Source of the DNA: Candidatus Sulfopaludibacter sp. SbA3
Lineage (GTDB): Bacteria > Acidobacteriota > Vicinamibacteria > Vicinamibacterales > UBA2999
DNA: 36,334 nucleotides
Direction of reading: 5' to 3'
Assembly: GCA_945903265.1 (NCBI GenBank)
Contig: CAMDNQ010000028.1
Coordinates: forward strand, 1 to 36,334
The translations under genes and the position numbers were made by a program. The notes beneath the pieces are model-generated. The model saw nothing but the letters and a program-made list of their open reading frames with translations, did not search any database and was not told the DNA's origin. Numbering within the stretch: position 1 is the stretch's first letter; the number at the start of each line of letters is the position of its first letter. Positions 1-36,334 of the stretch are shown here, in pieces.

Positions 1-676
1 CCGCGTCCCGGAGCGTCTGCATAAATGCGGGCAGTTCCCGATAGGGTAGTGCGGCGTGATGCCCTTTCGCCGCGCGTTGCTTCGGCAGGACCTTCGTAAT
101 GCCCTGGGTGGGGTTGTCGCCCGCGCAGTAGCCCTGTGCTTTGCACCAGTCGAAGACGGCGCGGACCCGCTGGAGTACGCGCCGGGAGGTTTCGGGCCGC
201 TTCAACCAGCTCGGGCTGAGGGCCGCCAGAATGTCGGCGCTCGTGATGGCGTCCACGCGCTTGGAGCCGAACGCGGAGAACACCCCGTCGAGCGACGACA
301 ACCACTGCTTGCGGTGCTTCTCATTCTTGAACGAAGCAGCGTGCGCGCTGTGGACGGACTTGGCCGCATCCTCGAAGCTCGGCACGGCTCGGCGCTCCTG
401 CCGTCGCTCCGCGAGGGGATCTCCGCCTAAGCGGGCCATGCGTCGGAGCCGTCGCGCTTCTTCGCGCGCATCGGCGAGCGACACGAGGTCGACACTGCCC
501 AGACCGATGTCGCAGCGCCGCCCCTTCACCACGGTTCGCAGCATCCAGCTTTTCGATCCGCCTGGTGCCACGAGCAAGTACAGACCGCCGCCATCGGCGT
601 AGCGGCCGGGCTCGGTCGTGGCGCTGACGGTCCGCGCTGTAAGGGCCTTGTGGGGATGTCGTCCTGGCGTGCTCAT
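1..676 (-). CDS. Tyrosine-type site-specific integrase, P4-like (partial, C-terminus outside window)
   Basis: The minus strand from ATG 676 stays open to the left edge for 225 codons. The start has a GGGAG-type ribosome site 6-8 bases upstream. The N-terminus carries the DUF4102 (P4-type integrase N-terminal) pattern: KALTARTV, then YADGGGLYLLVAPGGSKSW, then R-x-V-x-KGRR-x-DIGLG and SLADAREEARR (about residues 10-80). A SAM-like core-binding helical domain follows (about 95-200, including SFKNEKHRKQWLSSL and RVRAVFDWCKAQGY). The catalytic domain with its Arg-His-Arg-Tyr residues would lie beyond base 1 and cannot be checked. Family knowledge: these enzymes integrate genomic islands or prophages, often at tRNA 3' ends. 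The AT-richer DNA just upstream fits an element boundary. Whether the gene is intact is unknown. Confidence 0.88.
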   Translation of the reverse strand, partial: MSTPGRHPHKALTARTVSATTEPGRYADGGGLYLLVAPGGSKSWMLRTVVKGRRCDIGLGSVDLVSLADAREEARRLRRMARLGGDPLAERRQERRAVPSFEDAAKSVHSAHAASFKNEKHRKQWLSSLDGVFSAFGSKRVDAITSADILAALSPSWLKRPETSRRVLQRVRAVFDWCKAQGYCAGDNPTQGITKVLPKQRAAKGHHAALPYRELPAFMQTLRDA

Positions 677-996
677 TTGATCTCCCTCGTTTGCTCCCAC
701 AAATTATGTGGGATTACTTAGGAAGTCAAACGCTTGCGTTAGACGATCAATGGCGCTGTAAATACCAGTGAAAGCTAGTCTTAGTAGATATTACGAGACT
801 TTGTAGGATTGAACGCAGGCGGACACTCTCTCCGCCAATCCTGCTCTTCGATATCCCACGCGCTCGTCTTCTCGGGCCGGCTTCTTCTGTCCCGTCTGTC
901 AGCCAAAGTCAGCCCGTTCGCGTCAGTGACCGGGGCGTCAGCTCTCGGCCGGTGAGTCCCGGTTATCATGTCGCTTCGCTGACAGAAAGGATCGAG
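677..996. other. Intergenic region at a possible mobile-element boundary
   Basis: No convincing gene is seen here. Bases 700-810 are clearly AT-richer than the rest of the window. At 815-847 there is an imperfect hairpin (GGCGGA/TCCGCC stem with GCAGG/CCTGC outside it). The hairpin includes CTCTCTCCGCCA at 826-837, which resembles the 3' end of a bacterial tRNA-Ser (acceptor strand plus GCCA). No T-arm precedes it, so it is not a tRNA. It could be an attachment-site remnant or coincidence. The right part must hold the promoter of the gene that starts at 997. Confidence 0.3.
696..729 (-). promoter_or_regulatory. Candidate integrase promoter with overlapping palindrome
   Basis: On the minus strand a TTGACT hexamer (724-729) lies 15 bases before CATAAT (703-708), resembling a sigma70 -35/-10 pair with a short spacer. 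A near-perfect 17-base palindrome, CCCACA-aatta-TGTGGG (696-712), covers the -10 region and lies about 20 bases before the integrase start. A second inverted repeat, AACGC-tt-GCGTT, sits at 729-740. The layout suggests autorepression or control by another element-encoded regulator. That is inference from position only. Confidence 0.45.
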
Positions 997-2103
997 ATGA
1001 AACGGTGCGCGGGAATCGTGGCGGCGCTCGCATTTGCCGCAGGCTGTTCGGCCGGGGAGTCGCCGGCTGGTTCGGCGGGAGGGACACAGGCGCCTGCCGG
1101 TCCACCGGCTCCGTACAAGCTCGGCATGTTTCAACAGGCGGAGCGCACGTTTCCGGGCCTCGTCGTGGACGATCGCCTCGTCGTCGACCTCTCCGCCGCG
1201 AATCTCAAGCTGCCGCCGACGCTGCACGAATTGATCGCCGCCTGGGATCAGGCAACGGCCGACCGGCTTGGCGCGGTGGCCGGTGCGGCGCAGCGTGAGG
1301 CGCCCGCTTCATCGTTCCAGCTGTCGGCGCTCGAGGTCCTGCCCCCGATCAGCGATCCCGACGCCATCCTCATGGCCGCGCGCAACTACGCCGACCACGC
1401 GAACGAGATGGCGCAGGTGGGACGGACGCTCGGCACGACCACCGTCGTGGACGACAATGTCCGCGCGGGCATTCCGGGTCTCTGGGCGCGCCAGCAGGAC
1501 GATGCCCGTCCCAACCCCTATCTCTTTCCCAAGCTGAAATCGTCGCTGGTGGGCGACAAGGCCACCATCCTGTTGCCGCCAGGCCGCACGCGTGTCGACT
1601 ATGAGTGCGAGCTGGTGGCCGTGATCGGCAAGCCGGCGCGGCGCGTGCCGGTGGAACGCGCACTCGACTACGTGTTCGGCTACATGGCGATGACCGACGT
1701 GTCCGACCGCGAGGATCGCCTCGACGGACGCTACGGCTCCGACTGGCTGATCAGCAAGAGCCACGACACGTTCGGTCCGAGCGGCCCCTTCATCGTCCCC
1801 GCTGCCTTCGTCGGCGATCCGCAGAACCTGCGCGTGCAGTACGTGCTCAACGGGCAGACGATGCAGGACGACAGCACGGCGTTGATGGTCCACACGGTTC
1901 GGGATCTGGTGGCCTATGCGTCGAATATCGCGCGGCTCAGTCCTGGGGATCTCCTGGGGACGGGCACGCCGGGCGGGGTTGGCGAAGGACGGACACCGCC
2001 CGTGTACCTCAAGGCGGGCGACACGGGTGTCTGCTCGATCGAAAAGATCGGATCGTTGACGAATGCCGTGGAGATTGCCGGCCCGATGTCCGCCACGGAA
2101 TAG
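997..2103 (+). CDS. Fumarylacetoacetate hydrolase family protein with lipoprotein signal
   Basis: 368 residues from ATG 997, chosen because AGAAAGG lies 6 bases upstream and because translation then opens directly with a lipoprotein signal: MKRC, a hydrophobic stretch, and the lipobox FAAGC with Cys17 as the lipidation site. An earlier in-frame GTG at 952 would bury this signal. The FAH fold follows: RNYADHANEM, then KLKSSLVGD, DYECELVAVIGK (with the E-x-E metal ligands), FGYMAMTDVSDR, the SHDTFGPSGPF segment, and GDLLGTGTPGGVG near the end. Family members hydrolyse C-C bonds or decarboxylate or isomerise dicarbonyl acids using Mg or Mn. The substrate cannot be told. Such enzymes are normally cytoplasmic, so export as a lipoprotein is unusual. 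Confidence 0.85.
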   Translation: MKRCAGIVAALAFAAGCSAGESPAGSAGGTQAPAGPPAPYKLGMFQQAERTFPGLVVDDRLVVDLSAANLKLPPTLHELIAAWDQATADRLGAVAGAAQREAPASSFQLSALEVLPPISDPDAILMAARNYADHANEMAQVGRTLGTTTVVDDNVRAGIPGLWARQQDDARPNPYLFPKLKSSLVGDKATILLPPGRTRVDYECELVAVIGKPARRVPVERALDYVFGYMAMTDVSDREDRLDGRYGSDWLISKSHDTFGPSGPFIVPAAFVGDPQNLRVQYVLNGQTMQDDSTALMVHTVRDLVAYASNIARLSPGDLLGTGTPGGVGEGRTPPVYLKAGDTGVCSIEKIGSLTNAVEIAGPMSATE

Positions 2104-2138
2104 CGTCCGCCACTGAATAGCCCGGCGACCGAATAGAC
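2088..2138 (+). repeat. Three-copy 17-base tandem repeat spanning a stop codon
   Basis: Units of 17 bases at 2088-2104, 2105-2121 and 2122-2138. The first two differ at one base (gtccgccacggaatagc and gtccgccactgaatagc). The third is diverged but keeps GAATAG. The TAG in the first copy is the stop codon of the upstream gene. This looks like local duplication. No function is evident. Confidence 0.6.
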
Positions 2139-2150
2139 CTGAGTTCGAAG

Positions 2151-2534
2151 ATGACACACGGTAAGAAAGTTCTGATTGTCGATGACGAGGCGCCGATCCG
2201 CGAGCTCCTCACGCGCTGGGTCAACGGATGGGGGTTCGCCGCCAGGGCGGTTGCCAGCGCCGCCGAGGCTGTAGACCTGATGACGACCGATCCGGCCGAC
2301 ATCATGTTGTGCGACGTGGCGATGCCGGAACGGGATGGCCTGTCGCTCGTCGAGCAGGTGCGCGCCCAGTGGCCTCAGACCGCCATCATCATGGCCACGG
2401 GCCGCGACGACCCGCCGACGGTGCAGGCCAGCCGCAGGCTGGGCGCCATCGCCTACGTCGTCAAGCCGTTCAACCCCCTGATGCTGCAACAGGCGCTCGA
2501 CGTGGCTTGCGCCTCGGCCGTTCAAGGCAAGTAA
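2151..2534 (+). CDS. Single-domain response regulator (CheY-like receiver)
   Basis: 127 residues, a lone receiver domain with no output domain. The conserved acidic pair is D11-D12 (LIVDDE), the phospho-acceptor is D55 in MLCDVAMPERDG, the conserved Thr is T83 in IMATG, and Lys105 lies in YVVKPF. It is followed 12 bases later by the RNA helicase gene on the same strand. No sensor kinase is adjacent, so the partner kinase is unknown. It may act through protein contacts, as other stand-alone receivers do. Confidence 0.9.
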   Translation: MTHGKKVLIVDDEAPIRELLTRWVNGWGFAARAVASAAEAVDLMTTDPADIMLCDVAMPERDGLSLVEQVRAQWPQTAIIMATGRDDPPTVQASRRLGAIAYVVKPFNPLMLQQALDVACASAVQGK

Positions 2535-2546
2535 TCTAGGAGGCGC

Positions 2547-4286
2547 ATGTCGCCTCACAAATCGTCCGCCGCCGGCTTTTCGTCTCTGGGCCTCTCTCCA
2601 GCCCTCATCGCCACGCTGACCGATCTCGGATACGAGGAGCCGACGCCGGTGCAGGCGGAGGCCATTCCGCTGATGCTGGCGGGGCGTGACCTGCTGGCGC
2701 AGGCGTCAACCGGCACCGGCAAGACCGCCGCGTTCGCGCTTCCCATGATCCAGCGGCTCGTCGAGGATGCCGCAGGCCGCGGCCGCACGCGCGGCCTCGT
2801 GCTGGTCCCGACCCGCGAGCTTGCGATGCAGGTGTCCGAGGCGGTTCACAAGTACGCCCGCGGCACCACGATCCACGTCGTGCCGCTCTACGGCGGTTCC
2901 TCAATGGAGCAGCAGATCCGCTCCCTGAAACGCGGCGCTGACATCGCGGTGGCGACGCCGGGGCGCGCGCTCGATCATCTGCGCCGCGGCACGCTGAAGC
3001 TGGATGCGGTCAAGGTCCTGGTGCTGGACGAAGCCGACGAGATGCTCGACATGGGCTTCGCCGAGGACATCGACACCATCCTCGCGGCAACGGCCGGGGC
3101 GCGGCAGGCCACGCTCTTCTCGGCCACTCTGCCGTCGCGGATCCTCGCCATCGCGAAGCGCCACCTCTCCAAGCCGGCCAGCGTGACGATTGCGGGGGAA
3201 AAAACCGCGGCGGGCAAGCAGCCCCGTGTCCGGCAGATCGCCTACATCGTACGGCGCGCGCAGAAGCCCGCGGCGCTGGACAGAATTCTCGACATCGAAA
3301 ACCCGGCGTCGGCGATCGTGTTCTGCCGCACGCGCATCGAGGTCGATTCGCTGGCGGAAACGCTCAACGCCCACGGCTATCAGGCCGAGGCGCTCCATGG
3401 CGGGATGCAGCAGCGGCAGCGCGACGCCGTCATGAACCGGGTGAGGGCGGCCAAGACCGACCTCCTCATTGCGACTGACGTGGCCGCCCGCGGCCTCGAT
3501 ATCAGCCACCTCTCTCATGTCATTAATTACGACCTGCCCGCGGCGCCCGAGTCGTACGTGCACCGCATCGGCCGTACCGGCCGCGCGGGGCGTGAGGGGA
3601 CGGCCATCACGCTGGCCGAGCCGCGCGAGCAGCGGCTGCTCCGGACCATCGAGCAGCTGACGAGGCAGAAAATCGAAGTGGCGACGCTGCCGACGGTCGC
3701 GGATCTGAAGGCGCGGCGTCTGGAGGCCATGAAGGCGTCACTGCAGGAGCGCCTGGTCGCGGGCAATTTCGGCGAGCTCCGCGCGGTGGTCGACTCGCTC
3801 GCCACGGAATTCGACGTGCTCGATATCGCGGCGGCCGCCGTGGCGCTCGCGCAGGCGGCGACGGATCGCGGCGGGGACGATCAGGAGATAGAGATTCCGC
3901 GGGAAGTACCGCGCGAGATGTCTCGCGAGGGGTCGCGTGATGCCCCGCGCAGTGGTGCTGGAAGCGGTGCTGGAAGCGGTCCCGGAAGCGGCCCTCGCAG
4001 CGCTCGCGGTGCGAAAGGGCCTCGTGGCGCGTCGGAGGAGCCCGGAACGCGGCTGTTCATCGGCGCCGGCCGGCGGGCGGGTATCAGGCCAGCCGATCTG
4101 GTCGGCGCCATCACCGGCGAAATCGGCGTGCCGGCGCGCGCGCTGGGCGCGATCGAGATCGCGGAGAACTTTTCGCTGGTGGACGTGCCGGAGGAGCTGG
4201 CCGACGAGATCATCGCCGGCATGAAGAAGGCGAGCCTGCGCGGTCAGAAGGTGATCATCCGCCGCGACCGCGAGAGCCGGAGTTAG
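2547..4286 (+). CDS. deaD: DEAD-box ATP-dependent RNA helicase with DbpA-type RNA-binding domain
   Basis: 579 residues. ATG 2547 follows a perfect AGGAGG at 2538-2543. The helicase core is complete: Q motif around F11 and Q36, Walker A ASTGTGKT (53-60), PTREL, DEAD near residue 160, SAT, and the C-terminal RecA lobe with ATDVAARGLD and HRIGRTGRAGREG. Beyond about residue 370 there is a helical region, then a disordered linker with repeated (P/S)RE and GSG units (about 450-490). Last comes a domain matching the DbpA C-terminal RNA-binding fold (TRLFIGAGRRAGI to KVIIRR). The order core, linker, DbpA domain is that of DeaD/CsdA, which unwinds structured RNA in ribosome assembly, cold adaptation and mRNA decay. 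The linker repeats probably arose by local DNA slippage. Confidence 0.92.
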   Translation: MSPHKSSAAGFSSLGLSPALIATLTDLGYEEPTPVQAEAIPLMLAGRDLLAQASTGTGKTAAFALPMIQRLVEDAAGRGRTRGLVLVPTRELAMQVSEAVHKYARGTTIHVVPLYGGSSMEQQIRSLKRGADIAVATPGRALDHLRRGTLKLDAVKVLVLDEADEMLDMGFAEDIDTILAATAGARQATLFSATLPSRILAIAKRHLSKPASVTIAGEKTAAGKQPRVRQIAYIVRRAQKPAALDRILDIENPASAIVFCRTRIEVDSLAETLNAHGYQAEALHGGMQQRQRDAVMNRVRAAKTDLLIATDVAARGLDISHLSHVINYDLPAAPESYVHRIGRTGRAGREGTAITLAEPREQRLLRTIEQLTRQKIEVATLPTVADLKARRLEAMKASLQERLVAGNFGELRAVVDSLATEFDVLDIAAAAVALAQAATDRGGDDQEIEIPREVPREMSREGSRDAPRSGAGSGAGSGPGSGPRSARGAKGPRGASEEPGTRLFIGAGRRAGIRPADLVGAITGEIGVPARALGAIEIAENFSLVDVPEELADEIIAGMKKASLRGQKVIIRRDRESRS

Positions 4287-4480
4287 CTGGCTGGTTTGGC
4301 CGGGTGCTCGGACACCCACACGGCATAGGCGGCGGCAGTCGCCAGCCGGAGCGCGTCCCACCGCTGACCGCAGCGGCCGCAGTACCAGTCGCCGCCCCCC
4401 GCGAGCGCGCCGGTCGTCATGCTCGCATCAACCGTGTGACACGAGGGGCACGTCACGAGAGCTGAATCTACTGAAACCAT
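4283..4480 (-). CDS. Small zinc-ribbon protein
   Basis: 65 residues from ATG 4480. An in-frame GTG at 4495 would add five residues, and neither start has a clear ribosome site. Two knuckles, CPSC and CGRC, are about 24 residues apart, forming a probable four-Cys zinc ribbon. An aromatic and Ala-rich helix follows (GQRWDALRLATAAAYAVW). It converges with the helicase gene and the two coding regions share the bases TTAG at their stop codons. The family is not recognised beyond the zinc ribbon. Some small zinc-ribbon proteins bind nucleic acid or modify partner complexes, but no function is claimed here. Confidence 0.65.
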   Translation of the reverse strand: MVSVDSALVTCPSCHTVDASMTTGALAGGGDWYCGRCGQRWDALRLATAAAYAVWVSEHPAKPAS

Positions 4481-4565
4481 GCCGGGACTGTACACCGTTT
4501 GCGGCCGCCGGCGATGTTCCCTTGTGAACAGGTGCCCGCAGGGCGCGCGCGGTACGCTTCACTCA

Positions 4566-4787
4566 GTGGCTAGCGATCAGGACAACAGCGACGGAAAGCA
4601 GACGCGCGTCAACGCGATGATTGACGAGTTCCGTGCCGCGCGGCAGCGGCGGCTCGTGACGGGCGGCGTGACGGGCGGCGTCACGCGCGCCGTTCGTCCG
4701 CCCGCTCCGGTTGCGACCGAGCCGGACCCGGACCCGGCGCCGGCCCCGGCTCCCGAACCTCTTCCGCCCGACGAGGAGGGGCACTGA
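4566..4787 (+). CDS. Possible small hypothetical protein, acidic Pro-rich tail
   Basis: 73 codons from GTG 4566. The first third reads as an ordinary soluble helix (DEFRAARQRRL). It is followed by a VTGGVTGG duplication and a low-complexity Pro/Asp/Ala tail. No ribosome site is visible. The last 107 bases overlap the C-terminal part of the membrane-protein gene on the other strand, which is also low complexity, so one of the two reading frames may be spurious there. The minus-strand gene has the stronger start and a membrane segment. This entry is tentative. Confidence 0.3.
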   Translation: MASDQDNSDGKQTRVNAMIDEFRAARQRRLVTGGVTGGVTRAVRPPAPVATEPDPDPAPAPAPEPLPPDEEGH

Positions 4788-5094
4788 CCGCCGTGTCCAC
4801 GACCGTCCCCTCGATCGTGTCGTGAGGCCAGTCGGTCGCTGGCAGGACAGTGCGTCGACGCCAGGCGCGCGGCAGGACCGCGCGCACCATCAGCAGCGCC
4901 GCCGCCGCGATGGCGCCCAGCACCACGATAATCGCTACGGCCGCGGTAAGAACGCCGGCCGCAAGCGCGATCACCGCGAGCGCGATGAGTGCCCCGAGGC
5001 CGCCGGTTCCACGGTACGTGATGCGCATCTCAGCACCATCATCCATCGGACCGGTCGCGTCCGCTGTATCCAAATGAACAGGGAAGGTAGCCAT
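4681..5094 (-). CDS. Small membrane protein of unknown function
   Basis: 137 residues from ATG 5094, which has AGGAAAAGG 5 bases upstream and is preferred over an upstream in-frame start at 5151. A short polar N-terminus is followed by a long hydrophobic block (about residues 33-72, [15 protein letters not shown] to [12 protein letters not shown]), long enough for a two-helix hairpin. A cytoplasmic-looking Arg- and Pro-rich tail comes last. It is transcribed divergently from the glucan synthase gene, so the two may share a promoter region around 5095-5200. The family is not recognised. Confidence 0.6.
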
Positions 5095-5219
5095 CGTCGC
5101 CTTTTCCTGACACGATCCACACTCTGACCGCTTTCTCGCCTCCGGGCTCATCTGTCATTGAACTGCTCGGCATCGAGCTGCTGGAGGAACACGCCCGCCG
5201 GCTCGCGGCCCTCTTTACG

Positions 5220-8200
5220 GTGTCCGGCCTGCCGCGCGGCCGGAGCCGCGGCCATCTGCGCCGGCTCAATGAGAACCGCCGGAAGCTGACCGCGGTGTAC
5301 GTCGCGCTGGCTGAGGATGCGCAGAAGGGCGAACCGGCGTCGCCTGCCGCGGAGTGGCTGCTCGACAATTTCCATGTCGTGTCAGCCGCCGGCCGCGACA
5401 TCGTCCGCGATCTGCCGGCCGCGTTCTTCCGCCGGCTCCCGACGATCGCCGCCGACGAGTTCGCCGGCGTGCCCCGCATCTACGCGCTCGCCCTCGAACT
5501 CATTCGCACCAGCGCCGGTCATCTTGACGCGCAGCGCCTGCAGCGGTTCATTACCGCGTATCAGTCGGTGACACCGCTCACGATGGGCGAGCTCTGGGCC
5601 TGGCCAAGCTCGCTCAAGCTGGCGCTCGTCGAGCACCTCCGCATACGAGCCGATATCCTGGCCGCGACGCGCGCGGAACGCGCGCATGCCGACCGCCTGG
5701 CCGCGTCGCTCGGCGCCGCCTCCGCGACGGACGAGCGGTGGCCGGGCGAGATTCACCCCGCGTTCGTGACGCGGCTCCTGCAGCGTTCCCGTGAGTACGG
5801 CGCCGCCGCCGCGGCGCTGCGCCATCAGCTGGTGACCGCGCTCGGCACCCGCGGGCAGACCGTCGAGGATGCGATCCGCTCGGAAGGGCGCCACCAGGCG
5901 GTGGAGCAGGCCTCGATGGCGAATCTGATCGGCAGCCTGCGGCTCATTTCCTCCTTCGACTGGAGCGAGTTCTTCGAAAGCGTCAGCCTCGTCGAGCAGG
6001 TGCTCCAGCGCGATCCCGCGGGCGTGTATGCGCGGATGGACTTCCGGACGCGCGACCGCTACCGGCACGCGGTGGAAGAACTGGCGGAGACGAGCGGCGA
6101 AGCGGAGCTGCGCGTGGCGCTCAAGAGCGTCGAGCGGGCGAGGCAGGTGTCCGAGAAGAGCCCCGACGCGCGCGAGGGCCACGTCGGGTATTACCTGATC
6201 GGCAAGGGACGCCGGCAGTTCGAGCGGAGCGTGGCATGGGGGCCGGGCCTCCTCCAGCGCGTCCAGCGCCTCTTCTTCCGGTGGGCGACGCCGGGCTACC
6301 TGGGGACGATTGCGAGCGGAACGGCACTCGTCGTCGCCGCCGCACTCGCGTACGCGTACATCCACGGATGGCGAGGCTGGCCTCTGGCGGCCCTCGCGCT
6401 GCTCGCGCTGATTCCGGCGAGCGAATTCGCGACGCAGGTCGTCCAGCGGATCGTCAGCTACCTGGTGCCCCCGCGGCGGCTGCCGCGGCTCGAGTTCGAT
6501 CGCGTGCCCGCCTCGTCGCGGACGATGGTGATCGTGCCGACGATCCTCGACAGCGTGACGCAGGTCGAAGAGCTGCTTTCGCATCTCGAAGTGCAGGCGC
6601 TCGGCAACGTCGATCCCCACATCCATTTCGCCGTGCTCAGCGACTTTCGCGATGCGGGCAGCGAAACGCTGCCGCACGATGACGAGATTCTCTCTGCCGC
6701 GCGGCAGGGGATCGAGGCTCTGAATGCCCGCCATGCGGGGCAGCGCGGCGATCGCTTCTTCCTGTTCCACCGTCGCCGGCTCTGGAATCCCGGCGAGGGA
6801 CGCTGGATGGGGTGGGAGCGGAAGCGCGGCAAGATCGAGGAGTTCAACCGCCTGTTGCGGGGCGCGATCGATACCAGCTTCACGGCGAGCGTGGGGGACA
6901 TGGACTTGCTGCCGCAGGTGCAGTACTGCATCACGCTCGACAGCGACACGCGGCTGCCGCGCGATGCCGGACGGCAGCTGATCGGGATCATGGCGCACCC
7001 GCTCAACCGGCCGCAGTTCGATCCCGTGTCCGGCCGCGTGACGGAGGGCTACGGCATCCTGCAGCCGCGCATCAGCGTGACGTTTGCCAGTGCCGCCGGA
7101 TCGATCTTCGCGCGGTTGTATGCCGGCCACACGGGCGTGGACCCGTACACGACTGCGGTCTCCGACACCTATCAGGACCTGTTTGCCGAAGGCATCTTCA
7201 CCGGCAAGGGGCTGTATGACGTCGATGCCTTCAACGCCGCGCTCGCCGGGTCGGTGCCGGAGAACGCGCTGCTGTCGCACGACCTGTTCGAAGGGCTTCA
7301 CGCGCGCGTGGCGCTCGTCTCGGACGTGGAGCTGGTCGATGAGTACCCGTCGAGCGTGCTCACGCACGCGCGGCGCCAGCATCGCTGGATCCGCGGCGAC
7401 TGGCAGATTCTCTTCTGGCTGTTTCCGTTCGTGCCGTCCGGCGTCGGCCTGAAGCGCAACACGCTTCCGCTCATCGCCCGCTGGAAGATTCTGGACAACC
7501 TGCGCCGCAGCCTCGTGGCGCCGGCGCTGCTCGTCCTGCTCGTGGCGGGCTGGATCGTCCTGCCCGGCGCGCCCTGGTTCTGGACGGCGCTGGTGGTCGG
7601 TGTGCTGGCCTCACAACTCCTGCCGATCGTCGCCGCACTGCTCACGGGACCGGGCCGGGCGCAGTCGGTGCCGGTCTTCTTCCGCAATCTGATGCGCGAT
7701 GCGGGCACGTCGCTCGCGCAGATGTCGCTCAGCGTCACGTTCATGGCGTTTCACGCCGTCGACACGCTGCACGCCATCGGCCTCACGCTCGTGCGCCTGG
7801 GCGTGACCCGGCGCCGCCTGCTCGAATGGGAAACGGCGGCCACCGCCGCCGCCAAGGCGGCAGGGTTCGTCGGACAGCGCGGACTGCGGCGGTTTGCGCG
7901 GGAGATGATCGCCAGTCCGGTCACCGCCGCGGTCGTCACGGTCGCGGTGCTCGCGCTGGCGCCGGAGGCCCTGCCGTGGGCCGCGCCCTTCCTCCTCCTC
8001 TGGACCGCCGCGCCCGCCATCGGCTACCGCCTGAGCGTGCCGGTGGGCGCCCGCGTGCGGCCGCTCGCCGACGCCGAGCGCGTTCTGCTGCGGAGGACGG
8101 CGCGCAAGACGTGGCGGTACTTCGAAACGTTTGTCACGGAAAACGAGGGGTGGCTGCCGCCCGACAACGTTCAAATCAACAGCGTCCAGGTTGAAGACGG

Positions 8201-11200
8201 CGAGCCGACAGTGGCGCGGCGCACCTCGCCGACCAACATCGCCATGAGCCTGCTGTCGACCCTCGCGGCGCATGACCTCGGATACATCACCACCGCCGAT
8301 CTCGTGCGGCGCGTGGATGCGACGCTCACCACGCTGGAGGGGCTCGAGCGGCACCGCGGCCACTTCCTGAACTGGTACGACACGGCCACGCGCGCGCCGA
8401 TGCACCCACGCTACGTCTCGACCGTCGACAGCGGGAATCTTGCCGGCGCGTTGATCGCGCTGGCGCAGGGGCTCACCGCGCTGGCCTCGGAGCCGCAGAC
8501 CGTCGAGCAGCGGCGGGCCGGTCTTGCCGATGCCGAGGCGCTGCTGGCAGAGGAGCAGACGCGGACGGCCCGCGCGGGCGCCGGCGATAACGGCGCCGAC
8601 GATGACGTTGACGTGTTGTTCTGGCGCGACGCCGTGCGGCGCGCGAGGGAAGCGATTGACGCGCCTCCGCCGCTGGCGTCTGCTCCGTCGGCCGCCGAGT
8701 GCGAGACGCTCGCGCGCAGGGCCGGGGCGCTGGCCGACGGCATGCGCTTCGGGTTCCTCTACGATCGCCGCCGGCGCATCTTCGCCATCGGCTACCGGCT
8801 CGCCGACGCCGATGGTCCCGGCCGGCTCGACCAGTCGTTCTATGACCTGCTGGCGTCGGAGGCGCGGCTCGCCAGCTTCGTCGCGATTGCCAAGGGCGAC
8901 GTTCCCCAGCATCACTGGTTCCACCTCGGACGGCTCGTCACGAGCGTTCACGGGCACGCGACGCTCGTCTCCTGGGGCGGAACGATGTTCGAGTACCTGA
9001 TGCCGCTGCTGCTGATGCGCACCTTCGCCGGCACGCTCCTGGACCAGAGCTGCCGGGCGAGCCTGCGCCGGCAGATTGAATACGCGCAGGAGCACGGCGT
9101 CCCGTGGGGCATTTCCGAATCGGCGTACGCGTTTACCGACCGCGCCGGCAACTATCAGTACCGCGCGTTCGGCGTGCCCGGCCTCGGGCTGAAACGCGGA
9201 CTCGGCGACGATCTCGTCGTCGCCCCCTACGCGACGGCGCTGGCGGCGCTCGTCGATCCAGCCGCCGCGGCGGCGAACTTCGTGAGGCTGGCCGATCAGG
9301 GCCTCGACGGCCGATTCGGGTTCTGTGAAGCGATCGACTACCGTCCCCGCGCGCGCGACATCGACGCCGGCGCGGACGCGCCCGCGCAGCCGGCGCTCGT
9401 CCATGCCTATTTCGCGCACCACCAGGGCATGTCAATGGTCGCGATCGCCAACGTGATCGCGGACGACCCCTTTGTCAATCGCTTCCATGCGGACCCGAGG
9501 GTCCGGGCGACCGAGCTGCTGCTGCAGGAGCGCGTGCCGCGCGAGGCGATCCTCTCGGAGGCGCGTCCGGCCGAGACCGGCAGGGCCGTGCGGTCGATGC
9601 CTGTCTATGCGTCGCGGCGGTTCCGGTCGCCGCACACGACGAGCCCGCATACGCAGTTCCTCTCGAATGGGCGCTATACCGCCGCTCTCACGAACGCGGG
9701 GGGCGGGTTCAGTACGTGGAAGGGCCTGGCGGTCACCCGCCAGCGCGTCGATCGGACCACCGACACCGCCGCGCACTACGTCTTCCTGCGGGATCCGTGG
9801 TCCGGGTACGTCTGGTCGCCGACCTATCAGCCGGTCTGCCAGGAGCCGGACGCGTATGACGCGACGTTCGATCTCGACAAGGTGACGTACCACGGCCGCA
9901 ACGGCGACTTCGAGACCCAGCTGCAGGTCACCGTGTCGTCCGAAGACGACGTGGAAGTGCGGCGGCTGTCGATCGTCAATCGCGGGAATCGGCCCCGCGA
10001 GATGGAAGTCACAAGCTTCGCGGAAATCGTCCTCGCGCGCCCGGAAGACGATGTGGCGCACCCCGCGTTCGGCAAGCTGTTCATCGAGACCGAGTTCGAC
10101 GCGCAGAGCTCGGGGCTCCTGTTCAGCAGGCGGCCGCGCGGCGCAGACGAGGCGCCCGTCTGGGCGTTCCACGTGCTGGGCGTCGAGGGGCGGCTCGGGG
10201 GCGCCGTCGAGTGGGAAACCGACCGGGCCCGCTTCATCGGCCGCGGCCGCACGCCGGGGAATGCGGCGGCCCTCGACGGCCGGCCGCTGTCCGGCACCAC
10301 CGGCGCGGTGCTCGATCCCGTCGCGGCGCTGCGCGACCGCGTGCGTCTGGCACCCGGCGGCGTCGTGCGTGTGACGTTCGCGACCGGCGTGGCGCCCGAC
10401 CGCGCGTCGGCGCTGGCGCTCGCCCGCAAGTACCGGGACGGCAGCGCGGCCTCGCGCGCCTTCTCGATGGCCTTCACGCACGTCCACATCGCGCTGCAGC
10501 ACCTGGCGCTGACCGACGACCAGGCGATGCTCTTCGATCGGCTCGCCTCGCGCGTCTTCGGCGCCGATGCGACCTGCATCAGCCCCGAGGCGCTCGCGCG
10601 CAACACGCTGGGCCAGTCAGGGCTCTGGGGTTACGGGATCTCGGGCGACGTGCCGATCGTGCTGGTGCGGATTACCGACGCCGCGGCGATCCCACTCGCG
10701 CGCGACGTGCTCCTGGCGCAGGAGTACTGGCGCGTCAAAGGATTGCACGCCGACGTCGTGATCCTGAACCAGCATCCGGCGGAATATCTCGACGAGTCGC
10801 AGAACTACCTGACGATGCTCGTGCAGGAACCGCGGTGGGCGGCGTGGCACAACCGGCCCGGCGGGACGTTCCTGCTGCGCGACGAGGGGATGCCGGAGGC
10901 CGACTGCCGGCTGCTGGCGGCCGCCGCGCGGGTGGTCCTCGACGGCGACCTCGGCGATCTGACGGCGCAGTTGAACCGCCCGGCGCCCTGGCTTCGCCCG
11001 GACGAGACCGTGGCGCCAGGCGCCGCGCTCCCTGCGCCCGATCCCGCCACGGTGCCCGTGCCGGTGCCGCCGCTCGTGATGGAGAACGGGCTCGGGGGCT
11101 TCACGCCCGACGGCCGCGAGTACATCGTCACGCTCGACGGCGACCGCGAGACACCGCTGCCCTGGTCCAACGTGCTCGCGAACCCGGACTTCGGCACGAT

Positions 11201-13508
11201 GGTGACCAGTTCCGGCGCGGCCTTCACGTGGTCGGACAACAGCCGCGAAAACCGGCTGACGCCATTTGCGAACGACCCGATCTCGGACCCGACGTCTGAA
11301 GCGATCTATCTGCGCGACGAAGACTCCGGAGCCGTGTGGGGAGCCACACCCGCGCCGCTTCCACGCCGTGCCGACGGCGGACGCTGGGTCGTGCGGCACG
11401 GAGCGGGCGTGACGCGGTATCAGCACGCCGTCGCCGGCATCGAGCAGGAACTGGCGGTCTTCGTGGCGCCGGACGCTCCGGTCAAGTTCGCGATGCTCAC
11501 CATCGCGAATACGTCACAGGTGCAGAGGCGGCTCAGCGCGTTCGGCTACGTGGAATGGTGTCTCGGGCCGCCGCGCGCCGGCGAGCGCCGATTCGTCGTC
11601 ACGGAAGCGCATGACGAGACCGGCGCGATTCTCGCGACCAACGCGTACAACACGGAGTTCCGCGACCGGGTCGCCTTCTGGCAGGCGTCCGAGCGGCCGC
11701 TGGCGTACACGTGCGACCGCGCGGAGTTCATCGGCCGCAATCGCTCACTGGGCCGGCCGGCGGCGCTCGTGCGCGAGCGCCTCATGGGACGGAGCGGGGC
11801 AGGACTCGACCCGTGCGCCGCACTCCAGGTCGCTCTCACGATTGAGCCGGGCGCGTCGCGTCGCGTCGCGTTTGTGCTCGGACAGGGTCGGGACAGGGCG
11901 CAGGCGCTCGAGCTGATGGCGCGCTACGCGAACGTCGAGTCGGCGGACCACGAGCTGGCCGGCGCGCAGCAGCACTGGGACAAGATGCTGGGCACGATTC
12001 AGGTGCGCACGCCGGACGATTCCTTCGACCTCATGGTCAACCGGTGGCTGCCGTATCAGTCGCTCGCATGCCGCGTCTGGGCACGCAGCGGACCGTATCA
12101 GCCGGGTGGGGCGTTCGGATTCCGCGATCAGCTCCAGGACGTGATCTCGCTCATCTACGCACGACCCGATCTCTGCCGGGAGCAGATCCTTCGCGCGGCC
12201 TCGCGGCAGTTCGTCGAAGGCGACGTGCAGCACTGGTGGCATCCGCCGAGCGGACGCGGCACGCGGACGCGCTGCTCCGACGATCTGCTGTGGCTCCCGT
12301 ACGCGGTGGCCGGCTACATCTCGCGTACGGGTGACGAGTCCATCCTGGACGAACAGGTGCCCTTCCTCGAAGCACCGCGGCTCGAGCCGGGACAGCAGGA
12401 GACGTACATCCTTCCGCGCGTGTCCGGCGAGAGCGGCACCGTCTTCGAGCACTGCATCCGCGCGATTGCCGCGGCGTCCAATTACGGCGTGCACGGCCTT
12501 CCGCTGATCGGGTCTGGCGACTGGAACGACGGCATGAACCGCGTGGGCCACGAGGGACGCGGGGAGAGCGTGTGGCTCGGGTGGTTCCTTGTCACCGTCC
12601 TCAAGGAGTTCGGCGCGATCTGCGGCAGGCGGGAGCGCGCCGACCTCGTGCGGCGCTACCGCAACGACGCGGATGCGCTGACAGGGATGCTGGAACTGTC
12701 GTGGGACGGCGGCTGGTATCGCCGCGCGTATTTCGACGATGGCACCCCGCTGGGATCGGCGCAGAACGAGGAGTGCCGCATCGATTCGCTGACCCAGTCG
12801 TGGGCCGTCCTCTCGAACGCGGCGCAGCCGCGGCGCGCGGCGCTGGCGATCGAAGCGGTCCGCGCGCATCTCGTGCGCCGGGAGGCGCAGCTGGTGCTCC
12901 TCCTCACGCCCCCGTTCGATCGGATGGCGCACGATCCCGGTTACATCAAGGGGTATGTGCCTGGTGTGCGTGAAAACGGTGGACAGTACACCCACGCGGC
13001 GCTCTGGACGGTGATGGCGCTCGGGCGTCTCGGGCTCGGCGACGAGGCGATGGAGCTGTTCCACATGCTCAATCCGATCAACCACATGCGGACGCCGGAA
13101 GACGTGGACCGCTATCAGGTGGAGCCGTATGTCGTCGCCGCTGATGTGTACAACCATCCGATGCACGTGGGGCGCGGCGGGTGGACCTGGTACACGGGAT
13201 CGGCCGGCTGGATGTATCAGGCCGCGATCGAGGGGCTGCTCGGACTACGGCGCCGTGGCGCGACGTTCAGCGTCAGTCCGTCCGTGCCCGCGATGTGGCA
13301 GACCTATTCGATCGAATGGGTGGTCGGCGGGTCGCGTTACGTCATCACGGTGACCAATCCCGAGCACCGGTGCCGCGGCGTCGCGGCGGCGACGCTCGAC
13401 GGGGCCGCCGTGGATCCGCAGGCGATCCCGCTCGTAGACGATGGCCAGACGCACGAGGTCGCGATTGTCCTGGGGGAGTCCCGGACCGCGCGGCGCGCGG
13501 CGGTCTAA
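5220..13508 (+). CDS. ndvB: Cyclic beta-1,2-glucan synthase (NdvB/ChvB/Cgs type)
   Basis: About 2,762 residues, the size of Cgs enzymes. Order: N-terminal helical region; membrane segments (about 358-410); GT84 glycosyltransferase with D574-S-D576 and Q720-H-R-W723-IRGDWQ; further membrane segments (about 760-815 and 892-940); the glucoamylase-like domain from about residue 970, which in this family closes the ring (GH189); two GH94-type beta-sandwich regions (around 1470 and 1970); and a C-terminal GH94 phosphorylase-like domain with D2434-W-N-D2437-G, which sets chain length. The enzyme makes cyclic beta-1,2-glucans from UDP-glucose at the inner membrane for osmotic adaptation and host or surface interaction. 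The first listed codon is GTG 5220, but family-like sequence ([14 protein letters not shown]) continues upstream in frame, with no ATG, GTG or TTG before the in-frame stop at 5088. The true start is therefore unclear. No NdvA-type exporter is nearby. Confidence 0.93.
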
Positions 13509-14419
13509 CCGAGCGCGGCAATCTCTTCCGCCACCGTCTGAGCGATGAGTTCGTCGGCGGTCGCTTCGGTCGGACACGCCGCGGGGACGCGGCCCCGTGC
13601 GCCTTCGGCGGGTGTCATCCGGTCGACTGAGTAATGCACGCGATCGCTCTCGCGCACCGGACGGTCGGGACCGAAGAACTTCTGGATGATCGGCGCGGCG
13701 GCGTCGGCCCTCGCATCCGCGACCGCGATGTCCGCATCCGTGATCGGCAGGCCCGACGCCTTCGCCTTCCGGTACATCCAGCGCAGCGTGACGTTGTGCA
13801 GCCCGGTGCCGCCGTTCCCCCCGCCGACATCCGCATGCGTGCCGCGAAACCACACTTCGTGGCCCCGCTCGATCCGCGTCACGCGAAACGACGTGCGCTG
13901 CTCGTCGAGCGCCATCGCGTGGAAGCACCGCTGCACGCCGCGCGCAGGCAGCTCGAGGTGATGGCCGAAATTGAGCTTGCTGAAAAAGAATCCCAGATTC
14001 GCAATGCCGAACGCCGCCACCACATCCCAGAGGCCCAGAAATCTGATCTCGGGATGGCGCTCGACCACGCGCTTCGTGGCGGGATCGACGATGCCCGATC
14101 GGTACACCTTGTGCGCAAAATCGAGCGCAATCGCGGCGCCGCGGCTGAATCCGACGATGTCGATGTCGGTATCGCCGGCGACGTACGAGCGGCACAGGTA
14201 GTCGTAGGCGTGATTGACGCGGTCGCGCCAGCCGGCGCCCCAGAGTCCGCCTGCGATCTTGCCGAGGATGCTCCAGCGTCCGCCGACGCCGACGGCGTAG
14301 TAGTTGATCCGATCCGGGGCGTTCTGTTTGTACGCGTCGTAGAACCGGACGACATTCGTGCAGTTCAGCGGGTTGTCGTCCCGCTCGTTCCATGTGCCGT
14401 CGAATGCGTACAGGGCCAT
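13505..14419 (-). CDS. DUF2235 alpha/beta hydrolase (Tle1-like phospholipase domain)
   Basis: 304 residues from ATG 14419, which has AGGAG about 7 bases upstream. Longer in-frame starts would overlap the divergent promoter region. The N-terminus [10 protein letters not shown] and the nucleophile elbow G90-F-S92-R-G94 are characteristic. [11 protein letters not shown] supplies the likely catalytic Asp and [10 protein letters not shown] the late conserved motif. This is the DUF2235 fold found in type VI secretion phospholipase effectors of the Tle1 family, but also in many housekeeping-looking proteins. No T6SS gene, adaptor or immunity gene is visible, so an effector role is unsupported. There is no signal peptide. 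The gene converges on the glucan synthase gene and overlaps it by 4 bases at the stop codons. Confidence 0.82.
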
Positions 14420-14573
14420 GCGCGCTCCTGACGAGAGGGTGCGGTGAGCGGGGAGGTCGGTATGCTGCTGCGGTTCCCGCGGGGACGCAATAGAAAGCGC
14501 GCGGGTGGGCCAAATCGTCGTGCAAGCGGGCCGGTTTTCTGGCACTATGGCACCGCCTTTATGGAGGGTGCAC

Positions 14574-15341
14574 ATGCGTAAGACCGCCATCGTATTCGCG
14601 CTCGCGCTCCTCGTGTCCGGACCGGTGTCGGCGCAGGAGTTCATCGATTACCGGAACGCCGAGGACGGGTTCGCCGTGAACTTCCCCGGGCAGCCCAGGG
14701 TGACGACGACAACCTGGAAAACGCTGTTCGATTACGAGATGCCCGCCAAGGTGTTTACCGCGAACCGCGGGAAAGAGATCTACACCGTCACCGTGGTCGA
14801 TTACACCAGCCTGGAACAGCAGGGGATCGAGCGCGCCAAGCGGTGCGAGCCGGGCAACGCGCAGTGCCGGCAGAACGCCGGGGTGATGGGGCCCGGCTAC
14901 TGGCAGCACGACATGCGCGCGACGATCATGCACGCCACCTCGAAGTTCGTGCTGCGCGAAGGCGCCAAGGTGACGCAGATCGGGTGGGAATGGTTCGAGA
15001 TGGTGGAAGGCAACTATCTCCACCTGACCAATGCCGACAAATCCCGCTCCTTCGTCTGGATCACGATGCATGAGAAGAAGCTGTACGTCGCCGAGGTGAC
15101 GGTGCCGCCGGGCAGCCCGGAGCCGGGCCTGTTCCAGCAGTCGTGGAGCTTCGTCGACGCCGCCGGGCAGACGGTGCGCTACCAGCAGGTGATCTACTCG
15201 AATGCGTACCACGGTATGGGCGCCTACCCGAAACCGACCTATGGCAACCAGGGCCGCGGCGCCGGAGCCGGCGCCGGCGGTCGTGGGGCAGGCGCGGCAC
15301 CAGCTCCGGCTCCTGCCGGACGTGGAGCCGGCGCGAATTAA
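14574..15341 (+). CDS. Exported protein of unknown function with Gly/Ala-rich tail
   Basis: 255 residues from ATG 14574, preceded by GGAGGG. A classic signal peptide (MRKT, hydrophobic core, SGPVSA) predicts cleavage after Ala20. The mature part begins EFIDYRNAEDGFAVNFPGQPRV, a pattern seen in small secreted bacterial proteins whose fold resembles lipoprotein or PsbP-like domains. It has two Cys residues in RCEPGNAQCR that may form a disulfide outside the cytoplasm. The last 40 residues are a repetitive Gly-Ala-Arg-Pro tail (GRGAGAGAGG). The gene is divergent from the DUF2235 hydrolase, across a 154-base gap that must hold both promoters. Function is not known. Confidence 0.75.
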   Translation: MRKTAIVFALALLVSGPVSAQEFIDYRNAEDGFAVNFPGQPRVTTTTWKTLFDYEMPAKVFTANRGKEIYTVTVVDYTSLEQQGIERAKRCEPGNAQCRQNAGVMGPGYWQHDMRATIMHATSKFVLREGAKVTQIGWEWFEMVEGNYLHLTNADKSRSFVWITMHEKKLYVAEVTVPPGSPEPGLFQQSWSFVDAAGQTVRYQQVIYSNAYHGMGAYPKPTYGNQGRGAGAGAGGRGAGAAPAPAPAGRGAGAN

Positions 15342-15358
15342 GAACCGATACGGTTCAG

Positions 15359-15390
15359 GCCCGGTGCTTGCTACAGCTCAAGTGCCGGGC
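15359..15390 (+). terminator. Strong hairpin between exported protein and KaiC-like gene
   Basis: Arms GCCCGGTGCTTG (15359-15370) and CAAGTGCCGGGC (15379-15390) pair over 12 positions, counting two G-T wobbles, around an 8-base loop. No T-tract follows, so it may be a factor-dependent terminator, an mRNA 3' end stabiliser or a structured leader of the downstream gene. Confidence 0.4.
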
Positions 15391-15462
15391 GCTACGCTAC
15401 CTCATCCGGAATAAATGGTTGTTCCGGAGGCAGGCGCCCATATAAATAAGAGGACGTCTCTC

Positions 15463-16956
15463 GTGTCCGTGCCGCCCACTCCCGATCCCACCCGCATTTC
15501 GACAGGCACTCCCGGACTCGATCAGCTCCTTCGAGGAGGGCTTCCCGCACATCGAATGTACCTGGTGGAAGGCTTGCCGGGCACCGGCAAGACGACGCTG
15601 GCGATGAAGTTTCTGCTGGAAGGACGGGATCGCGGCGAATCGACGCTCTATGTGACGCTCTCCGAGACGGAGACGGAGCTCCTCGGCGTCGCAACCTCGC
15701 ACGAGTGGTCGCTGGACGGGATCCACATCTTCCCGCTCCCGGTCATCGAGGCGGCGAGCCTCGAAGATCAATACACGCTGTACCACCCTGCTGAGGTCGA
15801 GCTGGGCGAGACCGTCAAGAGCGTCCTCGCGATGGTTGACGAACTGAAGCCGTCGCGGGTGGTGTTTGACTCGCTGTCCGAGTTGAAACTGCTCGCCCGC
15901 GACCCGTTGCGCTATCGGCGGCAGATCCTTGCCCTCAAGGAATTCTTCTCGGGACGTGACTGTACGGTCCTGCTGCTCGACGACCTGTCCGCCGGCGGGG
16001 GGGATCTCCAGCTCCAGAGCCTCGCGCACGGGGTCATCGGCCTCGAAATGCTCCCGTTCGCCTACGGCCGCGCGCGCCGGCGCGTCCGCATCGCGAAGCT
16101 GCGGGGCGTCAACGTCATCGAGGGATTTCACGACTTCGCGATCCGCCGCGGCGGGATGGAGGTCTTTCCGCAGATCAAGGCGGGTGAGGGCCACGGACCG
16201 CTGGAGGGGGAGGGGGTCCAGAGCGGCCTGCCCGAGCTCGATCAGCTGCTGGGCGGCGGCCTGACGTGGGGCACGACGGCGCTGTTCATCGGGCCGGCGG
16301 GCTGCGGGAAATCCACGCTCTCGGCGCAGTATGCGGCGTCCCGCGTCGCGAAGACGAAAGCCGCGATCTTCCTGTTCGACGAACGCGCGAAGACATTTGT
16401 CACCCGATGCGACGCGATGGGCATGGGGATCAGCGAGCGGGTGCGCAGCGGCGATGTGATCCTGCAGCAGATCGAGCCCGGCGAGATGTCCCCGGGCGAA
16501 TTCAGCCATCGGGTGGTGACCGCCGTCAACAGGGACGGAGCGCGTGTCGTGGTCATCGATAGTCTGAACGGATATCTGAACGCCATTCCCCAGGTCGAGG
16601 CCCCGCTGGTGCGGATGCACGAGTTGCTGTCCTTTCTCAACGACCGCGGCGTGGCGACGATCATCATCGTGGCGCAGCACGGCGTCGTGGGCAGCCACAT
16701 GGTCACGCCGCTGGACGTCAGCTACCTTGCCGACACGGTCGTCCTGCTCCGGTTCTTCGAAGCGCACGGCATGGTGCACCGGGCGCTCTCGGTCATGAAG
16801 AAACGCAGCGGCACGCACGAATCGACGATTCGTGAACTGCGCATCGGGCCGAACCGCCTGCATGTCGGCCGCGCCCTGTCTGATTTCCAGGGCGTGCTGA
16901 CCGGGGTGCCGCAGTACGTAGGCGGTGCGGAAGGGCTCGGAAGTGAGCGCCGGTGA
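15463..16956 (+). CDS. KaiC-like double-domain RecA-family ATPase
   Basis: 497 residues from GTG 15463 (AAGAGGA about 9 bases upstream). An in-frame ATG at 15415 would add 16 residues without a good ribosome site. Two KaiC/RecA domains are present: TGTPGLDQLLRGGLP with Walker A GLPGTGKTT (37-45), and a second copy, SGLPELDQLLGGGL, with Walker A GPAGCGKST. The paired catalytic Glu of KaiC appear as Ser-Glu (VTLSE) in domain 1 and Asp-Glu (LFDE) in domain 2. At the place of the KaiC Ser431-Thr432 phosphosites the sequence is S420-Y421 (DVSYLADT). The C-terminus stops soon after TGVPQYVGG, without the long KaiA-binding tail. No kaiA or kaiB is present. The downstream hybrid kinase starts inside this gene, so the two probably form one signalling unit. 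KaiC-like proteins outside cyanobacteria are mostly uncharacterised. Confidence 0.88.
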   Translation: MSVPPTPDPTRISTGTPGLDQLLRGGLPAHRMYLVEGLPGTGKTTLAMKFLLEGRDRGESTLYVTLSETETELLGVATSHEWSLDGIHIFPLPVIEAASLEDQYTLYHPAEVELGETVKSVLAMVDELKPSRVVFDSLSELKLLARDPLRYRRQILALKEFFSGRDCTVLLLDDLSAGGGDLQLQSLAHGVIGLEMLPFAYGRARRRVRIAKLRGVNVIEGFHDFAIRRGGMEVFPQIKAGEGHGPLEGEGVQSGLPELDQLLGGGLTWGTTALFIGPAGCGKSTLSAQYAASRVAKTKAAIFLFDERAKTFVTRCDAMGMGISERVRSGDVILQQIEPGEMSPGEFSHRVVTAVNRDGARVVVIDSLNGYLNAIPQVEAPLVRMHELLSFLNDRGVATIIIVAQHGVVGSHMVTPLDVSYLADTVVLLRFFEAHGMVHRALSVMKKRSGTHESTIRELRIGPNRLHVGRALSDFQGVLTGVPQYVGGAEGLGSERR

Positions 16957-18565
16957 CCTCGATCGTCAGGTGCTCGTGTGCGCGCCGATCGGACGCGACA
17001 GCGCGCTGACTGTCGCCCTGCTTCACCGTGCGGCGATTCCGTGTTTCGCGTGCCGGGATGTTGCGGAGCTATGCGAGCGGCTGGAGACGGGCGCCGGCGC
17101 GATTCTGCTCACCGAGGAAGCCCTGAACGATCCTGCCATCCCTGCGTTGACGACGGCGCTGGCAGAGCAGCCTCCCTGGTCCGACATCTCGGTGCTGCTC
17201 TTCGCAGGTGGCCAGCGCGACGAGACGTCGATCCGGACCCTGCGGAAGCTCGAAGTGCTTCGCAACGTGACCCTGCTGGATCGACCCGTCCGGAGCTCGG
17301 CGGTCATCAGCACGGTGCAGGCCGCGCTCCGCGGGCGTCAGCGCCAGTACGAACAGCGGGACATCCTGGTCGCGCTGCAGGCCGCGCGCGAGCAGGCGGA
17401 GGAGGCCAATCGCCTCAAGGACGAATTTCTGGCGACGGTCTCTCACGAGCTTCGCACCCCGCTCAACGCCATCATGGGGTGGGTGTCGCTGCTGCGGCAG
17501 GCGCGCTTCGATCAGAGCCGCGTGGCCCACATCCTCGAAATCATCGAGCGCAACGCGAAGTCGCAGGCACAAATCATCGCCGACGTCCTCGACATCTCGC
17601 GGATGATCACCGGCCGTATGCACCTTTCCCGTGCGCCAATCTCGCTCGGGCGCATCGTGTCGGAGGCGCTCGATACCATTCGGCCCGGCGCGATCGCCAA
17701 GGGCATCGAGATTCAGGCGGATGTGGACGAGGGTCCCGTCGTGTACGCGGATGCCGAGCGGCTGCAGCAGGTGTTCTGGAATGTGTTTTCGAATGCCTGC
17801 AAGTTCACGCCGCAGGGCGGACGGATCACCGTCGTCCTCGAGCAGGAGGGCCGCTGGTCGTCGGTCCGGATCTCCGACACAGGCGCGGGCATCTCGCCGG
17901 ATTTTCTTCCGTTTGTGTTCGATCGGTTCCGCCAGGCCGACCAGAGCTTCACGCGCGCGCACGGCGGCCTCGGCCTGGGTCTCGCGATCGTGAAGCACAT
18001 GGTGGAAATGCACGGGGGCAGCGTCCGTGCGAGCAGCGAGGGCGCCGGCCAGGGCGCGACGTTCGTCGTTCGCATTCCGATTTCGCCCGTGCTCGCCGCC
18101 CCCCAGACACAGGACGGCCGCGCGCACGGGAATTCCTCGGTCCTGCCCGACCTCGATTTCGGCGGCCGCCTGGTGCTTGTGGTGGACGACGACGAAGCCA
18201 CGCGGGAGCTGATGCACGCGGTCCTTTCGGAATGCGGTGCCCGGGTTGTCGCCGCCGCGAGCGCGATGGCGGCGCTGGCCCAGCTGGACGCCGAGCTCCC
18301 TGCCGCGATCGTGGCAGACATAGGCATGCCGGAGGAAGACGGTCTGTCGATGGTGCGGCGCATCCGGCAGCGCTCCCCGGCGCGCGGAGGAATCGTGCCG
18401 GCGATCGCGCTGTCGGCCTATGCCCGCGCGGAGGACCGGCAGGCGGCGCTGGCCGCTGGATTCGATGATTTCCTTGTCAAGCCGGCGATGCCGGCCGACA
18501 TCGTCCGGCACGTCGCCATGCTGGCCGGCGCCAGTCCGGCCGTGCGGTCCGGCTCCTCCCGATAG
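16943..18565 (+). CDS. Hybrid sensor histidine kinase with C-terminal receiver
   Basis: 540 residues from GTG 16943, with AAGGG 8 bases upstream; GTG 16925 is a weaker alternative. Residues 1-130 resemble a degenerate receiver-like input domain (VLVCAPIGRDSA to LLDRPV) without the usual acidic pocket. A coiled linker (QAAREQAEEANRLKDEF) leads into HisKA with H168 in SHELRTPLNA. The ATPase domain has NVFSNACKF, DTGAGI, FDRFRQAD and GGLGLGLAI. A true receiver follows, with VDDDEA, D459 in ADIGMPEEDG and LVKPA. There are no membrane segments, so it is cytosolic. It overlaps the KaiC-like gene by 14 bases, implying coupled translation and a shared pathway. No output regulator is adjacent, so phosphate may stay on D459 or pass to a distant partner. 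Confidence 0.92.
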   Translation: MSAGDLDRQVLVCAPIGRDSALTVALLHRAAIPCFACRDVAELCERLETGAGAILLTEEALNDPAIPALTTALAEQPPWSDISVLLFAGGQRDETSIRTLRKLEVLRNVTLLDRPVRSSAVISTVQAALRGRQRQYEQRDILVALQAAREQAEEANRLKDEFLATVSHELRTPLNAIMGWVSLLRQARFDQSRVAHILEIIERNAKSQAQIIADVLDISRMITGRMHLSRAPISLGRIVSEALDTIRPGAIAKGIEIQADVDEGPVVYADAERLQQVFWNVFSNACKFTPQGGRITVVLEQEGRWSSVRISDTGAGISPDFLPFVFDRFRQADQSFTRAHGGLGLGLAIVKHMVEMHGGSVRASSEGAGQGATFVVRIPISPVLAAPQTQDGRAHGNSSVLPDLDFGGRLVLVVDDDEATRELMHAVLSECGARVVAAASAMAALAQLDAELPAAIVADIGMPEEDGLSMVRRIRQRSPARGGIVPAIALSAYARAEDRQAALAAGFDDFLVKPAMPADIVRHVAMLAGASPAVRSGSSR

Positions 18566-18595
18566 CGCCGCGACACCGCCCTTGATCATCGCCCG

Positions 18596-18615
18596 CGGGA
18601 AGCGTAGTCTTCCCG
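18596..18615 (+). terminator. Hairpin after hybrid kinase gene
   Basis: CGGGAAG and CTTCCCG form a perfect 7-base-pair stem with loop CGTAGT, 30 bases after the kinase stop codon. There is no T-tract directly after it. It is a possible factor-dependent terminator that separates the kinase unit from the next gene. Confidence 0.4.
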
Positions 18616-18658
18616 TGACCGTCAGCCGTTCCTGAGATCAGACCGAAGGAGGTCCGCC

Positions 18659-20845
18659 GTGCCAAGACCCACTCACTATCCGCGCGCGCTGGGGATCGCG
18701 TTCGCGATCGTCGTCGCTGTGTTGCTGTTCGGGGTGAGCACCCGAGAGGTCGTCGGCCAGCGGCCGGCGGTCGCGATCGACGCCGACGACATCGGCGGCG
18801 TGGTGACCGGTCCCAAGGGTCCGGAAGCCGGCGTCTGGGTGATCGCCGAGACCACCAACCTTCCCACGAAGTTCATCCGCACCGTCGTCACCGACGATCA
18901 GGGCCGGTACGTCGTGCCCGATCTGCCGAAGGCGATGTACACGGTCTGGTCGCGCGGCTACGGCATGGTCGATTCGGCCAAGACGCAGAGCGAGCCCGGC
19001 AAGATGGTGAACATCACGGCCATGCCGGCCCCGAGCCCGAGGGCGGCGGCGGAGTACTACCCGGCGCAGTACTGGTTCGCCATGCTCAGGGTTCCTGGCG
19101 CCGCCGACTTCCCAGGCACCGGCCCCAGCGGCAACGGCATCTCGCCGAACATCAAGAGCCAGGGGCAGTGGATTGCCGATACGGTCGGCACCGACGCGTG
19201 CATCTCCTGCCACGGCATCGGCAACAAGGCCACGCGCACCGTTCCCAAGGAGCTCGGCGCGTTCCATGACAGCGCGGCTGCGTGGGAGCGCCGCGTGCAG
19301 TCCGGCCAGGCGGGCAGCCAGATGATTGGCCGTCTGACGAATTCGGGCCGCGCGCGCTCGCTCAGCATGTATGGCGACTGGACGGATCGCATCGCCAAGG
19401 GCGAACTGCCGACGTCCGCGCCGGCGCGCCCGCAGGGCATCGAGCGTAACGTCGTCGTGACGCTCTGGGACTGGGCGGACGAGAAGGCCTATCTCCACGA
19501 CGAGATCTCCTCCGACAAGCGCAATCCCCGCGTCAACGCGAACGGCCCGATCTACGGCGCGCTGGAAGCGAGCGCCGACTATCTTCCGGTGGTCGAGCCC
19601 TCGAAGAACAGCTCCTCGCAGGTCAAGCTTGTCGTCCGCGATCCGAAGACGCCCACGAGCGGCGCGACCGGTCCGCAGATGCCGTCGCCCTACTGGGGCG
19701 AAGAGGTGATCTGGAACAGCCAGGCGAACGCGCACAGCATGGCGATGGACGGACAGGGCAAGGTCTGGGTCGCGTCGAGGATTCGCACCAACCAGACGCC
19801 GGAGTGGTGCCGCGAGGGATCGACCCATCCGTCGGCGCAGGCGTTCCCGATCAATCAGAGCGGCCGCCAGGTGGCGATGTATGACCCGGCGTCGAAGAAG
19901 GTCACCCCGATCGATACGTGCTTCGGCACGCACCACCTCAACTTCGCCGAAGACAACACCGACACTCTCTGGTTCTGCGGCGGCGGCCCGGTCGTCGGCT
20001 GGTTCAACACGAAGGTCTACCAGCAGACGGGCGACGAGAAGCAGGCGCAGGGCTGGACGGCGCTCGTGCTCGACTCCAACGGCAACGGCAAGCGCGACGC
20101 CTATGTCGAGCCCGATCAGCCGATGGATCCCGCGAAGGACAAGCGCATCAACGCGCCGTACTACGGCGTGGCGCCGAGCCCGACCGACGGGTCGATCTGG
20201 GGTTCCGTGACCGGATTCCCAGGCGCGGTGGCGCGTCTCGTGCCGGGCGCGAACCCGCCGCAGACGGCGCTCGCCGAGTACTACGAGCTGCCCATGAAGG
20301 ACGGCAAGCCGGTCGCGGCCTACTCGCCGCGCGGCATGGACGTCGATCGCAACGGTGTCGTCTGGATTGGCACGGCGAGCGGACATCTCGTGAGCTTCGA
20401 TCGCCGCAAGTGCAAGGCGCCGCTGAACGGCGCAAAGGCGACCGGCCAGCATTGCCAGGAGGGCTTCACCACGCACACGCTGCCGGGCCCGAACTACCAG
20501 AACGCCACGGAATCAGGCAGCGCGGACTCGCCGTACTACACGTGGGTTGACCGCTTCGACCTGCTCGGCACCGGCAGCAACAACGTGCCGATGGTCACCG
20601 GCAACGAGTCCGAGGCGCTTGTCGCGCTCGTCAATGGCCAGATGCGCACGTTCCGCGTGCCGTATCCGATGGGCTATTACGGCAAGGGCTTCGACGGCCG
20701 CATCGACGACCCGAACGCCGGCTGGAAGGGCAAGGGCGTCTACTCGACGTTCGCGACGCGCGCCCCGTTCCACTCCGAAGGCGGCAAGGGCACGACGAGC
20801 AAGGTCGTGAAGTGGCAGGTCCGTCCGAATCCGCTGTCGAAGTAA
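18659..20845 (+). CDS. Secreted haem-binding beta-propeller protein with carboxypeptidase-regulatory-like domain
   Basis: 728 residues from GTG 18659, which has AAGGAGG 5 bases upstream. An N-terminal hydrophobic segment (10-27) serves as signal or anchor. Residues about 44-125 form a carboxypeptidase-regulatory-like beta domain (IGGVVTGPKG to GRYVVPDLPKAMYTVW). Next is a single c-type haem motif, C181-I-S-C184-H185. Residues about 330-700 hold repeated propeller-like strands (SMAMDGQGKVWVASR, NTDTLWFCGGG, PTDGSIWGS, MDVDRNGVVWIGTASG), as in Vgb-like or NHL-like propellers. It probably sits in the periplasm or on the cell surface and carries out electron transfer or dehydrogenase-like chemistry. 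Neither the substrate nor an electron partner can be named. Proteins of this make-up are, to my knowledge, common in soil Acidobacteriota. Confidence 0.78.
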   Translation: MPRPTHYPRALGIAFAIVVAVLLFGVSTREVVGQRPAVAIDADDIGGVVTGPKGPEAGVWVIAETTNLPTKFIRTVVTDDQGRYVVPDLPKAMYTVWSRGYGMVDSAKTQSEPGKMVNITAMPAPSPRAAAEYYPAQYWFAMLRVPGAADFPGTGPSGNGISPNIKSQGQWIADTVGTDACISCHGIGNKATRTVPKELGAFHDSAAAWERRVQSGQAGSQMIGRLTNSGRARSLSMYGDWTDRIAKGELPTSAPARPQGIERNVVVTLWDWADEKAYLHDEISSDKRNPRVNANGPIYGALEASADYLPVVEPSKNSSSQVKLVVRDPKTPTSGATGPQMPSPYWGEEVIWNSQANAHSMAMDGQGKVWVASRIRTNQTPEWCREGSTHPSAQAFPINQSGRQVAMYDPASKKVTPIDTCFGTHHLNFAEDNTDTLWFCGGGPVVGWFNTKVYQQTGDEKQAQGWTALVLDSNGNGKRDAYVEPDQPMDPAKDKRINAPYYGVAPSPTDGSIWGSVTGFPGAVARLVPGANPPQTALAEYYELPMKDGKPVAAYSPRGMDVDRNGVVWIGTASGHLVSFDRRKCKAPLNGAKATGQHCQEGFTTHTLPGPNYQNATESGSADSPYYTWVDRFDLLGTGSNNVPMVTGNESEALVALVNGQMRTFRVPYPMGYYGKGFDGRIDDPNAGWKGKGVYSTFATRAPFHSEGGKGTTSKVVKWQVRPNPLSK

Positions 20846-20852
20846 CTCTGTA

Positions 20853-20900
20853 GGGATCAGGGATCGGGGATCAGATTCCTGATCCCTGATCCCTGATCCC
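20853..20900. terminator. 22-bp heptamer-built hairpin, probable bidirectional terminator
   Basis: Each arm is three copies of a 7-base unit (GGGATCA/GGGATCG on the left, 20853-20874; TGATCCC on the right, 20879-20900). The arms pair over all 22 positions with one G-T wobble, around loop ATTC. It lies exactly between two converging genes, 7 bases after one stop codon and 3 bases from the other. GGG tracts recur every 7 bases, as in the arrays near and inside dnaX. Confidence 0.75.
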
Positions 20901-20903
20901 TCT

Positions 20904-21752
20904 CTAAAACCCCAACTCACTTCCTGCGTTATTTCGTCCCGCTGGCCACCACGTCTGGCCGGCCAGTCCGTGGTGGCGGAAGTTCCGGATCATCGCCTGC
21001 GTCGACGGGTCGAGCAGAAAGCGCTCGAAGCCGCGTGCGCCGGCCTCGTCGACTCCCGCAATCCGCGACGGATTCACCACGATCGACACCATGACGCGGG
21101 GCAGGAGGGGATCGTTCAGGACAAGCGCTTCCATGCCGAGCGGACGGCCCTGCAGGCGGCGCTCCTCCAGCAGCCGGACGAAGGGCACCAGCCCCCACAG
21201 CGTATAGGCGCCGCGTTGCGCCGCCATGTCGATGGCGGTCTGGTCGCGAAGCTGGAGGTCCACCTGCCAGCCGCTTTTCGCGGGTGAGCCCGCCGCCCGC
21301 CAGAGCACATCGGCCAGGTAGCGTTCCGTCGGCGCGTTGTTGACGAAAAACTCGCCACCCCGTTCGCTGATACGGCGAATGGCGTCGGCGGCGTCGGTGG
21401 ATCCGCGAATGCCGGCGGGATCGTGCGCGGGTCCGATCAGCACCGCCTGGTTCGAGAAAATCATCCTGGGCCAGCGGCCAAGTCCGTCGGTCATGAAGGC
21501 TTCCGTCCCCTGGTGCCCGTAGTGCGCGATGACGAGGTCGGCCTGGCCGGCGCGAGCCACGTCGAAGGCGCCTTCCGTAATCTGCAGCGTCACGCGATAG
21601 CCCGTGCCGCGCTCGAAGACGGCGATCAGATGCTCCAGCAGCACGTCCGGCGTGATGACGACCGCGATGCGAAGCACGCGCGTCTGTGCCTGCACTGGCG
21701 CCGCGAGGAGAAGAGTGATGGCCGACACCGCTGCCCAAACTGCTACACGCAT
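20904..21752 (-). CDS. Periplasmic binding protein, TupA/tungstate-like (orphan)
   Basis: 282 residues from ATG 21752, which has GGGAGG upstream. The signal peptide is MRVAVWAAVSAITLLLAAPV with likely cleavage after AQA. The mature chain follows the tungstate/molybdate binding-protein pattern: IAVVITPDVLLEHLIAVFERGTGYRV, ARAGQADLVIAHYGHQGTEAFMTDGLG, then IGPAHDPAGIRG, QRGAYTLWGLVPF and IVVNPSRIAGVDEAGARGFERFLLDPSTQAMI. Several ligand-side Ser/Thr positions usual in TupA (TTTS near the start) are changed (VVITPD), so the ligand may differ. No TupB or TupC permease or ATPase genes are present. Its neighbour is a two-component system on the same strand 60 bases upstream, so a sensing role is possible. 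Confidence 0.75.
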   Translation of the reverse strand: MRVAVWAAVSAITLLLAAPVQAQTRVLRIAVVITPDVLLEHLIAVFERGTGYRVTLQITEGAFDVARAGQADLVIAHYGHQGTEAFMTDGLGRWPRMIFSNQAVLIGPAHDPAGIRGSTDAADAIRRISERGGEFFVNNAPTERYLADVLWRAAGSPAKSGWQVDLQLRDQTAIDMAAQRGAYTLWGLVPFVRLLEERRLQGRPLGMEALVLNDPLLPRVMVSIVVNPSRIAGVDEAGARGFERFLLDPSTQAMIRNFRHHGLAGQTWWPAGRNNAGSELGF

Positions 21753-21812
21753 GTGTGCCTCCCTGTGTGGCACACCCTATCGAAGGCTGGCGCGAACCGC
21801 TTGAAGGTTGGG

Positions 21813-22517
21813 TCAGGATCCGGTGAGATTTGCGTTAAGCCGGTAGCCCACGTTGCGCACGCTCAGGATGCACGCGGGATGCTCGACGTCCTCCTCGATT
21901 TTCCTGCGGAGCGCCGCGACGTGGGTATCGACCGTCCGGTGAGTGACGTAGACGTCCTCGCCCCAGACCTGCTTCAGGAACTCGTCACGCGTCACCACAT
22001 CTCCCGCATGCTTCACGAGAAGAACGAGGAGTTGAAACTCGGTCTGCGTCAGTTGAAGTTCGCGCGTCTCCTTGTAGGCGCGGTGCTTCCGCAGGTCCAC
22101 CTTGATGGGCGGCGCTTCGAGCACGTCCCCCGTCGGGGGGACGGCGGAACGCCGCAGCACCGCGCGAATCCGTGCGACGACTTCCGCCAGGCTCAGCGGC
22201 TTGGTGACGTAATCGTCGGCGCCAAGCCCCAGTCCGCGAATCTTGTCGGCTTCCTGATCGCGAGCGGTGATCAGAATGATGGGCGTCCGCACGCCCTGCG
22301 CGCGCGCCTGCTCACAGATCTGGAAGCCATTGGGTCCGGGGAGCATGACGTCGAGCAGCACCAGATCGCAGCGCGATCGCAGGATCGCGTCGAGTCCGGC
22401 GCCGCCGTCCGCGGCCAGCTCAACCTGGAAGCCCTGGAACTCGAGCTCGTCCTTCAAGGCGAGCCGCAACCCTGGCTCATCCTCCACGACGAGAATCCGT
22501 TTCGTCACGCCGGTCAT
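21813..22517 (-). CDS. OmpR/PhoB-family response regulator
   Basis: 234 residues. Receiver domain: E12-D13, phospho-acceptor D56 in LVLLDVMLPGPNG, T84 in LITAR, and K106 in YVTKPL. DNA-binding winged helix (about 135-230): ELQLTQTEFQLLVLLVKHAGDVVTRDEFLKQVWG, then RTVDTHVAALRRKIE and VRNVGYRL. Its ATG overlaps the stop codon of the sensor kinase (ATGA on the minus strand), so the two are co-translated. The binding-protein gene follows downstream and may belong to the same transcript. Confidence 0.95.
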   Translation of the reverse strand: MTGVTKRILVVEDEPGLRLALKDELEFQGFQVELAADGGAGLDAILRSRCDLVLLDVMLPGPNGFQICEQARAQGVRTPIILITARDQEADKIRGLGLGADDYVTKPLSLAEVVARIRAVLRRSAVPPTGDVLEAPPIKVDLRKHRAYKETRELQLTQTEFQLLVLLVKHAGDVVTRDEFLKQVWGEDVYVTHRTVDTHVAALRRKIEEDVEHPACILSVRNVGYRLNANLTGS

Positions 22518-23992
22518 CCTTCGGCGGGCGGCAGCCGCAGCGAGAACCGGCTGCCCCGGCCCGCCTCGCTGTAGATGGAGATTGAGCCGCGGTGGCGATC
22601 CATCACGTGGCGCACGAGCGACAGGCCGATACCCACGCCCTCGGCGTTCAACGATGCCGCCTGCCGGCCGCGGTAGAACTTCTCGAAGATCTTCGTTCGT
22701 TCTGACGGGAGAATGCCGATGCCGCTGTCCTCGACGTCAACGAAGTGCACGCCGTCGGTCGAGCCGCATGCCACGCGGATCGGGGCGTCGGGCGGCGAAT
22801 ACTTGGCGGCGTTGTCGACGAGGTTCTGGATGGCGTGCGCCAGAGCCGTACGGTCCGCACGCACCCAGAGCGGCTGTGACGGGCCCTCCGCGAGCTGGAG
22901 GCGATCCGTCCGCATCGTCGTGCGGCTCGTCGAAACCGCCTCGCGTGCGGTTTCGGCCAGATCGATGCGATCGAACGAATACGTCTTCTGTCCCTCCTCG
23001 ATCAAGGCAAAGTCCAGCAGCCGCGTGACGAGGTTGCTCAGCCGCCGTGCGTCCTGCCCGATGATGGAGTGATATTCACGCCGGCGATCCGGATCGTCCA
23101 CCCGATCGAGGCGTTCGGTCAGCGCCAGGATCGACGCAAGTGGCGACCGGAACTCGTGTGAGACGGCCGCCACGAAATCACTTCGCAAGCGTGCCAGCTT
23201 CGACTCGTGGGACACCGCTCGGTACATGAACGCGCTCCCGAGCACGGTCACGACGATGAGCAGCCCCATCGAGTAGGGGAAGAGCTGTTCGCGCAGGATG
23301 CCGGCCGCGGGCGCCGGTCGATCCTCGAAGACCACTTCGAAGAACGGAAACCCGGTCAGTCCTATGCTGTCGGTCGGCCGGCTCGAGGGACGCTGGGCGG
23401 CAATCCAGGCGGTCGCCGTAAACGGCTCCGCGGCGGTAATCGCGGCGAGCCGCGCATTCGCATGTTCGAGGACCCGTTCGACGTCCACGACGTACCCGTC
23501 GGGATCCAACGGTGGTTGCACGACGAGCGCCGCCAGTCGGGGAAAGTACTGAGCGCCCGCATTCCGGCCGGCCGCGGCGTCGCGTCGGAATGCCTGCACG
23601 CGCGGAAAATACTGATTGACCACCGTGTCGCGCGTTGGTGGCAGCGAGGGAGGGCCGCTGTCGAACGGGCGCTGCTCGGGCGAGTCGTCTGCGGACAGGG
23701 CCAGCTCGAAGTCGGGGAAGACAATCCGGCCGGCGTCCGCATGGAAGTGAAGGAGGGCCGTGGCGCGCGCCGAGCCAGGGCCTGCGGCAAAGAGCCACCC
23801 GGCGAGGTCGTCATTCAGCTCGGTCACGACGTCGCGCTGCCGTGCGGCAATCTCGTACTTGGCACGGATGCCTTCGCCGCGCATCGCGCGGACGACCAGC
23901 AGACCGAACACCGTCACGGGCAGCACGACCATCAGGCCGAAAAGCAGCGCCATCCGCCGATGCCGATGTACCGCCTCGCGAAGATGTCGCAC
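22514..23992 (-). CDS. Membrane sensor histidine kinase
   Basis: 492 residues from GTG; an alternative ATG at codon 14 begins exactly at the first membrane helix. TM1 is at about 14-35 and TM2 at about 242-260, enclosing a periplasmic sensor domain of about 200 residues without a recognisable fold. A short linker leads to HisKA with H279 (AVSHEFRSPLASI). The ATPase domain has NLVDNAAKYS, DVEDSGIGI, IFEKFYRG and GVGIGLSLV. It pairs with the overlapping OmpR-type regulator. It is divergent from msrB, with only 58 bases between, so the promoters must be closely packed. The signal sensed is unknown. Confidence 0.93.
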   Translation of the reverse strand: MRHLREAVHRHRRMALLFGLMVVLPVTVFGLLVVRAMRGEGIRAKYEIAARQRDVVTELNDDLAGWLFAAGPGSARATALLHFHADAGRIVFPDFELALSADDSPEQRPFDSGPPSLPPTRDTVVNQYFPRVQAFRRDAAAGRNAGAQYFPRLAALVVQPPLDPDGYVVDVERVLEHANARLAAITAAEPFTATAWIAAQRPSSRPTDSIGLTGFPFFEVVFEDRPAPAAGILREQLFPYSMGLLIVVTVLGSAFMYRAVSHESKLARLRSDFVAAVSHEFRSPLASILALTERLDRVDDPDRRREYHSIIGQDARRLSNLVTRLLDFALIEEGQKTYSFDRIDLAETAREAVSTSRTTMRTDRLQLAEGPSQPLWVRADRTALAHAIQNLVDNAAKYSPPDAPIRVACGSTDGVHFVDVEDSGIGILPSERTKIFEKFYRGRQAASLNAEGVGIGLSLVRHVMDRHRGSISIYSEAGRGSRFSLRLPPAEG

Positions 23993-24050
23993 GGTGCCGG
24001 GAGTATAGTCGTCTCAGTACGGACGCGCGTGAAGGTTGGGTGAAGAAGCG

Positions 24051-24452
24051 ATGAAGAAAGACCAGTTTCCGGTCGAAAAAACCGACGACGAATGGCGGAA
24101 GGCGCTCACACCGCAGCAGTACGCGGTGCTCAGGGGGCACGCTACTGAGCCTCCCGGCTCATGCGCGCTCCTCACCGAACATCGCGCGGGTACGTTCAGC
24201 TGTGCGGGGTGCGGGCAGCAGCTCTTCGTGGCCGATCGCAAATTCGAAAGCGGCACCGGCTGGCCCAGCTTCTTCGCGCCGCTCGAAGGCTCCATCGAAA
24301 CCACCGTAGATCGCACCTTTGGTATGCAACGTACGGAAGTCCACTGCAGCCGGTGCGGCGGTCACCTCGGCCACGTGTTCGACGATGGCCCCCCGCCAAC
24401 AGGCCTTCGCTACTGCATAAACGGGATTGCGCTGAACTTTCAGCCCGCCTGA
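24051..24452 (+). CDS. msrB: Peptide-methionine (R)-S-oxide reductase MsrB
   Basis: 133 residues from ATG 24051 (GAAGAAG upstream). It reduces methionine-R-sulfoxide in oxidised proteins. Zinc ligands are C51 and C54 (FSCAGCG) and C99 and C102 (VHCSRCGG). The substrate-side motifs SGTGWPSF and GHVFDDGP are present, and the catalytic Cys is C122 in LRYCINGIALNF. There is no signal peptide, so it is cytosolic. It is full length for a stand-alone MsrB and no msrA is attached. It is divergent from the sensor kinase. Confidence 0.97.
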   Translation: MKKDQFPVEKTDDEWRKALTPQQYAVLRGHATEPPGSCALLTEHRAGTFSCAGCGQQLFVADRKFESGTGWPSFFAPLEGSIETTVDRTFGMQRTEVHCSRCGGHLGHVFDDGPPPTGLRYCINGIALNFQPA

Positions 24453-24461
24453 GGCGACTCG

Positions 24462-24480
24462 GGCCAGGCACGGCCTGGTC
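24462..24480 (+). terminator. Candidate terminator after msrB
   Basis: GGCCAGGC (24462-24469) pairs with GCCTGGTC (24473-24480), 8 pairs with one wobble and loop ACG. It starts 10 bases after the msrB stop and is followed by GTTGCATTTGTT, a weak T-rich stretch. Confidence 0.45.
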
Positions 24481-24516
24481 GTTGCATTTGTTCCATCCCA
24501 ATAGAGGGATCTGGAA

Positions 24517-24687
24517 ATGGCTGAGCGGAAATATCCGCGGGACGCACGCATAGAAGAGATCATCCGTGCGTTCGAGCGGGAACGCGAAACCGCCCACGAT
24601 CTCCATCGCCGCCATACCGATCGGACGCGTGATTCACACCAGCGCGACCAGCAACTCTTCATCGAACGCCGCCAGAAACCGCGCTAG
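24517..24687 (+). CDS. Small highly charged hypothetical protein (56 residues)
   Basis: ATG 24517 to TAG 24685-24687, preceded by GAGGGA at a good distance. The product is mostly Arg, Glu, Asp, His and Gln (MAERKYPRDARIEEIIRAFE and onward), with one amphipathic helix (about 9-26) and no Cys, membrane segment or signal. It lies between msrB and the lysine operon on the same strand. Its composition suggests a nucleic-acid or protein-binding helix, but the family is not recognised. The ribosome site is the main support. Confidence 0.5.
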   Translation: MAERKYPRDARIEEIIRAFERERETAHDLHRRHTDRTRDSHQRDQQLFIERRQKPR

Positions 24688-24741
24688 CGCGCCTCGCACG
24701 TTCGCACACCCGCACCGTCGCACCGGTGCTCGTCCGTTTGA

Positions 24742-24747
24742 TATGAT
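24742..24747 (+). promoter_or_regulatory. Candidate -10 element of the asd-lysC-dap operon
   Basis: TATGAT (one mismatch to TATAAT) ends 11 bases before the asd ATG. A start of transcription about 7 bases downstream would leave a leader of only 4-5 bases, and no ribosome site is seen before asd. No convincing -35 hexamer is visible at the usual distance. Confidence 0.4.
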
Positions 24748-24758
24748 CTCCACTTCAT

Positions 24759-25913
24759 ATGCAGGTAGGACTCATTGGCTGGCGCGGAATGGTCGGCTCC
24801 GTGCTCGTGCAGCGGATGCGCGAGGAGCGCGATTTCGACCTCATCGACCCGATTTTCTTTACCACGTCGCAGGCGGGCGCCGCGGCACCCGCTATTGGCA
24901 AGACTGCCGGGAAGACGCCGCCCCCCCTCAAGGACGCACGTGATATCGCCACGCTCATGGGCGCCGATGTCCTGATCTCCTGCCAGGGCGGCGAGTACAC
25001 GGCCGAGATCTATCCGAAGCTGCGCGCCGCCGGCTGGACCGGCTACTGGATTGACGCGGCGTCCACGCTGCGCATGAAAGAGGATGCCGTCATCATCCTG
25101 GACCCGGTGAACCGGCAGGTGATCGACACGGCGATCGATGCGGGCGTCAACGCGTTCATCGGCGGCAACTGCACCGTCAGTCTGATGTTGATGGCGATGG
25201 CGGGGCTCTTCAAGGAGGGCCTGGTCGAGTGGGTCAGCCCGATGACCTACCAGGCCGCGTCGGGCGCGGGCGCCAGGAACATGCGCGAGCTCCTGTCACA
25301 GATGGGCGTGGTGCACGCGGCCGCGTCGGCGCGTCTCTCGGATCCGGCCTCGGCGATCCTGGACATCGACCGCACCGTCACCGAGACGCTGCGCGGCAGC
25401 GCGCTGCCGACACACGAGTTCGGGCATGCGCTGGCGGGCAGCCTCCTGCCGTGGATTGACAAGGATCTCGGCAACGGCCAGAGCAAGGAAGAATGGAAGG
25501 CGATGGCCGAAGGCAACAAGATCCTCGGCCGCGATCGCGCCCCGATCCCGATGGACGGGCTCTGCGTCCGCATCGGCTCGATGCGGTGCCACAGCCAGGC
25601 GCTCACGATCAAGCTGACGCGCGACCTCCCGTTGCAGGAGATCGAATCGCTGCTCGCGGGCGCGCACGAGTGGGTCCGCGTGGTGCCGAATGACAAGGAG
25701 GCCTCGCTGCGCGAACTCACGCCGGCCGCCGTGTCGGGGACGCTGAAGGTCCCGATCGGCCGGCTGCGCAAGCTGGCGATGGGACCGGAGTATCTGACCG
25801 CATTCACCGTCGGCGATCAGCTGCTGTGGGGCGCGGCCGAGCCGCTGCGCCGCATGCTGCGGATCCTCATCGGCGTCGGAGCGAAGGCGCGTACCACCGC
25901 GACCGTCGCGTAA
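24759..25913 (+). CDS. asd: Aspartate-semialdehyde dehydrogenase
   Basis: 384 residues, with the length and sequence of the proteobacterial-type Asd. It reduces aspartyl-phosphate with NADPH to aspartate semialdehyde, the branch point to lysine/diaminopimelate, threonine and methionine. The NADP-binding start is [11 protein letters not shown]. The catalytic Cys is C138 in [15 protein letters not shown], and the substrate-side segment [16 protein letters not shown] carries the conserved His. It is the first gene of a six-gene same-strand operon; the lysC start codon lies 4 bases after its stop. No Shine-Dalgarno sequence precedes ATG 24759. Confidence 0.97.
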
Positions 25914-25917
25914 GGCG

Positions 25918-27273
25918 TTGGTCGTCCAGAAATTCGGCGGCACCTCTGTCGCCGATCCTGCCGCTGTTCAGCGACTCATCGAGATCGCACGCTCCGGCCG
26001 TGGCGATGCCCGCGGCCCCGTCGTCGTGGTGTCGGCGCTGAGCGGCGTCACCGACGTGCTCCTCACCATTGCCGCCGAAGCGGGCGCGTCGCGGACGGAG
26101 ATCGCGCTCGCGCACGTCGACCGCCTTCGCGAGCGGCATCTGGCCATGGTGCAGGCGCTCGTCGCCGACCGCGACCGTGGCGAGCTGACGCAGGCTGTCG
26201 AGGGGCAGTTTACGGAGCTCGCGGCCGTCGTCCAGGCGCTGGCCGTGCTCCGGGAAGTATCGGTGCGGACGCTCGACGTCATTGCGGCGATGGGCGAGTT
26301 GCTCAGCTCGCGCATCATCGCCGCGGCGCTCAGGCACGCCGGGCTGCCAGGCGAATGGGTGGATGCCCGCCGGGCCGTGGTGACCAACGACGACCACACG
26401 CGCGCCGTTCCCCGCATGCGCGAGACGACAGCCGCGATGCGCGCCATGGTGACCCCGCTCCTCGATGCCGGCCGCGTGCCGGTGATGGGCGGGTTCGTCG
26501 GCGCCACCGCAGAAGGCCATACGACGACGCTCGGGCGGGGCGGATCGGACTACTCGGGGGCGATCGTCGGCGCCGCGATCGGCGCATCCGAGATCCAGAT
26601 CTGGACCGATGTGGACGGCATGTTGACGGCGGATCCGCGCCTGATTCCACAGTCGAAGCTCGTCCCGCACCTCTCGTTCGCCGAAGCGGCGGAGCTCGCA
26701 TATTTTGGCGCGAAGGTGCTGCACCCGAGTACGATCCATCCCGCCGTCGAGCGGAATATTCCGGTGCGCATCCTGAACTCGCGGAAGCCCGAGGGTCAGG
26801 GCACGCTGATTACCGAGAACCCCGACGCTCAGGGCGGGCCGCTCACGGCGATGGCGGCCAAGCGCGACCTGACGGTGGTGGACATCACGTCGAGCCGCAT
26901 GCTGATGGCCTATGGATTTCTGCGGCAGGTCTTTGAAGTGTTCGAGCGATTCCAGACGGCGGTCGACGTGGTGACGACATCGGAAGTGAGCGTGTCGGTG
27001 ACGGTGGACGACAGGCGGCACCTCGATGCGATCGTCGAGGCGCTGTCGGAGTGCGGCGCAGTCTCGGTGGAGCCCGACATGGCGCTGCTCTGTGCGGTGG
27101 GCGATCGGCTGCGCGCCGATCCGGCCATCGCCGCGCGCGTCATCCGGGTGCTCGAAGAAGTGCCGCTGCGCATGATCTCGCAGGCCGCCTCACGGCGTAA
27201 TATCACCGTCATCATGCGGCAGACGGACCTGCCGCACGCCATGCATCGACTTCACGAGGAGTTCTTTCAGTGA
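25918..27273 (+). CDS. lysC: Aspartate kinase (monofunctional, LysC type)
   Basis: 451 residues from TTG 25918, chosen because it places the invariant KFGGTSVAD directly at the N-terminus and because AAGG lies just before it. It phosphorylates aspartate with ATP, the first step of the pathway. The kinase domain has TLGRGGSDYSGAIVGAA, DVDGMLTADPR and EAAELAYFGAKVLHP. The C-terminal third holds tandem ACT domains (VVDITSSRMLMAYGFLRQVF and TTSEVSVSV), which in E. coli LysC bind lysine for feedback inhibition. There is no homoserine dehydrogenase fusion. The stop codon overlaps the dapB start (GTGA). Confidence 0.96.
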   Translation: MVVQKFGGTSVADPAAVQRLIEIARSGRGDARGPVVVVSALSGVTDVLLTIAAEAGASRTEIALAHVDRLRERHLAMVQALVADRDRGELTQAVEGQFTELAAVVQALAVLREVSVRTLDVIAAMGELLSSRIIAAALRHAGLPGEWVDARRAVVTNDDHTRAVPRMRETTAAMRAMVTPLLDAGRVPVMGGFVGATAEGHTTTLGRGGSDYSGAIVGAAIGASEIQIWTDVDGMLTADPRLIPQSKLVPHLSFAEAAELAYFGAKVLHPSTIHPAVERNIPVRILNSRKPEGQGTLITENPDAQGGPLTAMAAKRDLTVVDITSSRMLMAYGFLRQVFEVFERFQTAVDVVTTSEVSVSVTVDDRRHLDAIVEALSECGAVSVEPDMALLCAVGDRLRADPAIAARVIRVLEEVPLRMISQAASRRNITVIMRQTDLPHAMHRLHEEFFQ

Positions 27274-27941
27274 AATTGCTCCTCGTCGGCTACGGCAAGA
27301 TGGGGCGGCTCATCGACGAGATGGCGCGGTCGCAGGGCGCCGACGTCACCGGCCGCGTCGATCTGGGTACGGGTGACTGGTCCGCGGACGCGGACGTCGC
27401 GATCGACTTTTCGACCGCCGAGGCACTCCGCGGAAATTTCACCCACTATACGGAGCGAAAGCTCCCGGTCGTCATCGGCACGACCGGATGGTCGGCACAT
27501 GCCGCGGAGCTGCGCGAGCAGTCTGAACGCGCCGGGCTGGGCGTCGTGGCCGCGGCAAACTTCTCCGTTGGCGTCAACCTGTTCGAGCTCATAGTGGCCG
27601 AGGCTGCGCGGCTGATGCAGGCGCAGCCGCAGTACGCGGCGTGGATTCACGAGGCGCACCACGCGGCGAAGCGCGATGCGCCGTCGGGCACGGCGCTGGT
27701 CCTGCACGATGCGATGGTCGAGGCGTCGTTCGGGAGACCGATCGATGTCTCCTCGACCAGGGCCGGATCGATCCCCGGCATTCACACCGTCGGATTCGAC
27801 TCGCCGTCGGATACGATCGAGCTGACCCACACGGCACGCGATCGGCGCGGATTCGCGGCAGGGGCCCTGATGGCGGCGCAGTGGATCCAGGGACGCCGCG
27901 GGTGGTTCACAATGAAGGACGTGCTCAGGGGGACAGCATGA
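27270..27941 (+). CDS. dapB: 4-hydroxy-tetrahydrodipicolinate reductase
   Basis: 223 residues from GTG 27270, which overlaps the lysC stop by 4 bases. It reduces the DapA product to tetrahydrodipicolinate using NAD(P)H. The dinucleotide motif is GYGKMG (7-12). The DFST and GTTGW segments line the cofactor site. The signature EAHHAAKRDAPSGTA (128-142) provides the catalytic His130/His131 and Lys134. It is shorter than the E. coli enzyme (273), like the compact DapB of several other phyla, with an N-terminal shortening between the first Rossmann strands. The stop codon overlaps the dapA start (ATGA). Confidence 0.96.
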   Translation: MKLLLVGYGKMGRLIDEMARSQGADVTGRVDLGTGDWSADADVAIDFSTAEALRGNFTHYTERKLPVVIGTTGWSAHAAELREQSERAGLGVVAAANFSVGVNLFELIVAEAARLMQAQPQYAAWIHEAHHAAKRDAPSGTALVLHDAMVEASFGRPIDVSSTRAGSIPGIHTVGFDSPSDTIELTHTARDRRGFAAGALMAAQWIQGRRGWFTMKDVLRGTA

Positions 27942-28843
27942 CGCGCACTCCATTCACCGGCGTCGGCACCGCACTCATCACGCCGTTCAAGAAGGACGGG
28001 TCGCTCGACGAAGCCGGCATCCGGCGGCTTGTGCGCCGCCAGATCGATGCGGGGATCCATTTCGTATCGCCCTGCGGCACCACCGGCGAAGCGCCCACGC
28101 TGAGCGCTCGCGAGAAGGTGCGCGTGTGCGAGCTTGTCGTCGACGAAGTGGCCGGCAAGGTGCCGGTGCTTGCTGGCGCCGGCGGGTACAACACCCGGGA
28201 AGTGATCGAGCTGATTCATGAGCTCGAACGCATCAAAGTCGACGGCATCCTCTCCGTCACGCCCTATTACAACAAGCCGACCCAGGAAGGCCTGTACCAG
28301 CATTACAAGGCGATTGCCGAGAGCACCTCGCTCCCGATCGTGCTGTACAACGTGCCCGGCCGCACCGGCGTGAACCTCGAGCCGGCCACGGTCGTCAGGC
28401 TCTCCGGCATCCGCAACATCGTGGGCGTGAAAGAGGCGTCCGGGAACCTGGTGCAGATGAGCGACATCGTCGCCGGGGTGCCGCCCGAATTCTTCCTCGT
28501 GAGCGGCGACGATCCGATTGCGGTGGCCGTGATGGCCATTGGCGGCCGCGGTCTGATTTCGGTCGCGTCGAATGCCATCCCCTCGGAAATGGTGCAGGTG
28601 ATGGAGCTCGCCGAGAAGGGCGACTTCGCGGGAGCCCGGAAGCTGCACGGCTGGCTGCTGCCGTTCCTCGAAGTCAACTTCATCGAGGCGAACCCGATCC
28701 CGGTGAAAGCCGCGATGGCCGCCATGGGTCTCGTCGAGGAGACGTACCGGCTGCCGCTCGTGCCGCCGGGCGCCGCGGCGCGCGACAGGATCATGCACGT
28801 CCTCCAGGATCTCAAGCTGCTCGGTTCGGCCGTCCGCGTGTGA
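27938..28843 (+). CDS. dapA: 4-hydroxy-tetrahydrodipicolinate synthase
   Basis: 301 residues from ATG 27938. It condenses pyruvate with aspartate semialdehyde, committing carbon to diaminopimelate and lysine. It is a TIM barrel of the DapA/NAL family: GTTGE (47-51), PYYNKPTQEG, Y137 in VLYNVPGRTG with R142, and the Schiff-base Lys K165 in VGVKEASGN. Full length. The reading frame stays open well upstream, but the ATG fused to the dapB stop is the right start. Its own stop overlaps the dapD GTG. Confidence 0.97.
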   Translation: MTRTPFTGVGTALITPFKKDGSLDEAGIRRLVRRQIDAGIHFVSPCGTTGEAPTLSAREKVRVCELVVDEVAGKVPVLAGAGGYNTREVIELIHELERIKVDGILSVTPYYNKPTQEGLYQHYKAIAESTSLPIVLYNVPGRTGVNLEPATVVRLSGIRNIVGVKEASGNLVQMSDIVAGVPPEFFLVSGDDPIAVAVMAIGGRGLISVASNAIPSEMVQVMELAEKGDFAGARKLHGWLLPFLEVNFIEANPIPVKAAMAAMGLVEETYRLPLVPPGAAARDRIMHVLQDLKLLGSAVRV

Positions 28844-29682
28844 CGCTCGATCAGGAGATCACCTCGCTGTTTGAACAAGGCGGCGCTGCGCCGAAAGACG
28901 CCGCGCGCGCGGCCTTCCTGCGCTTGCGCGACGAGCTGGCGGCGGGACGCGTGCGCGCCGCTGAACCGGATGCGTCCGCGCCGACCGGATGGCGCGTCAA
29001 CGTCTGGGTGAAGCAGGGCATCCTGCTCGGCTTCCGTGTCGGCGACCTCGCCGACATGACGGTCGACCACGGACGCTGGCCGTTCTTCGACAAGGACACG
29101 ATGCCGCTGAAGAAATTCACCGCGGCCAGCGGCGTCCGCATCGTGCCGGGCGGATCGTCCATTCGCGAAGGCGCCTATCTCGCGCCCGGTGTCATCTGCA
29201 TGCCCCCGATGTACATCAACGTCGGCGCATGGGTTGGCGAGGGGACGCTGGTCGATTCCCACGCGCTCGTCGGTTCGTGCGCGCAGATCGGCGCGAAGGT
29301 GCACCTGAGCGCGGCGGCGCAGATCGGCGGCGTCATCGAGCCGGTGGGCGCGATGCCGGTGATCATCGAGGACGAGGTCCTGGTCGGTGGCAACTGCGGT
29401 GTCTACGAAGGCGCCATCGTGAAGCGCCGCGCGGTGCTCGCGTCGGGAACGATCATCACCGGCTCGACGCCGATATACGACCTGCCCAACAGCCGCATCA
29501 TCGCGCCCGAGAAGGGACAGCCGCTCGTCGTGCCCGAAGGGGCCGTCGTCGTGCCCGGCGCCCGCGCGGTGACCGTCGGCGCCGGCAAGGAGTGGGGCCT
29601 GTCGCTCGCCACGCCCGTCATCGTGAAGTATCGCGACGAGCGGACGGATGCCCGCACCGAGCTCGAGCGATGGATCCGCTAA
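28840..29682 (+). CDS. dapD: 2,3,4,5-tetrahydropyridine-2,6-dicarboxylate N-succinyltransferase
   Basis: 280 residues from GTG 28840. It transfers succinyl from succinyl-CoA to tetrahydrodipicolinate, so this organism uses the succinylase branch. The N-terminal helical domain (1-100) ends in GRWPFFDKDTMPLKKF. The left-handed beta-helix of hexapeptide turns follows: VPGGSSIREGAYLAPGVI, MYINVGAWVGEGTLVD, GSCAQIGAKVHLSAAAQIGG, then VGGNCGVYEGAIVKRRAVLASG. The length matches the DapD family. It overlaps dapE by 13 bases. Confidence 0.96.
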   Translation: MTLDQEITSLFEQGGAAPKDAARAAFLRLRDELAAGRVRAAEPDASAPTGWRVNVWVKQGILLGFRVGDLADMTVDHGRWPFFDKDTMPLKKFTAASGVRIVPGGSSIREGAYLAPGVICMPPMYINVGAWVGEGTLVDSHALVGSCAQIGAKVHLSAAAQIGGVIEPVGAMPVIIEDEVLVGGNCGVYEGAIVKRRAVLASGTIITGSTPIYDLPNSRIIAPEKGQPLVVPEGAVVVPGARAVTVGAGKEWGLSLATPVIVKYRDERTDARTELERWIR

Positions 29683-30686
29683 GGGCGCCACTGGATCCGG
29701 TCGCGCTCGCTCGCGCCCTCATCGACATCGATTCGACAACCGGCCGCGAGGGAGAGCTCGGCTCATGGCTCGCGGGGTTTCTGCGGGAGCGCGGCTATCG
29801 CGTCGACGAGCAGCCGGTATCGGAGGGGCGCTTCAACGTGCTGGCGATGCTCGACGCGGCGCCGCTGGTCGTGCTGTCCACGCACTTCGACTGTGTCCCG
29901 CCGTTCTTTCCGGGCCGTGAGGAGCGCGGGCTGCTGTTTGGACGCGGGTCGTGCGATGCGAAGGGCATTCTCGCCGCGCAGGTCGCGGCGGCCGAACGGC
30001 TGCGCGCCGGCGGTGAAACCCGGATCGCCCTTCTGTTTGTGGTGGGCGAGGAGCGGGGGAGCGATGGCGCACGCGTGGCCAACACACGCGCGCCGGCCGG
30101 CGTCCGTTACCTGGTGAACGGGGAGCCGACCGACAACCGGCTCGGTCTCGCCACGCGGGGCGTGCTGCGCGTGCGTCTCAAGGCGCGGGGCCGCGCCGCT
30201 CATTCCGCGTTCCCCGAGCTGGGCGAATCGGCCATCGACAAGCTGCTCGACGCGCTGATGGTGATTCGCGGCATCCAGCTGCCCGACGATCCGATCCTCG
30301 GGCGCACGCATTACAACGTCGGCCTGATTGACGGCGGTGTCGCGCCCAACGTGGTGTCGTCGCAGGCCTCCGCGGAGCTGCTGTTCAGGATCGTGGGCGA
30401 TGCAGCGCCCGTTCGCGAGGCGCTCGGACCCATTGAAGGCATTGTGGACGTGGAGCACGTCCTCGACATTCCGGCAGTCCGGATGCACACGGTGCCCGGA
30501 CTCGAGACCGCGGTCTTCCCGTACACCACCGACGTCCCGCTGCTCGACAGGTGGGGAACGCCGCTGTTATGCGGTCCCGGCTCCATTCACGTTGCGCATA
30601 CAGATGAGGAACACGTCGCGATCGACGAGCTCCAGGCGGCCGTCGGTCTCTACGAGCGCCTCGTGCTGGAACTCCTGCACCTGTAG
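29670..30686 (+). CDS. dapE: Succinyl-diaminopimelate desuccinylase (M20 metallopeptidase family)
   Basis: 338 residues from ATG 29670 inside the dapD end. It is a di-zinc M20 enzyme: H72-F-D74 in STHFDCVPP, D96 in GRGSCDAKG, and E127-E128 in VVGEERGSDG. The dimerisation domain occupies about 160-270 (RGVLRVRLKARGRAAHSAFPE), and a late metal His lies in GSIHVAHTDEEHV. M20 members are hard to separate by sequence alone (DapE, ArgE, carboxypeptidase G2). The position directly after dapD makes succinyl-diaminopimelate desuccinylase the best call. The aminotransferase (dapC) and epimerase (dapF) are not in the window. Confidence 0.85.
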   Translation: MDPLRAPLDPVALARALIDIDSTTGREGELGSWLAGFLRERGYRVDEQPVSEGRFNVLAMLDAAPLVVLSTHFDCVPPFFPGREERGLLFGRGSCDAKGILAAQVAAAERLRAGGETRIALLFVVGEERGSDGARVANTRAPAGVRYLVNGEPTDNRLGLATRGVLRVRLKARGRAAHSAFPELGESAIDKLLDALMVIRGIQLPDDPILGRTHYNVGLIDGGVAPNVVSSQASAELLFRIVGDAAPVREALGPIEGIVDVEHVLDIPAVRMHTVPGLETAVFPYTTDVPLLDRWGTPLLCGPGSIHVAHTDEEHVAIDELQAAVGLYERLVLELLHL

Positions 30687-30713
30687 CGGTGCGTACGCTA
30701 AACTGACTTTTTT

Positions 30714-30841
30714 GGTGAGCCGCACCGCGGCCCGGACCCTGTGCGACTTCAGCCTGCGAACCGCGTCAGGGCCGGAAGGCAGCAGCGCTAAGTAGACCCT
30801 GCGGTGTGTTTCAGGTGCATCGGGTCGCGGTGGGGCTCACC
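30714..30841 (+). ncRNA. ffs: Signal recognition particle RNA (4.5S type)
   Basis: About 128 bases. The closing helix pairs GGTGAGCC at the 5' end with GGCTCACC at the 3' end. The conserved tip has GTCAGG (30765-30770), a GCC-GGAA-GGC tetraloop hairpin (30771-30780) and AGCAGC (30781-30786), the Ffh-binding signature. It is of the short bacterial type without an Alu domain. A T6 run lies just before it. No terminator hairpin separates it from dnaX, so it may be processed from a longer transcript. Its position before dnaX, ybaB and recR matches Bacillus. Confidence 0.95.
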
Positions 30842-30850
30842 AGAAATTCC

Positions 30851-30887
30851 AAATCCCAAAGCCCAAATCCCAAAGCCCACATCCCAA
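30851..30887 (-). repeat. Heptamer array upstream of dnaX (G-tract repeat)
   Basis: Two perfect copies of the 14-mer aaatcccaaagccc (30851-30864 and 30865-30878) plus a degenerate third. CCC tracts fall exactly every 7 bases (30855, 30862, 30869, 30876, 30883). Read on the minus strand this is five GGG tracts with 4-base loops, the textbook form of a G-quadruplex motif. It fills the space between the SRP RNA and the dnaX start. Confidence 0.8.
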
Positions 30888-30895
30888 CGCGGTCC

Positions 30896-32581
30896 ATGTC
30901 CTATCAAGTTCTCGCTCGCAAGTGGCGCCCGCAGCGGTTCGACGACGTCGTCGGCCAGCAGCCGGTCACGCGCACGCTGCGCAACGCGCTTGCCAGCGGT
31001 CGTCTCGCGCACGCGTTCGTGTTCGCGGGACCGCGGGGATGCGGCAAGACGACGACGGCGCGGATCCTGGCGCGGGCGCTCAACTGCGTCAAGGGGCCGA
31101 CGGCGGATCCGTGCGGGGAGTGCGACGCCTGCGTCGAGATTACGCAGGGGCGCGACATGGACGTGCTCGAGATCGACGCCGCGAGCAATACCGGCATCGA
31201 CAACATTCGCGAGGTCGTCATCGCGGGTCTCTCGATTACGCCGGCCCGCGACCGCTACAAGATTTTCATCATCGACGAGGTCCACCAGCTGTCGACCCCG
31301 TCGTTCAACGCGCTCCTGAAGTCGATCGAGGAACCGCCCTCGCACGTCGTCTTCATGATGGCGACGACGGAGCTGCACAAGATTCCCGACACGATTCTGT
31401 CGCGCTCGCAGGTGTTCGAGTTCCGCGCCATCTCGGCGCGGGCGATCGCCGAGCAGCTGCGCACGATTGCCGCCGCCGAGAAGATTGAGGCGTCCGACGC
31501 CGCGCTCGCGCTGATCGCGCGATCGGCCGAGGGCAGCATGCGCGACGCCCAGAGCGCGCTCGACCAGGTCATGGCGTTCGCCGGCGGGCGGATCGCCGTG
31601 GACGACGTGTCGTCGGTGCTCGGACTGGTGGGCCGCGACCTCCTGTTCGAGCTGCTCGAGTCGGTGGTGACGGAGGATGGCCCGCGCGCGTTCGCGCTGG
31701 CGGACCGCGCCATCGAGTCGGGGCATGATCTGCGGCTGGTGTGCCGCGAGCTCACGCGCGTCGTGCGCGACATGATGCTCATCTCGATCGACCCCTCGCG
31801 GGCGGGCGACGGCGAGCTGGCTGAGGACGAGCTCACCAGGCTGCAGGCGCTGGCGCCACAGTTCTCGCGCGAGGATCTCATGCGGGCCTTCGAGCTGCTC
31901 TCGACCAGCGAGCAGGAGATCAAGAACGCATCACAGCCGCGCTATCACTTCGAGATGATGCTCGTCCGCTGGATGCACGTGCGTAAGCTGGTGCCGCTCA
32001 CCGAGCTGATGGAAACGCTCGGACGGGGATCGGCGCTCGCTCCAAAAACCCAACTCCCAACTCCCAAATCCCAAAGCGTCGTCGCGCCAGCCGTGCGCAC
32101 CGCCGCAGCCGCGCCCGCACCTCGCGCTGCCGCACCGCCGGCCGCTCGCACCGTCGCACCGTCCACTCCCTCGGCGCTCAAAGACGCCTTCCTCGCCGAA
32201 ATTCGCCGCGGCAAGCAGATGCTCTACGAGCTGGCGGTCGCGCAGGCGCGTCGCGTGGATGCCACCGACGACACGGTCACGTTCACGTTTCCGCCCAACC
32301 AGAAGGTGCCGCGCGGGCAGCTCGAACAGAATCGCAAGTGGCTCGAGGAGGCGGCACAGCGCGTCGCCGGCCGCCGGATAACGATTGAGATCGTGCAGGC
32401 TGATGTCGAGGCTGCGGCTGTTCCGGCGCAGGCGGGCACGGCCGAACCTGACACTGCGGACGAGAAATCGACTTCGCCGTCCGGCAAGCGTGACTTGAAG
32501 GCCGAAGCGATGGCATCATCCGCCGTCCAGGCCATGCTCGACGTCTTTCCCGCAGAAATCCGAGACGTCGAGGAGATGTAG
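30896..32581 (+). CDS. dnaX: DNA polymerase III subunits gamma and tau
   Basis: 561 residues from ATG 30896 (MSYQVLARKWRPQRFDDVVGQ, the family's usual start). A longer in-frame start at 30806 would lie inside the SRP RNA. It is the clamp-loader ATPase of the replisome: Walker A GPRGCGKT (45-52), zinc Cys C64, C73, C76 and C79, the box DEVH (127-130), and the arginine-finger region LSRSQ (168-172). From about residue 380 a Pro/Ala-rich linker begins with in-frame heptamer repeats (PKTQLPTPKSQ). A C-terminal domain follows (about 430-510, AFLAEIRRGKQMLYE and KVPRGQLEQNRKWLEEAA). No Shine-Dalgarno sequence is visible before the start. It is followed closely by ybaB and recR. Confidence 0.96.
   Translation: MSYQVLARKWRPQRFDDVVGQQPVTRTLRNALASGRLAHAFVFAGPRGCGKTTTARILARALNCVKGPTADPCGECDACVEITQGRDMDVLEIDAASNTGIDNIREVVIAGLSITPARDRYKIFIIDEVHQLSTPSFNALLKSIEEPPSHVVFMMATTELHKIPDTILSRSQVFEFRAISARAIAEQLRTIAAAEKIEASDAALALIARSAEGSMRDAQSALDQVMAFAGGRIAVDDVSSVLGLVGRDLLFELLESVVTEDGPRAFALADRAIESGHDLRLVCRELTRVVRDMMLISIDPSRAGDGELAEDELTRLQALAPQFSREDLMRAFELLSTSEQEIKNASQPRYHFEMMLVRWMHVRKLVPLTELMETLGRGSALAPKTQLPTPKSQSVVAPAVRTAAAAPAPRAAAPPAARTVAPSTPSALKDAFLAEIRRGKQMLYELAVAQARRVDATDDTVTFTFPPNQKVPRGQLEQNRKWLEEAAQRVAGRRITIEIVQADVEAAAVPAQAGTAEPDTADEKSTSPSGKRDLKAEAMASSAVQAMLDVFPAEIRDVEEM
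32043..32076 (-). repeat. Heptamer array inside the dnaX linker
   Basis: CCC tracts recur exactly every 7 bases (32049, 32056, 32063, 32070), and 15 bases (CCCAAATCCCAAAGC) are identical to the array before dnaX. On the minus strand this gives four GGG tracts with 4-base loops. The array is read in frame as PKTQLPTPKSQ within the disordered linker of DnaX. Confidence 0.75.
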
Positions 32582-32583
32582 TC

Positions 32584-32880
32584 ATGAACATCCAGAACAT
32601 GATGAAGCAGGCGCAGGAAATGCAGGAGCGCCTGAAGCAACAGATGGCCGACCTGCGCGTCGAGGCCACCGCTGGCGGCGGGATGGTCACGGTCGTCGTC
32701 GACGGCTCGAAGCAGCTGAAGTCGGTCGTCATCGATCCCGAGGTCGTCTCCAAAGACGACGTCGAGATGCTGCAGGACATGATCGTCGCCGCCGTCAACG
32801 ATGCCGGCCGCAAGGTGGACGAGCAGATCGGCCGGTCGATGAGCGGTCTCATGGGCGGCCTCAAGATTCCAGGCCTGTAG
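32584..32880 (+). CDS. ybaB: YbaB/EbfC-family nucleoid-associated protein
   Basis: 98 residues, starting 2 bases after dnaX, with GAGGAG inside the dnaX end as its ribosome site. The N-terminal helix is rich in Met, Gln and Glu ([20 protein letters not shown]). The conserved centre has [25 protein letters not shown] and [17 protein letters not shown], with a Gly/Met-rich tail. The small dimeric DNA-binding proteins of this family are encoded between dnaX and recR in very many bacteria. Confidence 0.95.
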
Positions 32881-32884
32881 CCCA

Positions 32885-33490
32885 TTGCAGACCGTTTCTC
32901 TTCCCGAGCCGCTCGCGCGGCTCATCGAGCAGCTCCAGAAACTTCCGGGCATTGGCGCCAAGGGAGCGCAGCGGCTCGCGTTCTTCGTCCTGAAGAATCC
33001 GCGGGACGACGCCGAGCGGTTGTGCGAGGCGATCCGGGACGTCAAGGAGCAGATCACCTACTGCTCGATCTGCAACAACATCACGGCGACCGATCCGTGC
33101 ATCTTCTGTTCGAGCGACTCCCGCGACCCGCGCATGGTGTGCGTCGTCGAGGAGCCGCAGAACGTGATGGTGGTGGAGAAGACGCGCGAGTTCCGCGGCC
33201 GCTATCACGTCCTGATGGGCGTGCTCTCGCCGCTCCATGGCATCGGACCGGACGATCTCAAGATCAAGGGGCTGCTGGAGCGCGTTGGCGCCGGCGGCAT
33301 CGAAGAGGTGATCATCGCCACCAGTCCGACGGTGGAAGGGGAGGCGACGGCGCTCTACCTGGCGCGGCTGCTCAAGCCGCTGGGTGTGCGTGTCACGCGG
33401 ATTGCCATGGGCATTCCGGTCGGCTCTGATTTAGAGTATGCCGACGAAGTGACGATGACGCGCGCGATGGAAGGGCGCCGGGACATCTAA
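32885..33490 (+). CDS. recR: Recombination mediator protein RecR
   Basis: 201 residues from TTG 32885, which follows the ybaB stop by 4 bases. With RecO and RecF it loads RecA at gaps. The helix-hairpin-helix is at about 11-35 ([22 protein letters not shown]), the zinc finger at C60, C63, C72 and C75, and the Toprim domain follows ([35 protein letters not shown]). A Walker-B-like end has [16 protein letters not shown]. Full length, about 200 residues as usual. Confidence 0.96.
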
Positions 33491-33516
33491 CCCGCGCGTC
33501 GACGACCCCATTGAAC

Positions 33517-34143
33517 ATGCTTCCCGCCTCGTACCAGATGCCTGCGGCGATTGTCCTGCTCGTGGGCGGGATCGTCGCCTGCTTCTTCGGCTACCGCCTG
33601 TTCCGGATCGTCCTGGCGATTTTCGGGTTCATCCTGGGCGCCCTGGCCGCCAGCTCCATTTTCGGCATGAGCGATACGGGCCCCATGATCATCGCGGCGG
33701 GGGTGGGAGGCCTGATCGGCGCCGGCATCATGATCGCGGCGTACTTCGTTGGCGTGGCGCTCATCGGCGCCTGGCTCGGCGCGACGGCGGCGAATCTGAT
33801 CTTCGCCACCGGCGATCGCGATCCGCATTTTCTCGTCGTGGTCTTCCTGTCGATTGCGGGCGCGACTGCCGCGATGTACCTGCAGCGCTACTTCATCATC
33901 GTCGGCACCGGCTTCGGCGGGGCCTGGACGATCATCGTCGGCGCGATGGCCGCGCTCGGGGATCAGACGGCGCTGGCGGCAGCCGCCGCCGGCGATGTCT
34001 GGGTGGCGTATCCGATGAATCCGGCGCCCGGACAGCGCTGGGTAGTCTGGGCGTGGCTGGCGCTCGGGGCGATCGGCACGGGCGTGCAGCTCGGGATCAC
34101 GGGCGGCGAAAAGGGCCGCGTCGTCCGGAAGCGCAAAAAGTAG
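33517..34143 (+). CDS. Multi-pass membrane protein, DUF4203-like
   Basis: 208 residues from ATG 33517; a TTG at 33511 is equally possible and neither has a clear ribosome site. Six or so hydrophobic helices make up most of the protein (PAAIVLLVGGIVACFFGYRLF, FGFILGALAA, GLIGAGIMIAAYFVGVALIGAWLG, then VVVFLSIAGATAAMYL). Small-residue packing (Gly, Ala) is typical of DUF4203/TMEM198-like proteins. It ends in a basic tail, RKRKK. It lies 26 bases after recR and before tRNA-Asn, and may be co-transcribed with recR. Function is unknown. Confidence 0.7.
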   Translation: MLPASYQMPAAIVLLVGGIVACFFGYRLFRIVLAIFGFILGALAASSIFGMSDTGPMIIAAGVGGLIGAGIMIAAYFVGVALIGAWLGATAANLIFATGDRDPHFLVVVFLSIAGATAAMYLQRYFIIVGTGFGGAWTIIVGAMAALGDQTALAAAAAGDVWVAYPMNPAPGQRWVVWAWLALGAIGTGVQLGITGGEKGRVVRKRKK

Positions 34144-34198
34144 GAAGGGTGCCGCGGCGAGGCTCGTGCCATCCGAGCTGCGGACCCGCCTGTTGTAG

Positions 34199-34204
34199 TA
34201 AAAT
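34199..34204 (+). promoter_or_regulatory. Candidate -10 element of tRNA-Asn
   Basis: TAAAAT, one mismatch to the consensus, 38 bases before the tRNA. It lies in the only AT-rich patch of the 99-base gap after the membrane-protein gene. No good -35 is visible. Confidence 0.3.
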
Positions 34205-34242
34205 CCACAGGTTCGTCCGCCCCGATTTCGCCTCACCTACAT

Positions 34243-34317
34243 TCCTCGGTAGCTCAACGGCAGAGCATCCGGCTGTTAACCGGAGGGTTGCTGGTTCGAA
34301 TCCAGCCCGAGGAGCCA
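34243..34317 (+). tRNA. tRNA-Asn (anticodon GTT)
   Basis: 75 bases including an encoded CCA. The acceptor stem is TCCTCGG/CCGAGGA with discriminator G314. The D arm is AGCTCAACGGCAGAGC. The anticodon stem TCCGG/CCGGA holds loop CTGTTAA with anticodon GTT at 34275-34277. The T arm is CTGGTTCGAATCCAG. All stems pair fully. No integrase is near this tRNA. Confidence 0.98.
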
Positions 34318-34366
34318 ACTTACAGTCCGTCGAGTGACGGCTGACGATCACACCCCCGTTATCGCC

Positions 34367-34421
34367 GCTGGTTATCGAGATAACCAGCGCGTCCTCAGCG
34401 GCTCACCAGACGCGCTGAGGA
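34367..34421. terminator. Two consecutive hairpins between tRNA-Asn and the minus-strand gene
   Basis: The first is a perfect 10-base-pair inverted repeat, GCTGGTTATC/GATAACCAGC with a 2-base centre (34367-34388). The second is TCCTCAGCG/CGCTGAGGA with a 12-base loop (34392-34421). They lie between the tRNA and the stop of the converging gene at 34459, where a bidirectional terminator is expected. Neither is followed by a T-tract. The 141 bases between 34318 and 34458 hold nothing else recognisable. Confidence 0.45.
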
Positions 34422-34458
34422 TCTGCCCATGTTGAACGAACGCCCGAACTCGACGCCC

Positions 34459-34827
34459 TCAGGCAGCTGGCTCGGCCAAAAACTCCTGGAGGTTCGTCTT
34501 TCCGTAACGGCTCTGCGGCACGATCTGGCGAATGCGTTGCGCGACCAGCGCCAGGAGGCGTTTGACGGCCGGTGTCTTTTCCTCCGGATCGGTGGCCGGC
34601 AACAGACGCACGGTGATCGCCTGATCTTTCTGGGAGAGCTGGACGAAGAAGGCTTCTGATCGGGGTTTGTCGACCACAACGGCTTCGAGCAGCATCATCG
34701 TTCCACGCCGGTTGAGAAAGACATCGGTGATCCGAAGGATCAAGTTGCCATCCGTGACGACGAAGGGATCCAGCGCGGCAAACACCGCCGCGAGCGGACC
34801 GGCCTGTTCAACGACGACGTGCGGCAT
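34459..34827 (-). CDS. Hypothetical protein, about 122 residues
   Basis: ATG 34827 has a perfect AGGAGG 9 bases upstream. The product looks like a folded soluble protein: a beta-rich first half (FVVTDGNLILRITDVFLNRRGTMMLLEAVVVD, then AFFVQLSQKDQAITVRLLP) and a helical basic second half (AVKRLLALVAQRIRQIV) ending in KTNLQEFLAEP. It has no Cys, signal or membrane segment. It is on the same strand as, and 21 bases after, the SRPBCC gene. The family is not recognised. Confidence 0.7.
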   Translation of the reverse strand: MPHVVVEQAGPLAAVFAALDPFVVTDGNLILRITDVFLNRRGTMMLLEAVVVDKPRSEAFFVQLSQKDQAITVRLLPATDPEEKTPAVKRLLALVAQRIRQIVPQSRYGKTNLQEFLAEPAA

Positions 34828-34848
34828 GGGATCGTGCCTCCTGACCCT

Positions 34849-35328
34849 TTAGTCTATCGTCGGCCGCCCAGGCTGGCGTTCGAAGGCCTGGCGGGTGACG
34901 GCATGCCGGAAGGCAAACAGCCGCTTCAGTTTTCGTTGGACGAAGGGCCGGCCGACCAGCCATCCGATCGTGCCGAACGGCAGCTCGTACTCGATTGTGT
35001 CTTCAAGGACCGAGGCCTGCGGCCCCTGCGGAATCATTCGGTGCACGTGCTTCCAGTACCGAAATGGGCCCGCGACCTGCACGTCCGTGAACGACTGGCC
35101 GTACTGATAGTCCCGATGCTCGAGGTCCCACCGCAGCGAGAAGGGCACCGGGCCCACGCGCAGCGAGACCTGGGCGCCGTCACGAATCCCACCCTCGTGC
35201 CGCACCACCCGCACGCGTTCCCAGGGCGGCGTCAAGCGTTCCAACGCGCCGGGGGCTTCGTGCCAATCGAAAACGGCCTCGGCTGACGCGCGAAGGCTCG
35301 TGGTCGCGACAAACGTGATGCGGCGCAT
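34849..35328 (-). CDS. SRPBCC-family ligand-binding protein
   Basis: 159 residues from ATG 35328, which has GAGGG upstream. It matches the START/Bet v1-like cyclase-dehydrase group: FVATTSLRASAEAVFDWHEAPGALERLTPPWERV at the start, then DGAQVSLRVGPVPFSLRWDLEHRDYQYGQSFTDVQVAGPFRYWKHVHRM and LEDTIEYELPFG. It ends in a C-terminal helix with RKLKRLFAFRHA. The domain has a hydrophobic cavity; the ligand is unknown. It lies downstream of folE and the photolyase on the same strand. Proteins of this type recur next to photolyase genes in other bacteria, which suggests a light- or UV-linked setting. Confidence 0.82.
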   Translation of the reverse strand: MRRITFVATTSLRASAEAVFDWHEAPGALERLTPPWERVRVVRHEGGIRDGAQVSLRVGPVPFSLRWDLEHRDYQYGQSFTDVQVAGPFRYWKHVHRMIPQGPQASVLEDTIEYELPFGTIGWLVGRPFVQRKLKRLFAFRHAVTRQAFERQPGRPTID

Positions 35329-35431
35329 CGGCACCCTCAGAGGACCGAGCACACGAGCGCGGCACAGGTCGTGCGGCCGGTGCGGCGGTACGTACCAGAT
35401 CGTTCGCTGCGGACGCACAAGAGCCCGCCCC

Positions 35432-35992
35432 TCACGCAGAACACGTCCGATTCGGCACGCCTCGCGCTCCAGTCATATCCGCTCGGAGGGTCAGGCGTTC
35501 GAGAAGGTGAGTCCGTGCGCGCGCATCCTCCCGAAAGGCGCCGAGCATGGCGCTCGTCACGGCCAGCGAGTTCTGCTTCTCCACGCCGCGCATCGACAGG
35601 CACAGGTGCGTGGCTTCCATCACCACGGCCACACCGATCGGCGTGAGGGCGTCGCGAATCACGTCGGCGATTTGGCTCGTGAGGCGCTCTTGCACCTGGA
35701 GGCGCCGGCTGAACAGGTCCACGAGCCGGGCGATCGCGCTGGGCCTGATGGCCGTGGTGGTCGGGATGTAGGCGACGTGGCACCTGCCGAAGAACGGGAG
35801 CAGGTGATGCTCGCACAGACTGTAGAAATTGACGTCCTTGATGATCACGATCTCGCGGTCGGTCGCCGGCACCACCGCACCGTGTAGCACGGCATTGACG
35901 TCCGCCTGGTAGCCGCTCGTCAAGAACTGCAGTCCCTCTCGGCCGGGATCTTCGCCCAGTTCGGCCAGCAGTTCCCGGATGAGGTGCTGCAT
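35432..35992 (-). CDS. folE: GTP cyclohydrolase I family protein with internal deletion
   Basis: 186 residues. FolE converts GTP to dihydroneopterin triphosphate for folate and pterins. Zinc ligands are present: C60 and H63 in SLCEHHLLPFFGR and C131 in THLCLSMRG. QVQERLTSQIAD, GVEKQNS and VTSAMLG are also intact. Two features are odd. Residues 15-28 read DPGREGLQFLTSGY, joining GREGL directly to FLTSGY. The usual roughly 12-residue TPxRVAKA helix segment between these two motifs is missing in frame. The conserved GLSK motif reads RPSA (83-86), replacing the Lys that contacts the GTP phosphates in E. coli FolE. The protein may be an altered or weak enzyme. A -10-like TAGAAT lies 7 bases before the ATG. 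Confidence 0.9.
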   Translation of the reverse strand: MQHLIRELLAELGEDPGREGLQFLTSGYQADVNAVLHGAVVPATDREIVIIKDVNFYSLCEHHLLPFFGRCHVAYIPTTTAIRPSAIARLVDLFSRRLQVQERLTSQIADVIRDALTPIGVAVVMEATHLCLSMRGVEKQNSLAVTSAMLGAFREDARARTHLLERLTLRADMTGARGVPNRTCSA

Positions 35993-35998
35993 CGTCCC

Positions 35999-36004
35999 AT
36001 TCTA
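35999..36004 (-). promoter_or_regulatory. Candidate -10 element of folE (leaderless)
   Basis: TAGAAT on the minus strand, one mismatch to consensus, ends 7 bases before the folE ATG. Transcription would begin at about the A of the start codon. No Shine-Dalgarno sequence precedes folE. The -35 region (CTCCAA at a 17-base spacer) is poor, so an alternative sigma factor or an activator may be needed. Confidence 0.4.
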
Positions 36005-36069
36005 CCGAGCGTACAGCGGCCTTGGAGCCACAGGGCCACCGAACAGACACGTCGGGTGTACGTTCTCGG
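36005..36069. repeat. Long-range inverted repeat between folE and photolyase genes
   Basis: CCGAG-CGTACA (36005-36015) and TGTACG-tt-CTCGG (36057-36069) are inverted copies of 11 bases with a 2-base bulge, 41 bases apart, filling the gap between the two genes. They could be paired operator half-sites (GTAC-centred) or a terminator-like stem for the upstream photolyase gene. Confidence 0.4.
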
Positions 36070-36090
36070 ACGTCGCAGTGGCTGGCTGCC

Positions 36091-36334
36091 TCAGCGCCTG
36101 ATTTGTTGCCATGCCTCGAGCGCCCGTTGCCTAGCCGTCGCATGATCGACGATCCGCATCGGGTACTCCCGACCGAGACGGACGCCGGCGTCGGCGAGGG
36201 CGATCGGTGGTGCGTCCCACGGCGTGTGCAGCACGGCGTTGGGGAGGCGGGCGAGTTCGGGCACCCAGCGGCGCACGTAGTGGCCGTGCGGGTCGAACTT
36301 TGCGCCCTGAAGCGCCGGATTGAATACGCGGAAA
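36091..36334 (-). CDS. phrB: Deoxyribodipyrimidine photolyase (partial, C-terminal 80 residues)
   Basis: The frame is open to the right edge, so the N-terminus and most of the FAD domain lie outside. The visible end reads RVFNPALQGAKFDPHGHYVR, then RWVPELARLP, TPWDAP and YPMRIVDHATARQRALEAW. This is the diagnostic C-terminal pattern of class I CPD photolyases (FNP-x-x-Q-x-x-KFD and YVRRWVPEL). The family repairs cyclobutane pyrimidine dimers using blue light, with FADH- and a folate or flavin antenna. folE follows 98 bases downstream on the same strand. Confidence 0.92.
   Translation of the reverse strand, partial: FRVFNPALQGAKFDPHGHYVRRWVPELARLPNAVLHTPWDAPPIALADAGVRLGREYPMRIVDHATARQRALEAWQQIRR

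Follow-up and report, generated by a model that had tools for sequence, protein, structure and literature searches.

Heptamer repeats of a GGGNATC consensus were described in Xanthomonas and Nostoc (Rehm et al. 2015, PMC4692102), and according to the excerpts of that report they were spread chromosome-wide, enriched in intergenic DNA and located near gene ends: 11% and 7% of the repeats were intragenic in two Xanthomonas genomes (89–93% intergenic), and within 50 bp they were oriented antisense upstream of starts and sense downstream of stops. TAACTGA direct repeats, found in Beggiatoaceae, Cyanobacteria, and Bacteroidetes (MacGregor 2015, PMC4679880), were mostly intergenic as well, with some near starts and a few inside genes; for Microcystis, the excerpts of the same report mentioned various other heptamers that recur in tandem. 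These were the two relevant reports among the matches listed for heptamer repeats (Acidobacteria and Luteitalea included).

The window analyzed here (36,334 nt, contig CAMDNQ010000028.1 of Candidatus Sulfopaludibacter sp. SbA3, whose genome is denoted G000) contained three heptamer arrays, and direct reading recovered at all three loci the exact 7-base tract steps reported by a first-pass annotation. The features were as follows:

20852–20901, no strand assigned: inverted pair of GGGATC heptamer arrays forming a hairpin (arms 20852–20874 and 20879–20901, loop 20875–20878, 23 pairs), read from sequence and by folding.
30729–30829, plus strand: bacterial small SRP RNA, given as context (Rfam RF00169, 59.1 bits).
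30849–30887, minus strand: heptamer array in the SRP RNA–dnaX gap, read directly from sequence.
30896–32581, plus strand: dnaX, DNA polymerase III gamma/tau subunit (561 aa), given as context from the gene call.
32041–32075, minus strand: heptamer array within dnaX, read directly from sequence and by translation.

The hairpin was flanked by the stop codons of two convergent genes (plus strand, 20845; minus strand, 20904) and had three GGG tracts per strand at 7-base steps, as first annotated, while its limits were corrected from 20853–20900; as RNA it had a folding energy of −47.4 kcal/mol, equaled by 0 of 200 shuffles. The gap array displayed five CCC tracts exactly 7 apart (30855, 30862, 30869, 30876, and 30883), with units CCCAAAT/CCCAAAG on the plus strand and GGGATTT/GGGCTTT on the minus strand; the dnaX ATG began 10 nt after the end of its last tract, the array had no inverted partner (its halves did not pair), and folding gave no special structure for the dnaX leader RNA. 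The third array contained four CCC tracts (32049, 32056, 32063, and 32070; span 32049–32072) and corresponded to dnaX codons 385–393, 9 residues past domain III, translated as KTQLPTPKSQ. The 15 identical bases claimed for the latter two arrays were found, CCCAAATCCCAAAGC occurring twice in the window (30862 and 32063); a GGGAT-like core common to all units applied to GGGATCA and GGGATTT but not to every unit, since GGGCTTT and GGGAGTT also occurred.

The first-pass annotation had proposed genome-wide counting against shuffled sequence, and the frequency of G-tract heptamer arrays in G000 (3.52 Mb, a draft of 45 contigs) far exceeded that of shuffles. The GGGATC pattern GGGATCNGGGATCNGGGATC occurred at 90 places, and the same pattern written backwards occurred at 0; GGGN4 runs to four tracts gave 94 overlapping places, a count for which the reversed control was the same pattern and hence uninformative. 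Both kinds of places were spread over many of the 45 contigs. A 400-kb sample of G000 taken at fixed intervals was further scanned for GGG tracts at periods 4–15: with at least four tracts, period 7 gave seven arrays (shuffled mean 0.1), while nine of the other 11 periods gave none, period 12 gave one, and period 13 gave two; with at least three tracts, period 7 was not outstanding (7 versus 2.7 shuffled), period 8 giving 10 (3.4 shuffled) and period 5 giving 8 (3.1 shuffled). A unit-free search of sampled intergenic DNA in G000 returned eight period-7 arrays versus 0.0 shuffled. The units of G000 were GGGATCN (GGGATCA/G/C) and GGGATTT, with AT straight after the G tract, and thus the GGGNATC consensus was absent although the architecture was alike.

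Position relative to genes, as called by a custom script, was determined for 68 G arrays of G000, which comprised those of the window, those of the fixed sample, and those at loci fetched for holding arrays, and so were no census. Half of them (34/68) were intergenic, in a genome where about 8% of the sampled DNA was intergenic, and the other 34 overlapped called genes; in the fixed 400-kb sample alone, five of seven arrays were intergenic. Of 44 arrays related to a stop, 35 lay within 50 nt of it, as did 12 of 24 related to a start. GGGATC arrays, some of them forming inverted arms, were also placed in frame inside the genes for RimO, NuoL, FtsK, and DnaE. The closest known system was that of Xanthomonas and Nostoc; compared with what the excerpts of PMC4692102 described, G000 shared dispersed 7-bp GGG units, intergenic excess, proximity to gene ends, rarity inside genes, and the frequent arrangement of repeats as convergent pairs (12 convergent GGGATC pairs in G000, two of which shared an arm, and 0 divergent); G000 differed in that its intergenic excess was weaker than the 89–93% of Xanthomonas, that 34 of its 68 arrays overlapped called genes versus 11% and 7% in the two Xanthomonas genomes, that its units were GGGATCA/G/C and GGGATTT, that it belonged to another phylum, and that its relatives used words without G tracts.

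The comparison was also applied to related genomes, in which period 7 was kept while the unit was free: orthologous sites in other genera held other units. Thirty dnaX loci were fetched, four were dropped for having no recognized start, and one 727-nt gap was left out, resulting in 25 SRP–dnaX gaps, of which nine had period 7, two period 8, and one period 9, with 0 at other periods from 4 to 12; the words included CCCAAAK, CGAACTT, GAAGGTG, TGACTTC, CAATCGT, AGAGTTC, and TTTTAAC. The two halves paired within one genome in 9 of 16 array-bearing gaps and did not in the remaining seven, the dnaX gap of the window included. Half-pairing was scored on 33 stretches less 7 that were shorter than 44 nt and were dropped, with four loci (L141, L146, L148, and L155, from 19 named ones) chosen for carrying non-duplicate arrays, and with runs of N excluded here and from the period count (G015 had one). 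The mean score was 13.06 within a genome versus 5.55 across genomes (0/20,000 permutations); the 10 stretches that had no period-7 array likewise scored higher than chance (8.55 versus 5.19; 127/20,000), an excess due to G011_gap and G033_post, both of which contained other inverted repeats. For RimO, 32 genomes were considered and 13 kept, the other 19 being without an anchor (mostly the LLRxNG core): both arms were present in four genera, pairing scores were highest within one word type, and the permutation result (0/20,000) mostly reflected a contrast of arrays versus no arrays. Arms inside genes encoded loop peptides that differed between genera, unlike the coding palindromes of Nematomorpha mitochondria (PMC6649704), which were alike as inverted repeats in functional protein genes but, in the excerpts of that report, had no heptamer tandems and arms that encoded conserved protein.

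In G037, 106 arrays were found in 138 kb of intergenic DNA versus 6 in 852 kb of coding DNA (42 versus 0.1 shuffled in the intergenic sample); the nearest gene end was a stop for 66 of the 106 (median 12 nt), and for only three of the 106 did the gap contain an inverted partner exact over 12 nt. The proportion of its units with a one-substitution neighbor was 0.957 (shuffled control: mean 0.749, maximum 0.933). G024 had more arrays of period 8 than of period 7 (7 versus 5), and the period-7 trait was patchy because G020 had neither. Dispersed heptamer repeats are known, and what is new is that whole words differ between genera at orthologous sites, often with pairing kept; in Beggiatoaceae one word was favored (PMC4679880, in excerpt), whereas in the Acidobacteriota studied here the word changed between genera.

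Short tandem 7-bp arrays, part of them as facing arms, occur at dozens of loci of one genome, and the sites observed were near stop codons, in the SRP–dnaX gap, and in frame inside genes. We tentatively favor, at somewhat short of an even chance, a class of dispersed heptamer elements spread by template switching plus 7-bp slippage. A new copy would arise by short-tract template switching, with an array elsewhere in that genome as its source, the array would then lengthen or shorten through 7-bp slippage, the spread would need no dedicated reverse transcriptase or RAYT-type transposase, and copies would survive wherever the gene was left unbroken. Weighing against this reading, no donor–recipient event was observed, arms of a pair did not share seventh-base variants, seven of the 16 array gaps had halves that did not pair, few G037 arrays had an exact inverted partner, period 8 outnumbered period 7 in G024, and G020 had neither. 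Reverse transcriptase (PF00078) had no match in G000, G037, or G049 and was present in 22 of 59 genomes; Y1 transposase (PF01797) had no match in G000 at E ≤ 0.001, was present in 42 of 59 genomes, and gave four weak or fragmentary matches in G037. A link of the arrays to either enzyme was rejected, both being absent from G000. The earlier proposal of a dispersed heptamer family was borne out for places 3′ of genes, in a leader, and in a coding linker, while a terminator role was unproven: no U/T run followed either arm of the window hairpin, and a scan for the intrinsic-terminator consensus gave no match. For the two convergent genes, the hairpin may serve to end their transcripts or to protect them, and the copies in the dnaX leader and linker are probably passengers that are tolerated. 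As a whole, the earlier interpretation was partly supported.

Template-switch hairpins (PMC8794818, in excerpt) were alike in that replication error makes and mends inverted arms, but the arms in G000 had no common variants: no seventh-base variant was common to both arms of a pair, and 18,642 of 20,000 permutations were as similar or more. Recent arm-to-arm copying was therefore not seen, and arm-to-arm template copying as a current homogenizer was not supported in G000. We know of no mechanism for the heptamer repeats of Xanthomonas, Cyanobacteria, and Beggiatoaceae; whole-word differences together with the in-frame copies in RimO, FtsK, and DnaE offer a sharp test bed, in which close-strain comparison can address where the 7-bp length comes from and by which route the repeats spread. 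They also give a warning that odd predicted peptides, such as GIGDQGSGI and PGSRIPDPGS, can be translated DNA repeats.

Plain local slippage, in which every array is a microsatellite born in place without copying between loci and 7-bp units last by lying outside genes or within tolerant loops, is an unlikely explanation with some weight. It accords with the variety of units that a single genome can contain (G037 had 46 perfect-doublet units), with the lack of any tie to a mobility enzyme in the PF00078 and PF01797 searches, and with free gain and loss of arrays in 18 gaps compared between G037 and G049 (nine with arrays only in G037, none only in G049, one in both with different units, and eight in neither). 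It fails on the 90 GGGATC places versus 0 backward in G000, on same-word inverted arms within a genome, and on the presence of periods 7 and 8 with almost none at 4–6 (intergenic arrays of these periods: none in G000, G024, or G020, and a single period-6 array in G037).

A regulatory G-quadruplex, in which selection would retain arrays for the effect of four folded G tracts on transcription or translation, an idea discussed for GGGNATC repeats (PMC4692102), is improbable. Two of the three window arrays and 51 of the 68 G000 arrays had at least four tracts (26 exactly four), this peak at four being biased by the choice of loci, most of which had been selected for containing four tracts or three units; in vitro, (GGGAATC)3GGG folded into a quadruplex that melted at 50.4 °C (PMC4692102, in excerpt). 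Against this stand the three tracts per strand of the window hairpin, the four of eight period-7 arrays in sampled G000 intergenic DNA without GGG, and the 27 of 40 listed G037 units without GGG or CCC. The strand rule of Xanthomonas was not clear here either (18 sense and 17 antisense among stop-proximal arrays within 50 nt; 7 antisense and 5 sense among start-proximal ones), and the dnaX mRNA is the C-rich strand, so that its array can form no RNA quadruplex in that mRNA. The first-pass annotation had matched the last two arrays to the quadruplex pattern; a quadruplex as the common basis was rejected, since many period-7 arrays had no G tract and the hairpin had three tracts per strand.

A sequence-blind writer of 7-nt tandems, often plus an inverted partner, acting in Vicinamibacterales and neighbors at gene ends and inside essential genes, with the word swapped whole between genera and the length of 7 and any arm pairing retained, is a decidedly long shot; if true, it would mean a class of genome-wide repeats that depends on neither a transposase nor a reverse transcriptase and has a copying enzyme or replication step of its own.

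Mobilization of REP or MITE-like palindromes by RAYT or a similar transposase is very improbable. The likeness to REP/RAYT systems (Di Nocera et al. 2013, PMC3733652, in excerpt) lay in small palindromes 3′ of genes, some of them in replication and repair genes: hairpins in G000 were near stops, its 34 intergenic arrays comprised 24 between tandem genes, 10 between convergent genes, and 0 between divergent genes, and GTAG adjoined 7 of the 68 arrays, including the window hairpin, before which it occupied 20850–20853. In contrast to REPs, G000 had tandem heptamer arms, no constant GTAG/CGTC tag (GTAG at these 7 arrays only, CGTC at 0/68), and no Y1 transposase found, and the heptamer tandem was swapped whole between genera rather than being a fixed element.

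Escherichia coli produces gamma near the corresponding DnaX region, and relatives had a tail rich in proline and alanine after domain III; even so, ordinary protein evolution of the dnaX array, as a selected proline-rich linker or a programmed short-gamma site, is scarcely credible, given that the linker residues showed no conservation across 26 aligned DnaX proteins, that 0 of 200 same-codon shuffles reached the linker period score (25 of 30 loci scored), that the array contained disfavored codons (CCA −0.97, CAA −0.89, and ACT −1.06), and that the first stops of the other frames lay 102 and 104 codons downstream. A programmed dnaX frameshift was rejected on the absence of an early stop from both other frames. 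The suggested comparison of linkers in related species thus came out for DNA rather than residues, with CCCAAAT-type heptamers recurring in the dnaX linkers of G027, G013, and G022. TTATCAG/CTGATAA-type units were present after dnaX in G046, and comparison of the 37-nt dnaX leader with plasmids gave two records, from Planktothrix and Acaryochloris.

All three arrays of the window, proposed in the first-pass annotation as tracts recurring at exact 7-base steps, were present on direct reading of the window sequence:

20852-20901: hairpin of 23 pairs (-47.4 kcal/mol; 0/200 shuffles equally stable), flanked by the stop codons (20845 and 20904) of a convergent gene pair (own gene caller)
SRP RNA-dnaX gap, behind the SRP RNA: five C tracts, the last one ending 10 nt 5' of the dnaX ATG
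dnaX codons 385-393: four C tracts, nine residues past the end of domain III

Inspection of the sequence beside the hairpin identified no T run, and the hairpin could serve as a marker or protector of the ends of both convergent transcripts. The four-tract quadruplex pattern proposed for the dnaX-associated arrays was matched by both of them (two of the three window arrays), and the hairpin lay outside it, having three tracts on each strand. The RNA of the dnaX leader was C-rich and showed no particular structure (z 0.57). A programmed frameshift site in the dnaX linker looked unlikely, because the other frames were open for 102 and 104 codons.

The genome of the window (G000) was a 3.52-Mb draft of 45 contigs, the window being contig 28; the relatives by dnaX that carried names were Vicinamibacterales and other Acidobacteriota, for the most part metagenome assemblies. 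GGGATCNGGGATCNGGGATC was found at 51+39 places in G000, and the reversed pattern at none. The predicted genome-wide excess of G-tract arrays over shuffled sequence was borne out at period 7, with seven arrays of at least four GGG tracts vs 0.1 in shuffles (400 kb of G000 taken at fixed intervals); among 11 other periods of 4-15 in the same sample, period 12 gave one array, period 13 two, and the rest none. When arrays of three tracts were admitted as well, period 7 was not prominent (7 arrays, and 10 at period 8). With G000 counted, the GGGATC pattern (a run of GGGATC-type heptamers) was present in 24 and GGGATTTGGGATTTGGG in 13 of the 59 genomes searched, the former also in 17/297 genomes drawn from the phylum. 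The backward control, a CTAGGGN heptamer, had matches in 4/59 genomes, including 27 places in G051. CTAGGGN arrays constituted another heptamer family, with 58, 27, 17, 16, and 11 places in the Acidobacteriota genomes G117, G051, G065, G118, and G063, respectively. A stretch of about 4.3 kb (G000:C5:33990-38331) held 15 overlapping four-tract GGGATC places on both strands, far denser than the rest of the genome listing.

Half of the distinct G arrays inspected in G000 (34/68) overlapped called genes; the set was no census, since many loci were fetched for carrying arrays. Ten array-bearing proteins were assigned by Pfam: RimO-type enzyme, NuoL-type subunit, M28 peptidase, siroheme synthase, DnaE (partial), ABC-F ATPase, heparinase-like protein, FtsK, class II ribonucleotide reductase, and UvrD-type helicase. 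The codon score inside the array fell below that of the flanks in 23/26 arrays lying well within genes. In RimO, inverted arms (two heptamer arrays facing each other and able to pair) flanked a PLLRSNGEP core on both sides, and the interval between the two aligned blocks was 44 residues in G000 vs 18 in PDB 4jc0. Both arms occurred in four genera: (i) GGGATC type in G000 and G027 and (ii) GGGATT type in G015 and G013, while G003 and G031 had single arrays (5' only and 3' only, respectively); in the 4x4 score matrix, the top partner of each 5' arm shared its word type. In the dnaX linker, CCCAAAT-type DNA was found not only in G000 (13 of 14 positions) but also in G027 (14/14), G013 (12), and G022 (11), values reached by 0/200 codon shuffles.

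The unit was free and the 7-base length was kept. In 400-kb samples, intergenic period-7 tandem arrays numbered 8 in G000 (shuffled 0.0), 5 in G024 (0.0), 42 in G037 (0.1), and 0 in G020; period 8 gave 5, 7, 9, and 0, respectively, exceeding period 7 in G024, and periods 4 to 6 gave a single array (period 6 in G037). GGG was absent from four of the eight G000 arrays (TTGGTGG twice, GTAGTCG, and GTTCGCG), and 27 of the 40 printed of 46 perfect-doublet units of G037 had neither GGG nor CCC; thus, arrays with G tracts form one branch within a broader heptamer class. Over 1.0 Mb of G037, 106 arrays were located in 138 kb of intergenic DNA vs 6 in 852 kb of coding DNA. Of the 106, 66 were closest to a stop (median distance 12 nt) and 40 to a start (median distance 57 nt). 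Only 3/106 had an exact 12-nt inverted partner within their own gap, and therefore hairpins are frequent in some genomes, not in all.

Among 25 usable SRP-dnaX gaps, a strong period-7 array was found in nine, period 8 in two, period 9 in one, and the rest of periods 4-12 in none. The words differed: CCCAAAK in G000 (similar in G014), CGAACTT in G015, GAAGGTG in G041, TGACTTC in G046, CAATCGT in G043, AGAGTTC in G033, and TTTTAAC in G051, with arms of CCCAAAT and GGGATTT in G013. When 16 gaps with arrays, located 5' or 3' of dnaX, were each halved, the mean pairing score was 13.06 within genomes vs 5.55 with halves of other genomes (reached by 0/20,000 permutations); the signal was owed to nine gaps with self scores of at least 14.5, and the halves were unpaired in the other seven, the window's own gap included. 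Across 18 orthologous gaps near dnaX in G037 and G049, members of one genus, arrays were found in both for one gap (units TGATGCC and TGAGCCC), in G037 only for nine, in G049 only for none, and in neither for eight. The SRP-dnaX gap of G015 (L073) turned to an N run exactly at the heptamer array, and therefore draft genomes may undercount such arrays. An ACTGAGT/ACTCAGT heptamer hairpin preceded dnaX in the SRP-dnaX gap of a Pyrinomonadaceae genome outside Vicinamibacterales (L155, JAVEDP010000018.1). L139 (VFYY01000036.1), titled Acidimicrobiia bacterium, resembled Acidobacteriota G014 in dnaX (70% identity) and SRP-dnaX gap, and judging from this likeness is probably a misnamed assembly.

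As to spread, profile search found no PF00078 reverse transcriptase in G000, G037, or G049; PF01797 Y1 transposase, present in 42 of the 59 genomes searched, had no match in G000. A GTAG tag lay near only 7/68 G000 arrays, one being the window hairpin. The 12 inverted GGGATC pairs found in G000 (two sharing an arm) were all convergent and none divergent; recent arm-to-arm copying left no sign in them, because the seventh-base variants of paired arms were uncorrelated. A new array would be copied from other arrays of the same genome and would then change by slippage in 7-bp steps. Template switching, a candidate for this copying step, is known to make and repair hairpins (PMC8794818).

GGGAATC and GGGGAYT repeats (Rehm et al. 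2015, PMC4692102) and TAACTGA repeats, with a range of heptamers mentioned in Microcystis (MacGregor 2015, PMC4679880), were described previously. The Rehm repeats had an anatomy much like that of the window arrays, convergent inverted pairs included, and the window arrays were of the same kind as both, lying outside the GGGNATC consensus itself. Three features were new: the phylum, orthologous sites whose words differ and whose pairing is in many cases retained, and the abundance of in-frame copies within housekeeping genes; no report of these three was found among the matches listed from open-licence PubMed Central papers.

Elsewhere in the window, 5220-13508 (+) was a 2762-aa ORF. Its matches were to the GH94 supersandwich and catalytic domains, to a glucoamylase-like domain and, weakly, to a glycosyltransferase, a set resembling that of cyclic beta-glucan synthases.
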